Source: an uncultured Clostridia bacterium (GTDB lineage: Bacteria > Bacillota > Clostridia > Christensenellales > Borkfalkiaceae). From it: 64,000 nt of DNA. The stretch lies in assembly GCA_944368925.1 (NCBI GenBank), contig CALVXG010000003.1:124001-188000 (forward strand), written 5' to 3'. The notes below the pieces were generated by a model. It was not told the DNA's origin, did no database searches, and saw only the letters and a program-made list of their open reading frames with translations. Made by a program: the position numbers and the translations under genes. Shown piece after piece: positions 1 to 64,000 of the stretch (its first letter is position 1; each line of letters starts with the position of its first letter).

Positions 1-388
1 TCAGCGCATCGTAAATCCCCGCCTGCAACGTGACGCCTTCATAGACGCGGTCGGGAAATTCCTCCCTGCACACGCGCGCTCTCGCCCTGTAAGAAAAACC
101 CTTCTTCGCAAGCACTTCGTCCGCCACCTTTTCGATGGCCGCAAGATTTTCTTCCAGCGCATCCATCGCTTCCGCTTTGCTTTCGCATTCCGCCGCCACG
201 GGGATCAGAAACTGCACGATGGCGTCTTTCACCTCGTACTTGACCGCCTGGTCTTCCGTCGAATCCGAATTTGCCCGTACGTGCATGCGTAAATACGCCG
301 AAGCCTGCGGAGCCGCCTCCCGCATCGTTACCGCCGCCGTCAGAATTAGTATGAATAAAACACCGAAAACTATACAGATTTTTTTCAT
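1..388 (-). CDS. spoIIR: Stage II sporulation protein R, C-terminus cut by window edge
   Basis: The visible 129 codons encode an N-terminal hydrophobic segment (about residues 3-20, signal-peptide-like) followed by the conserved SpoIIR core, including the R-x-H-V-x-A-N-S-D-S-x-E-D-Q segment near residues 34-47. In Bacillus the secreted SpoIIR made in the forespore triggers SpoIIGA-dependent processing of pro-sigma-E in the mother cell. The start is the ATG at 388-386, with a GGAGG ribosome binding site about 12 bases upstream. The reading frame is open to position 1, so the 3' end lies outside the window. The gene marks the organism as a spore former. Identification rests on the SpoIIR core motif and the length is incomplete. 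Confidence 0.88.
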   Translation of the reverse strand, partial: MKKICIVFGVLFILILTAAVTMREAAPQASAYLRMHVRANSDSTEDQAVKYEVKDAIVQFLIPVAAECESKAEAMDALEENLAAIEKVADEVLAKKGFSYRARARVCREEFPDRVYEGVTLQAGIYDAL

Positions 389-485
389 GCCTCGCTTCCC
401 CTCCGATTTGTGAAAAGATTATTGCCGCCCCGCGCCCCGTTTATACCTTCACGGAAAAATTGTTTTTCAACTTTTCACAACACAA

Positions 486-521
486 AAACGGCGGACAAGC
501 GCCGCCGCTTGTCCGCCGTTT
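486..521 (-). terminator. Intrinsic terminator downstream of rng
   Basis: A 15-bp perfect stem (486-500 with 507-521) encloses a 6-base loop. Read on the minus strand it is followed by a TTTTTG run. It lies about 90 bases past the stop codon of the RNase G gene and before spoIIR, so it probably ends the rng transcript. Confidence 0.75.
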
Positions 522-607
522 CTTATATTATAATTCTGATTTTGCCTGCTGTTTAGGCCGATTTGGCCCTTTTATTTTATAACGCTCCGCCGAAAGTACG
601 CGTTTTG

Positions 608-2089
608 TCAGTAGAGAAGGCGCGCCGTTTCGGGCAGGGTCATGACCGCGCTGTTGTCGCCGCGCACGGTGAAATACTCGTCGTGATAGGTCTTGTGCGG
701 GATCATGTACACGCGCTTTCCCCTCCACTCGCCGTTGACGCTGTCGGTAAACTTGCGGCGGGAAAGAATGTACGCAAACAACCCGTAATTGAGCTCCACG
801 ATCACGTTCTCGTACCCTTCGGAAAAACATTTCTTGATCGCGCATTTGATCTTGAACGCCATGTACGAATCGGAAATGATATACCCCGATCCCTTGCAAT
901 GCGAGCATTTTTTTGTGAGCATGGAAACGTTGTCGCTCTTGACTTTCTTGCGCGTGAACTGCACGAGCCCCAGCTCGGTCATGGGGGTCACGTTGCACTT
1001 GGAACGGTCTTCGCGCAGATATTTTTCCAGCTCCGCCACCACCGCGTCGCGATGTTCACGGTTGACCATGTCGATAAAATCCACGACCACGATCCCGCCC
1101 AGATTGCGAAGGCGGACTTGCCGCGCGATCTCTTTCGCCGCCAGCAAATTGGTGCGGAACACCGTATCTTCCAGGCCCGACCCGCCCGTAAACTTACCCG
1201 TGTTCACGTCGATCGCCGTCAGCGCTTCCGTGCGGTCGAAGATAAGATACGCCCCGTTCGGAAGGGGCACGCGCGGACTCATCAGGCGGTACACCTGCTC
1301 TTCCAGCCCGAAAAACTCGAACATTTCGCGCTTCCCTTCGTAACGCACCAGCTTGCTCTTGCTCCGCGTACGGCGGAACGCCGCTTCCACACGCTGGTAA
1401 CTCTTATCGTCCCCGATATAAATCTTGTCGACGTCCGAAAGATCGAAATCGCGCAAAAGCCGCACGTGTACGTCCGCATCGCGGTAGACCAGATCGCCCA
1501 CCGAAGCATTCTTGTACGCTTCCTCCGCTTCCGCATACAGCCCGCGCAGATATTTCACTTCCTCTTTCAGATCCGCTATCTTTACGTTCGGCGCGTTCGT
1601 GCGCATGACGATCCCGCCGTCGCCGCCCGCCAGCTTTTCCGCCAGCTTCATCATCTGCTCGCGCAGCGCTTCGTCCGTGATCTTGCGTGAGACCGCGCAA
1701 AAATCTGCGTTCGGAAGCAGAATCACGTTCTTTCCCACAAACGAAAGGCACATGCTCAGCCGCGCGCCCTTGCTCCCGATCGGCGATTTCGCTACCTGCA
1801 CCATCACTTCGTCGCCCGCCTTCACGTTCAGCTTCAGCGGCCCGACCTGCGCGCCCGCCGCTTCCGCCGGTATGTCCCCCGCGTACAGATACCCGTTCTT
1901 CTCCCGTCCGAACGCCACAAACGCCGCCTGCATCCCCTCCAGTACGTTGACAACGCGGCCTTTGTAAATATTCCCCGAGATCTCCGTCGAACTGTCCGTG
2001 TCGAGATGAAATTCGACAAGCTGACTCCCCTCGGTCACCGCCGCAAAGCAGTCTTCCCCGAAGTAGTCAAAATACATATTCTTTTGCAT
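608..2089 (-). CDS. rng: Ribonuclease G/E family endoribonuclease
   Basis: This 493-residue protein has the full RNase E/G catalytic layout. An S1-like RNA-binding domain occupies about residues 35-120, with the family segment GNIYKGRVVNVLEGMQAAFV. The DNase I-like catalytic core carries the metal-binding motifs AIDVNTG (near residue 300) and VVVDFIDM (near 345). A zinc-link CxxC (CSHCKGSGY) lies near residue 395. The family cleaves single-stranded AU-rich RNA at 5' monophosphate ends in rRNA maturation and mRNA decay. Length matches RNase G rather than the longer RNase E. It follows spoIVFB, an arrangement seen in Clostridia, but has its own predicted promoter and a downstream terminator. 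Confidence 0.93.
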   Translation of the reverse strand: MQKNMYFDYFGEDCFAAVTEGSQLVEFHLDTDSSTEISGNIYKGRVVNVLEGMQAAFVAFGREKNGYLYAGDIPAEAAGAQVGPLKLNVKAGDEVMVQVAKSPIGSKGARLSMCLSFVGKNVILLPNADFCAVSRKITDEALREQMMKLAEKLAGGDGGIVMRTNAPNVKIADLKEEVKYLRGLYAEAEEAYKNASVGDLVYRDADVHVRLLRDFDLSDVDKIYIGDDKSYQRVEAAFRRTRSKSKLVRYEGKREMFEFFGLEEQVYRLMSPRVPLPNGAYLIFDRTEALTAIDVNTGKFTGGSGLEDTVFRTNLLAAKEIARQVRLRNLGGIVVVDFIDMVNREHRDAVVAELEKYLREDRSKCNVTPMTELGLVQFTRKKVKSDNVSMLTKKCSHCKGSGYIISDSYMAFKIKCAIKKCFSEGYENVIVELNYGLFAYILSRRKFTDSVNGEWRGKRVYMIPHKTYHDEYFTVRGDNSAVMTLPETARLLY

Positions 2090-2161
2090 CTATAAACCTT
2101 GCCGCGCCCGCAGGCGCGAAAATAAAATACCAACTTGCGGAATACTTCCCGTCTTCTTATC

Positions 2162-2190
2162 ATTTTACCACAGGATATACGCCTTTGCAA
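2162..2190 (-). promoter_or_regulatory. Sigma-A-type promoter of rng
   Basis: On the minus strand a TTGCAA -35 (2190-2185) and a TAAAAT -10 (2167-2162) are separated by 17 bases. Transcription would start near 2155 and leave a leader of about 65 bases, containing a small GC-rich hairpin before the rng start codon. Confidence 0.6.
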
Positions 2191-2255
2191 GAGTTCTTAA
2201 AAAAAACCTCGCATTTTTCCGAAAAAACGTTTTCTTTTTCTTGTTTTTACCTTTT

Positions 2256-3200
2256 TTAAGGCTCATCAACACTTTCTTCCCCGATTGCGCCCGCGTCCTC
2301 GTCCAGATACGCCGCGATGGGCGCGCGGATATCCGCCCGCGTCACGATTTTCAGAAACTCGTCCTGCGAAAGCACGCACACCAGTTCGCCGCTCTCGTCA
2401 AAGAGCAGAAGCTCGAGGTATTTCCCGCGTTCGAGAAAGGTTATGGCGCGCCGCACGGGACTGCTCTGCAAAAGCGCCACCCGCCTGACGGCCATGCCGC
2501 GGGAAAGCCCGCGCGAAAAATCCTGAAAAAAACGCGTATACCGCTCGTCGCGTGCGCCGAACGTTCCGAACAGCACGAACAGCGCGAAAAACAAAATACT
2601 CACGTTGGGAGCGGAAAAACAGCTCGCGGCAAACAGCGCGGCCAGCGCGCAGGACAAACCGATCCCCGCCCCGAGCATACACCTGCGCGCAAAGGTGTCC
2701 CCCTTCCACTTGACGAGAAAACAGCAAAGAATGCGCCCGCCGTCCAGAGGGTACGCGGGCAGAAGATTGACGGCGGCAAGAAACGCCGACGCGATCGCCG
2801 CAGTGTCGGTGTAGGGATAGGTATCGGGAAAGAGCCACCAGAGCGCAACGAATCCCGCCGCACACGCGGCGTTGACGAGCGGCCCCGCCAGCGCCAGACG
2901 GATCTCGTCGGAAAGAGGGATGCCCTCGATATCCCCCGAAACGATCGCCCCGCAGGGCAAAAGCCGCAGGCGCGAAAGCCTGCACCCGATGCGCGCCGCG
3001 TATGCGGCGTGCCCGAATTCGTGGATCACCGCGACGAGCGTATACACCAAAAACAGAAAGAGCTGTCCCTTGTAGAAAAACCATAGTCCGAACAAAAGAA
3101 AGAGCGGATGCACGGAAACCGTGAACCGCTCTTTTTCGGGCTTTGCGGCGTTTTTCCCGCCGCGGAAAAACGCCGCGAACTTTTTCATGAATTTTTGCAT
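2256..3200 (-). CDS. spoIVFB: Site-2 metalloprotease, SpoIVFB-like
   Basis: This 314-residue multi-pass membrane protein carries the M50 zinc motif HEFGH near residue 61 and the second motif LDGGRI near residue 152 (within NLLPAYPLDGGR). A cytoplasmic CBS-like tail follows after about residue 225. This is the architecture of SpoIVFB, the intramembrane protease that releases mother-cell sigma-K from its pro-form. It sits 27 bases downstream of a spoIVFA-like gene, which supports the assignment over a generic M50 protease. The start at 3200 has a GGGG stretch 6 bases upstream; an in-frame ATG four codons later is an alternative. Confidence 0.85.
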   Translation of the reverse strand: MQKFMKKFAAFFRGGKNAAKPEKERFTVSVHPLFLLFGLWFFYKGQLFLFLVYTLVAVIHEFGHAAYAARIGCRLSRLRLLPCGAIVSGDIEGIPLSDEIRLALAGPLVNAACAAGFVALWWLFPDTYPYTDTAAIASAFLAAVNLLPAYPLDGGRILCCFLVKWKGDTFARRCMLGAGIGLSCALAALFAASCFSAPNVSILFFALFVLFGTFGARDERYTRFFQDFSRGLSRGMAVRRVALLQSSPVRRAITFLERGKYLELLLFDESGELVCVLSQDEFLKIVTRADIRAPIAAYLDEDAGAIGEESVDEP

Positions 3201-3227
3201 TTTTGCCCCGACCGCACCGAAATTTCT

Positions 3228-3995
3228 CTATACGTTCCAGACGATATCGTTGTTCTCGTTGACCGTGAACGACGTGATCAGCGAACCCGCGTCGTACATG
3301 GATACCGAAACGGGCGCCGCGCCGTCCGTAAACCCGACGGGTATGGTCGCAAAAACCGTATCCCCCGCTTCGACGTACGCGTGCGTAAGGCCGGTGATCA
3401 CCGTCGAAAAAGAGGTCGTGTGCGAAACTTCCACCGTGTAGCCGTTTTCACCCTGCGCCACGTTCGACACCGTGCCGCCGTACGGCGCATACACGCTGCA
3501 TTCGCCCTGGAAAGTCACTACCCCCGTATCCGAAACCGTGCAGACGATCTCCGAATCGGACACCACGGGATACAGCGTAAGTTCCGAATAGGTACGGTCG
3601 TCCTGCACCGCCGCGGGCGTCCCTTCCGTCACAAGCCCGCGGAAAAACGTGTTGATCGCACTGTTCTCCCAGAACAGATTGGTCAGCAATATCGCCGCAC
3701 ACAGCGCACACACCGCCACAAATTCCGCGATCAGCACCTTGCCGTCCAAAAATTTCTTCCGCGGCGCCTTCGGCTCTTCCTCGCCGTACACGCGCGGCTC
3801 ACCGTAATCGGTGATGTTCTCCCCTTCCGCCATACGCTCGTCATACTGCGCGTTCTCCACACGCTCGTTGACCGTCTCCACGACCTGCTCTTTCAGCTCC
3901 GCCGGCTCCTTCTTGCGCTTGCTGCGCTTTTTCGTGACATTGAGAGTGTTGACGGGTATTTCGAGCATCTCCGCATAGTCGATGGTTTCGCTCAT
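3228..3995 (-). CDS. spoIVFA: SpoIVFA-like M23-fold sporulation protein
   Basis: This 255-residue protein has a charged cytoplasmic N-terminus (residues 1-105, rich in Lys and Glu), one transmembrane helix (about 108-126) and an extracytoplasmic C-terminal domain. That domain resembles a lysostaphin-fold (M23/LytM) domain: VYAPYGGTVSNVAQGENGYTV, then VITGLTHAYVEAGDTV. The HxxxD and HxH zinc ligands of active M23 peptidases are not evident, as expected for SpoIVFA, which regulates SpoIVFB rather than cutting peptidoglycan. A GGAGG ribosome binding site precedes the ATG by 9 bases. The gene leads directly into spoIVFB. Confidence 0.72.
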   Translation of the reverse strand: MSETIDYAEMLEIPVNTLNVTKKRSKRKKEPAELKEQVVETVNERVENAQYDERMAEGENITDYGEPRVYGEEEPKAPRKKFLDGKVLIAEFVAVCALCAAILLTNLFWENSAINTFFRGLVTEGTPAAVQDDRTYSELTLYPVVSDSEIVCTVSDTGVVTFQGECSVYAPYGGTVSNVAQGENGYTVEVSHTTSFSTVITGLTHAYVEAGDTVFATIPVGFTDGAAPVSVSMYDAGSLITSFTVNENNDIVWNV

Positions 3996-4031
3996 AACTC
4001 ATTTCCTCCGTTTTTTGTTCGTTGTATTTGT

Positions 4032-4039
4032 ATTGTATG
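4032..4039 (-). promoter_or_regulatory. Possible sigma-E-type -10 element before spoIVFA
   Basis: The minus strand reads CATACAAT here, a good match to the CATACAnT -10 element of mother-cell sigma-E promoters, about 40 bases before the spoIVFA start. spoIVF operons are known sigma-E targets. The matching -35 element is not convincing, so this is a tentative call. Confidence 0.3.
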
Positions 4040-4088
4040 CGCCTTTTTTCCCTTTCAGAACTGTTTTTTGAATTTTTTCCGTTTTTGT

Positions 4089-4117
4089 TTGCACCTTTTC
4101 GAATTTTCCTGTATAAT
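4089..4117 (+). promoter_or_regulatory. Sigma-A-type promoter of the metF-metH operon
   Basis: TTGCAC (4089-4094) and TATAAT (4112-4117) are separated by 17 bases. Transcription would begin near 4124, giving a leader of about 76 bases. I looked for a SAM or cobalamin riboswitch in the leader and saw neither. Confidence 0.8.
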
Positions 4118-4199
4118 ATGAATAGCCGCTTTTTTACGGGCTTCACCCGCACCGCGGCACTTTCCATCCCTTTAAATCTATTCTTCGGGTATATACATT

Positions 4200-5075
4200 A
4201 TGAAAATTTCCCAACTTTTTCAACAAAAGAAGGCGGTGTACTCTTTCGAGATCTTCCCGCCCAAACCTTCGGCGGAACTTTCCGCCGTGCAGGGTACCAT
4301 TGAAGAGCTCTCTTCTCTGCACCCCGACTATATTTCCGTGACCTGCAGCGCGGGCGGTTCGGGAAACTCCCGCACCGGCGAAATCGCGCGGCTGGTACGC
4401 AGCTGCGGCGTCGAACCTTTGGCGCACGTGACCTGCATCAATTCGGATAAAACATCCGTCCGCGCCGCGCTCGATTCGCTGCAGGCGGACGGAATCGAAA
4501 ACGTCCTTGCGCTCCGCGGCGACCGCATTGCGGGCGCCGAAGACAGCAGAGATTTCGCACACGCATCCGACCTCGTGCGCTTTATCCGCGAAAACGGCTA
4601 CACTTTCGATATCGCGGGCGCATGCTATCCCGAATGCCACCCCGAATGCACGGACATCCTCACCGATATCCGCAATTTAAAGAAAAAAGTGGACGCGGGC
4701 GTGACGCATCTGAACACGCAGCTGTTTTTCGATAACGAAGACTTCTTCCGCTTCCGCGACATGCTCTCGCTTGCGGGCATCGACGTGCCCGTCCAGGCAG
4801 GCATCATGCCGCTCGTCAAAAAGGGGCACGTCGACCGCATCATCTCCCTTTCGGGCGCCAAGATCCCCGCGAAAATCTCGCGCATGATCTCCCATTTCTA
4901 CGACAAGCCCGAATCGCTCATGGAAGCGGGCATCGCCTACGCCGTCGACCAGATCGTCGACCTGCTCTCGGCGGGCGTGCGCGGCATTCACCTCTACGTC
5001 ATGAACAACCCCTATGTGGCGCGCCGCATCAGCGACAGCGTGAAAAACATTTTAGGTGAGATCAATGCAGGTTGA
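4200..5075 (+). CDS. metF: 5,10-methylenetetrahydrofolate reductase
   Basis: This 291-residue flavoprotein has the MetF TIM-barrel signatures: SFEIFPPK at the N-terminus, YISVTCSAGGS, the folate/FAD segment ALRGDR near residue 107, and the THLNTQLFFDNEDFFRF block. It reduces methylene-THF to methyl-THF, the methyl donor for MetH encoded two genes downstream. The ATG at 4200 has no clear Shine-Dalgarno sequence. The stop codon overlaps the start of the next gene by 11 bases, which indicates translational coupling in a metF-activation domain-metH operon. Confidence 0.93.
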   Translation: MKISQLFQQKKAVYSFEIFPPKPSAELSAVQGTIEELSSLHPDYISVTCSAGGSGNSRTGEIARLVRSCGVEPLAHVTCINSDKTSVRAALDSLQADGIENVLALRGDRIAGAEDSRDFAHASDLVRFIRENGYTFDIAGACYPECHPECTDILTDIRNLKKKVDAGVTHLNTQLFFDNEDFFRFRDMLSLAGIDVPVQAGIMPLVKKGHVDRIISLSGAKIPAKISRMISHFYDKPESLMEAGIAYAVDQIVDLLSAGVRGIHLYVMNNPYVARRISDSVKNILGEINAG

Positions 5076-5715
5076 CCGCGAGGAATTTTTACGCTATCTC
5101 GGCTGGAAAGGTCAGAAAACGGACGATACGTTCCTTGAAAAATTGGACGAAGCCGCAAAGCATTGCCTGTCTTTGGCGACGCCGCGCTCCGTCGTGAGAA
5201 AGTTTGAACTCACCGACGCGCTCGAACTCAAAGGCACGGGATTTTTCCTCGAAGGAAAGGATATCCGCGCACACCTTTCGGGGTGCGGAGAGATCTATTT
5301 AATGGCGGCGACCGTCGGGATCGGCATGGAACGGGAGCTTTTCCGCCTTTCGCAAAAGAGCGCGAACGCCGCGCTCCTTTTCGATACCGCCGCAAGCTGC
5401 GCCGTGGAGAGCTACTGCGACGACGTGTGCGACGACCTGCAAAAGGAGTGCCCTTTTCTGCTTACCGCGCGCTTTTCCTGCGGGTACGGAGATTTTCCCC
5501 TCACCGCGCAGAAAGATATCTGCAAACTGCTGCGCACCGATTCGCAGATCGGGCTGTGCTGCGATGAATCTTACCTGCTTACGCCGCGCAAATCGGTGAC
5601 TGCCGTCATCGGCGTGAGCCGTATCCCCTATGTCCCCGAGAAAGCGCCCGTGCGCTGCATGCACAAGTGTTCCGCCTGTAAAAACGCGGGCTGCGCTTTC
5701 CGTAAAACGGAGTAA
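5065..5715 (+). CDS. Free-standing MetH activation-domain protein
   Basis: This 216-residue protein resembles the C-terminal AdoMet-binding reactivation domain of cobalamin-dependent methionine synthase: the AATVGIGMERE segment near residue 80, the CGYGDFPLTAQKDI segment near residue 145, and the SVTAVIGVSR segment. The domain binds AdoMet and supports reductive methylation of MetH after the cobalamin oxidises. A Cys-rich tail (CMHKCSACKNAGC) follows. The MetH encoded immediately downstream lacks this domain, so the two proteins together make one full-length MetH. The ATG at 5065 is preferred over the upstream GTG at 5056 because AGGTGA lies just before it. Confidence 0.87.
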   Translation: MQVDREEFLRYLGWKGQKTDDTFLEKLDEAAKHCLSLATPRSVVRKFELTDALELKGTGFFLEGKDIRAHLSGCGEIYLMAATVGIGMERELFRLSQKSANAALLFDTAASCAVESYCDDVCDDLQKECPFLLTARFSCGYGDFPLTAQKDICKLLRTDSQIGLCCDESYLLTPRKSVTAVIGVSRIPYVPEKAPVRCMHKCSACKNAGCAFRKTE

Positions 5716-5720
5716 CCGCT

Positions 5721-8102
5721 ATGGATTTTCTGAAATTTTTAAAAGACAACATCGTCGTTTTCGACGGCGCCTTCGGTACGCTTTTGCAACAAAAAGCGGG
5801 GAACGTAGGCACGATTCCCGAACGACTGAACCTGGATAACCCCGCATTGATCTCCGAAATTTACCGCGACTACGCGCGCGCGGGCGCGGACGTAATCACC
5901 GCCAATACTTTCGGTGCGAACGAGCTCAAGATCGGCTCCGCCTCTCTCTGCAAAGAGATCGTACGGGCGGCCGTCGCCCTTGCGCGCAAAGAGGCGGGAG
6001 AGCACAAATTCGTGGCGCTGGACATCGGCCCGACGGGACAGCTTCTGGAGCCGATGGGCAGCCTCTCTTTCGAAGGGGCGTACAACGTCTTTGCGAACGT
6101 GGTCGAAGCGGGAAAAGAGGGCGCGGACGTCATTCTCATCGAGACGATGGCGGATCTGCAGGAGCTGCGCGCCGCCCTTCTGGCGGCAAAAGAGCACAGC
6201 GACCTGCCCGTCCTCTGCTCCATGACCTTCGAGGAAAACGGCAGGACTTTCGCAGGGTGCGACCCCGTGTGCTATGCCGTGACGGCATCGCCGCTCGCGG
6301 ACGCCGTGGGCGTAAACTGTTCGCTGGGGCCCGACAAGCTCCTGCCCGTCGTCCGCACCATTCTCGCCAATACGGACAAGCCCGTCATCGTACAGGCGAA
6401 CGCGGGTCTTCCCGATGCAAATCTTCATTACAGCATCGGCGCCGAAGAATTTGCCGCAAGCTATGAAATTTTCGTGCGCGAAGGGGTGCGCATCATCGGC
6501 GGGTGCTGCGGCACGACGCCCGAATACATTGCAAAACTGCGCGCGATCGCAGACCGAAGCAAACCGTTTTCTCTCGCGCACGCGCGCCGTTCCTGCGTTT
6601 GCAGCGCGACGAAAGCCGTCTTTGTCGACGGCGTGCGCGTGATCGGCGAACGAATCAACCCCACGGGCAAAAAGGCGATGAAGCAGGCGCTTCTCGAACA
6701 GAATTACGCCTTTGTCCGCACCCAGGCGATCGAACAGACGGAGGCGGGCGCCGATATCCTCGACGTCAATGCGGGACTTCCCGAAATCGACGAAAAAGAG
6801 ACGCTCGTGCGGCTCATCCGCGAAGTGCAGGCGGTCAGCGACCTGCCCGTGCAGATCGACTGCGGGAAACCCGAAGCCATCGCCGCCGCCCTGCGCATTT
6901 ACTGCGGCAAGGCCATCGTCAATTCGGTCAACGGCGAAGACAAGACCCTGCATTCCGTTCTGCCGCTCGTGCGAAAGTACGGCGCCGCCGTCGTGGGACT
7001 GACCATGGACGAACGCGGACTCCCCCACACCTGCGCGCAGCGGGTGGAGATCGCCGAAAAGATCATAAAAACCTGCGCGGAATACGGCATTCCCGAAGAG
7101 GATATCTACATCGATTGCCTCACGCTCACCGCCAGCGCCGAACAGGGTCAGGCGGAAGAAACCCTGCGCGCCATGCGCGAGATCAAACAAAAATACCGCG
7201 TCAAGACCGTATTGGGCGTGAGCAACATCTCGTTCGGGCTGCCCAACCGCCAGATCATCAACACCGCCTTTCTGACCGCCGCCATGTTTGCGGGCTTGGA
7301 TTGCCCCATCATCAACCCGAATATTCCCGAGAACATGCAGGCGGTGGCGGCGTACAAAGTGCTCGGCGGCGAGGATAAAAACTGCGTCGCCTACACCGAA
7401 AAATACGGTGCCGTGAAAATTGCGACGTCCGTGACCTCTTCCGCCGCGGCGCCCGCCGCACAAGATTCGGACGATATTTCCCACGCCATACGCAAGGGCC
7501 TGCCCGAAGCGGGCGCGATCGCCGCAAAAATGCTGCGGACGGTTCCGCCGCTGGAGCTGATCGACCGCTATCTGATCCCCGCCCTCAACGCCGTGGGCGA
7601 CGAATACGAAAAGGGAACGCTGTTCCTGCCGCAGCTCATCGCGGCGGCGGAAAGCGCGAAGCTCTGCTTCGACGAAGTGAAAAAACTTCTGCCCGGCGAG
7701 AGCACCGAGCGAGGCAAGATCGTGCTCGCGACCGTGCGCGGCGACATTCACGATATCGGCAAAAACATCGTAAAAACCGTTCTGGAAAACTACGGGTACA
7801 AGGTCATCGACTTAGGCAGGAACGTCCCGCCCGAGACGATCGCGGAGACGTGCGAACGCGAACACGTTTTGCTGTGCGGCCTCTCCGCACTCATGACGAC
7901 GACCGTCCCGTCCATGGAAGAAACCATCCGTCTCCTGCGGGAGCGGTGCCCTCAATGCCGCGTCATGGTGGGCGGCGCCGTACTCAACCCCGACTACGCC
8001 CGCAAGATCGGCGCCGACTGGTATTGCAAAGACGCCAACGCCGACGTGAAAATCGCGAGATCCATTTTCGAGAACGGCGAAAAAGTCCCGACCCTGCGCT
8101 GA
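5721..8102 (+). CDS. metH: Cobalamin-dependent methionine synthase lacking the activation domain
   Basis: This 793-residue protein has four modules in MetH order. The homocysteine-binding domain spans about 1-285, with zinc ligands Cys200 (GVNCS) and Cys262-Cys263 (GGCCG). The pterin/methyl-THF domain spans about 300-580 (GERINPTGKK, DILDVNAGLPE). The cobalamin cap helix bundle spans about 590-665. The Rossmann B12 domain has the lower axial ligand His677 in DIHDIGKN. The roughly 350-residue reactivation domain of E. coli MetH is absent and is supplied by the gene just upstream. It transfers methyl from methyl-THF to homocysteine and depends on cobalamin, as does the corrinoid locus at 57-64 kb. 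Confidence 0.95.
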   Translation: MDFLKFLKDNIVVFDGAFGTLLQQKAGNVGTIPERLNLDNPALISEIYRDYARAGADVITANTFGANELKIGSASLCKEIVRAAVALARKEAGEHKFVALDIGPTGQLLEPMGSLSFEGAYNVFANVVEAGKEGADVILIETMADLQELRAALLAAKEHSDLPVLCSMTFEENGRTFAGCDPVCYAVTASPLADAVGVNCSLGPDKLLPVVRTILANTDKPVIVQANAGLPDANLHYSIGAEEFAASYEIFVREGVRIIGGCCGTTPEYIAKLRAIADRSKPFSLAHARRSCVCSATKAVFVDGVRVIGERINPTGKKAMKQALLEQNYAFVRTQAIEQTEAGADILDVNAGLPEIDEKETLVRLIREVQAVSDLPVQIDCGKPEAIAAALRIYCGKAIVNSVNGEDKTLHSVLPLVRKYGAAVVGLTMDERGLPHTCAQRVEIAEKIIKTCAEYGIPEEDIYIDCLTLTASAEQGQAEETLRAMREIKQKYRVKTVLGVSNISFGLPNRQIINTAFLTAAMFAGLDCPIINPNIPENMQAVAAYKVLGGEDKNCVAYTEKYGAVKIATSVTSSAAAPAAQDSDDISHAIRKGLPEAGAIAAKMLRTVPPLELIDRYLIPALNAVGDEYEKGTLFLPQLIAAAESAKLCFDEVKKLLPGESTERGKIVLATVRGDIHDIGKNIVKTVLENYGYKVIDLGRNVPPETIAETCEREHVLLCGLSALMTTTVPSMEETIRLLRERCPQCRVMVGGAVLNPDYARKIGADWYCKDANADVKIARSIFENGEKVPTLR

Positions 8103-8131
8103 CTTGCTTTCGGCGCCCGAGACTTTTAAAA

Positions 8132-8163
8132 ATGCCCTTTCGGGCATCTGCGCCTCAGGCGCA
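8132..8163 (+). terminator. Two small hairpins after metH
   Basis: ATGCCC/GGGCAT (8132-8137 with 8142-8147) and TGCGCC/GGCGCA (8149-8154 with 8158-8163) form two adjacent 6-bp stems. Neither is followed by a clear T-run, so termination is uncertain. They separate the metH operon from the dipeptidase gene. Confidence 0.35.
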
Positions 8164-8249
8164 AGGCCTTTGGCGGAAAATATAAAAACGCGCGGACACA
8201 TGCCTTTGACGGACATATGCCTGCAATCGGAATAAAAAGGAGCAGAAAT

Positions 8250-9524
8250 ATGAATACGAAACCTTATTTTGACGCATGTGTGGAGAGTATCCGCGAAATT
8301 GTCCGCATCGACAGTTCGCAGACGCCCGCCCTGCCCTCCATGCCTTTCGGCAAGGGTGCGGCGGACAGTCTGAAATATTTTCTGGATCTTGCGGCATCTT
8401 TCGGGTTTGAAACGCACAATTACGATAACTATGTCGGAGACGTGATCTTCAGCGAAGGCGAAGAATTTGCAATATTGGCGCATCTGGACGTAGTCCCTGC
8501 CGGCAACGGCTGGACAAAAGATCCGTTCGGCGGTGAAATTGCGGACGGGAAACTGTACGGCCGCGGCACCATGGACGATAAGGGCCCTGCCGTTATTTGT
8601 CTGTACGGACTGAAAGCGCTCAAAGATTCCGGATTTACGCCTTCGAAAAAAATCAAGCTCATCGTCGGCTGTAACGAGGAAAGCGGTTGGGAATGCATGG
8701 CACATTATAAAAAAGTGGCGCACATGCCCGATTACGGTTTTACACCCGATGCCGATTTCCCCGCCATCTATGCCGAAAAGGGAATTTTGCACTTTGAAAT
8801 GCAATTCCCCGTGAAAAACGCGCCTTTTACCGCGTTGTACGGCGGCGAACGCGCCAACATGGTGTGCGATATGGTCTGCGCCGAAGGCGCAAACGCCGAA
8901 GCGCTCCCCGCGGCCAAATACGGCCTTACTTCGCAGGACGGAAAACTTGTCGCGCACGGCGTGTCCGCACACGCTTCCACGCCCGAAAAAGGGGTGAACG
9001 CCCTGGAAAAAATGCTCGCCTGCCTCGGCGAACAAAACGAGGACATTCAGTATATTTACGACGTACTCTTCAAGGACAAATTCGGGCTGAAAAAACTGCA
9101 CGACGAGACGGGATATCTGACCATGTCGCCCAACACCGTACAATACAAAGACGGAAAAGTCTGCGTCGTGACCGATATCCGTTACCCCGCCACCTATACG
9201 CAGGCACAGATCTGCGCGCTTTTGGATAAATTCGGCGCGCCCTATACCCTCCTGCATTGCCAGGATCCCCTCTACAACGACAAGAACGGGTTCCTCATTT
9301 CCGCCCTGCAGAAAGTGTACCGCAAACACACGGGCAGAACGGACGAACCTCTGGCGATCGGCGGCGGAACGTACGCGCGCGCCCTCAAAAACGGGGCAGG
9401 CTTCGGCCCGCAGTTTTCGGACGAGCCTTCCACCATTCACCAAAAAGACGAATACATCACGCTGGAAAACGTACAAAAACTCCTCGACATCTATACGGAT
9501 GCCGTGTACGAACTGACAAAATAA
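8250..9524 (+). CDS. pepV: M20-family dipeptidase, PepV/Sapep-like
   Basis: This 424-residue di-zinc aminopeptidase has M20A motifs in order: HLDVVPAGNGW (first metal His), GRGTMDDKGP (bridging Asp), and NEESGWECM (catalytic and metal Glu). The GIL-x-FEMQFPV lid-domain segment and a C-terminal GGGTYARAL metal segment follow. PepV enzymes hydrolyse dipeptides, including beta-Ala dipeptides, in the cytoplasm. The ATG at 8250 is preceded by AAGGAG at 8 bases; an upstream in-frame start at 8217 has no such signal. A strong intrinsic terminator follows directly. Confidence 0.9.
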   Translation: MNTKPYFDACVESIREIVRIDSSQTPALPSMPFGKGAADSLKYFLDLAASFGFETHNYDNYVGDVIFSEGEEFAILAHLDVVPAGNGWTKDPFGGEIADGKLYGRGTMDDKGPAVICLYGLKALKDSGFTPSKKIKLIVGCNEESGWECMAHYKKVAHMPDYGFTPDADFPAIYAEKGILHFEMQFPVKNAPFTALYGGERANMVCDMVCAEGANAEALPAAKYGLTSQDGKLVAHGVSAHASTPEKGVNALEKMLACLGEQNEDIQYIYDVLFKDKFGLKKLHDETGYLTMSPNTVQYKDGKVCVVTDIRYPATYTQAQICALLDKFGAPYTLLHCQDPLYNDKNGFLISALQKVYRKHTGRTDEPLAIGGGTYARALKNGAGFGPQFSDEPSTIHQKDEYITLENVQKLLDIYTDAVYELTK

Positions 9525-9543
9525 CGCTGTTATTCCTTTTCTC

Positions 9544-9573
9544 AAAGCCTGGCTTTTCTGCCGGGCTTTTTTA
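9544..9573 (+). terminator. Intrinsic terminator of the dipeptidase gene
   Basis: A 9-10 bp stem (9544-9553 with 9560-9569, one G-T pair) is followed by TTTTTTAT, 20 bases past the stop codon. Confidence 0.85.
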
Positions 9574-9619
9574 TAAACCTTTCAAAAAATTTTACGAAAA
9601 ACCTTTTTTCAGAAACGGG

Positions 9620-9648
9620 TTGAAAAAACGGTTTGCCTGTGCTATGAT
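9620..9648 (+). promoter_or_regulatory. Promoter of the BspA-like lipoprotein gene
   Basis: TTGAAA (9620-9625) and TATGAT (9643-9648) are 17 bases apart, placing the transcription start about 25 bases before the ATG at 9680. Confidence 0.7.
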
Positions 9649-9679
9649 AGTGTACACGGAAAACCCGAAAGGAAAGAAT

Positions 9680-11467
9680 ATGAAAAATTATATTAAAGTT
9701 TTTGGAATATTTCTTATCTTGCTTCTGTGCCTGACGGCTGCGACGGCATGCAAAAGGCCCGACCCTTCCACGATCCAACATAACTGGAGCGAGTGGGAAG
9801 TTCTTCAACAGCCGTCCTGCGAAAAAGACGGAATGCGGCTGCGCGTATGCCAAGGTTGTAAAAAAGAGCAGACGGAGCCGATTCCCGCGCTCGGGCACGA
9901 TTATTATCTTTCCGGCACTACACAGCCCAGCTGTCTGTATGCGGGATACGAGAATTACCAATGTAGCCGCTGTGACTCCTACTATAAGGAAGAGATTCCC
10001 GCGCTCGGGCACGATTTCAAGGTAGTCTCCTCCCAGGATCCGATTTCCTGCACCAAACCCGGCTTCATTGCGTATGAATGCACGCGCTGTCATGCAACCT
10101 ATTCGGAAATTCTGACGACCGGGCACAGCTTCGATCAATGGAGCTACAATGAAAATTATCATTGGAAAAATTGCAGCTATTGCAATGAAATGTCAGAATA
10201 TGCTTCGCACACGTTTGACGGGGATTTTTGCACCTTTTGCGGGTATTCCCGCAGCGACGGCTTGCTCCGGTTTGAAAAAATCAACGGCAATGCCCTGAAA
10301 TTTATCGGGTTTTCCGAGTACACCGAGGGAGACGTAAGCATTCCCGCCTCTTATAACGGTCTGCCCGTCGTTTCAGTCGGCCGCACCGCCATGAGCAACT
10401 TTTCGGGCGGAAAAATTACCCTGCCCGATACGGTCACGGACCTGAGTGAAAATCCCTTCCATAATACTTTCATCACGGGAATCCATATCGGAAGCGGGGT
10501 AACGTTTCTGGAACCCGATGCCTTCTCCCTCTGCCCGTATCTCGAATCCATTGAAGTTTCTCCCGAAAATCCCGTATTTTATTCGGTCAATAACTGTCTG
10601 ATCCGCAAAAGCGATCAAAAACTCGTGAGCGGCTGCAACACGAGCATCATTCCGCAAGGGGTCAAAAGCATCGGAAACCTCGCTTTTCAAAACAGCAGGA
10701 TCCAAAGCGTAAACCTGCCGGACAGCGTCACGTATCTGGATCCGCTCGCTTTTGAAAATTGCGAAAACTTGCTTTCCCTTTCCGTCGGCAGCGGCCTTAC
10801 CTTCATCGACGAAGGGGCATTCAGCCTTTGCGGAAACCTCGAAACCATTTCCGTTTCCCCTGATAACACGTCCTTTTATGCTGAAAACAACTGTCTGATG
10901 CAGACGAACGGAAAAGTCCTCGTCCGCGCCAACCGCTACGGAACCATTCCGCAGGACACCGGCGCGATCGGAAGTTTCGCATTCTCCGGATGCAATGCGC
11001 TCGATGACATTACCCTCCCCGATTCCGTACAATCGATCGGAGAATTTGCGTTCGAATTTTGCGAAACGCTCCAGAGCGTACAGCTCGGAAACAGCGTAAC
11101 AGGCATCGGGGCTGCCGCTTTCGAATATTGCATGGCACTTCGGGAAATTACCATTCCCGACAGTCTGAAAACCATCGGAAACATGGCTTTCGCCTCGTGC
11201 AGCCAACTCAGATCGATCAGACTTCCCGCCCTGCAATCGGTCGGATGGTCGATTTTCAGCGGCTGTGAAAGTCTGCAGACGCTTATCCTGTCTGCAGGGT
11301 CACAAAACGTGTCTGCCGATGTATTCCTCTATTCCCATATCCAAACGATCTGGTGCGAGGACGATCGGCAAACCTCCGCATGGAACGTGACCTTGCCCGA
11401 CACCGCCACCGTCTATTGGGCCGGCGAATGGCAATACGTGGACGGCATTCCCACGCCGAATCCGTAA
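9680..11467 (+). CDS. BspA-type leucine-rich repeat lipoprotein
   Basis: This 595-residue exported protein starts with a lipoprotein signal peptide ending in ATAC (lipid-anchored Cys near residue 24). Residues about 30-195 hold repeated CxxC units punctuated by ALGHD or TGHSF, as found in many clostridial surface proteins. Residues about 205-580 are LRR_5/BspA-type repeats (VTFLEPDAF, VKSIGNLAF, VTYLDPLAF, VQSIGEFAF, LKTIGNMAF). Such proteins bind host or bacterial surface ligands; the ligand here is unknown. The ATG at 9680 has GGAAAG 7 bases upstream; the open frame extends further upstream but would cross the terminator and promoter. Confidence 0.85.
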   Translation: MKNYIKVFGIFLILLLCLTAATACKRPDPSTIQHNWSEWEVLQQPSCEKDGMRLRVCQGCKKEQTEPIPALGHDYYLSGTTQPSCLYAGYENYQCSRCDSYYKEEIPALGHDFKVVSSQDPISCTKPGFIAYECTRCHATYSEILTTGHSFDQWSYNENYHWKNCSYCNEMSEYASHTFDGDFCTFCGYSRSDGLLRFEKINGNALKFIGFSEYTEGDVSIPASYNGLPVVSVGRTAMSNFSGGKITLPDTVTDLSENPFHNTFITGIHIGSGVTFLEPDAFSLCPYLESIEVSPENPVFYSVNNCLIRKSDQKLVSGCNTSIIPQGVKSIGNLAFQNSRIQSVNLPDSVTYLDPLAFENCENLLSLSVGSGLTFIDEGAFSLCGNLETISVSPDNTSFYAENNCLMQTNGKVLVRANRYGTIPQDTGAIGSFAFSGCNALDDITLPDSVQSIGEFAFEFCETLQSVQLGNSVTGIGAAAFEYCMALREITIPDSLKTIGNMAFASCSQLRSIRLPALQSVGWSIFSGCESLQTLILSAGSQNVSADVFLYSHIQTIWCEDDRQTSAWNVTLPDTATVYWAGEWQYVDGIPTPNP

Positions 11468-11501
11468 ATTTTCGGCAATTCTTCGTAAACCGAACAAAAT
11501 A

Positions 11502-11540
11502 TGCGCCCGCGCTCATGCGTAAAGCATGAGCGCGGGCGCA
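11502..11540. terminator. Strong hairpin terminator after the BspA-like gene
   Basis: A 17-bp perfect stem (11502-11518 with 11524-11540) has a 5-base loop and is followed on the plus strand by CCGTTTTCTT. It lies between convergent genes. Confidence 0.75.
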
Positions 11541-11588
11541 CCGTTTTCTTAACTTCTTTCGACCTCGTTTTTTACGATTGCATGAAAG

Positions 11589-11618
11589 CCGCCGCGGGCA
11601 AAATTTTGCCCGCGGCGG
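11589..11618. repeat. 30-bp perfect palindrome
   Basis: Positions 11589-11603 are the exact reverse complement of 11604-11618, giving a 15-bp stem with no spare loop base. It is the middle of three consecutive hairpins in the 300-base convergent gap. It may form a cruciform or act as a back-up terminator. Confidence 0.6.
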
Positions 11619-11726
11619 ATTTTGTTCCCGTTTTTGACTTTTCAGACTTCGTGTACGGCGGTGAGCAGGCGCGCGGCATTGTGCGGCAAAAATGCCCTTT
11701 CGGCATTTCCGCCGAAGGACAAACAT

Positions 11727-11768
11727 AAAAGCGGAAAGGTTGACCTTTCCGCTTTTACATATTTTTTT
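11727..11768. terminator. Hairpin terminator between convergent genes
   Basis: A 14-bp perfect stem (11727-11740 with 11743-11756) is followed on the plus strand by ACATATTTTTTT. It abuts the stop codon of the acyltransferase gene on the minus strand. A smaller AAATGCC/GGCATTT hairpin lies just before it near 11690. Confidence 0.65.
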
Positions 11769-12706
11769 CACGTATTTTCCGCCGACTCCTTTGCAAGTCC
11801 GCTCTCTTTAGAATCGGCCCGATACTCTTCCCGTTTGGCCGATTTTCTCTCTTTTTTATCTGCAGTCGCGTCCGCGCAGGCGCTTTCCTGCGATACGTCC
11901 GACTCTTCCTGCGCGTTGTACGCGATGGGCCTGCCGTAACAGCGCTCGCCCGCCTCGCTCATGGCGGCAAACACCTTTTCGCCCAGCCGCCTTGCCTGCT
12001 CGCGCGGCGTTCCCTCTTTGTCCGCATAGACGGCGGGAAGTATGTGCACGATCAGCTTTTTCTGCATGCGGAAAAATTTACGAAGTTTCGTTTCGCGAAA
12101 TTCAATAAAAAGCGGCAGCACGGGTACGTCAAATTTCACCGCGTAATGAAACGCCCCCTGCTTGAACGGGCGCAACTTCTCATACCGCGGCCACAACGCG
12201 TGTTCGGGATAAAAATTCACGATCTTGCCCCTCTGCACGAGCGTACCGATCGCTTCCTGCAGGTTTTTCATATCCGTAAACGTCGTGCCGACAGGCAAAA
12301 ATCCGCCCGCCTTGAAGATGCGACCCGCCCAGCCGCGCTTTATCAGATAATACGAACCCGTGTTGAATACCCGAAACGAACCCAGCGCGTTCTTCACCAA
12401 AAGCGTATCCAGCGTGTGTACGTGATTGCATACCGAGACGGCCCCTTTGCCCCTCAGTGCCCGCAGATTTTTCCGACCCTTCACGCGCGCTCCCAACGAA
12501 AACCACGTGATCACGGGCCCCAAGATCTTCACAACCGTCAAAAGCCACAAGCGTCGGAACTTCTCCGAAAATTTTACGGGCAGATAATGATAATCTCCGT
12601 CGATCGGCAGCGCGTCAAACGTGCGATGCTCCTCGTTCATGTCAACGTCGTACTGCCCCTTGCTCTCTAACTCCGCCTGCCTTTTGCGCAAGTCCTTTTT
12701 TGTCAT
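11768..12706 (-). CDS. PlsC-family lysophospholipid acyltransferase
   Basis: This 312-residue protein carries the acyltransferase catalytic motif as HVHTLD (HxxxxD) near residue 95, then GFLPVGTTFTD near residue 137 and FYPEHALWPRYEKL near residue 165, where family members usually have FPEGTRS. The family acylates lysophosphatidate or related glycerolipids at the membrane. A charged C-terminal tail after about residue 255 is rich in Ala, Glu and Lys. Start ATG 12706 is chosen because a good promoter at 12768-12740 would transcribe from about 12733, downstream of the more upstream ATG at 12754. Confidence 0.8.
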   Translation of the reverse strand: MTKKDLRKRQAELESKGQYDVDMNEEHRTFDALPIDGDYHYLPVKFSEKFRRLWLLTVVKILGPVITWFSLGARVKGRKNLRALRGKGAVSVCNHVHTLDTLLVKNALGSFRVFNTGSYYLIKRGWAGRIFKAGGFLPVGTTFTDMKNLQEAIGTLVQRGKIVNFYPEHALWPRYEKLRPFKQGAFHYAVKFDVPVLPLFIEFRETKLRKFFRMQKKLIVHILPAVYADKEGTPREQARRLGEKVFAAMSEAGERCYGRPIAYNAQEESDVSQESACADATADKKERKSAKREEYRADSKESGLAKESAENT

Positions 12707-12739
12707 ATCCCTTACCAAAAGTAATATTATTTCATTACA

Positions 12740-12768
12740 ATTATAGCATACCACGACGCCGAAAGCAA
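12740..12768 (-). promoter_or_regulatory. Promoter of the acyltransferase gene
   Basis: On the minus strand TTGCTT (12768-12763) and TATAAT (12745-12740) are 17 bases apart. The predicted start near 12733 decides the translation start of the gene below. Confidence 0.78.
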
Positions 12769-12805
12769 TATTCAGTCCGCCCTTTTTTGTGAAAATCTGC
12801 TAAAA

Positions 12806-13387
12806 TTACAAGTTCTCCATTTCGTCCAGCGTCAATAAAAAGCCGGGTATGAACTGCTCCATAAAATACTGCAAGCAGGGCATCTCTTTGGCTTTCAGCT
12901 CCGCCTCGATGCTCTCCTTCGCACGCTTGAATTCCGCATTCCCGCTCTTGAGCTCCTCCAGACACTTCACATACGCCGAAAGTTTGTCCGCCGCCTTGAC
13001 AAGTTTGTATTCGTAACTGTTTCCGTCCGCCTTCACGTACGGCGAAATACCCTTCTGCACCGCTTCGGGAAGCATGTTCAGCAATTTGTCCGCCGCCCTC
13101 TCTTCCAGCTGCTTGTACGCCCCGTGAATCTCCGCATTGAAATACTTGATGGGCGTCGGCAGATCCCCCGTCATCACTTCGCTCGTTTCATGATACAACG
13201 CGTACAGAACTGTTTTCGCAATATCGGGGCTATTGTGATACACTTCCGTGTCGATCACCGCCAGCGCGTGCGCAAACATCGCCACCTGCTGCGAATGCTC
13301 CATTATGTTCTCTTCCCGCGAAGACCGCATCAGCGACCAGCGGCGTATATACTTCATTCTGTCCAAAAACGCATAAAAATTATACAT
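12806..13387 (-). CDS. HD-domain 5'-nucleotidase, YfbR-like
   Basis: This 193-residue protein has HD-superfamily motifs in the YfbR order: ENIMEHSQQVAMFAH (first His), LYHETSEVMTGDLPTPIKY (HE and D), and VKAADKLSAYVKC (distal Asp). YfbR-type enzymes dephosphorylate deoxynucleoside 5'-monophosphates. The ATG at 13387 (MYNFYAF) is preceded by AGGGG at 7 bases and by a promoter at 13444-13416. The upstream extension of the frame would cross the promoter. It is a single-gene unit divergent from the thiamine transporter region. Confidence 0.83.
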   Translation of the reverse strand: MYNFYAFLDRMKYIRRWSLMRSSREENIMEHSQQVAMFAHALAVIDTEVYHNSPDIAKTVLYALYHETSEVMTGDLPTPIKYFNAEIHGAYKQLEERAADKLLNMLPEAVQKGISPYVKADGNSYEYKLVKAADKLSAYVKCLEELKSGNAEFKRAKESIEAELKAKEMPCLQYFMEQFIPGFLLTLDEMENL

Positions 13388-13415
13388 ACCCGTTCCCCTG
13401 TAAAAAGTTACAACC

Positions 13416-13444
13416 ATTGTAGCATAAATCCTGTTGACTTTCAA
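13416..13444 (-). promoter_or_regulatory. Promoter of the YfbR-like gene
   Basis: On the minus strand TTGAAA (13444-13439) and TACAAT (13421-13416) are 17 bases apart. Confidence 0.7.
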
Positions 13445-13582
13445 TCGAATTTGAATTATAATAATACGCGGTTTCAAAAATGTGCTTTCACAAAAAAATT
13501 TTTCCTTTTACAATGCGCAATTTGTTGGCAAAGCGTGAGGAAAAGCGCGAAACCTTAAAAAACCGATCGGTGCTTTTATATA

Positions 13583-13654
13583 GCGGCACGTATCGGTTTG
13601 AACGTTGAATCACGAAATTTTCTTTTGCCCTGCAAAAGAAAATTTGTGAATACA
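13583..13654. repeat. 72-bp intergenic repeat, copy 1, with 14-bp palindrome
   Basis: This block matches 13808-13879 at 64 of 72 positions without gaps. It contains a perfect 14-bp stem with a 3-base loop (13615-13628 with 13632-13645). Preceding bases AACCGAT (13561-13567) pair with ATCGGTT (13592-13598). Between the two copies lie another A-rich/T-rich stem near 13661-13692 and a TGCGCCCT/AGGGCGCA pair. No coding potential is visible. The function is unknown. Confidence 0.75.
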
Positions 13655-13807
13655 TTTTTCTGAAAAAACAAAAATCACTCTTTTTGTTTTTTCACCTTAT
13701 GCCGCGCGGGCGGCGTAAACAAAAGGGTGAATTTGCGCCCTTTCCACAACGTATGCGCCTTATTTACAGGGCGCAAAGAGGGAAAAAACGATATCGGCCG
13801 CTTTTGG

Positions 13808-13879
13808 GCGGCACGTATCGGTTTGTCCATCCGATCACGAAATTTTCTTTTGCCCCGCAAAAGAAAATTTGTGAATACA
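13808..13879. repeat. 72-bp intergenic repeat, copy 2
   Basis: This is the second copy, 225 bases from the first, ending only a few bases before the TPP riboswitch. Its 14-bp palindrome arms are 13840-13853 and 13857-13870. The mismatches cluster in a 9-base linker. Both copies end in GTGAATACA, followed by A or T, so a -10-like TACAAT falls just at the end of this copy, but no -35 element lies at a normal distance. Confidence 0.75.
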
Positions 13880-13885
13880 ATATAT

Positions 13886-13966
13886 CCGCCGGGGGTGCTG
13901 TAAAAAGCTGAGATTATACCCTTTGAACCGGACAAGATAATCCTTGAACGGAAGTTGCAAAGACGC
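13886..13966 (+). ncRNA. TPP riboswitch (THI element)
   Basis: The segment contains the conserved pyrimidine-sensor helix bases GGGGGTGCTG, CTGAGATTATACCC, CTTTGAACCGGAC and AGATAATCCTTGAACGGAAG in canonical order and spacing. TPP riboswitches repress thiamine synthesis or uptake genes when thiamine pyrophosphate is abundant. It is followed by an intrinsic terminator and then by thiT, so it most likely acts by transcription attenuation. Confidence 0.95.
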
Positions 13967-13974
13967 TATATCGG

Positions 13975-14003
13975 CACGCCCTTTCGGGGGCGTGTTTTAT
14001 TTT
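13975..14003 (+). terminator. Riboswitch-controlled intrinsic terminator
   Basis: CACGCCC (13975-13981) pairs with GGGCGTG (13988-13994) and is followed by TTTTATTTTT. It lies between the TPP aptamer and thiT, the position expected of the riboswitch expression platform. Confidence 0.85.
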
Positions 14004-14039
14004 TGACCGTCGTCGGCGGAAATCACAGGAGGTTTTTTT

Positions 14040-14852
14040 ATGTTTCTCAATTCCCTTCTCGAAGTGAGCGAACAGACAACCGATCTGGTGCAGTACATCG
14101 CCATCGGTGCGGTCGCCCTTCTCGCAATCATCGTGCTCTGCGTGTGCCTCGCCAACCGCGGCAAACAGTTTGATACGAAAGTGCTCGCGTATGCCGCAGT
14201 CTGCCTTGCGACTTCGTTCGTGCTCTCCTTCATCAAAGTTTCGCCCGTCATGTACGGCGGTTCGATCACGCTCGCCAGCTGGGTACCCGTACTGCTCTAT
14301 GCGTACGCGTTCGGCGCTCCGCGCGGTTTTGTGGTCGGCATCATCTTCGGCGTGCTTAACTTTATTTCGGGCCCCTATATTCTGACGCCGTTCACCTTCG
14401 TGCTCGATTATATCCTCGCGTTCGCCATGGTCGGGTTGATGGGATTTGCGCGCAAATTTACCCGTTCGACGCTCGCAAACGTTTTGATCGGTACCACGAT
14501 CGCGGTTCTGGCCCGCTTCGTGATGCACCTGTTCTCGGGCATGATCTACTTCGTCGAAGACGCGATCTGGGTGGATCTGCCTACCCCGAACGCCTTTGTG
14601 TATTCCCTCATTTACCAGCTTGTCTACGTCATTCCCGACGGTGCGATCTGCGCGATCGTGTTCGTGCTTCTTGCAAAGACCGGCACGCTGGACACCCTGC
14701 TGCACATGCTGCGCCCGAGCGTTTTCCCCGCCGCAAAAGCGAAAACCGCGGCCGCTGACGCAAGCGCGTCGGCCGCCGATGCAAACGCAAACGGCGAAAT
14801 CGCGGCGGCACAATCTTATGCCGCAAAAGAAAAAGAACAGCAGAAAAAATAA
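14040..14852 (+). CDS. thiT: Thiamine ECF transporter substrate-binding component
   Basis: This 270-residue membrane protein has six predicted helices and ThiT features: SFIKVSPVMYGGSITLASWVPVLLYAYAFG resembles the substrate-proximal loop and is shown here only as the region near residues 63-92. A C-terminal Ala/Lys-rich tail from about residue 238 is unusual for the family. ThiT binds thiamine outside the membrane and works with the shared ECF module (EcfA, EcfA', EcfT), which is not in this window. The AGGAGG site 7 bases upstream and the TPP riboswitch in the leader both support the call. Confidence 0.92.
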   Translation: MFLNSLLEVSEQTTDLVQYIAIGAVALLAIIVLCVCLANRGKQFDTKVLAYAAVCLATSFVLSFIKVSPVMYGGSITLASWVPVLLYAYAFGAPRGFVVGIIFGVLNFISGPYILTPFTFVLDYILAFAMVGLMGFARKFTRSTLANVLIGTTIAVLARFVMHLFSGMIYFVEDAIWVDLPTPNAFVYSLIYQLVYVIPDGAICAIVFVLLAKTGTLDTLLHMLRPSVFPAAKAKTAAADASASAADANANGEIAAAQSYAAKEKEQQKK

Positions 14853-14865
14853 GAATTTTACAGCG

Positions 14866-14910
14866 AAAGCCCCCGCGGCAAACTTGCCGCGGGGGCTTTT
14901 TTTCTTTTTC
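14866..14910 (+). terminator. Intrinsic terminator of thiT
   Basis: A 16-bp perfect stem (14866-14881 with 14884-14899) is followed by TTTTCTTTTTC, 14 bases past the thiT stop codon. Confidence 0.9.
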
Positions 14911-14993
14911 GGGCGGGCAAACTTTGCTCGTTTGCGCCGCGCTTTTTCAGATTTCGTCTAAATTTTGTTACAACGTTCCCATAAATTTTGATT

Positions 14994-15890
14994 TTAAAAC
15001 TCGTTGTTTTCGCCGTACCCGTACTCTTTGAGAAGGTTCGCCTTGTCGCGCCAGTCGTCCTTGACTTTTACGTACGCCGTCAAAAATACCTTGCTGCCCA
15101 GAAACTCTTCCATGCTCTTGCGCGCGAACGAGAGCGTTTCTTTGAGAGCTTTACCCTGCTTTCCGATCAAAATCGCTTTGTGGTTTGCCTTTTCGCAGAT
15201 AATGTCCAGATCGATGTCGTAAATATTCCCCGTGTCCCGCTTTTTAAAAGTGTTGACGAGAATCGCCACGCCGTGCGGGATCTCTTTGTCGTATTTGAGC
15301 AAGATCTTTTCGCGCATGATCTCCGCGATCATAAACTTCTCGCTCTTGTCCGAAAGCACGTTTTCGGGGAACAGCGGCTCCCCTTCGGGCAATTTTTCCC
15401 GAATCGCCTCTTTCAATTTTCCGATATTCTTCCCTTTCCGCGCCGATACGGGCACGATGTCGCATTCGATCCCCTCTTCGAACAGCCGCTTCACGTCCGA
15501 CGGGATCTGTTCTTCGGGCATGATGTCCGTCTTCGTGTACGCGATCATCATCGGAATGCCGAACGAAAGATAATGTTTCATCAGCTCCACGTCCGAATCG
15601 CTTACGCCCTTATGCCCGTCGTGCACGTACAGGATCAGCTCCACGTCCTTTGCGGACTGTTCCGCCGTGCGCATCATCATATCCGAAAGCGCCGTCTTCG
15701 ATTTGTAGATCCCGGGCGTATCCACAAAGGCGATCTGCGCGTTTTCCTCGTTCAGAACGCCCAGAATACGGTCGCGCGTGGTCTGCGGTTTGGGTGAAAC
15801 GATCGCCACTTTCTCGCCTACGAGCACATTTACGAGCGTGCTTTTGCCTGCATTCGCTTTGCCGATCACGGCCACAAACCCGCTCTTCAT
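14994..15890 (-). CDS. era: GTPase Era
   Basis: This 298-residue GTPase binds 16S rRNA in 30S subunit maturation. The G1 P-loop is GKANAGKS (residues 10-17), where GRPNVGKS is usual. G3 is DTPG near residue 56 and G5 is SAR near residue 149. The KH RNA-binding domain (IGKQGKAL near residue 243) is at the C-terminus. The G4 motif reads TKTD rather than NKxD, which is worth noting. It overlaps ybeY by 4 bases, ending the conserved yqfC-yqfD-phoH-pgpH-ybeY-era operon. Confidence 0.95.
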   Translation of the reverse strand: MKSGFVAVIGKANAGKSTLVNVLVGEKVAIVSPKPQTTRDRILGVLNEENAQIAFVDTPGIYKSKTALSDMMMRTAEQSAKDVELILYVHDGHKGVSDSDVELMKHYLSFGIPMMIAYTKTDIMPEEQIPSDVKRLFEEGIECDIVPVSARKGKNIGKLKEAIREKLPEGEPLFPENVLSDKSEKFMIAEIMREKILLKYDKEIPHGVAILVNTFKKRDTGNIYDIDLDIICEKANHKAILIGKQGKALKETLSFARKSMEEFLGSKVFLTAYVKVKDDWRDKANLLKEYGYGENNEF

Positions 15891-16378
15891 GCCTTTTTCT
15901 CCCCCGCATCGCGCGGAATATCCATCGCCGCAAGAATCTTTTCTTCCCGCGCGCGCATCTGCGCTTTATCCTCTTCCCTCTCGTGATCGTACCCGAGCAG
16001 ATGACACAGCCCGTGCACCGCCAGATAATACAGCTCCCTGCGCAGGGAATGCCCGTATTCTTCCGCCTGCTCCGCCGCACGCTTGCGGCAAATCACGATG
16101 CTGCCCAAAAATAAATTGCCCTCTTCGTCCGCATCGAACGGAAAATCTGCTTTGCGGATGGGTTTTTCAAGGATCCCGTCCAGGTTCGGAAAACTCAGAA
16201 CATCCGTCACCGCGTCCTTGCCGCGCGTCTCGGCATTGAGTTTGCGGATCCCCTCTTCGTCCGTGAATACGAGCTCCGCCGCAAGCGTTGCGTCCGTATC
16301 CACGTCTTCCGCGGCAAATTTTTCCAGCAAAGAGGTATCGAAATCTTCATCTTCGCACTCTATGATCAGTTTACGCAT
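15887..16378 (-). CDS. ybeY: Endoribonuclease YbeY
   Basis: This 163-residue zinc metalloenzyme has the defining motif HGLCHLLGYDH near residue 120 and the upstream segment DVLSFP near residue 60. YbeY acts in 16S rRNA 3'-end maturation and ribosome quality control. It overlaps the gene before it by 8 bases and era by 4, so the operon is translationally coupled. Confidence 0.95.
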   Translation of the reverse strand: MRKLIIECEDEDFDTSLLEKFAAEDVDTDATLAAELVFTDEEGIRKLNAETRGKDAVTDVLSFPNLDGILEKPIRKADFPFDADEEGNLFLGSIVICRKRAAEQAEEYGHSLRRELYYLAVHGLCHLLGYDHEREEDKAQMRAREEKILAAMDIPRDAGEKKA

Positions 16379-17857
16379 CTTCCTTATCTTCCTCGTTTTT
16401 CCGGTTGAGTTTCAGTTTCGGATACTGCACGCGGCTGTGATAAACACCCGTCAGACAGCTCACGATCGTTTCCTTGATGACCGTCAGATCTTTCATCGTC
16501 AGGTCGCATTCGTCGAACTGGTCGAGATCCATGCGCTCCTCGATGATGTCGCGCACCGCCCCTTCCACCTTTTCGGGCGAACGGTCGGGAAGCGTCCTGG
16601 AAATCGCTTCGCTCGCGTCCGCGATCATGATGATCGCCGCGATCTTCGTCTGCGGTTTCGGCCCGCCATACGAAAATTCTTCGATGTTCACTTCCCCGTC
16701 CGACATTTTCAGAGCCTTCGCATAAAAGTACTTGATCGGCATCGTGCCGTGATGCTGTACCGCGATGTCCGCCAAAATTTTGGGCAGACGTTTGCTCAAA
16801 ATCAGTTCATACCCGTCTTTGGCATGCGAACGGATAATGTCCACCGAAAGCTCGGGCGAAAGCTCGTTGTGCGGGTTATACCCCGTCTGGTTTTCCGTAA
16901 AATATTCGGGCTGACGCAATTTCCCGACGTCGTGATAATACGCCGCCGCGCGCGCAAGCGCCGTGTCTTCGCCGAGCGCGATCGCGCACGCTTCCGCCAG
17001 GTGCGCCACCACGATCGAATGGTTGAACGTGCCCATCGCCCGCTCTTTCATTTCGCGCATGAGCGGCGCGTCGTGATCGGTCAGCTCGCGCAATCTGTAA
17101 TCAGTGATGCGGTTGAACAGCGTTTCGAATACGGGTAGAAGCGCCATGAACAGCACCGACGACAATACGCCCGCTTCCAGCCCGTACAGCATCAGATACA
17201 CCACGCCCACTCCGCGGTTGAATTCCAGACACGCGATCATCACGAGAATGGGGATGCTCACCGCAAATCCCGTCAGAAAAGAACGCAGGCGCGTCTTTAC
17301 CTTGCTCCCCACAAAGATCCCCACCATGCCCGCCGAAAAGGTCAGAAGCGGCGTGGAACTGAGCGCCGTCCCGTACTGCTCAATGTTCGAAAAATTGGAA
17401 AAACGGTCGATGGAAAACATCATCAGCGCAAAGATCACGTTGAGAAAGATCGCATCCCTGCGGCTCAAAAGCATCAGCGCCAAAAGTGCCAGCAACGCGA
17501 TCGGCCGCGAATAAATGTTGAAAAAATACCCGAAAAAATAACAGATCAGAATACACACGTCCAAAAGCATAAACACCAGCCATATGCTCTTGGGCGACGC
17601 CAGAAGCGTCTTGTCTTCGAATACGTAATAAAAATAAATGGTCAGAACAAGCAAAAATACGCTCGCCAGAAGATAGATCACCGTGTTATAATTTTCGGCG
17701 ACGTACCCCCCGAACGACTGCGCCTGCCCCTGCGTGTCCATCCACAAAAACAGCACGACCATGCAGACAAGGATCAGATAGTTCAGCAAAAAGATAAAGA
17801 CGCTCGCCACACATTCGGATTTGCCGAATTTCTTTACTTCGGAAGGATCGGCATATC

Positions 17858-17861
<4 letters not shown>
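16371..17861 (-). CDS. PgpH-like membrane HD phosphohydrolase, short form
   Basis: This 496-residue protein has seven or more predicted transmembrane helices in residues 20-265, then a cytoplasmic HD domain: FNHSIVVAHLAEA, YYHDVGKLRQPEYF (HD), IIRSHAKDGYEL, VQHHGT and MIADASEA. PgpH (YqfF) homologues hydrolyse cyclic di-AMP. Canonical PgpH is about 700 residues because of an extracytoplasmic 7TMR-HDED domain after the first helix; that domain is absent here. The operon position between phoH and ybeY matches Bacillus yqfF. Activity on c-di-AMP is inferred from family and position. Confidence 0.85.
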
Positions 17862-18841
<980 letters not shown>

Positions 18842-18870
18842 AGTACCTCTGTTTGCGCACCCCATGCGCT

Positions 18871-19779
18871 TTATCCCATATTCACCGCGATCCGCACCCG
18901 ATAGGTCAGCCGCACCGTATACACCGTTTTTTCGCCCTGCGCTTGTACCCCGACTTCCTCCGAAACGGGTTCCCCGCCCGCGGCAAGATACGCCGCCGCC
19001 AACGCCTTGCGGCGCTGCGCATCGCTCTCTTCTTCCGCCGTGTACGTAAAATCGCCCGTACACAACAGACTCGCGCGCGCGACGGCAAACGTCGGGATCT
19101 TTTCTCCCTCCTCCGTTTCCAGCCAGCCGCCCGCCAGCTCCTGCCCCGCCGTCACCGCGTCGCCCTCCGAAACCAGCGCCGTGCCGCGAAGCACCGCGAT
19201 CTCTTCCACGATCCCCGCACAGGGACTTACGAGCGACGTCTCCCGTTCGGGAACGGGCGTTTCCGCACTCTCTTCCAGCGTGACCGTCACCGTGCTCCCC
19301 GTCTTTTCCACCGACGCAAACACCACGTTCGGAAGCCGCATCATGGACGCGCGCGCACGCTCCGCCGCGTCCGCGTCGTAAAACGAATACATGCCCACAC
19401 GGTTGTCCGCAAGGATCTTCTTCGCCTCGTCCGCATAGCGCGCCGCGCTCCCCTGCACGTCGATGCGAAGAACAAAGAAATTCCCCGCCGCACAGATGAG
19501 CAAAAACAACAGCGCGCCCACCGCCGCGCCGGGCCGCGCCAACAGCATGCGCACAACGCGTTTGAGCCCCGCGCTTTTCTTTCTTGTTACAGTATAACAC
19601 GAACTGCGGAAAATTGCAAAAATTTTTTTGCTTTCTTTTGATTTTACAAGGATTTTCAGGCATCCGACCCCGCATTTTTCCACGGAATACACGCATATCC
19701 CCGCCGCCGCAATCTTATCCAGCGCCGCCAGCGGCATATTTGTGCGGATCTCCAGCTCCTCCAAAAACAACGGTTTCAA
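18871..19779 (-). CDS. yqfD: Sporulation protein YqfD
   Basis: This 302-residue protein has a short cytoplasmic N-terminus, one transmembrane helix (about residues 85-107) and an extracytoplasmic region with a FtsQ/POTRA-like segment (VLRIDVQGSAARYADE) and a TLEESAETP-x-PERETSLVSP core typical of YqfD (SpoIV-type). YqfD is made in the mother cell and is needed for efficient sporulation in Bacillus. It overlaps yqfC by 4 bases and precedes phoH by 29 bases. Confidence 0.88.
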   Translation of the reverse strand: MKPLFLEELEIRTNMPLAALDKIAAAGICVYSVEKCGVGCLKILVKSKESKKIFAIFRSSCYTVTRKKSAGLKRVVRMLLARPGAAVGALLFLLICAAGNFFVLRIDVQGSAARYADEAKKILADNRVGMYSFYDADAAERARASMMRLPNVVFASVEKTGSTVTVTLEESAETPVPERETSLVSPCAGIVEEIAVLRGTALVSEGDAVTAGQELAGGWLETEEGEKIPTFAVARASLLCTGDFTYTAEEESDAQRRKALAAAYLAAGGEPVSEEVGVQAQGEKTVYTVRLTYRVRIAVNMG

Positions 19780-20048
19780 ATCGTATTCTCCCCCATCTCC
19801 ACTTTCTGCACCTGCCCCGTCAAAACAAGATCCCCCATGCCGTAGCGCGCTATATGCAGATCTTTCCCGTACACGCGCACCTCGCCCTTTTTTAAAAGCA
19901 GGCCGATCTCTTCCTTGCTGAGGTAAGAGATCCCCGCAACGTTTTCAAAACAGGCACACCTGCCCGCGTAGACCACGAATTTCGCACCCCCGTAGGCAAC
20001 GTCGGGCGATACCCCGACCGACGAGAGAATTTCTTCAAACAGACGCAT
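19776..20048 (-). CDS. yqfC: Sporulation protein YqfC (YabP family)
   Basis: This 90-residue protein matches the YabP/YqfC family: VVYAGRCACFENVAGISYLSKEEI spans the family centre (about residues 25-48), with a basic/hydrophobic C-terminus. The ATG at 20048 has AAGGAG 6 bases upstream and is preferred to the start 13 codons earlier. As in Bacillus it is followed by yqfD with a 4-base overlap. Confidence 0.85.
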   Translation of the reverse strand: MRLFEEILSSVGVSPDVAYGGAKFVVYAGRCACFENVAGISYLSKEEIGLLLKKGEVRVYGKDLHIARYGMGDLVLTGQVQKVEMGENTI

Positions 20049-20127
20049 CCCTTTCTCCTTCCGACGCCTTTCACGCCGATTCCACATTTTTTGCGCGCCC
20101 GTGCGCGTATTTTCTCCCCGCTTTCGC

Positions 20128-20156
20128 TTGCGATTTTTTCCCTCGGGTGCTATAAT
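20128..20156 (+). promoter_or_regulatory. Promoter with a long leader before the DUF2238-like gene
   Basis: TTGCGA (20128-20133) and TATAAT (20151-20156) are 17 bases apart. The predicted transcript would start near 20163 and carry a leader of about 140 bases with several short inverted repeats. No known riboswitch was recognised. Confidence 0.65.
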
Positions 20157-20304
20157 TGCCGCGTAGCTTGGTTTTTACGGCTTTCTTATAAGGCCGCCTT
20201 GCGCTTTCCATATTTCGGACGGCTGGCTGTTCAATCTTTCAGCCGCAAGACGGCGTAGAAAACTTTGAAAGCGCCGCAAAAGCACAAAACACAAGGGGAA
20301 CGGA

Positions 20305-21003
20305 ATGCAAAAAACCCGAAAAAGAGAAAAAAACAAGGCCCTGCGGCTCTTCGTCGATATCTTTTGCGCCGCCGCGTTTGCGGTCATGGTCGGGATCTTC
20401 CTGTACCGCGCCGCCCGCGGAACGCTCGCAGACCGGTTTGCCGTGCTCGTCGCAAATACCCTGCTCTGGCTTTTGCCCTTCATCCTGCGGCCCATCTTCC
20501 GCGAAAAGATCAGCGAATCCGTCTACGCGGTTTTTGCCGTCTTCACTTTTTTCGCGTCCCTGCTCGGATCCGTACTCGGATTTTATTCGAAGATCGCATG
20601 GTACGATCTTCTCATGCACACCCTTTTCGGGTATCTCGGCGGCATCATCGGCCTGTTTTTCACGTGCAAACTCTCGGATATAAACAAATTAAAACCCGCG
20701 TTCGTCATGCTCGTCTGCTTTGCCGTTTCCATGATGTTCGCCGCGCTTTGGGAAATCTTTGAATTTTCGGGCGACGTGCTTTTGGGCAATACCGCTCAGG
20801 GCGCACACGTCACCCTGCCCGACGGCTCCGTCGTGACGCCCGTCCGCGATACCATGGAAGACATGATCTGCAATCTTCTCGGCGCGATCGTTTTCGTCCT
20901 CCATTATCTTGCGCACATTCTCACCAAAAAATCATTGCTGATCGGATTCATGAAAGACGATTTCAGCCCTGAAATAAATACCGTTTCGTCAGAAAAGGAG
21001 TGA
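20305..21003 (+). CDS. Polytopic membrane protein, DUF2238/YjdF-like
   Basis: This 232-residue protein has about six transmembrane segments. The helices carry DLLMHTLFGYLGG, ALWEIFEFSGD and DTMEDMICNLLGA, a pattern of acidic and His residues within membrane helices that I associate with DUF2238/YjdF-type proteins. No enzymatic activity is established to my knowledge. An AAGGGG site lies 6 bases before the ATG. The stop codon is 5 bases before the FmdB zinc-ribbon gene, so the two are co-transcribed. Confidence 0.65.
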   Translation: MQKTRKREKNKALRLFVDIFCAAAFAVMVGIFLYRAARGTLADRFAVLVANTLLWLLPFILRPIFREKISESVYAVFAVFTFFASLLGSVLGFYSKIAWYDLLMHTLFGYLGGIIGLFFTCKLSDINKLKPAFVMLVCFAVSMMFAALWEIFEFSGDVLLGNTAQGAHVTLPDGSVVTPVRDTMEDMICNLLGAIVFVLHYLAHILTKKSLLIGFMKDDFSPEINTVSSEKE

Positions 21004-21008
21004 AACGT

Positions 21009-21206
21009 ATGCCTATTTTACAGTACAAATGCGAAAAATGCGGAAAGAAATTCGAAGAACTCGTGCAAAAATTCGACGACCCCGTCTTCTGCCCCGTCTG
21101 CAAAGAACAGGCGGTGCGCGACTGGAGCGGCGAAATGTTTTCCGCAACGGGAAAACCTTCCAAAAAATGCAGCGGAAACTGCAAATCCTGCGGCGGCTGT
21201 CATTGA
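21009..21206 (+). CDS. FmdB-family zinc ribbon protein
   Basis: This 65-residue protein begins MPILQYKCEKCGKKFE and has two CxxC pairs (CEKC and CPVC), then a Cys-rich tail (CSGNCKSCGGC). The N-terminal ribbon is the FmdB regulatory-protein family; its role is unknown in most bacteria. The ATG at 21009 has AAGGAG 8 bases upstream. A terminator follows. Confidence 0.82.
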   Translation: MPILQYKCEKCGKKFEELVQKFDDPVFCPVCKEQAVRDWSGEMFSATGKPSKKCSGNCKSCGGCH

Positions 21207-21246
21207 CCGACGCAGTCTGAAATTTCGCGACGGGAAAACCCGCCGC

Positions 21247-21280
21247 AAACGGCGCACTTTACGCGGTGCGCCGTTTTTTT
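21247..21280 (+). terminator. Intrinsic terminator after the zinc ribbon gene
   Basis: An 11-bp perfect stem (21247-21257 with 21266-21276) has an 8-base loop and a T-run. Confidence 0.85.
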
Positions 21281-21328
21281 GCCGTATCCGTTCGGACGCT
21301 GCGGCGGACGAAAAGACCGCGGCTGATT

Positions 21329-22765
21329 TTATAAGACCGCCGTCCCGTCCGTAAACGATGCGATCACGCCCGCGGCGCCCGCGCTTTTGAAACAGTCCGC
21401 CAGCTCTTCGGGAACGGCGATCTTCCCGCCGTACTCTTTATAGTAGCGCTTAAGCCCCGCAAAAAACCGCTTGTCGCCCACCGCGTCGCGCAACGTATCG
21501 AACAGCAACATTCCCTTGTCGTACGCGATGACCACGTATTCGTAGCCGCCGTAACTCCCCAGCTTTCTGTTCATGCTCGTGTCCGCTTCGCCGAATACCT
21601 GCTCCTGCACGCTGCACAGCGCATTGTACGCCGTGTGTGCCGTCTCCATGCGCGCTTTCGCGTCCACGCCGTACTCCACGCGTTCGGAAAAGAACAGATA
21701 CGAGGAATATTCCGCAAGTCCCTCGTCCATCCACGCGTTTTCCAGCTGGTTGTTCCCCACCGCCGCGTACCACCATTGATGCGCCGTCTCGTGCGCCGCC
21801 GTGTACATAGAATCTTTCTTTGTCAGCGCGTCCGACAGCATCACCAACCCCGGGTATTCCATTCCTCCGAAACAAAATCCCGTCTGCACCGCCGAATACG
21901 TCTTGTACGGATACGCCCCGAACGTCTGCGCATAGTACTCCATACAATCCGCCAGAAGATCCAACGTCTCTTGCGCCGCATCGTCCGCATAACAGTAATA
22001 CAGCACCTGCACGCCGCCCGCATCCGTCTGGTATACCTCAAATTCCCTGCCGCACACCAGCGCAAAATCCCGCGCATTCTCCAACTCGTACGTCGCCGTC
22101 CTCTTCCCGCCGCGCTCCTGCGCCGTCACCGTCTGCCCCGACGCCGCCACCGTGTATTCCGACGGCGCCGTAAACGTCACCGTGTAGTCTGCACATTCGC
22201 TGTAAAACGGATCCCCGTCCGCGTAATACGCACACTCGTAAAACCCGCGCCCCGCTTCGTACGCACAAAGGATCGGATAAAAATTCCCTAAATTTACGGC
22301 GCGCTCCGCAATCCCCGTCCGATGATTTACCTTGGCAAGCGTCAGCGTGTATCCGATTTCAAGACACACGCTCTCCCTGGGAAACAGTTCCTCTTCCAAC
22401 GTCACTTCCAGAATGTTTTCGTCTTCCCCGCTTATTTTCCAGTCCGCGCAGGGCTGCACGCTCTTTATTTCCATCGAGCCGTAATCTTTTCCGTCGTAGT
22501 AAGCCGAAACGTATGCCGCGGAAATCGGCGCGTATTTCGCGCCCTCCCGATACGCGTTGCCGAACAGATTGAATTTCAACACCGTAAAAGAAGTGTCCTC
22601 GTCGTTGCGGAAGGTAAACTCCTCCGTCCCCGTCACCACGTTTTCTTTTAGCTCCGCCGTGATGCGGTATTCGTTTCTTTCTCCCCCCTTCGCACACGCC
22701 GTGAACAGAGGCACCGCCCCGAACACGATTGCGGCACAAAGCAGCATCGCCAACAATTTTTTCAT
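21329..22765 (-). CDS. M1-family metallopeptidase lipoprotein
   Basis: This 478-residue protein has a lipoprotein signal (lipobox FTAC, Cys near residue 24), an N-terminal beta-rich domain and the gluzincin core: GGMEYPG near residue 295, HETAHQWW near residue 320 (HExxH), and DEGLAEYSS near residue 343 with the third zinc ligand Glu. M1 enzymes remove N-terminal amino acids; this one would act outside the cell, tethered to the membrane. The C-terminal HEAT-like domain of larger M1 enzymes is missing, as in several bacterial short forms. AAGGAG lies 7 bases upstream of the ATG. Confidence 0.88.
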   Translation of the reverse strand: MKKLLAMLLCAAIVFGAVPLFTACAKGGERNEYRITAELKENVVTGTEEFTFRNDEDTSFTVLKFNLFGNAYREGAKYAPISAAYVSAYYDGKDYGSMEIKSVQPCADWKISGEDENILEVTLEEELFPRESVCLEIGYTLTLAKVNHRTGIAERAVNLGNFYPILCAYEAGRGFYECAYYADGDPFYSECADYTVTFTAPSEYTVAASGQTVTAQERGGKRTATYELENARDFALVCGREFEVYQTDAGGVQVLYYCYADDAAQETLDLLADCMEYYAQTFGAYPYKTYSAVQTGFCFGGMEYPGLVMLSDALTKKDSMYTAAHETAHQWWYAAVGNNQLENAWMDEGLAEYSSYLFFSERVEYGVDAKARMETAHTAYNALCSVQEQVFGEADTSMNRKLGSYGGYEYVVIAYDKGMLLFDTLRDAVGDKRFFAGLKRYYKEYGGKIAVPEELADCFKSAGAAGVIASFTDGTAVL

Positions 22766-22919
22766 AACCGTTCTCCTTTTCCTCTCTTATGCGTATGCCG
22801 CATCCGCCCCAATTATGCCGCCGCCCGCAGGCAATCTTCCGCGCCCGCTTTGCAAAAGGCATACCGCCTTTTTCCGAAAAACAACGAACGTGCGGAAAGC
22901 TCCGCCGAAAATTTTCCGC

Positions 22920-22965
22920 ACACGAAGAGGGAGGACGCGGCCCGTCCTCCCTCTTCGTGTTTTTT
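22920..22965 (+). terminator. Long hairpin with plus-strand T-run
   Basis: An 18-bp perfect stem (22920-22937 with 22943-22960) is followed on the plus strand by TTTTT. Both flanking genes run on the minus strand, so its orientation is odd. It may serve as a barrier to antisense transcription. Confidence 0.55.
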
Positions 22966-22971
22966 AACAAA

Positions 22972-23013
22972 AATCTGCAGCGCCGCGCAAATTTTTGCGC
23001 GGCGCTGCAGATT
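22972..23013 (-). terminator. Terminator of the YcxB-like gene
   Basis: A 20-bp perfect stem (22972-22991 with 22994-23013) is followed on the minus strand by TTTTTGTT, 30 bases past the stop codon of the gene at 23044. Confidence 0.82.
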
Positions 23014-23043
23014 ATAAAAAGTTTTATAAAAATTTTATCCCGA

Positions 23044-23688
23044 TCAACGTCTTTTCCCGTAAACGGGTATGTTGCAAGACGCGAAAAACGCAAGGCATTC
23101 CTCTGCCGTTCCTTTCAAAAAGCGGGTTTCGTCCATCATGCAAGCCTGCATCTTGCTCAGAAACAAGAGCACAAAGCCGCGGTACCGCACCACTTTGAAA
23201 AGGCTTTGCAGCGGATACGCCGCCGAAGAGATCGTCTCCCCGCCGCGCGCATCGCGGAGCAGAATCTTGTCTTTCGTGACGAGAACTTCCGATTCTGCAC
23301 CCAGCATCGTCGCGTTTTTTAAAGAGTTCTTTTTCACCATCACGGGAAACCCGAACACGACCAGCGGCACGGAAACCGCCGCGATCACGCACATGACGAT
23401 CCCGAAAACGGGATCGTTGTCCAAAAAACCCATCGCAAAAGCGAGCAGCAAAAACACGAGCGGAAATATGACGCCGAACAAAGCAATGAATTTGTTCGAA
23501 TAATACCGCGACAGCACCGCAATTTCCCGCTCGCCTAGCTCGCTCACCGACGAAAACAAGGCCTCGTCTTTCGCGCATTTCTGCGATCGCATCTCCTCAC
23601 TAGGCTCTTTTTCCTGCGGCGGCGCGCTTTCCTTCTCTTCCTGCGCGCATGCGGTTTGCAAAACTTCCTTCTCTTTGTCCTCTTCCAC
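23044..23688 (-). CDS. Membrane protein with YcxB-like C-terminal domain
   Basis: This 214-residue protein has an acidic, Lys/Glu-rich N-terminus (about 1-60), two adjacent transmembrane helices (about residues 68-90 and 96-118) and a C-terminal domain with a TKDKILLRD...YPLQSLFKVVRYRGFVLLF pattern, reminiscent of YcxB-like or bacterial PH-like domains. The function is unknown. The GTG at 23688 is chosen because a strong AGGGGGGAG lies 4 bases upstream. In-frame ATGs at 23763 and 23748 are alternatives, but they lack ribosome binding sites and sit inside a hairpin. Confidence 0.55.
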   Translation of the reverse strand: MEEDKEKEVLQTACAQEEKESAPPQEKEPSEEMRSQKCAKDEALFSSVSELGEREIAVLSRYYSNKFIALFGVIFPLVFLLLAFAMGFLDNDPVFGIVMCVIAAVSVPLVVFGFPVMVKKNSLKNATMLGAESEVLVTKDKILLRDARGGETISSAAYPLQSLFKVVRYRGFVLLFLSKMQACMMDETRFLKGTAEECLAFFASCNIPVYGKRR

Positions 23689-23711
23689 CTTTCTCCCCCC
23701 TGATTTATACA

Positions 23712-23749
23712 GATCCGCAGCCTGCATCAATTTACGCGGGCTGCGGATC
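23712..23749. repeat. Inverted repeat between cysS and the YcxB-like gene
   Basis: GATCCGCAGCC (23712-23722) is repeated in reverse complement at 23739-23749, an 11-bp stem with a 16-base loop. It has no T-run on either strand. It may be a weak terminator of cysS or an operator. Confidence 0.5.
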
Positions 23750-23787
23750 ATTCCGTCCCGCATTTGAAAGCCGTACAAAAATGTCCT

Positions 23788-25194
23788 TTAATTGATTTTA
23801 TAAGTCGTGCCCGAAGGCGTATCGATGAGCGTCACGCCCAACGCGGTAAGCTCGGCGCGGATCCTGTCCGCTTCGGCATAGTTTTTAGCCTTTTTCGCCG
23901 CCGCACGCTCGGCAATGCGCTTTTCGATCTCCTCCGCGGAAATCCCCTGCGCCTTCTTTTCCTGTGCTTCTTCCGCTTTGAGAAGATCGAGCGAAAGCAC
24001 CTTGTCGAAATCTGCCAAAAGCGCGCGCTTCGTCGCGCCGCCGATGTCTTTCGCCTTCACGACGTCATACACGCACGTCACCGCCAAAGACGTGTTCAGA
24101 TCTGCGTCCATCGCATCGCAGAACGCTTTCTTGTATTCCGCAAATTTCGCTTCGTCCACCGCGCCTTCCTCGGGAATCGCGAGAATGCGCTGTTTGAGTT
24201 TTCGGTAGGCGTTGGCGGCATTTTCGAACGAATCGTGCGAAAATACCAGCGCGTTGCGGTAGTGCGACTGCATGCAGAAAAATCTGTATTCCATCGGAGA
24301 ATACCCGTCTTCCTGCAATTTTTTCAGGGTCAGGAACCCGCCCGAAGATTTGCTCATCTTGCCGCCCGCCGTGTTCAGATGCAGGACGTGGAACCAATAA
24401 TGGCACCATTCGTGGCCCAGATACGCTTCGCTCTGCGCGATCTCGTTCGTGTGGTGCGGGAATACGTTGTCGATGCCGCCGCAATGAATGTCCACGTATT
24501 CGCCGAGATACTTCATCGCGATGCACGAGCATTCGATGTGCCAGCCCGGATACCCAACGCCCCAGGGACTGTCCCATTTGAGCGCCTGGTCTTCAAACTT
24601 CGATTTCGTGAACCACAGCACAAAATCGTTCTTGTTGCGCTTGTTCTCGTCCTCGTCCACACCCTCGCGGACGCCCACTTCCAGGTCTTCTTCCTTGAAA
24701 TTGAAAAATTTATGGTACTGCTCTACTTTCGACGTGTCAAAATAGACGTTGCCGCCCGCTTTGTATGCGTACCCCTTCTTCATCAGCTCGCCGATCACGC
24801 GGATAAATTCGTCCACGCACCCCGTGGCAGGCTGTACTACGTCCGGCCGCTTGATATTCAAAAGCGCACAGTCGGCAAAAAATGCGTCCGTATAGAACTT
24901 CGCAAGCTCGCGCACCGTCTTGTGCTCGCGCTTCGCCCCCAAAAGCATCTTGTCTTCCCCGCTGTCCGCATCGTCCGACAAATGCCCGATGTCCGTTATA
25001 TTCATCACGCGCGTCACGTCATATCCCGCATACCGAAAATATTTTTCCAGCACGTCTTCCATCAGATACGTGCGCAGATTCCCGATATGCGCAAAATTAT
25101 AGACCGTCGGCCCGCAGGTGTACATCTTCACTTTTCCCGCTTCGTGCGGAATAAATTCTTCCACCGTTCTTGTCAAGGTATTATACAGTTTCAT
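23788..25194 (-). CDS. cysS: Cysteinyl-tRNA synthetase
   Basis: This 468-residue class I synthetase has the HIGH-type motif as FAHIGNLRTY (residues about 34-43), zinc ligand Cys28 in CGPTVYN, the GWHIECS zinc/substrate segment near residue 205, and the KMSKS motif as KMSKSSG near residue 265. It charges tRNA-Cys. GGAGAAAG precedes the ATG. It follows aroK by 73 bases, possibly in the same transcript. I saw no T-box leader. Confidence 0.96.
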   Translation of the reverse strand: MKLYNTLTRTVEEFIPHEAGKVKMYTCGPTVYNFAHIGNLRTYLMEDVLEKYFRYAGYDVTRVMNITDIGHLSDDADSGEDKMLLGAKREHKTVRELAKFYTDAFFADCALLNIKRPDVVQPATGCVDEFIRVIGELMKKGYAYKAGGNVYFDTSKVEQYHKFFNFKEEDLEVGVREGVDEDENKRNKNDFVLWFTKSKFEDQALKWDSPWGVGYPGWHIECSCIAMKYLGEYVDIHCGGIDNVFPHHTNEIAQSEAYLGHEWCHYWFHVLHLNTAGGKMSKSSGGFLTLKKLQEDGYSPMEYRFFCMQSHYRNALVFSHDSFENAANAYRKLKQRILAIPEEGAVDEAKFAEYKKAFCDAMDADLNTSLAVTCVYDVVKAKDIGGATKRALLADFDKVLSLDLLKAEEAQEKKAQGISAEEIEKRIAERAAAKKAKNYAEADRIRAELTALGVTLIDTPSGTTYKIN

Positions 25195-25267
25195 GACTTT
25201 CTCCGAATTTTTCTTTTCCTTATTATACCACGCTTCGCCCGTTCACACAAGCATTGCGATCATCTTT

Positions 25268-25768
25268 TTACAGCGAAACCGCTTCCGCTATCGCCCGCAC
25301 CGTATCTTCCACCGTCTGCCCCTCGCAATCGACCGTCACGTCCGCATACTTTTCATACAGAGGCACCCGCTCCGCATAAAGATCCGCCACCGTCTCGCCC
25401 GGCGTACGCATCACGACCCCCCTGCGGAATATGTTTTTCAAACGCTTTTCCAGCGTCTTTTCATTCAGTTTCAGATACACGACCGTCCCCAGCTCTTTCA
25501 GATGCCGCATCGCCCTGTCTTCATAGATCACCGAGCCGCCCGTCGAAATCACGCAACGCTCCGCCCAAAGCTCCGCGTTCACGCGCTCCTCGATGCGCAG
25601 AAATTCCTCCGTACCCTTCTTCGCGATAATGTCGCAAAGAAGCGCCTTCTCGCTGTTCTGAATCAGAAGATCGCAATCGATAAACCCGTACCCGATCGCC
25701 TTCGCCAATAAAACGCCCGCCGTGCTCTTGCCCGAAGCAGGCATCCCGATCAATACAATGTTCTTCAT
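25268..25768 (-). CDS. aroK: Shikimate kinase
   Basis: This 166-residue kinase has Walker A GMPASGKST (residues 8-16), the shikimate-binding DCDLLI segment near residue 32, the RIEE segment near residue 58, STGGSV near residue 78, and the lid/adenine segment RTPGETVADLYAERVPLYEKYAD. It phosphorylates shikimate in aromatic amino acid biosynthesis. A near-perfect promoter lies at 25847-25819. Confidence 0.93.
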   Translation of the reverse strand: MKNIVLIGMPASGKSTAGVLLAKAIGYGFIDCDLLIQNSEKALLCDIIAKKGTEEFLRIEERVNAELWAERCVISTGGSVIYEDRAMRHLKELGTVVYLKLNEKTLEKRLKNIFRRGVVMRTPGETVADLYAERVPLYEKYADVTVDCEGQTVEDTVRAIAEAVSL

Positions 25769-25818
25769 TCCTTCCGCCCGACGCGCCGTGCGCGCCGCTC
25801 CTTTGCACTGTCCCGTTC

Positions 25819-25847
25819 ATTATACGTTTTTTTTTGCAAAATGTCAA
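25819..25847 (-). promoter_or_regulatory. Consensus promoter of aroK
   Basis: On the minus strand an exact TTGACA (25847-25842) and exact TATAAT (25824-25819) are 17 bases apart, a perfect sigma-A consensus. It is back to back with the mutY promoter, 8 bases away. Confidence 0.92.
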
Positions 25848-25854
25848 TATTGTG

Positions 25855-25884
25855 TTGGCGTTTCCCGCCATTGTGTGGTAAACT
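25855..25884 (+). promoter_or_regulatory. Promoter immediately before mutY
   Basis: TTGGCG (25855-25860) and TAAACT (25879-25884) are 18 bases apart. The -10 ends only 6 bases before the mutY ATG, so the transcript would be essentially leaderless if this is the promoter and that is the start codon. Confidence 0.5.
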
Positions 25885-25890
25885 GAACGC

Positions 25891-27051
25891 ATGAAAGAAT
25901 TTTGTCCCGACAATACACAAACCGATACGGCACGAAAACTGCCCGCTTTGCTCCTACCGTGGTACGACCGAAACAAGCGGGATCTTCCCTGGCGCGAAAA
26001 TACCGACCCGTACAGGGTCTGGATCTCGGAGATCATGCTCCAACAGACGCGCGTGGAAGCCGCAAAAGAGCACTATATCCGCTTTTTGCGGGAACTGCCC
26101 ACCGTGCAGGCCCTCGCCGACTGCCCCGAAGACCGCCTTTTAAAACTTTGGGAAGGTCTCGGCTATTATTCGCGCGCGCGAAACCTGCAAAAGGCGGCGA
26201 AGATCATTGCGCAAAACGGGTTCCCCGCGACCGCGCAGGAATGGAAAGCTCTCCCCGGGATCGGGGAATATACGGCGGGCGCGGTTTCGTCCATCGCTTT
26301 CGGACAGCCCGAACCCGCCGTCGACGGTAACGTGATCCGCGTCCTTTCCAGGCTTTTCGGCGACGGCAGACGGCAAGATCTTTTGCGGCGGGAATTTACG
26401 CAGCTGCTTCGGGAAACGTATCCCGAAACGAGATGCGGCGATTACACACAGAGCCTTATGGAACTGGGCGCCACGGTCTGCCTTCCCCTCTCCCCGCTGT
26501 GTCTGACCTGCCCGCTCTTTTCCCTCTGCAAGACGCGAAGCGACGCCCTGCCCCTGCGCAAGGAAAAGGCGGTTCGGCGCGTTTTTGAGAAAACGTTGCT
26601 CCTTTTTTACGACGAAACACGGATCGCCGTCTGCAAGAGAAAGGAAGGTGTGCTCAAAGGCACGTACGGATTTTTTACCGTCGAAGGCAAACTGTCGGCA
26701 GACGGCGCCGCGGCTTTTTTGCAAAGCTTTTGTTCCGATCCCTTCCGTATCGGAACGCCCGCCGCGCACAAACACGTCTTTTCGCACCTCGAATGGCACA
26801 TGACGGCATACCCCGTATTCTGCGAAAACCTCGCCGCTCTTGCAAAAATTTCGGCTCCGTCGGCCGAAAGCCGTTCCGATGGCTCCTCTCCGATACCTGA
26901 AAGCTCCGACGAAACGCCCGTCGGGCATACGCCTTTTTCCGATCTCGTCTTTGCGACGAGGGAGAGCATCGAGAAAGATTACTCCCTGCCCTCCGCCTTT
27001 CGTTGGGCGCTGGCGCTCCTTCCGCCGCAAAGCGAGAAAAATCAGCCGTAA
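25891..27051 (+). CDS. mutY: A/G-specific adenine DNA glycosylase
   Basis: This 386-residue base-excision repair enzyme has the MutY order: DLPWRENTDPYRVWISEIMLQQTRV at about residues 31-55 (described by position), helix-hairpin-helix LPGIGEYTAGAV near residue 120 with catalytic Asp in AVDGNV near residue 143, and the 4Fe-4S ligands in C-x6-C-x2-C-x5-C spacing near residues 196-212. A Nudix-like C-terminal domain recognising 8-oxoG contains HVFSHLEWHM. It removes adenine opposite 8-oxoguanine. No Shine-Dalgarno sequence is visible at the ATG. Confidence 0.95.
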   Translation: MKEFCPDNTQTDTARKLPALLLPWYDRNKRDLPWRENTDPYRVWISEIMLQQTRVEAAKEHYIRFLRELPTVQALADCPEDRLLKLWEGLGYYSRARNLQKAAKIIAQNGFPATAQEWKALPGIGEYTAGAVSSIAFGQPEPAVDGNVIRVLSRLFGDGRRQDLLRREFTQLLRETYPETRCGDYTQSLMELGATVCLPLSPLCLTCPLFSLCKTRSDALPLRKEKAVRRVFEKTLLLFYDETRIAVCKRKEGVLKGTYGFFTVEGKLSADGAAAFLQSFCSDPFRIGTPAAHKHVFSHLEWHMTAYPVFCENLAALAKISAPSAESRSDGSSPIPESSDETPVGHTPFSDLVFATRESIEKDYSLPSAFRWALALLPPQSEKNQP

Positions 27052-27094
27052 ACGGGCAAAAACAGAAATATTTTTCATAAAATTTGTGCAGGCC

Positions 27095-27123
27095 TTGCCT
27101 TTTTTATTAAAATGTTTTATACT
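27095..27123 (+). promoter_or_regulatory. Promoter of the first rhamnosidase-like gene
   Basis: TTGCCT (27095-27100) and TATACT (27118-27123) are 17 bases apart, with transcription expected about 110 bases before the ATG. The shared operator block found before the paralogue at 55.2 kb is absent here. Confidence 0.65.
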
Positions 27124-27240
27124 TAACAACAAGCGGAACAGCGGCCATACCCTTTGAAAATACAGAAAACGCCCCGCGTTTTTCTTTCCCGCCCGCGCGG
27201 GGAGAAAAAGGGAAAAACTTATGATAAACGGAGAATGATC

Positions 27241-29337
27241 ATGGAGCAAATCTGGAACAAAGAATCGATCGGCGAAAAGAACGTCAGTCTGGCGTTCGTA
27301 TATAAAACGGAAAGCAAAAAGGCCCTTACGTTGAAGCTTGCGGCTTCCAACGAATACCAGGTCTTCTGTAACGGAACCTTTACGGCGTACGGCCCCTTAC
27401 GCAGCGCGCACCGCTATTCGCACGTGAGAAGCTACACGCTTTTCCCCGACGAACGCGGGCAAGTGTGCGCGACGGTGATCGTCTGCAGCGCGCAGGTCAA
27501 CTCGTACGACAGGGTGGAAGAACCGCCTTTCTTTGCGGCAGAGCTCAGTTTCGACGGAAAAATCATAGCACGTTCCTCCGATTTTGCGGCGTACCGCCTT
27601 ACAGACCGTCTGCAAAAAGTACAGCGTTACAGCTTCCAGCGCACCTTTACGGAGAGCTACCGCCTTTCCGATGAAAGACAAAAACTTTTAAACGGAATGC
27701 CCTGCAGCTTCCCGCGCGTCGAAACGGAAGAGGTGGAGGGCAACACGCTCCTGTCCGACGGGGGCTTATCCGAACCCGCTTACCGCTTTACGGCGGGCAC
27801 GGCGATCGAGGCGGGCACGGCCTTTACCGACCCCGCCAGGGAAGTCTATCACGACCGCAGCCTTACGGGCATCAACTGCGACCGCTCCTACAAGCGCTTC
27901 CCCGTGGAGGAACTCGAAGAGATCCTCGTGGACGAAGCGGGCAAAATCGTCTGCCGTCCCGATGCTTTACATACCGACTCTTTGACCGCGGGCCGCTATG
28001 TCGCCTACGATCTGGGCAGGAACACCTCGGGATTTTTCCGTTTTACGGTCTCCGCCTGCGAAAAGACGGTGCTCTATCTCCTCTTCGACGAGATCGTGAC
28101 CCCGAAAGAGGGAGAAGGCCTTTTCATAGACATTACACGCCTGCAATGCTGCAATGCCGTCAAATACGTCCTCGAAGCGGGCGAATACGATCTTGTCAGC
28201 TTCGCCCCCTACACGGCGAAATACGTGCGCGCGGTCGTTTCGGACGGAAAAGCGCAGATCCGCAGCTTCGGCATGATCACGCTGGAAAATCCGGACGATA
28301 CCCTCTCTTTTACCTGCGACGATAAAGATCTCCTCAAAGTGATCGACGCGGCGCGCGCCAGTTTCCGACAGAACGCCGTCGACGTTCTCACCGACTGCCC
28401 TTCCCGCGAACGCGCGGGCTGGCTGTGCGACAGCTATTTCACCTCGCGCGCGGAAAAATTTCTCACAGGCTCCAACCGCGTCGAAAAAAACTTTTTGCAG
28501 GCTTACCTGCTCGCGCCCGAACTGCCCTTCGCAAAAGGCATGCTTCCCATGTGCTACCCCTCCGATCACCCCGACGGCACCTACATTCCCAACTGGGCCA
28601 TGTGGTACATCGTCGAACTGGAAGACTTCCTCGCACGCACGGGCGAACGCGATTTCGTCGGACAATGCAAGGAGAAAGTGTACGGCGTGATCCGTTTCCT
28701 CGACCGCTTCCTCAACGAATACGGCCTTTTGGAAAACCTGGAAAGCTGGATCTTCGTCGAATGGAGCAAATCCAACGAATTCGTGAACGGCCTCAACTTC
28801 CCCAGCAACATGATGTATTCGCTCGCCCTCGCGTGCGCAGGCCGCCTTTACAACGATCCAAAACTTCTCGAGCGCGCCGAAAAAATGAAGAAAACCATAC
28901 GCGAGCTTTCCTATAACGGCGAATTCTTCACAGATCAGGCCCTGCGCGATGCGCAAAATAAACTTATCATCACCCGCAACGTCACGGAAACTTGCCAATA
29001 CTACGCTTTCTGGACTGGCGTCGCCGATAAAAACACCTATCCCGATCTCTATAAAAAAATGCTCCTCGAATTCGCAAAGAGAGATCCCGATACGGTGTAC
29101 CCCGACGTCTTCCCCTCTAACGCGTTCATCGGAAGACTGCTCCGCATGGACTATTTCCTGCGCGAAAAAGAGTACGCCGCCGTCTTGCAGGAAGCAAAAA
29201 CTTACTACCTGCCCATGGCCGAACGCACGGGTACGCTCTGGGAAAACCTCACAACCGTCGCCAGCTGCAACCACGGCTTTTCCAGCTACATCGCTTACCT
29301 CCTCGTTACCGCCTACAACGCACTCCGTTCGGTTTGA
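27241..29337 (+). CDS. GH78-like alpha-L-rhamnosidase
   Basis: This 698-residue protein without a signal peptide has an N-terminal carbohydrate-binding-like beta domain (AASNEYQVFCNG-x-F) and an (alpha/alpha)6 barrel with the bacterial rhamnosidase signature NAVDVLTDCPSRERAGWLCDS near residues 378-398 (positions given; key residues D, E, R, D). TWENL-type and ENLESWIFVEWS segments follow. GH78 enzymes cleave alpha-L-rhamnose from glycans or glycosides. It is a paralogue of the 753-residue protein at 52.8-55.1 kb. The ATG at 27241 has GGAG 8 bases upstream; ATG 27235 is an alternative. The substrate is not predictable. Confidence 0.75.
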   Translation: MEQIWNKESIGEKNVSLAFVYKTESKKALTLKLAASNEYQVFCNGTFTAYGPLRSAHRYSHVRSYTLFPDERGQVCATVIVCSAQVNSYDRVEEPPFFAAELSFDGKIIARSSDFAAYRLTDRLQKVQRYSFQRTFTESYRLSDERQKLLNGMPCSFPRVETEEVEGNTLLSDGGLSEPAYRFTAGTAIEAGTAFTDPAREVYHDRSLTGINCDRSYKRFPVEELEEILVDEAGKIVCRPDALHTDSLTAGRYVAYDLGRNTSGFFRFTVSACEKTVLYLLFDEIVTPKEGEGLFIDITRLQCCNAVKYVLEAGEYDLVSFAPYTAKYVRAVVSDGKAQIRSFGMITLENPDDTLSFTCDDKDLLKVIDAARASFRQNAVDVLTDCPSRERAGWLCDSYFTSRAEKFLTGSNRVEKNFLQAYLLAPELPFAKGMLPMCYPSDHPDGTYIPNWAMWYIVELEDFLARTGERDFVGQCKEKVYGVIRFLDRFLNEYGLLENLESWIFVEWSKSNEFVNGLNFPSNMMYSLALACAGRLYNDPKLLERAEKMKKTIRELSYNGEFFTDQALRDAQNKLIITRNVTETCQYYAFWTGVADKNTYPDLYKKMLLEFAKRDPDTVYPDVFPSNAFIGRLLRMDYFLREKEYAAVLQEAKTYYLPMAERTGTLWENLTTVASCNHGFSSYIAYLLVTAYNALRSV

Positions 29338-29359
29338 TTGACTCTGAATTTTTTGAAAG

Positions 29360-29402
29360 AAGGCGCCGCCGTCCGCAATTTGCGGACGGCGGCGCCTTTT
29401 AC
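29360..29402 (+). terminator. Terminator of the rhamnosidase-like gene
   Basis: An 18-bp perfect stem (29360-29377 with 29381-29398) has a 3-base loop, followed by TTTTA. Confidence 0.85.
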
Positions 29403-29475
29403 AGAATCTGAAATACCCATGCCTTTTCGCACGCAGCTATCCCGCATCGCAGGCAGACGGCGTGCGAAAAAGCCT

Positions 29476-30201
29476 TTAATCGAATTTCGAAAAGATCTCC
29501 CCGATCTTCCCGTCCAGGAAAAGAACCCCGTTTCGTCTTCGCGCAGGCTCTCCTTTGTTGACCACGATTATATTATTTCCGCCGAAATAATCGATCAGAC
29601 CCGCCGCAGGATATACGTTCAGCGAAGTCCCGCCGATGATCAGAAGATCCGCCCGTTCCAGCTCTTTGACCGCCGCTTCCAACACCGCACCGTCCAAAGG
29701 CTCTTCGTACAACACGACGTCCGGCTTCACGATCCCTCCGCATTCACACCGCAACACGCCCGTACTCTCTAAAACCGCTTCCAACGGGTACGACTTTCCG
29801 CAGCGCGTGCAATGGTTGCGCCACACGCTCCCGTGCAGCTCCAATACCCTTTTACTGCCTGCCTTCTGATGCAGTCCGTCTATGTTCTGCGTGATCACCG
29901 CCGAAAGTTTTCCTTCCCGCTCCCATTGCGCCAGCTTCCGATGCGCCGCGTTCGGCTCCGCATTCGGGAACAGCATTTTATCCCTGTAAAACTTGTAAAA
30001 TTCTTCGGGGTACCTCTCAAAAAACGTGTGCGAAAGTATCTGCTCCGGAGGGTATTTGTACTTTTGGCTGTACAGTCCGTCTTGCGAACGAAAATCAGGT
30101 ATGCCGCTCTCCGTGCTCACCCCCGCACCGCCGAAAAATACCATTCTGCGCGCCTTTTCAATCAGCTCGCCTGCCTGCAAAATTTCCTTTTCTGTATACA
30201 T
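29476..30201 (-). CDS. cobB: NAD-dependent protein deacylase, sirtuin family
   Basis: This 241-residue Sir2 protein has GGAGVSTESGIPDFRS (residues about 24-39), the QNIDGLH catalytic segment with HGS near residue 123, a zinc ribbon (C-x2-C near residues 131-134, C-x-C near 152-154), and GGTSLNVYPA near residue 190. Sirtuins remove acetyl or other acyl groups from lysine using NAD. GGGGAGG lies 4 bases before the ATG. It is a single-gene unit. Confidence 0.93.
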   Translation of the reverse strand: MYTEKEILQAGELIEKARRMVFFGGAGVSTESGIPDFRSQDGLYSQKYKYPPEQILSHTFFERYPEEFYKFYRDKMLFPNAEPNAAHRKLAQWEREGKLSAVITQNIDGLHQKAGSKRVLELHGSVWRNHCTRCGKSYPLEAVLESTGVLRCECGGIVKPDVVLYEEPLDGAVLEAAVKELERADLLIIGGTSLNVYPAAGLIDYFGGNNIIVVNKGEPARRRNGVLFLDGKIGEIFSKFD

Positions 30202-30540
30202 CTTACCTCCCCTCCCGTCTTTCTTTTCTCCGCGCCCGTTTTACGGGCACGACGGTTCTTTCTCTCTTTTTTCGCACGCACCGAAAATTCTTTCGTATGC
30301 GAATTCGCAGAAAAAATAAAAATGCTCCGCCTTCCTGCTTGTCCTTTCGGTTTTTAACGGCAATGCTTCCTTATTTTAACAGCAACACAGCCGTCCCTTT
30401 CTGATAGGCAAGGCGTGAAAACCTTACGGCTCAAAAGACCGCTGCCGCGTTCGGTTTTTAGGCGCCGCAAACGTTTCTGCTCATTTTCCCGCGCCGATGC
30501 TTGCCCCGTTTATCGGCGACGCGGCGCCCGCACGCAATAA
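30202..30540. other. Intergenic stretch with no recognised feature
   Basis: No convincing gene, RNA or repeat was found in these 339 bases upstream of the sirtuin gene. Short open frames on both strands lack ribosome binding sites. A promoter for the sirtuin gene is presumably here, but no good -35/-10 pair stands out. Confidence 0.4.
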
Positions 30541-30573
30541 AGCAAAGCGCCGCATTCAATGCGGCGCTTTGCT
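30541..30573 (-). terminator. Hairpin downstream of the DUF1858 gene
   Basis: A 16-bp perfect inverted repeat (30541-30556 with 30558-30573) lies 41 bases past the DUF1858 stop. The minus-strand flank is TTATTG, so it is at best a modest terminator. Confidence 0.5.
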
Positions 30574-30613
30574 TGCGACAACCGTTGAATTTCCGTGCCG
30601 CCCTTCTTTTTTG

Positions 30614-30814
30614 TCAGTCCTGCACACCTTCGTTGAGCTTTTCCAAAAGCTCGTCGAGGTCTTTCCCGTGAACGCTCACCGCTTCACCGATCGACTCGCC
30701 GTGCGCCATCGCGCATCCGAGGCAATGCATCCCGTATCCCATCAGAATCTCCGCAGAATTCGGGTTGAGTTTCAGGCAATCGACAATCAACGTATCCGCT
30801 GTAATTTTAGCCAT
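30614..30814 (-). CDS. DUF1858 small protein with CLGC motif
   Basis: This 66-residue protein has the DUF1858 signature: an N-terminal ITADTLIVDCL helix, an LMGYGMHCLGCAMAHGESI segment with a CxxC pair at about residues 31-34, and a C-terminal acidic helix. The family is common in anaerobes, often fused to hybrid-cluster or redox proteins, and is presumed to bind a metal or a redox centre. The ATG at 30814 has AAGGAG 7-8 bases upstream. It sits beside the putative replication origin. Confidence 0.85.
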   Translation of the reverse strand: MAKITADTLIVDCLKLNPNSAEILMGYGMHCLGCAMAHGESIGEAVSVHGKDLDELLEKLNEGVQD

Positions 30815-30878
30815 AAAAATTTCTCCTTTTTCGCGAAAAACACAGAACGCTTTCCGCACAATTATTTTCCTTATATTT

Positions 30879-30907
30879 ATTATACCATTCCGTACACAAA
30901 AAAACAA
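30879..30907 (-). promoter_or_regulatory. Promoter of the DUF1858 gene
   Basis: On the minus strand TTGTTT (30907-30902) and TATAAT (30884-30879) are 17 bases apart. Confidence 0.65.
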
Positions 30908-30959
30908 TTCATTTTTTTTCTTTTTTAATAAAAAACCGCGCCGTTTTCGTCCCTTGCAT

Positions 30960-31440
30960 GGCGCAATTATTCACAGTTTTCCCTTGTGTAATTGTGGATA
31001 ACTTTTTCCGACTTTACCCTGCAACGCCATTTTAAATGCATTTTTTGCACCAAAAAGCGCGATTTTGTGTAAAACTTCTCCTATATTTATACAAATATAT
31101 ACTTTTATATAGAAATATACACAAAGAAAAACGTCAAAATCTTACCGATTTGAAAGGATTTTTCCTGTCCTTTGTGTATAACTTTGTGGATTAGTGTGCA
31201 CAACTGCGGGTTATCCACAGCAAAAGGTGCTTAAAACGACATTTCAAGCCTTCCTGTCAAAAAAGATGAAAAAAGTTATCCACATTTTATCCACATTTAT
31301 CCACAAAACCTCTTGAAAACACTTTAAATTACAAATTTTTTGGAAAAGTCAAGAAATTTTATTCACAAAACAAGGAACAAGTGTTCATAAATCAAGAAAG
31401 CTGAAAAAAGAAAGTTATTTTTTGCGGCGAGAGTTTAAAA
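30960..31440. other. oriC: Putative chromosomal replication origin (DnaA-box cluster)
   Basis: Eight exact TTATNCACA DnaA boxes occur in about 400 bases: plus strand at 30967, 31211, 31276, 31287, 31297 and 31359; minus strand at 30993-31001 and 31173-31181. A one-mismatch box lies at 31185-31193. The three boxes at 31276-31305 are in tandem at 10-11 bp steps. An AT-rich stretch (about 31084-31135, mostly A/T with TATATA tracts) is a plausible unwinding element, and the whole region is far more AT-rich than its surroundings and has no gene. dnaA, dnaN and rpmH, often next to oriC, are not in the window. Confidence 0.82.
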
Positions 31441-31444
31441 ATCA

Positions 31445-31472
31445 TTGACAAATACGAAAAAAGGAGTATAAT
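31445..31472 (+). promoter_or_regulatory. Promoter of tRNA-Arg
   Basis: Exact TTGACA (31445-31450) and exact TATAAT (31467-31472) are 16 bases apart, with the start about 20 bases before the tRNA. Confidence 0.88.
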
Positions 31473-31498
31473 ATATAAGTACGCTAAACGAAGTACAT

Positions 31499-31575
31499 GC
31501 GCCTTTAGCTCAATTGGATAGAGCGTTGGTCTACGGAACCAAAGGTTAGGGATTCGAGCTCCTTAAGGCGCGCCA
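31499..31575 (+). tRNA. tRNA-Arg (anticodon ACG)
   Basis: This 77-base tRNA has a perfect 7-bp acceptor stem (GCGCCTT with AAGGCGC), a D arm GCTC/GAGC, an anticodon stem TTGGT/ACCAA with loop CTACGGA (anticodon ACG, reading CGN Arg codons after A34 deamination), and a T arm with TTCGAGC loop. The encoded G discriminator and CCA end are present. A consensus promoter and a terminator flank it. It marks the edge of an AT-richer gene block. Confidence 0.96.
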
Positions 31576-31616
31576 CAAAAAGAGCGAATGGATAAATCCA
31601 TTCGCTCTTTTTGTTG
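31575..31616 (+). terminator. Terminator of tRNA-Arg
   Basis: An 18-bp perfect stem (31575-31592 with 31597-31614) has a TAAA loop, and its right arm supplies a TTTTT run. It begins at the last base of the tRNA CCA. Confidence 0.88.
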
Positions 31617-31825
31617 TGTGTCGGAAGCATGCTCGTATTGCTTGTCCCCTACAGGGACAAGCTATTCGCGTCGAAGACCTTGCCCCCATCGGGGGGGGGC
31701 AAAACTCCCTAAATCAAGCCAAAAACAGTTAAAATCAGTCGATTTGACCATTTTTTCTATGTTTTTTGCTGTTTTCCGTCCTTATAAGATAATTGTGTAA
31801 AAATACTTATCAAGAACAATCAAGT

Positions 31826-31903
31826 TTTATTAGAACAAAAACCGACTGCATTGTATAAATAATTATGTCCTCTAAAAGCCAAAAATGACTCTGTTCTAAT
31901 AAA
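31826..31903. repeat. 12-bp inverted repeat bounding a 78-bp segment
   Basis: TTTATTAGAACA (31826-31837) recurs in reverse complement as TGTTCTAATAAA (31892-31903). The layout resembles the ends of a very small non-autonomous element or a recombinase site pair. No flanking target duplication was recognised. Confidence 0.45.
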
Positions 31904-31933
31904 TATTCTAAAATTGCAAAGACGAATATTTTC

Positions 31934-31986
31934 TTCAATGGTAACATACCGATTTTTTCAGCCTATTGGCTTTTTTGAATTTTATG
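31934..31986 (+). repeat. 53-bp direct repeat, copy 1
   Basis: This block aligns without gaps to 32271-32323 at 43 of 53 positions. It lies 66 bases before the small lipoprotein gene. It keeps the TTGGCT -35-like element but lacks the TATAAT that follows copy 2. Confidence 0.65.
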
Positions 31987-32051
31987 ACAGAAGATTCTTA
32001 TCTATCGGGTAATTTTTGTGTACTGCAAAACAATAAGGGAGAAAATGTATT

Positions 32052-32171
32052 ATGCGAAAATCTTTGTTGCCAGTTGTTTTTATATTTTTAAGTTTAATAA
32101 CTGTTTTTACGGGCTGCGCGAAAGATCCGTATAAAGATTATATAGCCAGCGGTTTGGAAGTGAAAGAATAG
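32052..32171 (+). CDS. 39-residue predicted lipoprotein
   Basis: A short gene encodes a positively charged start (MRKSLL), a hydrophobic core of about 15 residues and the lipobox FTGC (Cys22), followed by only 17 residues (AKDPYKDYIASGLEVKE). It would be a tiny membrane-tethered lipopeptide. A GGGAG element lies about 10 bases upstream of the ATG. It could be a genuine small protein or the remnant of a larger lipoprotein truncated after the signal. No homologue is recognised. Confidence 0.55.
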   Translation: MRKSLLPVVFIFLSLITVFTGCAKDPYKDYIASGLEVKE

Positions 32172-32270
32172 ATTATAATAAAATTCCGTAAAAAAAGCAG
32201 AGACCCGCGGATTTTCCGCAAGCCCTTTCGTATTTTCCTCAATGCTGTCTTTTTTAAGACGAACCTATGA

Positions 32271-32323
32271 TTCAATGGCAGCGCACCGATTTTTTTAACC
32301 TATTGATTTTTTTTAATTATATG
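32271..32323 (+). repeat. 53-bp direct repeat, copy 2
   Basis: This is the second copy of the block at 31934-31986. It contains the -35 of the promoter for the next gene and lies 35 bases before its ATG. The two copies suggest duplication of an upstream region shared by two small envelope-protein genes. Confidence 0.65.
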
Positions 32324-32330
32324 CTATAAT
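32303..32330 (+). promoter_or_regulatory. Promoter of the small membrane protein gene
   Basis: TTGATT (32303-32308) and TATAAT (32325-32330) are 16 bases apart. Confidence 0.7.
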
Positions 32331-32358
32331 GACATTAACAAATTTAAGGGAGAGAAAG

Positions 32359-32781
32359 ATGAGAAAAAAGTGTTGCATCGTAAATGCGATATTGGCGTTT
32401 GTTACATTTTGTATTCTATTCGGAGACGTATGCTTTGTTTGGGGAGAGTCCGCCGCAAACTCAAAAGAAATGTCCGGCGGGATACTTTTAAGCGTATATT
32501 ACTTAATTTTACTGATTATTGCAACCGCTCTTGTTCACAGCAGTTATTATTCCGTCAAACCGTTGATTTTCGGCTCTGTTTTTTCTTCCGCTTTTATCAT
32601 TGTTGTTTGGCTTATCGGTTTTATTTCCTGGCTCACCCGTAAATCCCAAGGAAATGCGTTTATATCGGACGGCCCCACAGCCGTAGCGATTTTTATTCTC
32701 ATGACGGTACTTTCGTTGCTTATGTCTGCGATCTATCTTTTTGCCGCTTTGAAAAAAGAAAAGAGATCGGAAAGCAAATAA
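32359..32781 (+). CDS. Small four-helix membrane protein of unknown function
   Basis: This 140-residue protein has about four predicted transmembrane segments (residues about 8-28, 43-62, 68-92 and 108-132) and a basic C-terminus. The ATG at 32359 has AAGGGAG 8 bases upstream; an upstream in-frame ATG at 32329 overlaps the -10 box and is rejected. I do not recognise the family. The base composition is AT-rich compared with genes outside the island. Confidence 0.6.
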   Translation: MRKKCCIVNAILAFVTFCILFGDVCFVWGESAANSKEMSGGILLSVYYLILLIIATALVHSSYYSVKPLIFGSVFSSAFIIVVWLIGFISWLTRKSQGNAFISDGPTAVAIFILMTVLSLLMSAIYLFAALKKEKRSESK

Positions 32782-32893
32782 AATACCCTCTTGTTCGTTT
32801 TACATATCGCGACAAAAAATAATTCCAATTCTTTTCTTACTTTCTTGCGTAATGCCGCCTGAAATAAATTCAGAACTTTTTTATAAAAATTGA

Positions 32894-32929
32894 TTGACAA
32901 ACTTCTATGTATTGCATATAATATAGAAG
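32894..32929 (+). promoter_or_regulatory. ars operon promoter and ArsR operator
   Basis: Exact TTGACA (32894-32899) and exact TATAAT (32917-32922) are 17 bases apart. An inverted repeat CTTCTAT (32902-32908) / ATAGAAG (32923-32929) spans the spacer and the edge of the -10. This is where a dimeric ArsR-type repressor would block RNA polymerase. A further CATCTATGTGAC nearby resembles the left arm. Confidence 0.82.
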
Positions 32930-32965
32930 ATCATCTATGTGACAATGTTTTGGAACGGGAGTATC

Positions 32966-33247
32966 ATGAATATACAGGAATACGCGCTCATATTAAAGGC
33001 GCTCGGAGACGACACCAGGCTTGCGATTTTCGAAATGCTGCGCAGCGGAAGTTTATGCGCCTGCAAAATACAGGAAAAATTTGACATAACGCAGCCCACC
33101 CTATCACACCACATGAAAATCTTATGCGAAAGTAAAATCGTACTCGCCGAACGGCAGGGAAAATGGGTGCATTATTCGTTGAACTGTGAAAAGCTCAAAG
33201 AATTGATCGCGTTTTTAGGGCATACAAAATGCAATATGCACGTTTAG
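32966..33247 (+). CDS. arsR: ArsR-family metalloregulator
   Basis: This 93-residue winged-helix repressor has LGDDTRLAIFEMLRSG, a metal-sensing Cys pair in SLCACKIQEKF (residues about 30-33), and the recognition helix TQPTLSHHMKIL. It ends in a Cys-His-containing tail (TKCNMHV). ArsR proteins leave DNA when arsenite or antimonite binds the cysteines. The ATG at 32966 is preceded by GGGAG. It heads the arsR-arsP-thioredoxin-like-arsC operon. Confidence 0.92.
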   Translation: MNIQEYALILKALGDDTRLAIFEMLRSGSLCACKIQEKFDITQPTLSHHMKILCESKIVLAERQGKWVHYSLNCEKLKELIAFLGHTKCNMHV

Positions 33248-33301
33248 TGCATATTTTTTTGGATTTCATATAGATATTTATCAATATATTAGGAAGGAAA
33301 A

Positions 33302-34471
33302 ATGGACGAACCGATAAATTTTGCGGAAGAAGAGCAGACAAATCCGAAGAAGAAAGAAATCTTTGCGAAACGGCATAAAAAACTATTGATTTTTTTGGGC
33401 GTACTGGCAGCGATCGGAATTGCAGTTGCGATTGCCGCGCTGGCAGACGGTATAAAAGGGATTCAAACGCTCGGGAACTTTATCACCGATCAGATTCTCG
33501 GAATGAAATGGCTGAATACGATTTTAAGCTTGGCATGTACGGCAATATTCGGAGCTGAATTCATGGCAACGCGTTGGGGCGGAGCGATTCAGTTTTTTAT
33601 CTATGACACGATAAAAATTATAGTACTGCTTTGCCTGTTAATTTTCATTATTTCGTATATACAGAGTTATTTTCCGCCTGAACGCACGAAAAAGCTGCTG
33701 GGGAAATACAAAGGCATCTGGGCAAATGCAATGGGAGCGCTTCTCGGAACGGTTACCCCTTTTTGCAGTTGCTCCTCTATTCCCATATTTATGGGATTCA
33801 CGCGGGCAGGACTTTCAAGCGGCGTAACGTTCAGTTTTCTGATTTCCAGTCCTTTGGTAGATTTGGGAGCGTTTATTCTTCTTTCAAGCGTATTCGGTTT
33901 TCCGATTGCGATCACCTACGTCGTTGTCGGACTTGTGCTTGCCGTTGTCGGCGGGACGATCATCGAAAAGACGGGCGTGGGGAAAAATGTGCGGGACTTT
34001 ATTCTGCAAGGCACGATTACCGAAACGCTCGGCGTGGAACTTAAAAGAAAAGACCGGCTTTTGTACGCAAAAGATCAGATGTTATCCACTCTGAAAAAAG
34101 TCTGGATCTATATTCTTATCGGTGTCGGAATCGGGGCTGCGATCCACAATTTCATTCCGACGGAATGGATTCAGGCGATTCTTGGACAGGATAAATGGTA
34201 CAGCGTACTGATTGCGAGCGTCGTAGGCGTTCCCATGTACGCAGACATCTTCGGAACGATCCCCGTTGCCGAAGCGCTGTTTTTAAAAGGCGTGGGCGTG
34301 GGAACAATTCTGTCCTTTATGATGAGCGTGACCGCACTTTCCATGCCTTCCATGATCATGCTGTCCAAAGCGGTCAAACCGAAACTGCTGTGTTGGTTTA
34401 TCGTCGTTGTCGTGCTCGGAATCATGGCGATCGGATATATTTTTAACGCGCTGAATTTTTTATTTGTATAA
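33302..34471 (+). CDS. arsP: ArsP-type organoarsenical permease
   Basis: This 389-residue membrane protein has about ten predicted helices and the ArsP/DUF318 signature TPFCSCSSIPIFMGF near residues 157-171, then SFLISSPLVDLGAF and GVPMYADIFGTIPVAEAL. ArsP family members export trivalent organoarsenicals such as methylarsenite; the paired Cys in CSCSS are thought to bind the substrate. It lies downstream of arsR with an AGGAAGG ribosome binding site. Some related DUF318 permeases have other substrates, but the ars context supports this role. Confidence 0.88.
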   Translation: MDEPINFAEEEQTNPKKKEIFAKRHKKLLIFLGVLAAIGIAVAIAALADGIKGIQTLGNFITDQILGMKWLNTILSLACTAIFGAEFMATRWGGAIQFFIYDTIKIIVLLCLLIFIISYIQSYFPPERTKKLLGKYKGIWANAMGALLGTVTPFCSCSSIPIFMGFTRAGLSSGVTFSFLISSPLVDLGAFILLSSVFGFPIAITYVVVGLVLAVVGGTIIEKTGVGKNVRDFILQGTITETLGVELKRKDRLLYAKDQMLSTLKKVWIYILIGVGIGAAIHNFIPTEWIQAILGQDKWYSVLIASVVGVPMYADIFGTIPVAEALFLKGVGVGTILSFMMSVTALSMPSMIMLSKAVKPKLLCWFIVVVVLGIMAIGYIFNALNFLFV

Positions 34472-34486
34472 AACGGAGGTAATTTT

Positions 34487-34723
34487 ATGAAAATCATAAC
34501 TTTGGGAAATTGTTGCAAAAAGTCCATTCAAAATCATAAGAATGCAGTCATTGCCGCAAAAAATTGCGGTGTGGAAGAACCCGTCAATGTCTCGGACATA
34601 AACGAGATCTTAAAATACGGCGTCATGATGACTCCCGCACTCGTGATCGACGGAACCGTCGTCTCCACGGGCAGAATGCTTTCCGTAGAACAGATCGAAA
34701 ACCTCATACGCGAACGCAGCTGA
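34487..34723 (+). CDS. Thioredoxin_3-like small protein with altered active site
   Basis: This 78-residue thioredoxin-fold protein has the Thioredoxin_3 layout: MKIITLG, active-site loop, MMTPALVIDGTVVSTGR with the cis-Pro, and a C-terminal helix. The usual GxxCxxC reads GNCCKKS: Cys10 aligns with the nucleophile, position 13 is Ser instead of the resolving Cys, and an extra Cys9 precedes. Such proteins often accompany ArsP-type permeases. A GGAGG site lies 7 bases upstream. It may act as a monothiol carrier of arsenicals or through the vicinal Cys9-Cys10. Confidence 0.82.
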   Translation: MKIITLGNCCKKSIQNHKNAVIAAKNCGVEEPVNVSDINEILKYGVMMTPALVIDGTVVSTGRMLSVEQIENLIRERS

Positions 34724-34729
34724 TCGGCT

Positions 34730-35170
34730 ATGAATACGCAAAAAAACATTGCTCGCCTTACGCATGACGGCATCAAACCCAAAACAGCGTTCGTATGCGT
34801 GCATAATTCCTGCCGCAGCCAGATTGCGGAATGTCTCGGAAAAATGCTTGCGTCGGACGTTTTTGAAAGTTACTCCGCAGGAACCGAGCCAAAAGACCGT
34901 ATCAATCCGGACGCCGTAAGGCTCATGAAAGAAATTTACGGAGCGGATATGGAAGAAACACAGCATCCCAAACTGCTTTCCGCCATACCTGCACCCGATA
35001 TCGTCATTCTTATGGGGTGCAACGTACATTGTCCCGTTCTCCCGTCGCAACACACGGAAAATTGGAACCTCGACGACCCGACGGGCAAATCGGACAAAGA
35101 ATTTATACGCATTATCAGATCAATCGAAAAAAAAGTTTCGGAACTGAAAGAAAAACTGAAAAATATCTGA
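34730..35170 (+). CDS. arsC: Arsenate reductase, low-molecular-weight phosphatase type
   Basis: This 146-residue protein has the phosphatase-like P-loop C23-V-H-N-S-C-R29-S, the SAGTEP segment near residue 52, and a distal GCNVHCP Cys pair near residues 104-108, followed by the DDPTG acid motif near residue 122. This matches thioredoxin-coupled arsenate reductases, which convert arsenate to arsenite through a cysteine relay. It begins 6 bases after the preceding stop, closing the ars operon. The ribosome binding site is weak. Confidence 0.9.
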   Translation: MNTQKNIARLTHDGIKPKTAFVCVHNSCRSQIAECLGKMLASDVFESYSAGTEPKDRINPDAVRLMKEIYGADMEETQHPKLLSAIPAPDIVILMGCNVHCPVLPSQHTENWNLDDPTGKSDKEFIRIIRSIEKKVSELKEKLKNI

Positions 35171-35185
35171 AAACAATCAACTTAG

Positions 35186-35221
35186 GCACAAGCGGACGGA
35201 ATTGATTCCGTCCGCTTGTGC
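35186..35221 (+). terminator. Hairpin after the ars operon
   Basis: A 16-bp perfect stem (35186-35201 with 35206-35221) has a TTGA loop 15 bases past arsC. The T-run is poor (GTATAAATACT), but position and stem argue for termination. Confidence 0.65.
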
Positions 35222-35306
35222 GTATAAATACTCATTAAAAGAAACTCTTTTCGGCGTTAAAAGCGCCTTTTTACACCTATTTGTGCGCCTTATAAAGCCA
35301 TGAAAC

Positions 35307-36938
35307 TTAAGCGTTTGCGGCGCACATGCCGATGATTTTTTGACGGACGGCCCTATGCCAGTTCGCGTCGCGCGGGTATTCGGTGAAGGAGAGCACTCCT
35401 TCGCTTTTCAGAAAGCGGCAGACCTCTTCCCTGCCCAGGCGCTTTTCCAAAAGCAGTAGCATGCGATACTCCTGAACGGCGTCCGCCATCGCCTCGTGCC
35501 GCACCGAATCGAGCGGCCCGCCCTTGCCCGGGTACACGATAAAACTGTCACCGCTCTGAAAACTTCCGTCCGCGTCCGTTAGAAGGTACGGATTGATCCC
35601 CCGTTCGGACAGGGCGGAATTGTAGAAATTGTACCCCCAATGCAGGAAGCCCTTGCACCCCGCCAGATACAGCTGATACCCCAAAATCCGCGTCCGCTGC
35701 AACGGCATTGCCATAAAACGGTTGGACAGGTATTCCCCTCCCTGCCCGCAGCAATAGTACACCCATAAATTTTCCACGCCGTTTTCCAGAAAGACGCGCG
35801 CATGATCGGTCGTGGAAACGGGAATGTCCACGCCGCCCTTCGCATAAAATTCGTAATCGGAAAGCGCGTCCAGCACTTTATAGCCGCCCAGACAATCTTT
35901 CACGATCCCGCGCAGTTTCAGATACCTTTCCAGATGGTTGCAATTCGGCTCGTCCGAAATATGAAACAGCACGCGGTCTTCCCCGTAGCCGTTTTCGCGC
36001 AAAAAACGGACAAACGTTGTCAAAAATTCGCGCAAAAAGGCGACATACCTTTCTCCCAGCGAATCATCCTGCCAGCCGAAGATCTGTTTCTTTACGCCGT
36101 CCTTTTCCGCCATGACCAAAGGCGGGTGTTCGGCGCCCCATTGCGTAAAGAGATGAGACATTTCAAAGTACTTCATCCCGCACTTTTCCGCAAGGCGCAT
36201 GAAACGCAAGACCCTGTCATAGCCGAAAGTCCAACCGTTCTCTTTTTCTTCCACGTCCACCAGCTGCACGCATTGCCGATACAGCCCTACCGCCGTGTTG
36301 AGCGGCGGCGTGTACAGGGGCACAAAGCACACATTCGCACCGTGCTCCGCCGCATTTTTAAGATACCGTGCTACGATTTTTTCGTACTTTTTCCCGTTCG
36401 GGAGCGCATGATGCTTTTGCGAAATGCAGTCGTAGTGCATCCAATGCGCATAGCGAAAGTCGCTTTCGGGCAGCTTTTGCGCGAGCACGTTCAGCACATA
36501 CTCCGCTTCGCCCGCCTTTTCGCCGTTGACTTTCAAAACAATGCGGACGGTATGCCTTCCGCTGGGCAACGCGCCGCTGACGGTCACCCAAAGCGCGCCC
36601 CATTGCCCGATCCGCAATCCGAAAAAATCTTCCTCCGCCAACAGATCCGGAACCAATGCCGCCGTTTTTGTCAGATAATAATCGTCTGCAAGATATCCGT
36701 GCGGCAATGTACACGGAACACTGTATACGGGACGCACACGGATAAATTCGCGAAGCGTGCTCTCAATTTCCCAGCTGCCGCGCTGCAAGATCGGATCAAT
36801 GCCGTGATTGCAAAACGCAACCTGAAAAGAAAATGTTTCGTTGGAAAAACAAGTATTCGCACTCTCCTGTATTTGCGGCCGCATCTGTGCGAATACTTTT
36901 TCCAGACAGCTTACCGTTAAACATTCAAATTTTTCCAT
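35307..36938 (-). CDS. DUF4091-type glycoside hydrolase-like protein
   Basis: This 543-residue cytoplasmic protein has an N-terminal beta-sandwich (about 1-160) and a C-terminal TIM-barrel-like region with the DUF4091/GH123-like features LFHISDEPN near residue 340, STTDHARVFLENG, WVYYCCGQGGEYLSNRFMAMP near residues 416-436 and FLHWGYNFYNS. DUF4091 proteins are related to family 123 N-acetyl-hexosaminidases; the Asp-Glu of ISDEP is the expected acid/base region. It ends the 49.6-35.3 kb glycan operon, 62 bases after the giant lipoprotein gene, across a hairpin. No Shine-Dalgarno sequence is obvious. Confidence 0.78.
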   Translation of the reverse strand: MEKFECLTVSCLEKVFAQMRPQIQESANTCFSNETFSFQVAFCNHGIDPILQRGSWEIESTLREFIRVRPVYSVPCTLPHGYLADDYYLTKTAALVPDLLAEEDFFGLRIGQWGALWVTVSGALPSGRHTVRIVLKVNGEKAGEAEYVLNVLAQKLPESDFRYAHWMHYDCISQKHHALPNGKKYEKIVARYLKNAAEHGANVCFVPLYTPPLNTAVGLYRQCVQLVDVEEKENGWTFGYDRVLRFMRLAEKCGMKYFEMSHLFTQWGAEHPPLVMAEKDGVKKQIFGWQDDSLGERYVAFLREFLTTFVRFLRENGYGEDRVLFHISDEPNCNHLERYLKLRGIVKDCLGGYKVLDALSDYEFYAKGGVDIPVSTTDHARVFLENGVENLWVYYCCGQGGEYLSNRFMAMPLQRTRILGYQLYLAGCKGFLHWGYNFYNSALSERGINPYLLTDADGSFQSGDSFIVYPGKGGPLDSVRHEAMADAVQEYRMLLLLEKRLGREEVCRFLKSEGVLSFTEYPRDANWHRAVRQKIIGMCAANA

Positions 36939-36956
36939 TTAGGCTTTACCCCCGAA

Positions 36957-36981
36957 CTGCCGCAGGCAAAGCCTGCGGCAG
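36957..36981. terminator. Hairpin between the giant lipoprotein and DUF4091 genes
   Basis: An 11-bp perfect stem (36957-36967 with 36971-36981) has an AAA loop. The minus strand lacks a T-run, so it may stabilise the upstream mRNA or partly limit read-through into the last gene of the operon. Confidence 0.5.
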
Positions 36982-37000
36982 TAAAGTTTTCTTTATTATA

Positions 37001-40000
37001 TTATAGCTGAGGAAAATCGTCAAGAAATTCTACATCCCGAACGGTCAGCGTTGCAGGGGCCCCGTCACTTCCGCCGCCCAAGTACCCGAGGAAATCCGTC
37101 CAGCCTTCCGTTGCGGAATAATCCAGATACATATAAATACTGTACCAGACACCCTTCTCGATCGCCCCTACGGAATTCCCGCTTTCATCCAGGATCATCG
37201 TATTCGCACCTGCTCCCTGGCCTACCGTAAAGGAATACCACGCTTCCGTATTTCCGGTAACCGTTCCTTTCAGCATAAATGTGAGATACGTAGTATTTTC
37301 ACCGAATTTGACGTCCATCTTGACGACATGGAATCCCGCACGGAAAAATTCGCCCGTACTTTCAAAAGCCATGGCCGCTCCACTGCGCGTTACCCCGTTT
37401 ACCAGCATCGTTTCCGAACCGTTGACGGATGTAAACACCTTGCCTTCCTCTCCTTCTGTTACCGTATTGCCGAACACGTACGACGATGTTTCGGTGATCG
37501 CATTGACGTACGTCACGTTTTTCAGATACACCACCGCGGGTGCCGCGCTGCTTCCGCCGTTGGACTGCAGGCTGTTGTACGCCGTCTTATCTTCCACGGG
37601 AATGTACAACGTATACCAAACGTTCCTTTCCAGGCTTTCCGCCATCTTGCCTTCCGCATCGTACAGGTAGATCGTCCGTGCGGGCAACAGCTGCCCCACT
37701 TCGATCTTTTCCACCCAGTAAGAATTGGAGGCATTCTGTCCGAAGCGGAGCGTGAGAGAAGTCACGTTTTCTCCAGCCATGACCTGCAGGCGGATGAGCC
37801 TGTATCCGTTCGTGAAGAAAGAATCGGATGCGGAAACTTCCATAAAGAATACGCCGGATTCGCCCCAGTTCGCATTTTCACCGCCGTCGATACCGTTGGT
37901 CTTGTTCGTATACGTCCACACGCCGTCTTCACCCTGCTCGACGCTCACGCCCTTCTCCTTGTATTCTTCCCTGACATACAGGTTGCCCGCCGCCTCAGAC
38001 GGCTCCTGCGGCTTTTCTTCCGCCGCAGGAAGTTCTTTCATAAACATTACGTCACTGACAGTCAGCGTTGCAGGCGTTCCCGCCGCTTCGCACGAGAGCG
38101 TCGCATAGAAATTCGCCCAGCCTTCCGTAGCGGAATAGTCCAGATACATATAAATGCTGTACCAAACACCGCGCTCGATCGTTTCCACAACGTAACCGTT
38201 TTCGTCCAGGATCAGAGCATTGCCTTCAACGCCGCCCCCGATCGTGAACGTATAACGCATTTCATTGCTCCAACCGGTGGAATCACCCAGGTGAACAAAG
38301 GTCAGAACCGAAGCATTATCACCGAATTTTACATCCATTTTCACGACATGGAATCCTGCGCGGTAGAACTCGCCCATGCTTTCAAAAGCACACAACGCGT
38401 TGGGATGCTGCAAGCCGCTTACATACATTTTTTCCGTACCGTTTGACGTAAACGTCTGCTCCGTTCCGCTTGACGTCACGCCATCGCCCAAAACATACGA
38501 CGACGTCTCCGTGATCGCGTTGACATATTTTATGTCTTTAAGATACATCACCGCGGGCGCCGCACTGCTTCCGCCGTTGGTCTGAATACAGTTGAACGCC
38601 GTTTTATCTTCCACGGGAATATAAATGGTGTACCATGTGTCGCGTTCCAGGCTCTGTACCATGTTTCCGTTCATATCGTACAGGTAAATCGCCCTTTGCG
38701 GCAGAGGATGCCCTACTTCAATCTTCTCCACCCAGTACGAATTGGACGGATTCTGCCCGAATCTGAGCGTGATCGAGTTTACGTTTGCTCCTACTTTTAT
38801 CTGCGCTCGAATGAGACTGTATCCGTTCGTAAAGAAGGTGTCGGACGCGGAAATTTCCATAAAGAACACGCCCGATTCGCCCCAGTTCGCGTTTTCTCCG
38901 CCGTCGATCCCGTTCGTTTTGTTCGTGTACGTCCACACGCCGTCTTCGCCCTGCCCGACGCTCACTCCTTTCTCTTTAAATTCGTCGCGTACATACAGGT
39001 TCCCCACGCTCGGGTCGACGGGGACTTCCGGCTCGGGATAGGCGGGCGCGGTGTAGCTTTCCAAAAATACCGCCGGCTTTACATACATGATCGAAGGGTT
39101 CTCTTCCGTTCCGCCGTTCGTGTACATATTTACATACGCATAGCCCAGATCCGTCGATGTGTAATCAACGGGGATATACAGGTCGTACCACTCGCCTGTT
39201 TCGATGATTTCCGCACGGTTGCCGTCCGCATCGATCGCGTATACCTGCCCTTTCATCGTTTCGGGAATAGGTTCACCGATCGGGATCAGCTGCGGCCAGT
39301 ACAACGTAAGATTGCGATCGGCATGAACGCTGATCGAGAATGTATCCGCGCCGCTCACGAAATACACGGGAACTTTCAGCCATTTATAGCCGTCCGTAAA
39401 GAAGGTGCCGATCGCGCTGTTGTTCGGGTTCACGACGTTGTAGAAATACACGCCGCTCTCGCCCCAGTTGTTTTTCACCGCATCTGCGTCCTGCCCGCCC
39501 GACTTGTTGACATACTCATACGCGCCCGCAAATTCGCCGCTCGTGACTTCTTCCACGGACACATACGCATCCCAGCCGTCGTTCGTACGGCCGATCGGCG
39601 TGCCGTCGTCCATCACAAGCGCGGGCATATCAAAATCTTTGACATACTCAATGTTCTTCAGATACATCACCGCAGGCTCCGCGCTGCTGCCGCCGTTGCT
39701 GTAAAGCATGATGTACACATAGCCGATATCCAGCGACGTATACTCCACGGGGATATACAGCGTGTACCAGGTATCACGCTCGAAGCGGTCCACGCGCTCC
39801 GACCCGTCGAACAGGTACAGAGAGAAGTTATAAAGCGATGCGCCGACTCCGACCTGGCGTTCCCAATAAGAACTGTAATTTCTGTCCGCCGTCGAACGCA
39901 CGGATATCGAATTCACGTTTTCCGCCGCGTAAATGTCCACTTTGATCCAATGATAACCTTCGGTGAAGAACGCATCCGGCCCGCTGCCGTCCGACTTCGT

Positions 40001-42640
40001 CACGCGGCTGAACAAGACGCCGCTTTCGCCCCAGTTCTGACCTTCGCCCTCTTCTTCGCCGCTGGTGCGGTTGACATATTTCCATGCACCTTTGAACGTC
40101 CCTTCCGTCTCCAGAGCCAGCGATACGCCGCTCGTTCCTTCACGCAGATAAGGCGTCTGTACGCTCACTTCAAAGCTCACGTTTTTCAGATACACCGACG
40201 CGGGTGCCGCACTGCTGCCGCCTTTGACGCCCATGCGTACGTCCGCTTCTCCCGTCACTTCGCCGTCGTACGGCACGGGAATGTACAGTTCGTACCACGT
40301 CTTTGCCGAAAGCGATGCGGCCTGCAGACCGTCTTCCGTAAAGACGGGGATCCCGTCAAACGTCTCGCCCAGGACGATCTCTTTCGTGTATTCATTCAGT
40401 CCGCCGCCCGAAACGCGCAGCACGAGCGACGTCACATTCTCCGCAAAATAAACCTGAACGCGGATATATTTATAACCGTTTTTGTAAAACTCGCCCGCAG
40501 TACCGTCCGCACCGATCAGCTGTTTGAAAGTCAGCCCGTTTTCCGCAGCCGCCGAACCTTCGCCGTCTTTGTAGAGGTAGGCGCCCTTGAACGAACCCGT
40601 CGTGACGCGCTCGAGCGAAATGTCCGCCGAAGTCTTATCCAGCACGGGTGCATACGTCTCTTCCGCGTATTCCGTGGGAATAAAGTCGCCGTTTTTGCGA
40701 TAGCGTACGTCGTCAATATACACGACACTGCCTTCTTCTTCCGCCGAGAAGGTGATGGAGCCGCCGATCGCATCCTCCGAATAGTTGTCCGCATAGGCGA
40801 TGCACACCGTCTGCCATACGCCCGCTTCGATCGTGTTCTGCACCTTTCCGTCGCGGATCACGCACAGCCAGCCGTCAAACTGGCCGAGATTCGTCGAACC
40901 GACCTTGACCGTCGCCGTGTTCGCAAGATAATTCATGCGGAATACCAGCGTTTCTTCCTGCGCGGGATAAATATCAAAGGTCAGATAAGACCCGCGGCTG
41001 TTGAGCGCATACATGCTGTCGTCGTACGTTTCGTTCATCGACGTCGCCACGATCAGCGAATTCAGCCAGCCGTCCGCGTTCCTCGTCTCATAACGGTAAA
41101 CGCCGCTCCTGTCCCCCACCGTCTCGCCGTACAATCCGTACAACGGAACCTTTTCGGGATCTACCACCGTCGAGGGAAGCCCCGTATCCATGCTGTAATT
41201 CTTCGAAACGGGAACCATGACGTCAAATTCGTCGTTCGTCGCCTGTACGTAGTCCCCCTCGTCTTCGTACACAAGATTTTCGTCGGGTATGAACGCATCG
41301 TCCATGTAGAAACGCACGTCGGTGATGTACTGCGACGTCGTCGCATCGTTCACAAAGAAGAAGAAATCCGCCGTCTTGCCCATGTCCATCATCCACAGTG
41401 CTTTCAGATCGTACACCATCGTCATCCACGTGTTCTTTTCCAGCGTGTTGGTCACCTTTCCGTCCGAAATGATCTTGAAATAATCTTTGCGGAAATAGTC
41501 GCCCACCGAAAGCCACGACGTGAACGCGCCGCACCCGACCATCAGATTCTGATTGCTCGTATAATACAGATCGTACGCAAAATACCTGTACCCGTCCGCA
41601 TACAGATCGAGAAGTTTCTCGCCCGAATGCGCTTCCACCACGCGGTGATCGAAACAGGTGTTGGGCGTAATGTCCGCCCCCGCCTTGTATTCCATGACGC
41701 CCGTGCGGCCGCCGATCGTCTCGCTCGTCTCCGCCCAGATAATGTCGTGGAAGCTCACGTTTTCATAGGATGTCTCCGCATAATTCGGGTGGATCGTGAC
41801 GTTCAGCGTCGCCTGCGCCGTATGAACGCCGTCCGTATAGGAAGCCTGCACGATCGCCGTACCCTCTTTCTCCGCATAAAGTACTCCGTCTTTGATAGAT
41901 ACGCACTCCGCTCCCTCGATCGCTTCGTATTCGATCTTTGCGCCTTCCACTTCCTGCCCTAAATACAGCGCCTTCGCGCTCAGCGGCGCTTCGCCGAATT
42001 TTCCTTCCACGTTGTACAGCTCGATCGCGTCTTCCGCAAATTCAAGGTTCAGCGGCTCCTTGACGTTTACCGTCACCGTCGCTTCCAGCGTCAGACCCTT
42101 GTACTGCGCCGCTATGTCCGCCTTCGTGCTGCCCAGCTTCAGACCCTTGATCATTCCGTCCGAAAAAGTCGCATACGTCTCGTCTTCGAACGTGATCGTA
42201 TAGTCCAGTTCGGGCGTGTAAATTTTATCGTTGTAAGTGATCGTGTTCGGGAACGCCGTCGAAACATTCAAAAACGCGTCCGTTGCGCTGAATGAAAACC
42301 GCGGTTTAATGCCCGAATCGCGCACCTTGACGGAGATTTCCGCCGATGTACTGCCGTCCGTTACCGTGACCGTCGTTTCTCCTTCGCCTTGCGCGATCAG
42401 AAGCCCGTCCTCAACAGTCACGACCGACTCGTTCGCAGACGACCAGTCCAGCGCCGCCGCATCGCCGCTCGCCAGAGCAACTTCCGCTTCCTCGTAACGG
42501 TCCAGCCAGACCATGTTCGCTCCTTCCGCAAGCGTAAATCCCGATCCTCCCTCCGTCTCCTTTTCCCCGCACGCGGCAAACCCCGCCGCCATTGCCAGAG
42601 TAAGCAGAAACGCCGCTATGTACAGATAGATCTTTCTCAT
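37001..42640 (-). CDS. Giant modular surface lipoprotein with repeated carbohydrate-binding-like domains
   Basis: This 1,879-residue protein has a signal peptide and lipobox GFAAC (Cys24). Residues about 30-280 contain BIG2-like Ig domains (VTVEDGLLIAQGEGETTVTV). The rest is a chain of beta-sandwich-like units: NWGESGV occurs four times, a GGSS-A-PA / Y-L-K block about five times and W-Y-x-I/L-Y-I/M repeatedly. Two C-terminal blocks of about 340 residues (starting near residues 1215 and 1555 at GNLYVR) are near duplicates. No catalytic motif was recognised. It sits in a sugar ABC/glycosidase operon, so binding and capture of a large glycan on the cell surface is the likeliest role. GGGAGG precedes the ATG. 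Confidence 0.75.
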   Translation of the reverse strand: MRKIYLYIAAFLLTLAMAAGFAACGEKETEGGSGFTLAEGANMVWLDRYEEAEVALASGDAAALDWSSANESVVTVEDGLLIAQGEGETTVTVTDGSTSAEISVKVRDSGIKPRFSFSATDAFLNVSTAFPNTITYNDKIYTPELDYTITFEDETYATFSDGMIKGLKLGSTKADIAAQYKGLTLEATVTVNVKEPLNLEFAEDAIELYNVEGKFGEAPLSAKALYLGQEVEGAKIEYEAIEGAECVSIKDGVLYAEKEGTAIVQASYTDGVHTAQATLNVTIHPNYAETSYENVSFHDIIWAETSETIGGRTGVMEYKAGADITPNTCFDHRVVEAHSGEKLLDLYADGYRYFAYDLYYTSNQNLMVGCGAFTSWLSVGDYFRKDYFKIISDGKVTNTLEKNTWMTMVYDLKALWMMDMGKTADFFFFVNDATTSQYITDVRFYMDDAFIPDENLVYEDEGDYVQATNDEFDVMVPVSKNYSMDTGLPSTVVDPEKVPLYGLYGETVGDRSGVYRYETRNADGWLNSLIVATSMNETYDDSMYALNSRGSYLTFDIYPAQEETLVFRMNYLANTATVKVGSTNLGQFDGWLCVIRDGKVQNTIEAGVWQTVCIAYADNYSEDAIGGSITFSAEEEGSVVYIDDVRYRKNGDFIPTEYAEETYAPVLDKTSADISLERVTTGSFKGAYLYKDGEGSAAAENGLTFKQLIGADGTAGEFYKNGYKYIRVQVYFAENVTSLVLRVSGGGLNEYTKEIVLGETFDGIPVFTEDGLQAASLSAKTWYELYIPVPYDGEVTGEADVRMGVKGGSSAAPASVYLKNVSFEVSVQTPYLREGTSGVSLALETEGTFKGAWKYVNRTSGEEEGEGQNWGESGVLFSRVTKSDGSGPDAFFTEGYHWIKVDIYAAENVNSISVRSTADRNYSSYWERQVGVGASLYNFSLYLFDGSERVDRFERDTWYTLYIPVEYTSLDIGYVYIMLYSNGGSSAEPAVMYLKNIEYVKDFDMPALVMDDGTPIGRTNDGWDAYVSVEEVTSGEFAGAYEYVNKSGGQDADAVKNNWGESGVYFYNVVNPNNSAIGTFFTDGYKWLKVPVYFVSGADTFSISVHADRNLTLYWPQLIPIGEPIPETMKGQVYAIDADGNRAEIIETGEWYDLYIPVDYTSTDLGYAYVNMYTNGGTEENPSIMYVKPAVFLESYTAPAYPEPEVPVDPSVGNLYVRDEFKEKGVSVGQGEDGVWTYTNKTNGIDGGENANWGESGVFFMEISASDTFFTNGYSLIRAQIKVGANVNSITLRFGQNPSNSYWVEKIEVGHPLPQRAIYLYDMNGNMVQSLERDTWYTIYIPVEDKTAFNCIQTNGGSSAAPAVMYLKDIKYVNAITETSSYVLGDGVTSSGTEQTFTSNGTEKMYVSGLQHPNALCAFESMGEFYRAGFHVVKMDVKFGDNASVLTFVHLGDSTGWSNEMRYTFTIGGGVEGNALILDENGYVVETIERGVWYSIYMYLDYSATEGWANFYATLSCEAAGTPATLTVSDVMFMKELPAAEEKPQEPSEAAGNLYVREEYKEKGVSVEQGEDGVWTYTNKTNGIDGGENANWGESGVFFMEVSASDSFFTNGYRLIRLQVMAGENVTSLTLRFGQNASNSYWVEKIEVGQLLPARTIYLYDAEGKMAESLERNVWYTLYIPVEDKTAYNSLQSNGGSSAAPAVVYLKNVTYVNAITETSSYVFGNTVTEGEEGKVFTSVNGSETMLVNGVTRSGAAMAFESTGEFFRAGFHVVKMDVKFGENTTYLTFMLKGTVTGNTEAWYSFTVGQGAGANTMILDESGNSVGAIEKGVWYSIYMYLDYSATEGWTDFLGYLGGGSDGAPATLTVRDVEFLDDFPQL
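37003..39020 (-). repeat. Tandem internal duplication of about 1.02 kb within the giant lipoprotein gene
   Basis: Segments of about 1,020 bases repeat in tandem: for example the sequence near 37,476-37,570 matches 38,499-38,587 and that near 37,850-37,990 matches 38,870-39,010, in frame. The encoded blocks share long identical stretches such as EDGVWTYTNKTNGIDGG and ANWGESGVFFME. The boundaries are approximate. Confidence 0.75.
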
Positions 42641-42662
42641 TCTTTACCTCCCATATCCGCGT

Positions 42663-44525
42663 TTACGCCGCTTTTCCGAACGCGCCGTAATAATGCTGTC
42701 CTTCCACGTTCGTGTTCGCAAAATCGTACTTGAGCATGGTCTCCAGCGTCTTTGCGTTGCTGAACAGCGCCGTGTTCGTCGGAACAAACACTTTCGCATT
42801 CTCATACCCTGTCTGCGCCGCAAGATCCGACGCAAATCCCGGATCCGCCGAAATATAATTCTGCTCGCCGATCTCGTCGCGCATATACGCTTCGAATGCA
42901 TCCCCGAATCCGTAATAAACGTTGTTGTCAATGTAGTAGGACGCCGTGAATTCCATCGCAAACCGCGCTGAATTCTCCTGTCTGCTGAAAAAGATATTAT
43001 TGGAAAAATTAAAGTTTTCGCCCGGTATTCTCGTTCCGCCGAAATCTTTTGAATCGACGATCTTCTCGTTTTCGATAATACCGCTCTTGATCACCGTGTT
43101 GTTCTCAAACCATATATCGCGCACCGGCCCGCTCAGTATGAGATCCGCCACGTCGTTGTCCGCAAACACGTTGTTGCGAACGATGACGTTCGACCAATCG
43201 GAAAATTTCTTTTCAATGATGGGCAGCCCGTCTTCGTCCAGAACGAGATTCCCGTCCTTATCGTACTGCGCAATGTTCGTGGACGTATGACAGCAGAGCA
43301 GTCCGCCGCCGTCATTGTGATGGCTGTAATTGTACTGGAACAGAATGTTCGAGTTTCCGATATCGATATCGAATCCCTGCCCGTCGTAACCCGTATGGGT
43401 GTACGCCGCTTCGTTGTACTGGAATACGAGATCCTTACACGAATGCGACCAGATCGCCGCACAGTAATAATTTGCCCTGCCCAGGTACTGCGCATGATAG
43501 CAGGTATTGTATTCGATGAATCCGCCCACGGTCACGCCCAGAATGATCCCGTCGCCGCCCGTATGCGAGAGATAATTGCCGCGGATGTTGACGTTGGAAT
43601 GATGGAACCAGTTTGTTTCGTCGTCATAATACGGATTTCTGCCCCAGTCTACGCCCGGACGCTGCGCCCAGTTGGAAAATACCCAGATCCCCGTGCGTGC
43701 CACCCGCTCGATGCGGTTGTTGTCGATCCACACGTTTTCGTACCAGCTTGCACCCTTCGCTTTGGGCGTATCCGCTTCGAATATGATGCCGCCGCAGTTG
43801 TATGAAAACCTGCCGTTCGGACAGATCTCCTGCACCGTTGCCGAATCAGGCATTTCATCCCCTTCCGGCAGCGTGATGCCTTCCAGATTGTAGTTGATGT
43901 CGTGCACATAACAATCGGATACGACAACGTTTTTCATCGCTCCGCCCTTATTGGTCGTGACGTGGATACCGCGATACCCCAAAGGCGACGTGCATTCCAG
44001 ATAGCTTACGCGGATATTGCCGCTCTTGATCTCCGCACAGTTCCCAAGTTCCGGCCCGACAATCCTGACGTATTGGTTCTCCTCCGTCTGTCCGTAGACA
44101 CTGACGATGAGCGGAGATTCCTCCGCCGCGTTGAACCCTGTCATCGTGAACGTATCGTTTTCGTATTCGCTCCCCGCCTTGAACAGGATCTTCGTCGGCA
44201 CATCTTCTTCCACTGCCGAAATCAGCCTCTCCGCTTCGGAAAGCGTCTTTTTCGGAGCCGATTCGCTCAGACCGCTGTTCGAATCACTTCCGTTTTCGGA
44301 ATCAAAATAATACACCGTATATTCGATTTGCTGCGAAATTTCCGGATAATCGGGCGATTTCACTTTGTCGACATACTCTGTCGTGATCGGCGTCACGATA
44401 TCCCCCGTGCCGGGATCGTTCGGATCGTCCCCGTTGTCCGGATCGGTTGCGGGCGTACAGGCCGCCGTTCCGAAAAGCAGGCACACGGCCAGCATCCCGC
44501 TCAGGATCTTGCTGAATAATTTCAT
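42663..44525 (-). CDS. Right-handed parallel beta-helix lipoprotein
   Basis: This 620-residue exported lipoprotein (lipobox GTAAC, Cys23) has a Pro/Asp-rich linker and then a beta-helix typical of polysaccharide lyases and related proteins. An NGSDSNSGLSESAPKKTLSEA start (about residues 78-98, positions given) precedes repeated NVxIxxN-type rungs with Asn ladders (NNRIERV, VNIRGNYLSHT, NILFQYNYSHHNDGG, VIVRNNVFADND). A catalytic triad could not be assigned. Genes of this type next to solute-binding proteins often encode glycan-active or glycan-binding surface proteins. GGGGAGG lies 5 bases upstream. Confidence 0.78.
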   Translation of the reverse strand: MKLFSKILSGMLAVCLLFGTAACTPATDPDNGDDPNDPGTGDIVTPITTEYVDKVKSPDYPEISQQIEYTVYYFDSENGSDSNSGLSESAPKKTLSEAERLISAVEEDVPTKILFKAGSEYENDTFTMTGFNAAEESPLIVSVYGQTEENQYVRIVGPELGNCAEIKSGNIRVSYLECTSPLGYRGIHVTTNKGGAMKNVVVSDCYVHDINYNLEGITLPEGDEMPDSATVQEICPNGRFSYNCGGIIFEADTPKAKGASWYENVWIDNNRIERVARTGIWVFSNWAQRPGVDWGRNPYYDDETNWFHHSNVNIRGNYLSHTGGDGIILGVTVGGFIEYNTCYHAQYLGRANYYCAAIWSHSCKDLVFQYNEAAYTHTGYDGQGFDIDIGNSNILFQYNYSHHNDGGGLLCCHTSTNIAQYDKDGNLVLDEDGLPIIEKKFSDWSNVIVRNNVFADNDVADLILSGPVRDIWFENNTVIKSGIIENEKIVDSKDFGGTRIPGENFNFSNNIFFSRQENSARFAMEFTASYYIDNNVYYGFGDAFEAYMRDEIGEQNYISADPGFASDLAAQTGYENAKVFVPTNTALFSNAKTLETMLKYDFANTNVEGQHYYGAFGKAA

Positions 44526-44552
44526 ATTTCCTCCCCAATGAATAAATAGATT

Positions 44553-45041
44553 TCAGGCGCTTTGCGCCGCGCTCTTCCCAACCCGCTCCCCGCGGTTGGG
44601 CATAAACATAAACAGGAACGGCACGGTTACGAACAATGCGCACACCAGCCAGTCCAGACGAAAACTCGCGCGGAACAAAAACAGAATCCGCACCGCCGAA
44701 AATACCGTCGCGAGCCAAAACACTACCATACTGAATGCCGCCGGCACCCACATGACCTGCACGAGCGGCGCACTGTCGTCCGCCGCCAGGTGTGCCAGTC
44801 CCCAATAAGCATACACCGTCGCAAACAAGCATACGATCACAAGTTTTACCACAAGCTTTCCCATGCTCCTGACGCGGATCCCGCATACGCTGAACCCGCC
44901 CGTTATGCGGTCGACAAAAAAGAAGGAAACAAACGGGATCAGGCACAACCCGTATCTTTGCATCCCGCTCTTTTTTGCCAGAACCGTCACTCCCACGGAA
45001 TAAATTTCCATGTACACCAGAAAGACGATCCACGCCGTCAT
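44553..45041 (-). CDS. Small multi-pass membrane protein
   Basis: This 162-residue protein has about four to five predicted transmembrane helices (near residues 3-22, 30-48, 62-82, 95-120 and 128-150) and ends in a short basic/Ala-rich tail. The start ATG overlaps the stop codon of the solute-binding protein gene by 4 bases (ATGA), so its translation is coupled to it. I do not recognise the family. Its place next to an LplB/LplC-type transporter suggests an accessory role in the same system. Confidence 0.6.
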   Translation of the reverse strand: MTAWIVFLVYMEIYSVGVTVLAKKSGMQRYGLCLIPFVSFFFVDRITGGFSVCGIRVRSMGKLVVKLVIVCLFATVYAYWGLAHLAADDSAPLVQVMWVPAAFSMVVFWLATVFSAVRILFLFRASFRLDWLVCALFVTVPFLFMFMPNRGERVGKSAAQSA

Positions 45042-46714
45042 TGCAGTTCCAGCTCCCTCTGTGCCTTCATGGTCTTGTACTGCGTCGTGTAATATTCCTG
45101 CACTTCCAGCGTCGCGCGGTTGTACGCCGAAGCAACCGAATCAAAGACCGTAACCCCTCCCGACGTAAGCGACAAAGGATCCGTCTTTCCTGTCCAAGCG
45201 TCCACCGCCATCTGGTACAGCGTCGCACCCGCATTCGCCACGATCGTGTTGTAACTGTCCGTCGATACAAACATATAATCCATTACGTCGTTGTCAATGT
45301 AGTTTTCAGGATTGCCCGCTATATCGTTGATCCAATGCAGCTCCTCTTCCGAATACCCGTCATAGATCAGGTTGCTCATGTTCTGGTTTTCCACCAGCGT
45401 CAGAATCCCCGAATAGGGCGCTTCCGTCGCATAACTCTCCTTTCCCTCCGGATAGGAATACGTCCCGTCGCCGTTGTTGATCCAATGCTCACCTTCCACA
45501 CCGTAACGGCAGAGATTGTAATTCTCCTCGCTCGCATACACCCAGTTCAGAAAGCCCATGATCTCCTTTACATACTTGCTCGATCCCGTGATCGCCGCCG
45601 CAAAGGTCGCCGTCGGGTTGCGCATGAACCCTTTCTGATCGTCCGGACTGTCCTTGTGCGCTTTCAGCGGGCCCAATACCGTGAATTCTGCGTCCGGATC
45701 GTTATTTTTCGTCATCCGCGCCACTTTGATCAGGTGCTGAATGGTAGGATCAAGCACAAATACGCCAGTCTTGCCCGAAATAAAGATGGATTCCCCTTCT
45801 TCCAAAAGAATGGAATTTCCGTCCTTTGAGATCACGCCCGTCGTCGCCCATTCGTATTCGAGAGCAAGCACATCTTTGTAAGCCTGCGTACTCCCGCCCG
45901 TCATGATCAATTCTTTGCCGTTCTCTTCCACGAGCGCGCTGGAAAAATACCCCGCGTCGCCGTATGCGCCCAGCGTCAGTACCTTTTCCAGATCCCACGC
46001 CGCGCCCGTCACCGCATAACTGCTGCCCGTGATCGCGTTCATCGCGCGGCACATGTCCGCAAACGTGTCCAGATTATCCACAAGTTCGTACGTTTTTCCG
46101 TCCTTGAAAGGCGTTCCCGCTTTTGCAGGATCGTCCGTGTACCCGCACGCTTCCATGTAATCCTTGCGCACAAGGATCCCGAATTTGTACGGACTGATCA
46201 CCGAAGGGATCCCCACGACGTCATTTTTTACCGTCGTCATGCAATTCAACGGCGCACCTTTCACCGCTTCGTATAAATTCGGGGCGTAATCATAGATCGC
46301 ATCATACAGATTGTAGTGCGAATCTTCTCCTTTCAGTTTGTCGTCCACTCCCTGTCCGCCGCGCGTGTGCGAGATTACTATATCCACCTGCGACCCCGCC
46401 GCAAGCTCACTCGCAAGTTTTGTCTGCATATCCTCGCCCAGGTACGCGATCTCAAAATCCAAAGATTTCCCCGTATCCTCCCAATAGGCGTTCTCAATGT
46501 ATTCGATCACTTCTGTCTCTTTGCTTCCCGCAACCCACGAAAATTCGCTGGATCCGCCCGCATAGATAACTATTTTCGTCCCCGCAGGACGGTTTACGTT
46601 CGTGTTGCCTCCGCCGCCTCCGTTTTCAGTCGTCCTGTTTCCGCACCCCGCGCACGCAAACAACATCGCAAAGGACAACACCCCGGCAAGAATTGCCGCC
46701 GCCGTTTTTTTCAT
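45038..46714 (-). CDS. Extracellular sugar-binding lipoprotein of an ABC importer
   Basis: This 558-residue family-1-type solute-binding protein has a lipoprotein signal (lipobox CAGC, Cys24), a Gly/Asn-rich linker and the two-lobed binding fold (KIVIYAGGSSEFSW at the N-lobe start). A fairly large size and a C-terminal region ending in a helix match LipO/YtcQ-type proteins that pair with LplB and LplC permeases. The ATG at 46714 is preceded by AAGGAG at 7 bases. The start further upstream at 46828 is discarded for lack of a signal peptide. The ligand is probably an oligosaccharide. Confidence 0.88.
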   Translation of the reverse strand: MKKTAAAILAGVLSFAMLFACAGCGNRTTENGGGGGNTNVNRPAGTKIVIYAGGSSEFSWVAGSKETEVIEYIENAYWEDTGKSLDFEIAYLGEDMQTKLASELAAGSQVDIVISHTRGGQGVDDKLKGEDSHYNLYDAIYDYAPNLYEAVKGAPLNCMTTVKNDVVGIPSVISPYKFGILVRKDYMEACGYTDDPAKAGTPFKDGKTYELVDNLDTFADMCRAMNAITGSSYAVTGAAWDLEKVLTLGAYGDAGYFSSALVEENGKELIMTGGSTQAYKDVLALEYEWATTGVISKDGNSILLEEGESIFISGKTGVFVLDPTIQHLIKVARMTKNNDPDAEFTVLGPLKAHKDSPDDQKGFMRNPTATFAAAITGSSKYVKEIMGFLNWVYASEENYNLCRYGVEGEHWINNGDGTYSYPEGKESYATEAPYSGILTLVENQNMSNLIYDGYSEEELHWINDIAGNPENYIDNDVMDYMFVSTDSYNTIVANAGATLYQMAVDAWTGKTDPLSLTSGGVTVFDSVASAYNRATLEVQEYYTTQYKTMKAQRELELQ

Positions 46715-46805
46715 TGTTTTTCTCCTTATCCGAAATTTATTTCCGCAACGTACAGGCATGGATACAAATCTCCGCCCGACGTTTCTTTGATTCCAACCCT
46801 CGGTT

Positions 46806-47684
46806 TCAGCCTTTGACCGACCCTGCAATCAGTCCCGACGCAAAATATTTATGCAGGACGGGCGAAAGCACGACCAGAGGCAGAACGATGATGACAATGC
46901 CCGCATTTTTCGCCGTAATGAGCGGCGCATTGGTGATCGATCCCGTGGAAGAGCTGCCGTAGAGCGTCTGCATATCCTGCAGCATCTGTCTCAGAACGTA
47001 CTGCGCCGTCCACAGCGATTTGTTCGTCGCGCCCAGGTACAACAGCGAAGGCAGCCATTCGTTCCATTTTCCGACGAACGTCATGATTCCGATCGTGAAC
47101 ATCATGGGCATCGAAAGCGGAATGAAGATTTTTACCAAAAGCTGCAGATCGTTCGCGCCGTCCAGATACGCCGCTTCTTCCAGCGCCTCGGGGATCCCGT
47201 AAAAATAATTGCGCAGCAGAAGAATGCTGTATGTGGAGGCGACGCCAGGCAGGATCAGCGCCCAGATCGTATCGTAGATCCCGACTCCGCGAATGATAAG
47301 GTAAGTCGGTATCGTACCGCCGCTGAAAAACATTGTGATCATCAAAAACACGTTGAAAAACTTTCTGCCCACCAGATATTTTTTGGAAAGCGCATATGCC
47401 GCCGCCGTGCATACGATCACAGATAACGCCGCCGCCGTGAACGAAGTAAGCAGGGAGATACCCAGCGAACGGATAAAAATATCGCTCATCCCGAACAGAA
47501 ATATGTAGCCGGCAAAGGTAAATCCCTGAAACCAGAGGGAAATTCCGTTCGACTGCACCTGCAGATTTTCGCTCAGCGATGTCGTAAGAATGATCCAGAA
47601 CGGAAGAATGAACACCGCTACCAGCAATGCCATGATACATCCGTTTACGACGGAAAACGCGTCGATTTTTCTGAGCCTTGCCAT
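46806..47684 (-). CDS. Sugar ABC transporter permease, LplC/YtcP type
   Basis: This 292-residue permease has six predicted helices and the EAA loop EALEEAAYLDGANDLQLLVK near residues 185-204, ending in IPLSMP. It begins with an ATG that overlaps the preceding stop codon by one base (TAATG). It forms the second half of the translocation pore with the LplB-type permease. The ATPase is not encoded here and is presumably a shared MsmK-like protein. Confidence 0.92.
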   Translation of the reverse strand: MARLRKIDAFSVVNGCIMALLVAVFILPFWIILTTSLSENLQVQSNGISLWFQGFTFAGYIFLFGMSDIFIRSLGISLLTSFTAAALSVIVCTAAAYALSKKYLVGRKFFNVFLMITMFFSGGTIPTYLIIRGVGIYDTIWALILPGVASTYSILLLRNYFYGIPEALEEAAYLDGANDLQLLVKIFIPLSMPMMFTIGIMTFVGKWNEWLPSLLYLGATNKSLWTAQYVLRQMLQDMQTLYGSSSTGSITNAPLITAKNAGIVIIVLPLVVLSPVLHKYFASGLIAGSVKG

Positions 47685-48679
47685 TACAGTATCCCCTCAT
47701 TGTCCGAGTTTTTCGCGACGCGGTTCGCCATCAGCACCAACACCATGCCGATCAGCCCGCGCAGAAGGCTGTACGCCGTCGCTTTGGAATACTGACTCCC
47801 GCCGATGATCGCCTCGTATTCGAGCGTGCCGACCACCCTGGTCACATTGTTGAGCGATTGCGATCCGTTGACCATCGCCAGAATCTGATCGTAATTGTCC
47901 GACATGATCCCGCCGACATCCAGAATGATCTGCAGCATGATCACGTTCATGATCCCGGGCAGCGTTACCGTCACCATCTGACGGAACCGTCCGCCTCCGT
48001 CGATCACGCAGGCATCGTACAGCTCTTCGTCGATCGAACCGAGGCTCGACATATATATCAGCGTCGACCAGCCCATCCCCTTCCAAAGCGAGGAGATGGT
48101 CAGGATCGCCCACCAGTATTTCTCTTCCGAATACCAGGTGATCGGTTCCTTGCCGAATGCCGCCAATACCTGGTTGAGTATGCCGCCGTCCACCGCAAAC
48201 AAATTGTACGACATACCGCCGATCGAGATCCAGGAAATAAAGTACGGTACGTACGCCACCGCCTGCACAAATCCGCGCGCACGGCGGTTATGGATCTCAC
48301 GCAGCAAAAGCGTAAAGATCAGTATGATCGGAAAGTTCGTACAGATCCGGATCAGGGATATGTAGATCGTATTGCGGAATTCAAGATAACTCGCACTCTC
48401 GGGATCGAACAGGATTTTATAGAACATTTTGAACCCGATAAACTCACTCCCGAATACCCCTTCCAGCAGGCGGTAGTCCTGAAACGCAATGATCACGCCG
48501 AACATCGGCGCATAACAGAAAATACAGATCAGAACGATCGCCGGCAGGAGCAGAAGATACAGCATCTTGTGCCGCACGATACCCTGCCACGTCTTTCCCG
48601 TCAGGAATGCATGCACTCCCGTACGGAACGGGCCGCGACGCACTGACTTGACAAGACGATCAGTTTTCTCCGTTTCCAT
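47684..48679 (-). CDS. Sugar ABC transporter permease, LplB type
   Basis: This 331-residue permease with six helices has LplB-family features: the MLYLLLLPAIVLICIFCYAPMFG first helix (about residues 38-60), GFKMFYKIL, and the EAA-type loop SIDEELYDACVIDGGGRFRQM near residues 210-230. The ATG at 48679 has AAGGAGG about 9 bases upstream. It overlaps the preceding gene by 20 bases and the next by 1, so the transporter genes are tightly coupled. Confidence 0.92.
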   Translation of the reverse strand: METEKTDRLVKSVRRGPFRTGVHAFLTGKTWQGIVRHKMLYLLLLPAIVLICIFCYAPMFGVIIAFQDYRLLEGVFGSEFIGFKMFYKILFDPESASYLEFRNTIYISLIRICTNFPIILIFTLLLREIHNRRARGFVQAVAYVPYFISWISIGGMSYNLFAVDGGILNQVLAAFGKEPITWYSEEKYWWAILTISSLWKGMGWSTLIYMSSLGSIDEELYDACVIDGGGRFRQMVTVTLPGIMNVIMLQIILDVGGIMSDNYDQILAMVNGSQSLNNVTRVVGTLEYEAIIGGSQYSKATAYSLLRGLIGMVLVLMANRVAKNSDNEGIL

Positions 48680-49625
48680 TCTCTTTTCCCTCCTTGCTCT
48701 GCCCCTCACTTTGCAGTATTTTCAGCCCCGCACGGCGGAAATAAACATACACCGCAACGCATAGTCCCACCACGACCGCCGCCGCGATCCCGATCAGCCA
48801 GTACACCGCAGGATCGACATCCTGATCAAAAACTATATACCCGACCAGCATACTCACCGCTTCGTTCGTCACTTCCGCTTCGAATTTTTCTGTGCCGTTT
48901 TCGTCCACAACCAGCTTGTTGCGCAGTACCGTCGCATTGACTTCGCCCGGAAATACTTCGAACGTGTTTCCGCTCAGCAGGTTCACGTTCCCGCCGTACG
49001 CGCGTATCTGCCCCGGCACCGTCACCTCCGCCCGCGTCAGACCCTCCAGCCCGAACAGACGGAACAGCAGCATCTTCGCATTCCCCGCCGACGCGCGGCC
49101 TTCCGCCACAAACGCTTCCAGCTCTGTTGCTTCTCCCGCCGCCGTGTACGGCGAGATCCGCTCCGTCGTCGACCGCGGCACCGTGATCTGCCCCAGCACT
49201 CCGTCAAAATGCGCCGAGACCGTGCAACTTAAATTGCCGCGGTCCAGCTTCTCCAAAAGCGCAAGAGATTCACTCCCTTCCGCTACGTACTCAGACCATC
49301 GCTCCAGATAAAAATCTCCGTTCAGCTTGATTTTGTCCAGCCGACGGAACCGCACCGTCACTTCATACCCCGTCTGCGTCTGCTCCACCGCTTCCGCCGT
49401 CAGCATGTCGTCGTCCCCCGATACCACGTTGAACCCGTACAGCGCTTCGTCCAGCTCCTCCCGAAATTCCGCGGGCGCAAGCTCGCTCTCAAACGTCAGC
49501 ACCGCGCTTCCCTTTCCGTTATAGCCGATCGCCGCGCTCCCTTCCGCACTGAATCCGTACCCCACCGCCAACAAGACCGGTACCATCATCAGCGCCAGAA
49601 ATTGACATACCCTCTTTATGCTCAT
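48660..49625 (-). CDS. Membrane-anchored extracellular protein of unknown function
   Basis: This 321-residue protein has an N-terminal signal peptide (about residues 4-25), a beta-rich extracytoplasmic domain (about 27-270) and a C-terminal transmembrane helix (about 275-298) followed by a charged tail (EGQSKEGKENGNGEN). Such a single-pass layout suits a membrane-bound accessory or sensor protein. It is the first gene of the transporter operon, which is unusual. The ATG at 49625 is chosen because GGGAG lies 9 bases upstream; an ATG at 49634 abuts the same element. No family recognised. Confidence 0.65.
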   Translation of the reverse strand: MSIKRVCQFLALMMVPVLLAVGYGFSAEGSAAIGYNGKGSAVLTFESELAPAEFREELDEALYGFNVVSGDDDMLTAEAVEQTQTGYEVTVRFRRLDKIKLNGDFYLERWSEYVAEGSESLALLEKLDRGNLSCTVSAHFDGVLGQITVPRSTTERISPYTAAGEATELEAFVAEGRASAGNAKMLLFRLFGLEGLTRAEVTVPGQIRAYGGNVNLLSGNTFEVFPGEVNATVLRNKLVVDENGTEKFEAEVTNEAVSMLVGYIVFDQDVDPAVYWLIGIAAAVVVGLCVAVYVYFRRAGLKILQSEGQSKEGKENGNGEN

Positions 49626-49671
49626 TCTCCTCATCTCCCGCCGTCGCTCGCTTTTTTTGCTTTCTTTTTGT

Positions 49672-49735
49672 ATTGTAACAGACAAAAATCGGAAAATCTA
49701 CTCCGTTCGTTATCGTAAAATTGCAAATTTTTGAC
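49672..49735 (-). promoter_or_regulatory. Activator-type promoter of the glycan operon, with upstream operator block
   Basis: On the minus strand the -10 is TACAAT (49677-49672) with a poor -35 TAGATT at 17 bp (49700-49695). From 49735 to 49697 lies a 39-base block: a GTCAAA-n-ATTTGCAATTT half with an inner AAATT-GCA-AATTT palindrome, then TAACG-nnn-GGAGTAGA. The same block occurs at 55236-55198, with the same 40-base gap to its -10. A weak -35 plus an upstream box is typical of AraC-type activation. Confidence 0.72.
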
Positions 49736-49753
49736 CTTTTTTCCGAATTTCCC

Positions 49754-49782
49754 TTGTTTTCACGCGCATTCTATTATATAAT
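49754..49782 (+). promoter_or_regulatory. Promoter of the AraC-family gene
   Basis: TTGTTT (49754-49759) and TATAAT (49777-49782) are 17 bases apart. The operator block of the divergent operon lies just upstream (49697-49735), so the regulator could also control its own gene. Confidence 0.7.
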
Positions 49783-49854
49783 AACATACAGACAGGCAAA
49801 AAACACTCTGTTTACATAAAAATTACCCTCTTAATTTAGTCTGAAGGTGTATCC

Positions 49855-50706
49855 ATGATCGAAAATTATACTTCCGAAACCGTGGCCAATTCCCCCTATA
49901 CCACTCTGCTGTTCAACCAGCACATTCCGCCGCACACTCACTTTTTCTGGGAATTTACCTATTCCGTCAACGGCACCGTCACAAATTACGTCAACGGCAC
50001 CCCCGTCGAATGCCACCCCTTTTCCAAAATCGTCCTCATTCAGCCTGGCGTGACCCACGAAATGATCCCCGTCGATCTGCCCGTGCAGGGCGCCGCGCCC
50101 CTCCAGCACCGCGATATCTACGTCACCGTCGACAAGATGAAAAAACTCTGTGCCATGCTCGACAAAAACCTCTACGCTACCCTCAGCCAGTCCCCCGTCA
50201 CCGTCATCGACACCATCAACGAAAACATGGAATCTTTCGAATACACACTCAATTACTTCAACGTTTACGAAAGTTCCTTTTCCAGCCACATGGATCTGTT
50301 CGACCAGCTGCACACCACCGTCGTCTTTCAGATCCTCGGAATTTTACTCAAACACAAGATCCGCCAGAAACGCGAATACCCCGACTGGATCGAAAATTTC
50401 TTCGACAACCTCAAATCCGAATCTTTTCTCTGCCGCGACGTGCAGGACATCATCCGCGATATCCATTACAGCCACGGCTATATCTGCCGCGAATTCAAAA
50501 AGAACGTCGGCAAAACCATGGTGCAATGCCTCAACGAGAGCCGCGTCGTCTACTCCACCATTCTGCTGATGGACAGCTCCCTCTCCGTGCTCGACATCGC
50601 CATGCGGCTCAACTACAACTCCCAGAGCGCCTACATCAACGCATTCAAAAAGGTATACCAGGTCTCGCCGCACCGCTGGCGCATGCGCGTGTTCGGCACC
50701 GCCTGA
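49855..50706 (+). CDS. AraC-family transcriptional regulator with cupin domain
   Basis: This 283-residue protein has an N-terminal cupin-like sugar-sensing domain (HIPPHTHFFWEFTY near residue 23, then VLIQPGVTHEMIP) and a C-terminal double helix-turn-helix (about 185-280): GYICREFKKNVGKTMVQCLN and SVLDIAMRLNYNSQSAYINAFKKVYQVSP (by position). It is divergent from the transporter operon and near the GH35/rhamnosidase operon. It is the best candidate for the activator of the two promoters that share an operator block. GAAGGTG lies 6 bases upstream of the ATG. Confidence 0.9.
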   Translation: MIENYTSETVANSPYTTLLFNQHIPPHTHFFWEFTYSVNGTVTNYVNGTPVECHPFSKIVLIQPGVTHEMIPVDLPVQGAAPLQHRDIYVTVDKMKKLCAMLDKNLYATLSQSPVTVIDTINENMESFEYTLNYFNVYESSFSSHMDLFDQLHTTVVFQILGILLKHKIRQKREYPDWIENFFDNLKSESFLCRDVQDIIRDIHYSHGYICREFKKNVGKTMVQCLNESRVVYSTILLMDSSLSVLDIAMRLNYNSQSAYINAFKKVYQVSPHRWRMRVFGTA

Positions 50707-50719
50707 AACGCGCACATCC

Positions 50720-50743
50720 GACCGCTTCGGCGGTCTTTTTTTT
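50720..50743 (+). terminator. Terminator of the AraC-family gene
   Basis: GACCGC-TTCG-GCGGTC (50720-50735) is a UUCG-type tetraloop hairpin, followed by eight T. Confidence 0.9.
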
Positions 50744-52808
50744 ACGGTTCGAGAAAGACGCGCGCCTGCGTCTCCGCTTTTACTGAAACCAGCCTGCACG
50801 CCCTTCCGTTTTCAAAAACGGGAGGGCGTTCGGTATAGACAAACGCGTCCTGCCGCATTTCATACACGCGCACCGTCACGCGTGAAGGATACCCGTACCC
50901 GCTTAGGCCGAACACGTACGGCCTGCCCGTGTAATAATCGTCCGCCACCTTTTCCCCGTCCAGCAAAATTTCCGCACGGTCGCCCTCATAGCCGATCACC
51001 AGCCGCGCCCCGTGCACGTCTCCCCGAATCTCCCCGCATTGCAGCGTGTAGTCCGTGTACCCGTCTTTTTGTTCTTCTTTGCAGATTTGCACGGAAAACG
51101 CAGGTACGTTCATCTTTTTTTCGTACAAACCGAACACTCCGTCCTCGCCCGTACAGACAAATCCGCGCGGCGTAATTTTCGGCTTCGGATAAATTTTCAG
51201 CCGCGCGTCGGCCGCGCACAAGAGCGCGATCCCGCCTTCCGTCTCGTACATTTCCCCGTCCGTCATGAACAGCCGCTCTTTTCCCTCATAACAAAAACGC
51301 CAGGCGTCGCGCGCCTCCTGCCTGGTGAGAAGAAGAATCTTTCCGTTAGGGTCGCCCGCCGTTTCGATCTGCCCCAGTCCTTCGTCCGCCCAGAACACGA
51401 CGTCCCTGCCGTTGAGCGTGCAAAAGGGCGTGGCGAGCGCATACCGAAAATACGTCCCGCAGATCGTTCTCTCATACACAAACGCTCCGCATTGCCCGCT
51501 TTTGAGCGTAAAATCGGGGAACGTCACCCCTTTTGCGGGCGAAAACGCGTGCAAACGATGTTCCTTCGTCGGATAATGGCGCACATAGTTGTTGAAAAAC
51601 ACAAACCCGCCTTCCTCTTGCCCGCGCACCGCACAGCGCAGCGATTGCAGGTCGGCAGGATCGGAAGGATTGCCCGGCATCAGCCGTACGGGCAGCGTGC
51701 AGATCTCCCGTCCGAAACCGCGTATGAGACAATTCCACAATTTCAGCTCCCGACCGCTCGGGCGTATCTCGCCGTATTGCCCGATCGGCGCCTGAAAATC
51801 ATAGTTGAATTCGGGAAGATCGCAGCAAAACCCCGCCCGCAGATGTTTCTCGTCGCGGTATTCCTGCATCGTCGTCAGCGCGCCCGTCGGATTGATCCCG
51901 CCGTGAAATACGTAATACCCCAGCATCGCCACGCCGCTCCCGATCTTGCAAAGCGCCATCGCCCCGCAGTCTTCCCCCGTGATCACGGGACGGCGGATCT
52001 TCGTCACCTGGATCCCCGATCCCAGTTCCACCGTCGCGTACGGGTACGCCGAATGCGCTATGGTCGCTTCCATCTCCTTTCTGCCCGTGTCGCTGCCTAT
52101 GTTCGCGTCGTTCGGATTGTCCGTAAACAGATATCCGTCCATCGGCGCAAGCTCGCCCGTCTGCGCTTCCCACGGCGCTTCGCAATAATTCCCCCATACG
52201 GGGATCGCTTCCCCCGTCGCCGCTTGCCCCCAGCCCGTCGCAAAATACAGGGGTACGTCCATCCCTTTTTCTTTCAGCATGGCGATCAGCGCCGCAATGT
52301 GCTCGTCGCCGATCCCCTTCCCCTGCACGCCCCATTGGCTGTATTCGTTCTCCACCTGCACCGCAACGATCGGCCCGCCGTCTTTGTACGTGAGCCCCGC
52401 ACATTGCGCGCACAGCTGCGTAAAATACCTGTCTACATCCGCCATGTACCCCGCATCGTTGGAGCGCGCACGATATTTCTTGCGCTCCACCCAGTCGGGA
52501 AACCCGCCGTTGCGCACTTCCGCGTGCACCCACGGCCCTACCCGCAGACACAAATACATTCCCGCCGCTTTTACCTCTTGCGCAAAGCGCCGTAAATTCT
52601 TGCTCCCGCGAAAATCAAAATGCCCTTCCGTCTCTTCGTGGTGGATCCAACAGCAGTACGAGGAGACAATATCCACCCCCAGCGCCTTCATCTTGGCAAG
52701 ATCTTCCCGCCAGCTTCTGCAATCGCTGCGGCTGTACGGATATTCCCCCATCACGGGAAACCACGGCTCCCCGTCCTTTTCAAAATACCGCGCATTGTAT
52801 GTGATCAT
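50742..52808 (-). CDS. GH35-type beta-galactosidase-like enzyme
   Basis: This 688-residue cytoplasmic protein has an N-terminal TIM barrel with GH35-like motifs: GEYPYSRSD near residue 22, RVGPWVHAEVRNGGFPDW near residue 88, VAVQVENEYSQWG near residue 147 (acid/base Glu in NEY), and VELGSGIQ near residue 265 as the likely nucleophile region. Beta-sandwich domains follow. GH35 enzymes release terminal beta-galactose. The ATG at 52808 has GAGGTG 5 bases upstream. It lies 13 bases after the rhamnosidase gene in the same operon. GH42 or another clan A family is an alternative. Confidence 0.75.
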   Translation of the reverse strand: MITYNARYFEKDGEPWFPVMGEYPYSRSDCRSWREDLAKMKALGVDIVSSYCCWIHHEETEGHFDFRGSKNLRRFAQEVKAAGMYLCLRVGPWVHAEVRNGGFPDWVERKKYRARSNDAGYMADVDRYFTQLCAQCAGLTYKDGGPIVAVQVENEYSQWGVQGKGIGDEHIAALIAMLKEKGMDVPLYFATGWGQAATGEAIPVWGNYCEAPWEAQTGELAPMDGYLFTDNPNDANIGSDTGRKEMEATIAHSAYPYATVELGSGIQVTKIRRPVITGEDCGAMALCKIGSGVAMLGYYVFHGGINPTGALTTMQEYRDEKHLRAGFCCDLPEFNYDFQAPIGQYGEIRPSGRELKLWNCLIRGFGREICTLPVRLMPGNPSDPADLQSLRCAVRGQEEGGFVFFNNYVRHYPTKEHRLHAFSPAKGVTFPDFTLKSGQCGAFVYERTICGTYFRYALATPFCTLNGRDVVFWADEGLGQIETAGDPNGKILLLTRQEARDAWRFCYEGKERLFMTDGEMYETEGGIALLCAADARLKIYPKPKITPRGFVCTGEDGVFGLYEKKMNVPAFSVQICKEEQKDGYTDYTLQCGEIRGDVHGARLVIGYEGDRAEILLDGEKVADDYYTGRPYVFGLSGYGYPSRVTVRVYEMRQDAFVYTERPPVFENGRACRLVSVKAETQARVFLEP

Positions 52809-52821
52809 ACGCACCTCTCTT

Positions 52822-55083
52822 TCAGAACGCTTCGCGAACGTCCGCGCGCTCATACCCTTGCGGGATCCGCACCTTCTCGACCCCGTCCCTGCGCTCGAAC
52901 ACCAATTCTTGTTTGCCTACGGGTATGCGGATGCGACAATCGATCTTTTCCGCCGCGTCCGTAAACAGGATCTTGTTCCCATGCACTCCCGCAAATCCGC
53001 TCACGTACCCGACCAGAAGATTCGCCGCATAGGACGCAAATCCGTGATCCAGGCTCCCGCACGGGTTGTCGTTCTCCCAAAGAGTGCCCGTCCGCTGCGC
53101 CATGCCGTAAAAGAAATCTACGCACTCCTGCCGCAGCTGCGCCCGTTTGTCCGACCGCGCCAACATCATCAGCCGCAGATAGTTCCCGATAAACGCGTTG
53201 GATTTGTATACCTGCGGATAGGTCACCTCCACGTCCCGCATCGCACCGAATTTTTCCGTCAGTAATTGAAACAGCTTCGGATACGTCTGCGGCGTCGCCA
53301 CCCCCGAAAAAAATGCGTAGTACTGGCACGTCTCCGTAATGTGCCCGAGAAGTTTCGTCCCGCCTTCACACCGCACGCGGTTGTCTTCGAAAAATTCCCC
53401 GTCAAACGAATATTCGCGCACGGCCGCGCGTACCTTATCCGCCTTTTCCAGGAGCGCACCGTCCGAATACAGCCGTCCCGCACTCTCCAACGCCTTCGCA
53501 TACAACATGTTCGACGGAAAATTGATCCCCTTTATAAACTCTTCGTCGTTCGCCTTGCTCCACTCCACGAATACCCAGCTCTCCAAATTCTCCAAAAGCC
53601 CGTATTCGTTGCGGTACTTTTCAAAAAACGAAAGAACGCCGTAGACCTTTTCCCTGCTCGCCTGCGCCACCGAAAAATCACCGCTCCGCAAATACTGGTC
53701 GTATAACTCCACCACGTACCACATCGCCCAGTTCGGTATATACTGCGCATTCACAAAATCGGCAGGATAACACATCGGGATCATCTTGTCGGGTATGTAC
53801 GAAAGATGCGGGCTCATCGCATAATTCTGCAAAAACGCCGCTTCCACCTTGTTTTCCCCCGTGAAAAGCTGCTCCGCCTTCGCCGAAAAATAAGAATCGC
53901 ACAACCAGCCCGCCCGCTCCCGCGAAGGACAGTCCGTCAGAAGATCCACCGCATTGTGACGGAACGTCCTGCACGCCGCGTCCATGATCGCGTTCAGCCG
54001 CTCGTCCGCACACTCGAACGCAAACCGCCCCGTGTCCGGATTTTCGTACTTCTGCATATACACCCGCGGCGTACCCGTCTTCCCCTGCCGCAACAATACC
54101 TTCACAAACCGCGCCGTGTACGGCTCAAACGTAAAATGTCTGTATTCCCCCGCCTTCAGACGGTATTCGATAATGTTGACGCACGCATTTCGGTACGGCA
54201 ATACCTCCGCAGGCCCTTCCGGCGTCTTGCGCAGATCCATCTCGTCAAACAATATGTACAGATGCGCGTCTTCTTCCGCCTTTACCTCTATCCCGATAAA
54301 ACCCGTTTCGGCCCGCCCGAAATCATACACCGCATACGCACCCGCCTGCAATCCTTCCCGCTTTCCGCTCTTTTCATAGACAAGATTGCATACGTAATCG
54401 GACGGATTGCTCTGCCATTCCCCGATCGGATATATGCGCAGCTCTTCGATCTCCATGCAAATATTGCGGTACGGCTCCCCCTCTCCCGCACGAAACGTGC
54501 CGTCTTCGATCTTTTCCGCCTCCGCACACGCATAGTCGGGATAATCCGTCACCCGCGGCAACAACTTCCCCGAAACGACCTCTACGGGCAGCGCCGCATT
54601 CTCACCGAACCCGCGCGCATACGTTTCGACGGGCGACTCGGCAAACACATAACTCTCCGTAAACGCCCGCTGGTAACTGAAACGGCTCACCTTCTGCAAC
54701 CGCTCCGTATAACGCCGCACATAAAAATCTCTGCCCGTCCAATACCGCGCCTGCCCGTTTTCCGTGATCTCCGCCTGCAAAAACGCGGGCTGGTCCAATA
54801 CCCAATAATTCATCGTATTGTACCCCGCCGCCTCGATAAACAATATGTTCTCTTCCTTCAGCCCGCGCAAAGGGATCCTGTCCACCCGAAAATATCCGTG
54901 CGCCGCCCGTGACGGCCCAAACGCAAGAAATTCCCCGTTCAAATACGCCTTGTAACAGTTGCTCGCCGCAATCAACAGTTCCGCATTCTCCGCCCTTTTG
55001 AAGCGCACACAGAATGCACAGATACTGTTCAACGTCTTTTCTTCCTTTTCCAGCCATACGGGAATCGCTTTCTGAAATTGCAT
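52822..55083 (-). CDS. GH78-like alpha-L-rhamnosidase, second paralogue
   Basis: This 753-residue protein is a paralogue of the 698-residue protein at 27.2 kb. It has the same N-terminal AASNCYKAYLNGEF beta domain, the barrel signature AVDLLTDCPSRERAGWLCD (residues about 373-391), YIPNWAMWYVVELYD and ENLESWVFVEWSKAN. It has no signal peptide, so it acts on imported oligosaccharides. It heads a two-gene operon with the GH35-like gene and is transcribed from the operator-bearing promoter at 55.2 kb. Its role fits intracellular trimming of a rhamnose- and galactose-containing glycan. Confidence 0.78.
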   Translation of the reverse strand: MQFQKAIPVWLEKEEKTLNSICAFCVRFKRAENAELLIAASNCYKAYLNGEFLAFGPSRAAHGYFRVDRIPLRGLKEENILFIEAAGYNTMNYWVLDQPAFLQAEITENGQARYWTGRDFYVRRYTERLQKVSRFSYQRAFTESYVFAESPVETYARGFGENAALPVEVVSGKLLPRVTDYPDYACAEAEKIEDGTFRAGEGEPYRNICMEIEELRIYPIGEWQSNPSDYVCNLVYEKSGKREGLQAGAYAVYDFGRAETGFIGIEVKAEEDAHLYILFDEMDLRKTPEGPAEVLPYRNACVNIIEYRLKAGEYRHFTFEPYTARFVKVLLRQGKTGTPRVYMQKYENPDTGRFAFECADERLNAIMDAACRTFRHNAVDLLTDCPSRERAGWLCDSYFSAKAEQLFTGENKVEAAFLQNYAMSPHLSYIPDKMIPMCYPADFVNAQYIPNWAMWYVVELYDQYLRSGDFSVAQASREKVYGVLSFFEKYRNEYGLLENLESWVFVEWSKANDEEFIKGINFPSNMLYAKALESAGRLYSDGALLEKADKVRAAVREYSFDGEFFEDNRVRCEGGTKLLGHITETCQYYAFFSGVATPQTYPKLFQLLTEKFGAMRDVEVTYPQVYKSNAFIGNYLRLMMLARSDKRAQLRQECVDFFYGMAQRTGTLWENDNPCGSLDHGFASYAANLLVGYVSGFAGVHGNKILFTDAAEKIDCRIRIPVGKQELVFERRDGVEKVRIPQGYERADVREAF

Positions 55084-55172
55084 AATCTCTCCTTCCGGTC
55101 AACCGCAAACGTTCGCTCTCTTTTGTTTCGCTCACGGCCCCTATCCTCGCCTTTTTTCGGTATATCACAGGA

Positions 55173-55236
55173 ATTATAACAAATCTCTCCCGCCTTTTCT
55201 ACTCCTCCCGTTAACCAGAAATTGCAAATATTTGAC
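55173..55236 (-). promoter_or_regulatory. Activator-type promoter of the rhamnosidase-GH35 operon
   Basis: On the minus strand the -10 is TATAAT (55178-55173) with a weak TAGAAA -35 at 17 bp (55201-55196). The block 55236-55198 matches 49735-49697 at 31 of 39 positions: GTCAAA-n-ATTTGCAATTT is 17/18 identical and TAACG-nnn-GGAGTAGA is fully conserved outside the spacer. The distance to the -10 is exactly the same. Confidence 0.75.
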
Positions 55237-55418
55237 GTGCCCTTAGCGCTCCGATCTTTTTGATCTTCGTCATAACCCACGAAAAAACGCACACTTTTTT
55301 CATGCGCTTTGCTTTCCAAAGCACAACCGAAAACGCCGCGGGAGGCGTCTTTTGCAGACAACGCGCGTTTTTTCGAGCCGCCGTTTGCGGGCGCACTCGC
55401 TTTTTTGATCCCAGCATG

Positions 55419-55456
55419 ACGCAAAGCGCCGCCAAAATTTCGGCGGCGCTTTGCGT
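55419..55456. repeat. Hairpin in the 55.1-55.6 kb gap
   Basis: A 15-bp perfect stem (55419-55433 with 55442-55456) has an 8-base loop. It is the second of two consecutive hairpins after the PocR-type regulator gene. No T-run on the minus strand. Confidence 0.55.
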
Positions 55457-55462
55457 AAAAAG

Positions 55463-55498
55463 CAGCCTAGCCCTGCAAAAATTTGCAGGGCTAGGCTG
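55463..55498 (-). terminator. Terminator of the corrinoid locus
   Basis: A 17-bp perfect stem (55463-55479 with 55482-55498) is followed on the minus strand by CTTTTTACG. It lies about 110 bases past the stop codon of the last gene of the 62.7-55.6 kb operon. Confidence 0.78.
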
Positions 55499-55609
55499 TT
55501 TAATTTATCCGAAGCGTTTTTTCTTCACCTGTTTTTCCGCAAGAAAAACTCTTACCGCTCTATAAATTTATTATCCGAAGGTTTTTCGATAAAAAGCAGA
55601 ATAATAACG

Positions 55610-56869
55610 TCAGCCGAGGACGCTCTTGCGGTATTTGGAGGGCGTGACGCCCACTATTTTTTTAAAGATCTTGATAAAATAATTTCCGTCGCGGTATCCC
55701 ACGCAATCGGATACGTCTTCCACAGACCTGCCTTCCATCAGAAGCTCTTTTGCCCTGCTGACGCGCACTTTGGTCAGATAATCGCTGAACGTTACCCCCA
55801 TTTCGCGACGAAACAGGTGGCTTAAATAATACCCGCTCACAAACACGTTCTGCGCCAGAATGTCCAGGTTCAGATCTTCGAAGTAATGCGCGTTGATGTA
55901 CTGGATCGCTTTGTACAGATGCTCGCTTGTGTTTTTCTTGCCGCGGCTTTCGTAGACAGCGTCGAGAAACCCGTCCAGAATTTCCACCGTTTCGCGGCAG
56001 ATATCCGAAAAATCCGCGTTTTCCAAAAGCAGGCGCGAACTTTTCTTGATCACGCCCGTCAGCGTGGAAAGGGGCGCGCCCGCCTCGACCGCGCTGCGCG
56101 ACAAAAACGCCGTAAATTCGTAGAGCTTCGCCTTTACGATCTCCAAATCACCGCTCGCATACGAAAAGATTTCGTTTAAAAAACGGTTGATGATCTGCTT
56201 TGCCTGGCTCTTGTCCCCCATCTGCACGGAAGCGATCAGCTCCTTTTCCAGCTCGATCGGGTATTTGTTGTAATGCGGCTGCGATTCGCGGATCTGCATT
56301 TCTTTCGCCGCGCGCAGCCGCTCCATGTTCATTTTCGTGATTTCCAGCCGCTGTTCTATGTACTTGCGCTCTTCCTGCAGCATGTACCGTATCAGCATGG
56401 TCAGCGTTTCCGCTACGCTCGTCATGCTCTTGCAGTCGATCTGGCGTATGTTCGACGGGTCGCACTTTTGCGCGTCCAACCCCACCTTTTCACAATTTTT
56501 ACGGAATTCTTCCGCAAAAAAATCGTCCTTGTCCCACAAGATGACCGGCCCCGTCGTGATGAATCCCAACAACTCTTCTTCCAAAAGGATCGGCGTGATA
56601 CACATGATCAGCCCGCACGGCGTCTCGTAAATGTACGCCGAACGGATCTCCGCCGCCTTCTTTCCGCTGAATACGATGCTTTCACGGCACGCAAAATGCC
56701 CCTTGCCGTATTCACAGATACAGCCGGGGTTGCGTACGCACAACTGTTCCTCTCCTTCCGCATTGTAAAGCGCCACGTCCAGCCCGCTCGTCAAAGAAAA
56801 GTTCCGCAGCAGTTTTTCCAGTTGTTTGAAATTCAGGATCTGTTTGAGTCCCGCATCATTCAGTTTCAT
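55610..56869 (-). CDS. AraC-family regulator with PocR ligand-binding domain
   Basis: This 419-residue protein has an N-terminal PocR-type sensory domain (about 8-165) with Cys-rich features (RNPGCICEYGKGHFACRES, ETPCGLIMCITPIL), a central helical region and a C-terminal AraC double HTH (LNLDILAQNVFVSGYYLSHLFRREMGVTF and SVEDVSDCVGYRDGNYFIKIFKK, near residues 325-410). PocR domains sense small organic ligands such as propanediol in cobalamin-dependent pathways, and the Cys residues may also sense redox or metal. It is the last gene of the corrinoid methyltransferase operon and overlaps the gene before it by 14 bases, so it probably controls this locus. Confidence 0.85.
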   Translation of the reverse strand: MKLNDAGLKQILNFKQLEKLLRNFSLTSGLDVALYNAEGEEQLCVRNPGCICEYGKGHFACRESIVFSGKKAAEIRSAYIYETPCGLIMCITPILLEEELLGFITTGPVILWDKDDFFAEEFRKNCEKVGLDAQKCDPSNIRQIDCKSMTSVAETLTMLIRYMLQEERKYIEQRLEITKMNMERLRAAKEMQIRESQPHYNKYPIELEKELIASVQMGDKSQAKQIINRFLNEIFSYASGDLEIVKAKLYEFTAFLSRSAVEAGAPLSTLTGVIKKSSRLLLENADFSDICRETVEILDGFLDAVYESRGKKNTSEHLYKAIQYINAHYFEDLNLDILAQNVFVSGYYLSHLFRREMGVTFSDYLTKVRVSRAKELLMEGRSVEDVSDCVGYRDGNYFIKIFKKIVGVTPSKYRKSVLG

Positions 56870-57398
56870 TTCCGCCTAAAAACACCAATGTAAAATACGT
56901 TACCGTATTCTCCCCATTAGTATAATTGATTTTTACCTTTTTGGCAAGGGATACGACGTTGATCCCGCACGCCTCCACCGAACTTTTTGCCTTTTCGGGA
57001 AAACGGCAAGGGGCGGGATATGCACACGTTTTGCACACGTTGCAGCCGCCCGCGCCCAGCATCACGCTTCCCTTCGGCAGGACGGGGCGGATCAGATCTT
57101 CCGTCTTCTCGTGCTCTCCGCGCGCACGCTCCATCCCTTCCAGATCGTAACAGTCCTCGATTTCGTGCTTTGTCGTGAACACGAACGCCTGCGGATACTT
57201 CGAATATTTCGCTTTCAGCTCTTCCAGCGTTCCCACGTTGGGCGGGCATTGCCAGCACTTGTTGTAATTCCCGCAGTAATTGGCGCGGCACGCCGCCACC
57301 ACTTCCTCCGAAAATTCGATATCCGCGAAATTCAGCTCCGCGTACTGCCAGATCTCCTTTCCCGCCGCCTGCAGGATCTCTCTCGTAGAATTACGCAT
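56856..57398 (-). CDS. DUF2284 cysteine-rich metal-binding protein
   Basis: This 180-residue protein has the DUF2284 pattern: CRANYCGNYNKCWQCPP near residues 37-53 (four Cys), a central helical part, and GGCNVCKTCAYPAPCRFPEKA near residues 117-137 (five Cys). The cysteines could bind an Fe-S cluster. DUF2284 genes are common in corrinoid methyltransferase loci of anaerobes, but their function is unknown. It overlaps the RACo-type gene by 8 bases and the regulator gene by 14. Confidence 0.85.
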   Translation of the reverse strand: MRNSTREILQAAGKEIWQYAELNFADIEFSEEVVAACRANYCGNYNKCWQCPPNVGTLEELKAKYSKYPQAFVFTTKHEIEDCYDLEGMERARGEHEKTEDLIRPVLPKGSVMLGAGGCNVCKTCAYPAPCRFPEKAKSSVEACGINVVSLAKKVKINYTNGENTVTYFTLVFLGGNETE

Positions 57399-58860
57399 TT
57401 TCCTCTCCGAAATTCATGTTTTCGATGTACGCGTCCATAAACTCGGGCGACGCCGAAAGGTCGATATACTCCGCTTCCCGCGCGATCCTTTCGGCCGCCT
57501 TTATGCTCTCTTTGCGGCAAAGGCACTCCCGCGCCCCTGCCAGCGCCGTGTTTCCGACCGCTTCAATCTTACCCGCAAGCGCCGCGGGGAACAACCCCAC
57601 TCCGACCGCGTTTTTCTTGTCGAGATAAAACCCGAGCCCGCCCGCGACATACAGCTTTTTGAGCGCGTCGTACGGCACTCCCGCCGTGGAGAGCAATACG
57701 CTGATGCCCGCGCAGATCGCGCTCTTGGCAAGCTGAAACGCGCGCACGTCCGCCTGCGATATATATACCTTGTCGCTGATATAAAATTTGTTCGTCCCGT
57801 CCGTAAAGGCGCCCGTCTCGTCCACGATGCCCTTGCGCACCATGAGCGCGATCGCATCCACCAGCCCCGCGCCGCAGATGCCCGTCGCTTCGCCGCCGCC
57901 GATGACGGTGCAGACGATCTTTCCGTCCCGTTCGCGCACGCTGTCGATCGCGCCCGCCACGCCGCCCGTGCCGCACTCGATGTTTGCCCCTTCAAAACAC
58001 GGCCCAGCCGCCGTGGACGTCGCATACAGTTTTCCGTGCGCGTGCAGGATCATTTCTCCGTTCGTGCCGATATCCGCCAGAAGGTTTACCCCCTCTTCCA
58101 CGCGCGAAGTCAGCGCGCCGACCACCACGTCCGACCCGAAATACGCGGACGTCGAGGGCAATACCACCACCTCTTCCGCCGAAAGCCCCAACTCTTCGCC
58201 CGAAAGGTGCACCGTGTCCAGAAATTCCGCACGGAAAGGATATTGCCCGATCCCGTGCACGTCTTTCCCCAAAAACAGGTGCAGCATGGTCGTGTTCCCG
58301 CACACCGCAAGGCGCTTCAGCTTCTTGAACGCAAACTTTTCGGCAAACCGCGCGATCGCCTCGCGCGTCTGCGCCAGCACGCATTCCTGCATCTGCTTTC
58401 CCTTGCCTTCGTCCGCCGCCGCTATGCGGCTCAATACGTCCGCTCCGTACGCGCCCTGCCTGTTCAGCGTCCCGAATTTGTCCAGCTCCCGCCCCGATTT
58501 GAGATCGGTCAGCGAAAACGCGAGCGTCGTCGTGCCGATGTCCAGCGCCACGCCGTACCCTTCCTCGCCGTCCGTTTCCGTACGGGTCGGCGCCGTATAG
58601 GTGAGGCCGCCCCCTTCCGTCTCGAACACTTCCACAAACGCGTCGCCTTCCACGTTCGCAAGGCAGGACAGCACGTACCCGTCCTTTTCCCCTTCGAACG
58701 TTCCCTCGATCACGCGCACGCGGCACTTGCCGCACTTCCCGTTGCCGCCGCAGCGCGCCGCGATCGCATATCCTTTCCCCTGCAAAAAGGAAAGAAGATT
58801 TTCCCCCTTTCCGCAGTCGTATTCCTTGATCTTCGAACCCGATAAAACTTTTATAAGCAT
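57391..58860 (-). CDS. RACo-type reductive activator of corrinoid proteins
   Basis: This 489-residue protein begins with a 2Fe-2S ferredoxin domain (C-x5-C-x2-C near residues 37-46 and a distal Cys near 69), a linker and a large ASKHA ATPase domain: VALDIGTTTLAFSL near residue 105, LLADIGTNGEM near residue 260, GGGEATGICGAGL near residue 320, and AGGLGFYLDKKNA near residue 395. RACo proteins use ATP to reduce inactive Co(II) corrinoid back to Co(I) in methyltransferase systems. The ATG at 58860 overlaps the radical SAM gene by 10 bases. It is central evidence for corrinoid-dependent methyl transfer in this locus. Confidence 0.92.
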   Translation of the reverse strand: MLIKVLSGSKIKEYDCGKGENLLSFLQGKGYAIAARCGGNGKCGKCRVRVIEGTFEGEKDGYVLSCLANVEGDAFVEVFETEGGGLTYTAPTRTETDGEEGYGVALDIGTTTLAFSLTDLKSGRELDKFGTLNRQGAYGADVLSRIAAADEGKGKQMQECVLAQTREAIARFAEKFAFKKLKRLAVCGNTTMLHLFLGKDVHGIGQYPFRAEFLDTVHLSGEELGLSAEEVVVLPSTSAYFGSDVVVGALTSRVEEGVNLLADIGTNGEMILHAHGKLYATSTAAGPCFEGANIECGTGGVAGAIDSVRERDGKIVCTVIGGGEATGICGAGLVDAIALMVRKGIVDETGAFTDGTNKFYISDKVYISQADVRAFQLAKSAICAGISVLLSTAGVPYDALKKLYVAGGLGFYLDKKNAVGVGLFPAALAGKIEAVGNTALAGARECLCRKESIKAAERIAREAEYIDLSASPEFMDAYIENMNFGEENA

Positions 58861-59801
58861 GGCACTTCCCAACCGTTTTCCGCAAGCAGTTTCACGCAGT
58901 CTTCGACGCTGTAACCGCGCCCTCGCGACGTTTCCGTCTCCGTGTCCCGCGGGTTCACGCCGTACTCCGCATACAACTGGTTCACCCCCGCGAGCATCGC
59001 GACGGGATTCACTTCGTGCACGTTCATGGACACGGGCGGGCGCACCGCGAGCATCGCCACCGCCGCGATCTTCGCAAGCTCGCGCGAACTGATCTCGCCC
59101 TCGCGCTCCTTGCGCGTGCCGCACACCCCCACGCGCCGCATCGCCGCCATGTATTTCACATTCAGACGCTGCGCGCGCAAAATTTCGTCCGCGATCTCCG
59201 CGTACGTGTGCTCTTTTCCGATCGGCTCGACGCAATAGTACAGATCGAGCCCTGCCGAAGCGATCGCTTCCAGCGTCTTTTCCCGCCGCGCCGCGGGAAT
59301 ATCCGTATCCGTCCCCTCGCGAAGACGCACGATATGATACGCGCCCGTCGCGCCGCTTTCGCGCAATTTTTCGGCATACGTACCGTCAAAATCGCCCGTG
59401 TTCACCACAAGGCGCATCGAGGACGGGATCGCCTTGCGCACCGCTTTGACGACGCCGAGAAACGCTTCTTTGTCATAACATTCCGTGGTCATCAGAAACA
59501 GGTCGCTGACCTGCGGCGTGATCGCTTTCTCTACTTCCGCCAGCGTCTCTTCCGCCGTGCGCGTGAACCTGCCGCCCACCACGAAGTGCGATTTTGCCAT
59601 CGAACAGAACGAACAGTTCCCCGGGCACGGATTGCTGTCCAGCCCCACCTGGCAGAAAACGTACCCCCTGCGGAAAGTGCGGCGCGCATACGCTTCCGAC
59701 TCCGCCAACAGCTCGTAAAATTCCGCCGAATGCGTATCCAGCGAAAGCAAACGGATAATTTCCGCTTTGTCCGTCCTCTTTTCTTCCGAAAAATTCAGCA
59801 T
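58851..59801 (-). CDS. BioB-like radical SAM protein
   Basis: This 316-residue radical SAM enzyme has the 4Fe-4S motif CPGNCSFCSM (CxxxCxxC, residues about 59-67) and a TIM-barrel (TTECYDKEAF, VVNTGDFDG, GATGAYHIVRLREGT). The C-terminal half resembles the BATS domain of the biotin synthase/methylornithine synthase group (YYCVEPIGKEHTYAEIADEI, NPVAMLAGVNQLYAEYGVNPRDTETETSRG; both by position near 200 and 282). The substrate is unknown. Its place in the corrinoid operon suggests it makes or remodels the methyl donor, the acceptor or a cofactor. It overlaps the neighbours by 7-10 bases. Confidence 0.85.
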   Translation of the reverse strand: MLNFSEEKRTDKAEIIRLLSLDTHSAEFYELLAESEAYARRTFRRGYVFCQVGLDSNPCPGNCSFCSMAKSHFVVGGRFTRTAEETLAEVEKAITPQVSDLFLMTTECYDKEAFLGVVKAVRKAIPSSMRLVVNTGDFDGTYAEKLRESGATGAYHIVRLREGTDTDIPAARREKTLEAIASAGLDLYYCVEPIGKEHTYAEIADEILRAQRLNVKYMAAMRRVGVCGTRKEREGEISSRELAKIAAVAMLAVRPPVSMNVHEVNPVAMLAGVNQLYAEYGVNPRDTETETSRGRGYSVEDCVKLLAENGWEVPCL

Positions 59802-60685
59802 AACGTATATGCAACCCCGCTCTCTTTTAAAACCTGCCCCGCTCTCTCACGCAGCGAAAACTTCCCCGCCGCCAGAAGAATGAGAAAATTCCCTTCCTTG
59901 TCCGTCTCTTCCCAATGCGGTTTTCCGTCCGCAAATTCGAATACCGTATATCCGTTTTCACGGCGAACGATCCCCTTTATCCGATGACAGAACGCCGAAA
60001 GCTTTTCGCCCAGCGCACAGAGCTCTTCCGCGGAAAGGATCTCCTGAAATTCCGCTTTTGCCTTCTGCACGGTGATGTCCTCGATCTGCGCGGGCAGGGT
60101 GCGCTCTTTGACCGCAAAGTTTTCGTCTTCCAGACGCGCCCCTGTCGTAAAATACAGCGGCGCGTCCGCATTCAGCGCGCGCACCGCGCCTTCCAGCCGC
60201 ACAAGGCTCGCCTTGTCCGCAAGATCCGTCTTGTTCACCAAAATGACGTCCGCCGCCGCGATCTGCATCTTGACCGCATTTAGGGCATAGAGTACTTTTT
60301 CCGCGTTCCGCGCATCCACGATGCATACCGCCCCGCGCATGCGGTACGGCTCTCTCACCCGCCCGTTGATAAACGCCAGAATCTTCCGCATCTGAAAAGG
60401 ATTGGAAAGCCCCGACGTTTCCACGATCACGCGCTCGTACCCCTCTTCCGAAAGGGCGATCATCGCTTCCGCAAACTTTTCGCTGCGGCAGCTGCAGAAC
60501 ACCGACCCGTCGAAAATACTCTCCACTTTCACCGCCGCGTGTTTTAGCAGCGCGCCGTCTACGTCTTCCGCCCCGAAATCGTTTACCAAAACCGCGTTCC
60601 GCCCCGGGTGCCGCGCCAGAAAATCTTTGACAAACGTCGTCTTCCCGCTGCCCAGATACCCCAGCACAAACCACACTTCCGTCAT
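59795..60685 (-). CDS. CobW/COG0523-family GTPase
   Basis: This 296-residue G3E GTPase has Walker A GYLGSGKTT (residues about 9-17), the metal-binding region VFCSCRSEKF near residue 62, a VETSGLSNPF Walker B-like segment near residue 88 and NKTD near residue 146. The usual CxCC motif of zinc metallochaperones reads CSCR here, so the third Cys is missing. The family delivers metals or metal cofactors. Here a role in loading or handling the corrinoid, its Fe-S activator or the zinc of the UroD-type enzyme is plausible. The ATG at 60685 overlaps the preceding stop by one base (TGATG). Confidence 0.85.
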   Translation of the reverse strand: MTEVWFVLGYLGSGKTTFVKDFLARHPGRNAVLVNDFGAEDVDGALLKHAAVKVESIFDGSVFCSCRSEKFAEAMIALSEEGYERVIVETSGLSNPFQMRKILAFINGRVREPYRMRGAVCIVDARNAEKVLYALNAVKMQIAAADVILVNKTDLADKASLVRLEGAVRALNADAPLYFTTGARLEDENFAVKERTLPAQIEDITVQKAKAEFQEILSAEELCALGEKLSAFCHRIKGIVRRENGYTVFEFADGKPHWEETDKEGNFLILLAAGKFSLRERAGQVLKESGVAYTLC

Positions 60686-62043
60686 CAGAGCTTCGCCTCG
60701 ATTTCCTTGCTCAGTTCGTCCAGCCCCGGTATGATCGACGAGTATTTCAGCTCCCCGTTGATCAGCATGCTCGGCAGCTGCTTGATCCCCATCTTCATCA
60801 CGCGCGCGATGTTCTCTTTCACCGTGAATTTGTATTCCACGACGTCGATCTTGTCGCCGTATTTCTCCTTCGCCGCATTCGCCATGCCCATCATGTACGT
60901 GCACGCCGCACAGCTGGACGAATCCAGCGTGAATACCTCGATCAAAGGCTTTTTCAGATGCGCATAATCGGGGATCACGATGTCGAATTTACTGTAATCC
61001 GTCGCTTCGTAATTTTTGACGAGCTCCTTCACCTTTTCGTATTCGAGCACCGCCTGCGCCGCGCCGATCGTGTTCTCCACGGGCACGTCGTACGGCATGT
61101 CACAACCCGGCGATACGATAAAATTGTGGTTGCTGTCCTTCACGCTGTCGATCAGCTCCACCACGTATTTCATGTTGTCCTGCTGCGATCCGTGCAGCAT
61201 CACCGTCGTCAGCGGTATGTTCCCGCCGACCGCCACGTTGTATTTCTCCGTGATCGGACGTATGTCCGCTATGCGGATATTCTCGTCCACCGAGATCGAA
61301 TCGGGATTCGTCTTGCACATACATTCGATGTTCCGCGTCGCGTCCCCGCAGACAAAGAAAGAACTGTATACGCCCATCTTGCGTATCTCTTCAAAAATTT
61401 TCGTGTACGGCGCAGTCAAAAATTCTTCAAAATGATCGGAACTGATCTGCGATACCAACGGGTCTACCACCGCAATGACGTCCATCCCCGCTTCCACGTA
61501 CAACTTTGCTTCCGCGATGATAAAATCCGCACAATACGCGATCAGATCAGAAACATATTCGGGTTCGTCGAACATGTCCATGAATATCTCCGTCCCCCTT
61601 AGATGCGACGCCAGCGTGAACGGCCCGCATACCAGCCCGTACAGAGCCGTCGTCTCCCCTACGCTCGCTTTCAGCCGCTCCATCGTCCGCAGGATCATCG
61701 GCAGCCTGCCGCTCTCTTTCGTCGGCATCTTGCAGCGGCACGGTATCAGCCGCGCTTCGTCGTACGGATGCGTCTTCACCGTCGGAGGCGTGTCCTCCGA
61801 CCACTGCAATTCGCACCCGAGTATCTCCGCTTCCACCTGCAGATCAAAAAGCACCGGCTGCCCGTCCGGACGATACAGCTTGTTCACTTCCATCAGCGCA
61901 TCGTACAGTTTGTCTTCGTCTTTGAGTACCTGGATCGCCGTCGCCCCCGTCAACTTCCCCGCATGGATCCCCGCAAACGGCACCCACGCAGGCCGCGCCG
62001 CCTTCTTGTGCTCCAATATGTCAAACAAAAGTTGCTTCCCCAT
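60685..62043 (-). CDS. UroD-family methyltransferase fused to a thioredoxin-like domain
   Basis: This 452-residue protein has an N-terminal UroD/MtaA-type TIM barrel (about 1-345): WVPFAGIHAGKLTG, FDLQVEAEILGC near residue 64, YGLVCGPFTLASHLRG near residue 134, and a candidate zinc-ligand segment FFVCGDATRN near residue 230. A C-terminal thioredoxin-like domain (about 366-452) has the active site C378-A-A-C381 and QLPSMLINGE with the cis-Pro. UroD-family enzymes move methyl groups between corrinoid proteins and thiols or folates. The fusion suggests thiol-redox control or methyl transfer to a thiol. AAGGAAG precedes the ATG. Confidence 0.88.
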   Translation of the reverse strand: MGKQLLFDILEHKKAARPAWVPFAGIHAGKLTGATAIQVLKDEDKLYDALMEVNKLYRPDGQPVLFDLQVEAEILGCELQWSEDTPPTVKTHPYDEARLIPCRCKMPTKESGRLPMILRTMERLKASVGETTALYGLVCGPFTLASHLRGTEIFMDMFDEPEYVSDLIAYCADFIIAEAKLYVEAGMDVIAVVDPLVSQISSDHFEEFLTAPYTKIFEEIRKMGVYSSFFVCGDATRNIECMCKTNPDSISVDENIRIADIRPITEKYNVAVGGNIPLTTVMLHGSQQDNMKYVVELIDSVKDSNHNFIVSPGCDMPYDVPVENTIGAAQAVLEYEKVKELVKNYEATDYSKFDIVIPDYAHLKKPLIEVFTLDSSSCAACTYMMGMANAAKEKYGDKIDVVEYKFTVKENIARVMKMGIKQLPSMLINGELKYSSIIPGLDELSKEIEAKL

Positions 62044-62077
62044 TCTTCCTTGTCCTTTCTTTATTTTTTTATAAAAG

Positions 62078-62102
62078 AAAGGCAGCCCAAAAGGCCGCCT
62101 TT
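62078..62102 (-). terminator. Partial terminator between the corrinoid protein and UroD-thioredoxin genes
   Basis: A 10-bp stem (62078-62087 with 62093-62102, one G-T pair) is followed on the minus strand by CTTTCTTTTAT. It lies 15 bases past the corrinoid protein stop and could lower expression of the downstream genes relative to the corrinoid protein. Confidence 0.65.
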
Positions 62103-62116
62103 TTTACACCGATCTC

Positions 62117-62749
62117 TCAGTCAAAATACGAACGCGCTTTCTCCGCCGCGCTCGCCGCGTCCGGCGTGTACGCATCCGCACCGATCTCGTCCGCAAACGC
62201 CTGCGTTACCGGCGCCCCGCCGACCATCACTTTCACTTTGTCGCGCAAGCCCGCCGCCTTCAGCGCTTCGATAATGTCTTTCTGATACATCATCGTCGTC
62301 GTCAGAAGCGAGGACAAACATACGATGTCCGCATTGTTGTCCTTCACCGCCTGCACCACTTTGTCCGCATCGCAGTCAACTCCCAGATCGATCACGCGGA
62401 TCCCCGTGCCCTCGATCATCATCTTCACAAGATTCTTGCCGATATCGTGCAGATCTCCCTTCACCGTGCAGATCACCGCCGTGCCCACAGGCTCTACGCC
62501 CGATTCCGCCAATGCAGGTTTCAACACCGCCAGCGCCGCATTCATCGCGCGCGCCGCAATCAAAACTTCCGGTACGAAAATTTCATTGTTCTTGAACTTT
62601 TCCCCGACAATCCCCATTCCGACGATCAGTCCCTGCGTCAGAATATCCTTCGGCGACGTCCCCGCTGCCAGCTCTTCCGTCACCAGCGCCGCCAGATCTT
62701 TCGCCTTGCCGCGCTGCAGCAAAGCCGACATTTCTTCAAATTTTGCCAT
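62117..62749 (-). CDS. Corrinoid (cobalamin-binding) methyltransferase protein
   Basis: This 210-residue protein has an N-terminal helical cap domain (about 1-85, with LIVGMGIVGEKFKNNEIFVPEVL) and a Rossmann B12-binding domain: KGDLHDIGKNLV near residue 98 with the axial His in DLHDIG, VIDLGVD, CLSSLLTTTM and GGAPVTQAFADEIGADAY (by position). It is the methyl carrier between the UroD-type methyltransferases flanking it and the partner of the RACo-type activator. The ATG at 62749 is preferred (GGAGG 11 bases upstream); ATG 62767 would leave a leader of only about 9 bases. The promoter carries a repeated upstream element. Confidence 0.93.
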   Translation of the reverse strand: MAKFEEMSALLQRGKAKDLAALVTEELAAGTSPKDILTQGLIVGMGIVGEKFKNNEIFVPEVLIAARAMNAALAVLKPALAESGVEPVGTAVICTVKGDLHDIGKNLVKMMIEGTGIRVIDLGVDCDADKVVQAVKDNNADIVCLSSLLTTTMMYQKDIIEALKAAGLRDKVKVMVGGAPVTQAFADEIGADAYTPDAASAAEKARSYFD

Positions 62750-62782
62750 CTCCCGTATTGCCTCCATGCAATTCTTTCCACT

Positions 62783-62890
62783 ATTATACACCCTTCTCTT
62801 CCAAAAAGATATGGCTTCCCTTGTCGCAAAAGAGTAATATCTTGCTCTGTATTCGGCCTTGCAACTCTTTAAATAGTAAAATCTTGCTCT
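62783..62890 (-). promoter_or_regulatory. Promoter of the corrinoid operon with two direct-repeat activator sites
   Basis: On the minus strand the -10 is TATAAT (62788-62783) with a weak TATCTT -35 at 17 bp. Upstream are two copies of AGAGCAAGAT-n-TTACT: plus-strand positions 62833-62848 and 62875-62890, 15 of 16 bases identical, with a centre-to-centre distance of exactly 42 bases, four helical turns. A poor -35 and paired direct repeats at about -57 to -114 are typical of AraC-family activation. Confidence 0.7.
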
Positions 62891-62931
62891 TTCTGTACTT
62901 TTTTGCGGCGGCGCACCCGCATCGCCGTTTT

Positions 62932-64000
62932 TTACGGCTTGATCTTCTTGATCTCGTCGATATAGTACTGCACGAGTTCCCATTTCGTCCCCGGCATCAG
63001 ACGATGGTCGGGGCAAGGAATGTATCCGCCCAGATCGACCAGCCTGCGGATACGCTCGATCTCCGCGTCCACCGCCGCCTTGTCCTTGCGAAGCGCCGTT
63101 TTGTCCACCGCGCCCACGCCGCGCATCTCTTTCCCGAATTTCTTGCGCGCAGGCTCAAACTGATCGCCCCACGTCCCGATCTCGATGGGGAACATCGTGT
63201 TCACCCCGTTCTCGAACCAAATCGGCAGAAGTTTTTCCGTCACGCCGTCGCAGTCCAGCGAAATAATGTCCAATCCGTATTTTTTGCAGAGTTCGTTACG
63301 CTTTTTGTAATGCTTCGCACACAGTTCTTCAAACATTACAGGCGAAATCAGCGGCCCGTTCTTGAAACAAATATCTTCCCAATAATGCGCAAAATCAAAT
63401 TTCGCCCCCGTCTTGAGCACCGCTTCCGCTACCTGATACTGCATCTCGGCGTACGTGTCGATGATCTCCGCAAACAGATCGTAATCGTCACAGATCATGT
63501 ACGACATCCCGATCACCGAAAGCATGTTCCGTATATCCCCGAGCACGCTCCCCAAATGCAGGCCGATCGGCGTGTCCCCGCGGTCTTTCTCAAACTGCTC
63601 TTTGAAATATTCCACGGGCACCCTGTCCGCCGAAAACTGCATCTTCGGCTTGTATAACTCCTCGAACGCCGCCCTGTCTTTCAACAGATAATCGTCCTCC
63701 GCAGGAATCGAACCCGCTCCGTCGCGCACCCGCTCGATCAGACCCACGCTGTTTTGCACCCGCTTGAATCCGTCCGGCAGCACTTCCAAAACTTTCGTCT
63801 CAAACCCGGGATTCAACCCGAAATTCCCGCACCGCACCCTGTACCAGTTAAAATCCCAGCCCAGAATCTTGTTCAGCTCCGCATCCGCGTCGTTTCCGTC
63901 CGCCCACGCCGCCGCAAGCTCCTTGCTGATATGTCCCTGTTGCGCCCATTCGTCCAAAAGCTCGTTCCAATACCCGAAATGCACCGCAGGCAGCCTGTCT
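62932..64000 (-). CDS. UroD-family methyltransferase, N-terminus cut by window edge
   Basis: The frame is open from 64000 to the stop at 62932 and encodes at least 356 residues of a UroD-type TIM barrel beginning DRLPAVHFGYWNELLDEW. Features include a WDFNWYRVRCGNFG region, PIGLHLGSVLGDIRNML, GAKFDFAHYWEDICFKNGPLISP and SLDCDGVTEKLLPIWFENGVN. The GTG at 63984 is probably an internal Val, because the family motif continues upstream to the window edge. Next to a corrinoid protein, it is the likely first methyltransferase (donor side) or its partner. The substrate is unknown. Confidence 0.85.
   Translation of the reverse strand, partial: DRLPAVHFGYWNELLDEWAQQGHISKELAAAWADGNDADAELNKILGWDFNWYRVRCGNFGLNPGFETKVLEVLPDGFKRVQNSVGLIERVRDGAGSIPAEDDYLLKDRAAFEELYKPKMQFSADRVPVEYFKEQFEKDRGDTPIGLHLGSVLGDIRNMLSVIGMSYMICDDYDLFAEIIDTYAEMQYQVAEAVLKTGAKFDFAHYWEDICFKNGPLISPVMFEELCAKHYKKRNELCKKYGLDIISLDCDGVTEKLLPIWFENGVNTMFPIEIGTWGDQFEPARKKFGKEMRGVGAVDKTALRKDKAAVDAEIERIRRLVDLGGYIPCPDHRLMPGTKWELVQYYIDEIKKIKP

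Follow-up and report, generated by a model that had tools for sequence, protein, structure and literature searches.

There are eight minus-strand genes at positions 55,610 to 64,000 of the window, which is the whole 64,000-nucleotide stretch analysed (contig CALVXG010000003.1 of an uncultured Clostridia bacterium). A Pfam search bore out the gene order and families given in the original prediction. The genes, the elements upstream of CorC, and the context genes are as follows.

62932..64000 (-): UroD1, a divergent UroD-superfamily protein and candidate MT1 (Pfam URO-D, 36 bits; full frame at L001:8933-10048)
62864..62887 (-): operator-like repeat 1 upstream of CorC, beginning GCAAGATTTTAC, from a pattern search
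62822..62845 (-): operator-like repeat 2, GCAAGATATTACTCTTTTGCGACA, 32.8 bits with a matrix built from these sites
62783..62788 (-): TATAAT, a -10-like box at 39 nt before the CorC ATG, in a TATAAT-like column block conserved in the alignment
62117..62749 (-): CorC, a stand-alone corrinoid carrier of about 210 aa (Pfam B12-binding_2 and B12-binding)
60685..62043 (-): UroD2Trx, an MtaA/MtbA-like protein with a C-terminal thioredoxin domain, candidate MT2 (URO-D, 174 bits)
59795..60685 (-): CobW/COG0523-type GTPase, putative metallochaperone of UroD2Trx (Pfam cobW, 115 bits)
58851..59801 (-): BioB/HydE/PylB-like radical SAM protein, with CxxxCxxC at residues 59-66
57391..58860 (-): RACo, which uses ATP to activate corrinoid proteins reductively (RACo_C_ter, 224 bits; Raco_middle; Fer2)
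56856..57398 (-): cysteine-rich DUF2284 protein that may donate electrons to RACo (Pfam DUF2284, 151 bits)
55610..56869 (-): regulator with a PocR-type sensor and AraC-type DNA-binding domain (Pfam PocR and HTH_18)
52822..55083 (-): alpha-L-rhamnosidase-like protein adjoining the core, context (Bac_rhamnosid6H, 71 bits)
50742..52853 (-): family 35 glycosidase, context (Glyco_hydro_35, 166 bits)
5721..8102 (+): MetH, context, the sole Pterin_bind match of the genome, with no recognised activation domain

The start codon of UroD1 lies 47 nt past the window edge, and the full frame encodes 371 aa. As predicted for most of the gene starts, five of the seven junctions overlap (-1, -7, -10, -8, and -14 nt from the CorC side to the PocR side). 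The other two spacings are +182 nt between UroD1 and CorC and +73 nt between CorC and UroD2Trx. A search for the same gene order found the seven genes from CorC to PocR in four other genomes, L007/G020, L009, L010/G010, and G005, although the contig of L007/G020 ends within PocR and the core of G005 is divided between two contigs. Thus, the arrangement is not a chance one. The 182-nt gap contains the tandem repeat and the TATAAT box. The operon itself therefore probably begins with CorC, which makes the core a probable seven-gene unit. All eight genes had been thought to act together. This is refined to the seven-gene core, as UroD1 is seen at this position only in G000 and G005 (a 49% identical counterpart is present in L027) and is separated from the core by the core's own promoter-like region.

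Eleven of 13 upstream regions contain the operator-like pattern, at 21 sites in all. Tandem pairs are present in ten of the 13, spaced by 42-43 nt in seven and by 31-32 nt in three. A site also lies upstream of MT2-B, a His-Cys-Cys MtaA-like protein, in six of the eight same-genus loci tested. Three further regions of the genome contain UroD genes (L081, L082, and L083), and a matrix scan gave no site above 20 bits in them; the best score, 18.1 bits, is near a rhamnosidase-like gene at L083:3204. Co-regulation of these UroD loci through the same operator is thus unsupported. No Rfam matches were found in L001, L008, or L009, and the lipoprotein and membrane protein encoded upstream of CorC in relatives had no Pfam match.

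UroD2Trx and MT2-B both belong to the sequence family of MtaA and MtbA, the methylcobamide:coenzyme M methyltransferases (4ay7; E 1e-17 for UroD2Trx). No other protein of the genome is strongly MtaA-like, and UroD2Trx scores below every curated NCBIfam cut-off (144 bits against 235 for TIGR01463). It differs from MtaA and MtbA in its bacterial host, its thioredoxin domain, and its metal motif. The His of H-x-C is Phe in all 46 UroD2Trx rows, and both metal Cys are retained in all 46. The thioredoxin domain, absent from the original description, covers approximately residues 369-446 with C378-x-x-C381, and its C-terminal Thioredoxin_3 match of 23.5 bits is under the Pfam cut-off of 24.8. The AlphaFold model was too poor for use (pLDDT 44). 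CobW is directly downstream of UroD2Trx in 38/45 loci and is a near-constant partner of the MtaA-thioredoxin protein. Of the 391 genomes sampled from the class, 40 have UroD2Trx at E 1e-60 or better, its own genome included. A contig scan with one protein query gave only three close loci, and the wider spread of the system rests on the class-sample searches, not on that scan. All 13 UroD-bearing genus members carry either UroD2Trx or MT2-B. The absence of both from 24 UroD-negative genus members is circular, as both are PF01208 proteins, and was given no weight.

The three cluster Cys of the radical SAM protein are invariant among 13 aligned sequences, and its Pfam Radical_SAM match (26.8 bits) is under the cut-off of 29.5. 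A biotin-synthase function is unsupported, with 21.9 bits against the BioB model and a curated cut-off of 225; HydE of the PDB was matched only at E 0.05. UroD2Trx occurs in 9/13 genomes with the radical SAM protein versus 31/378 without it (p 3e-7), or in 8/12 versus 31/378 when its own genome is left out (p 2e-6). It is present in all five genomes with a close radical SAM protein (at least 45% identity, own included) and in four of eight with a distant one. The radical SAM gene is found in only eight of 45 UroD2Trx loci, four of which are genus relatives chosen for having it (4/41 in the class sample), and L156 has CorC, RACo, DUF2284, and PocR without UroD2Trx, CobW, or the radical SAM protein. 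It is therefore an accessory, though linked to UroD2Trx, and is ruled out as an obligatory part.

The original prediction left the methyl acceptor as folate or another thiol. Apart from MetH, approximately 47 kb away, no pterin-binding protein turned up in the genome, which leaves folate feeding unsupported, and tetrahydrofolate as direct acceptor was rejected as the main reading. The UroD2Trx, CobW, and radical SAM trio occupies the place held by the His-Cys-Cys MtaA-like protein in relatives. This makes a thiol the better choice, and on gene content the acceptor is probably a thiol.

Eight divergent UroD-type proteins are encoded in the genome, against a single stand-alone corrinoid protein and a single strongly MtaA-like protein. 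Besides MetH, CorC is the only B12-binding_2 match. Among 61 genomes (own plus 60 relatives), a stand-alone corrinoid protein is present in 19/19 with at least two UroD genes versus 0/42 others (Fisher p 3e-16). Two of the eight divergent UroD genes flank the core. The other six, in L081 to L083, are in same-strand runs with glycosidases. One overlaps a family 95 gene by 4 nt, one overlaps a family 31 gene by 4 nt with another UroD 21 nt away, one is beside a trehalase-like enzyme and a family 3 gene, and one is 18 nt from a family 36 gene. In relatives, seven of 20 UroD loci picked by hand have a Pfam-confirmed sugar or glycan gene within two genes of UroD: aldose epimerase; sulfatase; fucose isomerase and rhamnose mutarotase; family 2; family 130; families 38 and 20; and family 38. 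Thirteen are without a strictly confirmed sugar gene, of which three are doubtful (L162, L165, and L178), six were scanned without one, and four have unscanned neighbours. For rhamnosidase-type domains alone, 3/4 loci lie within 10 kb (chance 0.8%). Part of this linkage may be background, as the genome is glycosidase-rich.

The H-C-C motif, said to mark S/Se-methyltransferases in the available text of PMC10418091, is at the aligned positions in none of the eight MT1 proteins. Four have D-x-D (one read by eye). UroD1 has D-C-D with CPDH downstream, and no NCBIfam model matched it at E 0.001. This motif argument is weak because the alignment is loose, several of the proteins carry a Cys no more than about two residues off the aligned position, and zinc is absent from CdmB and from some O-demethylases (PMC13222342, available text).

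From gene content, co-occurrence, linkage, repeats, and motifs, the cluster can be read as a shared hub of corrinoid-dependent O-demethylation acting on methylated glycan sugars, a reading with about an even chance of being correct. One of at least eight UroD-type MT1 proteins, UroD1 included, would remove a methyl group from an O-methylated sugar or glycan and load it onto the Co(I) corrinoid of CorC. UroD2Trx would then transfer it to a thiol, assisted by the thioredoxin domain in a redox or thiol role and by CobW as a putative metal chaperone. RACo would reactivate oxidised CorC, probably fed by DUF2284. The PocR/AraC regulator would activate the core by binding the tandem operators, and the radical SAM protein may produce or modify either the acceptor or UroD2Trx.

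Other readings were considered. The rhamnosidase-like genes near the hub could release methoxylated flavonoids whose aglycones are then demethylated by the UroD proteins, in the manner of acetogen O-demethylases, and known UroD-type MT1 proteins do act on methoxyarenes (PMC10418091 and PMC13222342, available text). However, UroD genes are also found next to families 95, 31, 36, 3, 38, and 130, fucose isomerase, and rhamnose mutarotase, which fit sugars, and the pterin-type second methyltransferase of the known systems was not found in the genome. Aromatic O-demethylation is thus unlikely. Salvage of methyl-S/Se compounds, with UroD1 as the demethylase and UroD2Trx handing the methyl to a thiol, would suit the MtaA-like nature of UroD2Trx, and in type 1 mlp clusters, too, a corrinoid protein occurs with Ram and MtaA-like proteins but no pterin methyltransferase (PMC10418091, available text). 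It is quite improbable, given that UroD1 has neither an NCBIfam MtaA-type match nor H-C-C at the aligned places, UroD2Trx has lost the metal-motif His, and the linkage is to glycan genes. Least of all is a role in methionine synthesis expected, in which RACo would serve to reactivate MetH, and homocysteine would receive the methyl of methyl-CorC through UroD2Trx. Homocysteine is a thiol, and no activation domain was recognised in the MetH of the window, but genus members lacking both a stand-alone corrinoid protein and UroD genes commonly have MetH-length B12-binding frames, so the hub is unnecessary for MetH. Between metF and metH, a 219-aa gene that matched no families may, by eye, encode a separate activation subunit.

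The hub for sugar O-demethylation can also be compared with known systems, as described in the available text of the cited papers. Type 1 mlp clusters (PMC10418091) similarly have one operon that encodes a corrinoid protein, RACo/Ram, and an MtaA-like protein, lack a nearby pterin methyltransferase, and are sporadically distributed among anaerobes. In the hub, the corrinoid and RACo genes are co-directional, with at most 2 kb between the cluster's named genes (UroD2Trx to RACo, 1.8 kb), with no tetrahydrofolate methylase within 20 kb. Type 1 mlp clusters have at least two MtaA-like proteins, whereas the hub has only one by model scores; the paper itself uses percent identity to a characterised enzyme. 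They have H-x-C where UroD2Trx has F-x-C, and the His-Cys-Cys site of MtaA-like proteins is invariable except in several Mlps1 (PMC10418091). Unlike that description, the hub has the thioredoxin fusion, CobW, radical SAM, DUF2284, and PocR, and its partner MT1 genes are beside glycan genes. Acetogen O-demethylases and the Cdm chloromethane system consist of MT1, corrinoid protein, activator, and MT2 (PMC13222342), with H4folate as the usual acceptor (PMC10418091). The hub appears alike by family in its UroD-superfamily MT1, stand-alone corrinoid protein, and activating enzyme, and RACo has the middle and C-terminal domains along with the 2Fe-2S domain. It differs in placing many MT1 proteins on one hub and in having an MtaA-thioredoxin protein as candidate MT2 instead of a pterin-type one, Pterin_bind being found only in MetH. 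No description of this system was found in the literature searched. The claim of a distinct corrinoid methyl-transfer system with its own regulator is supported, and the methyl donor is probably an uncommon one. Radical SAM and CobW were also rightly called unusual for such sets; the available text of Kountz and Balskus (PMC10418091) does not mention radical SAM, CobW, DUF2284, or PocR.

Glycans of plants, algae, fungi, and animals commonly contain methylated sugars. The only sugar demethylase found in the literature searched is a P450 monooxygenase (PMC10033563, available text). It also takes methyl ethers off sugars, in this case 6-O-methyl-D-galactose, but the reaction is aerobic and yields formaldehyde. 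More broadly, and tentatively, gut Christensenellales and relatives could perform anaerobic O-demethylation of glycan sugars, with many glycan-operon UroD demethylases served by one corrinoid hub and an MtaA-thioredoxin, CobW, and radical SAM unit unloading the methyl to a special thiol. This thiol is possibly coenzyme-M-like and sulfonated, because distant relatives of the radical SAM protein sit with SsuA-like sulfonate-type transporters. If true, an oxygen-free route would explain the finishing of methylated glycans in the gut. It would also provide a function for many UroD-annotated genes and an added source of methylated thiols, and the MtaA-thioredoxin protein is a candidate second methyltransferase that can be assayed.

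The genome comprises 2.7 Mb on 44 contigs, and the window covers positions 124001-188000 of contig C3. The original prediction placed eight minus-strand genes together at 55610 to the window end, and all eight were borne out by Pfam. These are UroD1 (a divergent UroD protein heading the cluster), CorC (a stand-alone corrinoid protein), a second UroD protein, CobW, a radical SAM enzyme, RACo, a DUF2284 protein, and a PocR/AraC regulator. The Pfam scores of the thioredoxin and radical SAM matches are slightly below their respective cut-offs. Overlapping gene starts, also predicted, were found at five of the seven junctions (by 1-14 nt); gaps of 73 nt and 182 nt separate CorC from the second UroD gene and UroD1 from CorC. 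UroD1 starts 47 nt outside the window.

The second UroD protein (UroD2Trx) is MtaA/MtbA-like, with 144 bits for TIGR01463 (the cut-off of 235 is not reached) and an E value of 1e-17 against 4ay7. Its C-terminal end is a thioredoxin-like domain with C378-x-x-C381. Phe takes the place of the His of the MtaA H-x-C motif in all 46 aligned rows (the window and 45 loci). Both metal Cys are kept in 46 of 46, and the thioredoxin CxxC in 45. By eye, a small stand-alone thioredoxin-like CxxC protein adjoins UroD2Trx in three loci (L109:10308-10577, L110:8974-9261, and L113:10184-10453).

There are nine URO-D matches in the genome, UroD2Trx and eight divergent proteins, and a further frame just below the cut-off (L082:10972-12201, 22 bits). 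Seven of the eight, UroD1 among them, were scored against MtaA-type models and reached at most 51 bits. For the second methyl-transfer step, UroD2Trx stands alone as a strong MtaA-type candidate. Apart from MetH, one stand-alone corrinoid protein is encoded; if the first-step enzymes are corrinoid methyltransferases, CorC must therefore be common to them all. MetH is the one pterin-binding protein of the genome; MetF is also encoded. No activation domain was recognised in MetH. A 219-aa gene between metF and metH (window 5056-5715) matches no family and, judged by eye, may encode a separate MetH activation subunit.

The eight divergent UroD genes are spread over contigs C3, C10, and C11, and six of them lie in runs with glycosidase genes.

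UroD loci on contigs C10 and C11 and their neighbours
L081, contig C10: four UroD genes alternating with rhamnosidase-like, two family 95-like, family 127-like (sub-threshold), and family 31 genes
L082, contig C11: UroD, a trehalase/MGH1-like enzyme, and family 3
L083, contig C11: UroD next to a family 36-type (Melibiase) enzyme and a rhamnosidase-like gene

UroD genes of L081 overlap the family 95 and family 31 genes by 4 nt each. Rhamnosidase-like and family 35 genes flank the hub (CorC to PocR), and UroD3 with a full GH78-type rhamnosidase lies a few kb from it. Counting rhamnosidase-type domains only, three of the four loci of this genome lie within 10 kb of UroD genes (chance 0.8%). Twenty UroD loci of relatives were hand-picked among the matches listed, avoiding contig ends where possible, and neighbour scans covered 16 of them (all except L163, L168, L172, and L179). 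A Pfam-confirmed sugar- or glycan-related gene lies within two genes of UroD in 7/20 (L161, L164, L167, L170, L171, L174, and L177). Three are doubtful (L162, DUF4838; L165, a sugar-type regulator and permease; L178, maltose-acetyltransferase-like), and the scans found no sugar gene in six (L166, L169, L173, L175, L176, and L180). The UroD genes of L167:2567-8170 share a run with L-fucose isomerase and L-rhamnose mutarotase, and this hints at methylated fucose or rhamnose. Alpha-mannosidase (family 38), family 130, and family 20 neighbours (L174:1988-10602, L171:569-4899, and L177:6731-9631) hint at methylated mannose or N-glycans.

UroD genes also track the corrinoid protein across this genome and 60 relatives. 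At least two UroD genes are present in 19 of the 61, and a short-frame B12-binding_2 match was found in 19/19 of these versus 0/42 of the others, which include the single-UroD genomes G039 and G046. The short-frame limit (<420 aa) was chosen after the list was seen, and in G055, one of the 19, the match is a fragment at a contig end and may represent another kind of protein. The p value of 3e-16 overstates independence because the genomes are related.

The seven-gene core, CorC to PocR, is conserved but sporadic. A close match is L009, in a record named Candidatus Gallimonas faecavium (isolate 'Chicken'). The gene order is kept in L009, L010 (G010), L007 (G020), where a contig end cuts PocR, and G005, where the seven genes are split across two contigs. 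L008 is without RACo. UroD1 was seen at the head of the cluster only in this genome and G005; the protein at that position looks unrelated in L007 and is another protein with no Pfam family in L008. G002 has only CorC, UroD2Trx, and a CobW frame (L141:9068-10576) that, by eye, stops after about 130 residues and is followed by leucine-rich-repeat-like sequence, from either a deletion or an assembly error. No radical SAM gene was found in the G002 genome; it was found in 4/61 genomes, counting the one that holds the window.

CobW is the steadier partner of UroD2Trx. A sample of 391 genomes of the class gave 43 UroD2Trx matches; leaving out this genome's own and G239 (in-frame stops), 41 loci were joined to four genus relatives (L007-L010). 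Of these 45 loci, 38, all four genus relatives among them, have CobW immediately downstream on the same strand (≤400 nt); it is directly upstream in two, within 3.2 kb in two, nearby on the opposite strand in one, and not found in two. The radical SAM gene is present in eight, the four genus relatives and 4/41 class-sample loci. By genome, UroD2Trx occurs in 9/13 with the radical SAM gene versus 31/378 without (p 3e-7). A second UroD2Trx clade (~550-aa frames) also has CobW (L114:5887-14189 and L116:324-7615). Its neighbours resemble, by eye, formyl-THF synthetase, MTHFR, and a pterin methyltransferase, and may connect this clade with folate. Radical SAM proteins that are only distantly related (30-36% identical) adjoin a three-gene ABC transporter in six of eight loci (L031-L035 and L037, not L030 or L036). 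In L034, L035, and L037 the transporter's substrate-binding protein matches NMT1; in L034 and L037 it also reaches 137-141 bits against the SsuA sulfonate family, short of the 163.5 cut-off. In L034 the radical SAM/transporter unit directly follows, by eye, cobalamin-synthesis-like genes.

Within the genus, 13 of 37 genomes bear UroD genes. Four have UroD2Trx only (including G002, with its truncated cluster), eight have only MT2-B, an MtaA-like protein of 336-338 aa, and G020 has both. The motif HNCG...GC is kept in all 12 aligned MT2-B sequences, nine of them from the genus. According to Kountz and Balskus (PMC10418091), H-C-C marks S-/Se-methyltransferases, and O-type enzymes have carboxylates or non-ligands in place of one Cys or both. 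It appears that UroD2Trx, CobW, and the radical SAM enzyme substitute for the H-C-C protein. This favours a thiol-type acceptor, though indirectly, as UroD2Trx has F-C-C.

The cluster most likely serves O-methyl sugar demethylation via CorC, followed by thiol methylation via UroD2Trx. A UroD first methyltransferase (MT1) would convert O-methyl sugar and Co(I)-CorC to demethylated sugar and methyl-CorC. UroD2Trx would then convert methyl-CorC and a thiol to a methyl-thioether and Co(I)-CorC, and RACo with ATP would repair Co(II). From family knowledge, CobW is guessed to be a metal chaperone, DUF2284 an electron donor, and the radical SAM enzyme the maker of the acceptor. In a loose alignment of the eight MT1 proteins, D-x-D replaces H-x-C in four (the L082 one by eye); the other four keep H-x-C and lack the second metal Cys at the aligned place, some having a nearby Cys. 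This motif is a hint only, because zinc is absent from some O-demethylases and from CdmB, according to PMC13222342. The hub would work as in O-demethylase systems, although their pterin-dependent second methyltransferase is absent here. It also resembles the type 1 clusters of MtaA-like proteins (Mlps) in PMC10418091, but is without their two Mlps and H-C-C. The literature searched, mostly without subscription papers, yielded no work on demethylation of glycans by corrinoid systems, and none that brought together uroporphyrinogen decarboxylase, glycoside hydrolase, methyltransferase, and corrinoid.

Regions upstream of CorC were aligned from 13 loci, leaving out L010. A repeat, GCAA(A/G)AT(A/T)TTAC..., was found by pattern in 11/13, as a tandem pair in 10/13, and is followed by a TATAAT-like box. 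Spacing is 42-43 nt in seven and 31-32 nt in three, about four or three helical turns. We infer that PocR binds these operator-like repeats. With a matrix built from the CorC-upstream sites, a weaker form (14.4-17.3 bits) was found within 300 nt upstream of MT2-B, outside the training set, in 6/10 loci; in the same genus, where eight of nine were scanned, it was 6/8. A shuffled control (Markov, window sequence) gave about two matches above 11 bits per 64 kb on both strands.

Six relatives have two further genes ahead of CorC, one for a lipoprotein and one for a small membrane protein that is ECF S-component-like by eye.

Lipoprotein/membrane-protein pairs
L011:5505-6578
L141:12644-13943
L142:7417-8593
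L156:6935-8068
L159:1665-2837
L010:11289-12450

Neither protein has a Pfam match, and the pair was not found in the window or in L001, a locus of the same genome. Five of the six have an operator-like site scoring over 20 bits upstream of the lipoprotein, which suggests co-regulated corrinoid uptake. Where DUF2284 genes stand apart from the core, the divergent spacer upstream of them also has operator-like sites (L142:7188-7217 and L145:6292), and DUF2284 may belong to the same regulon.
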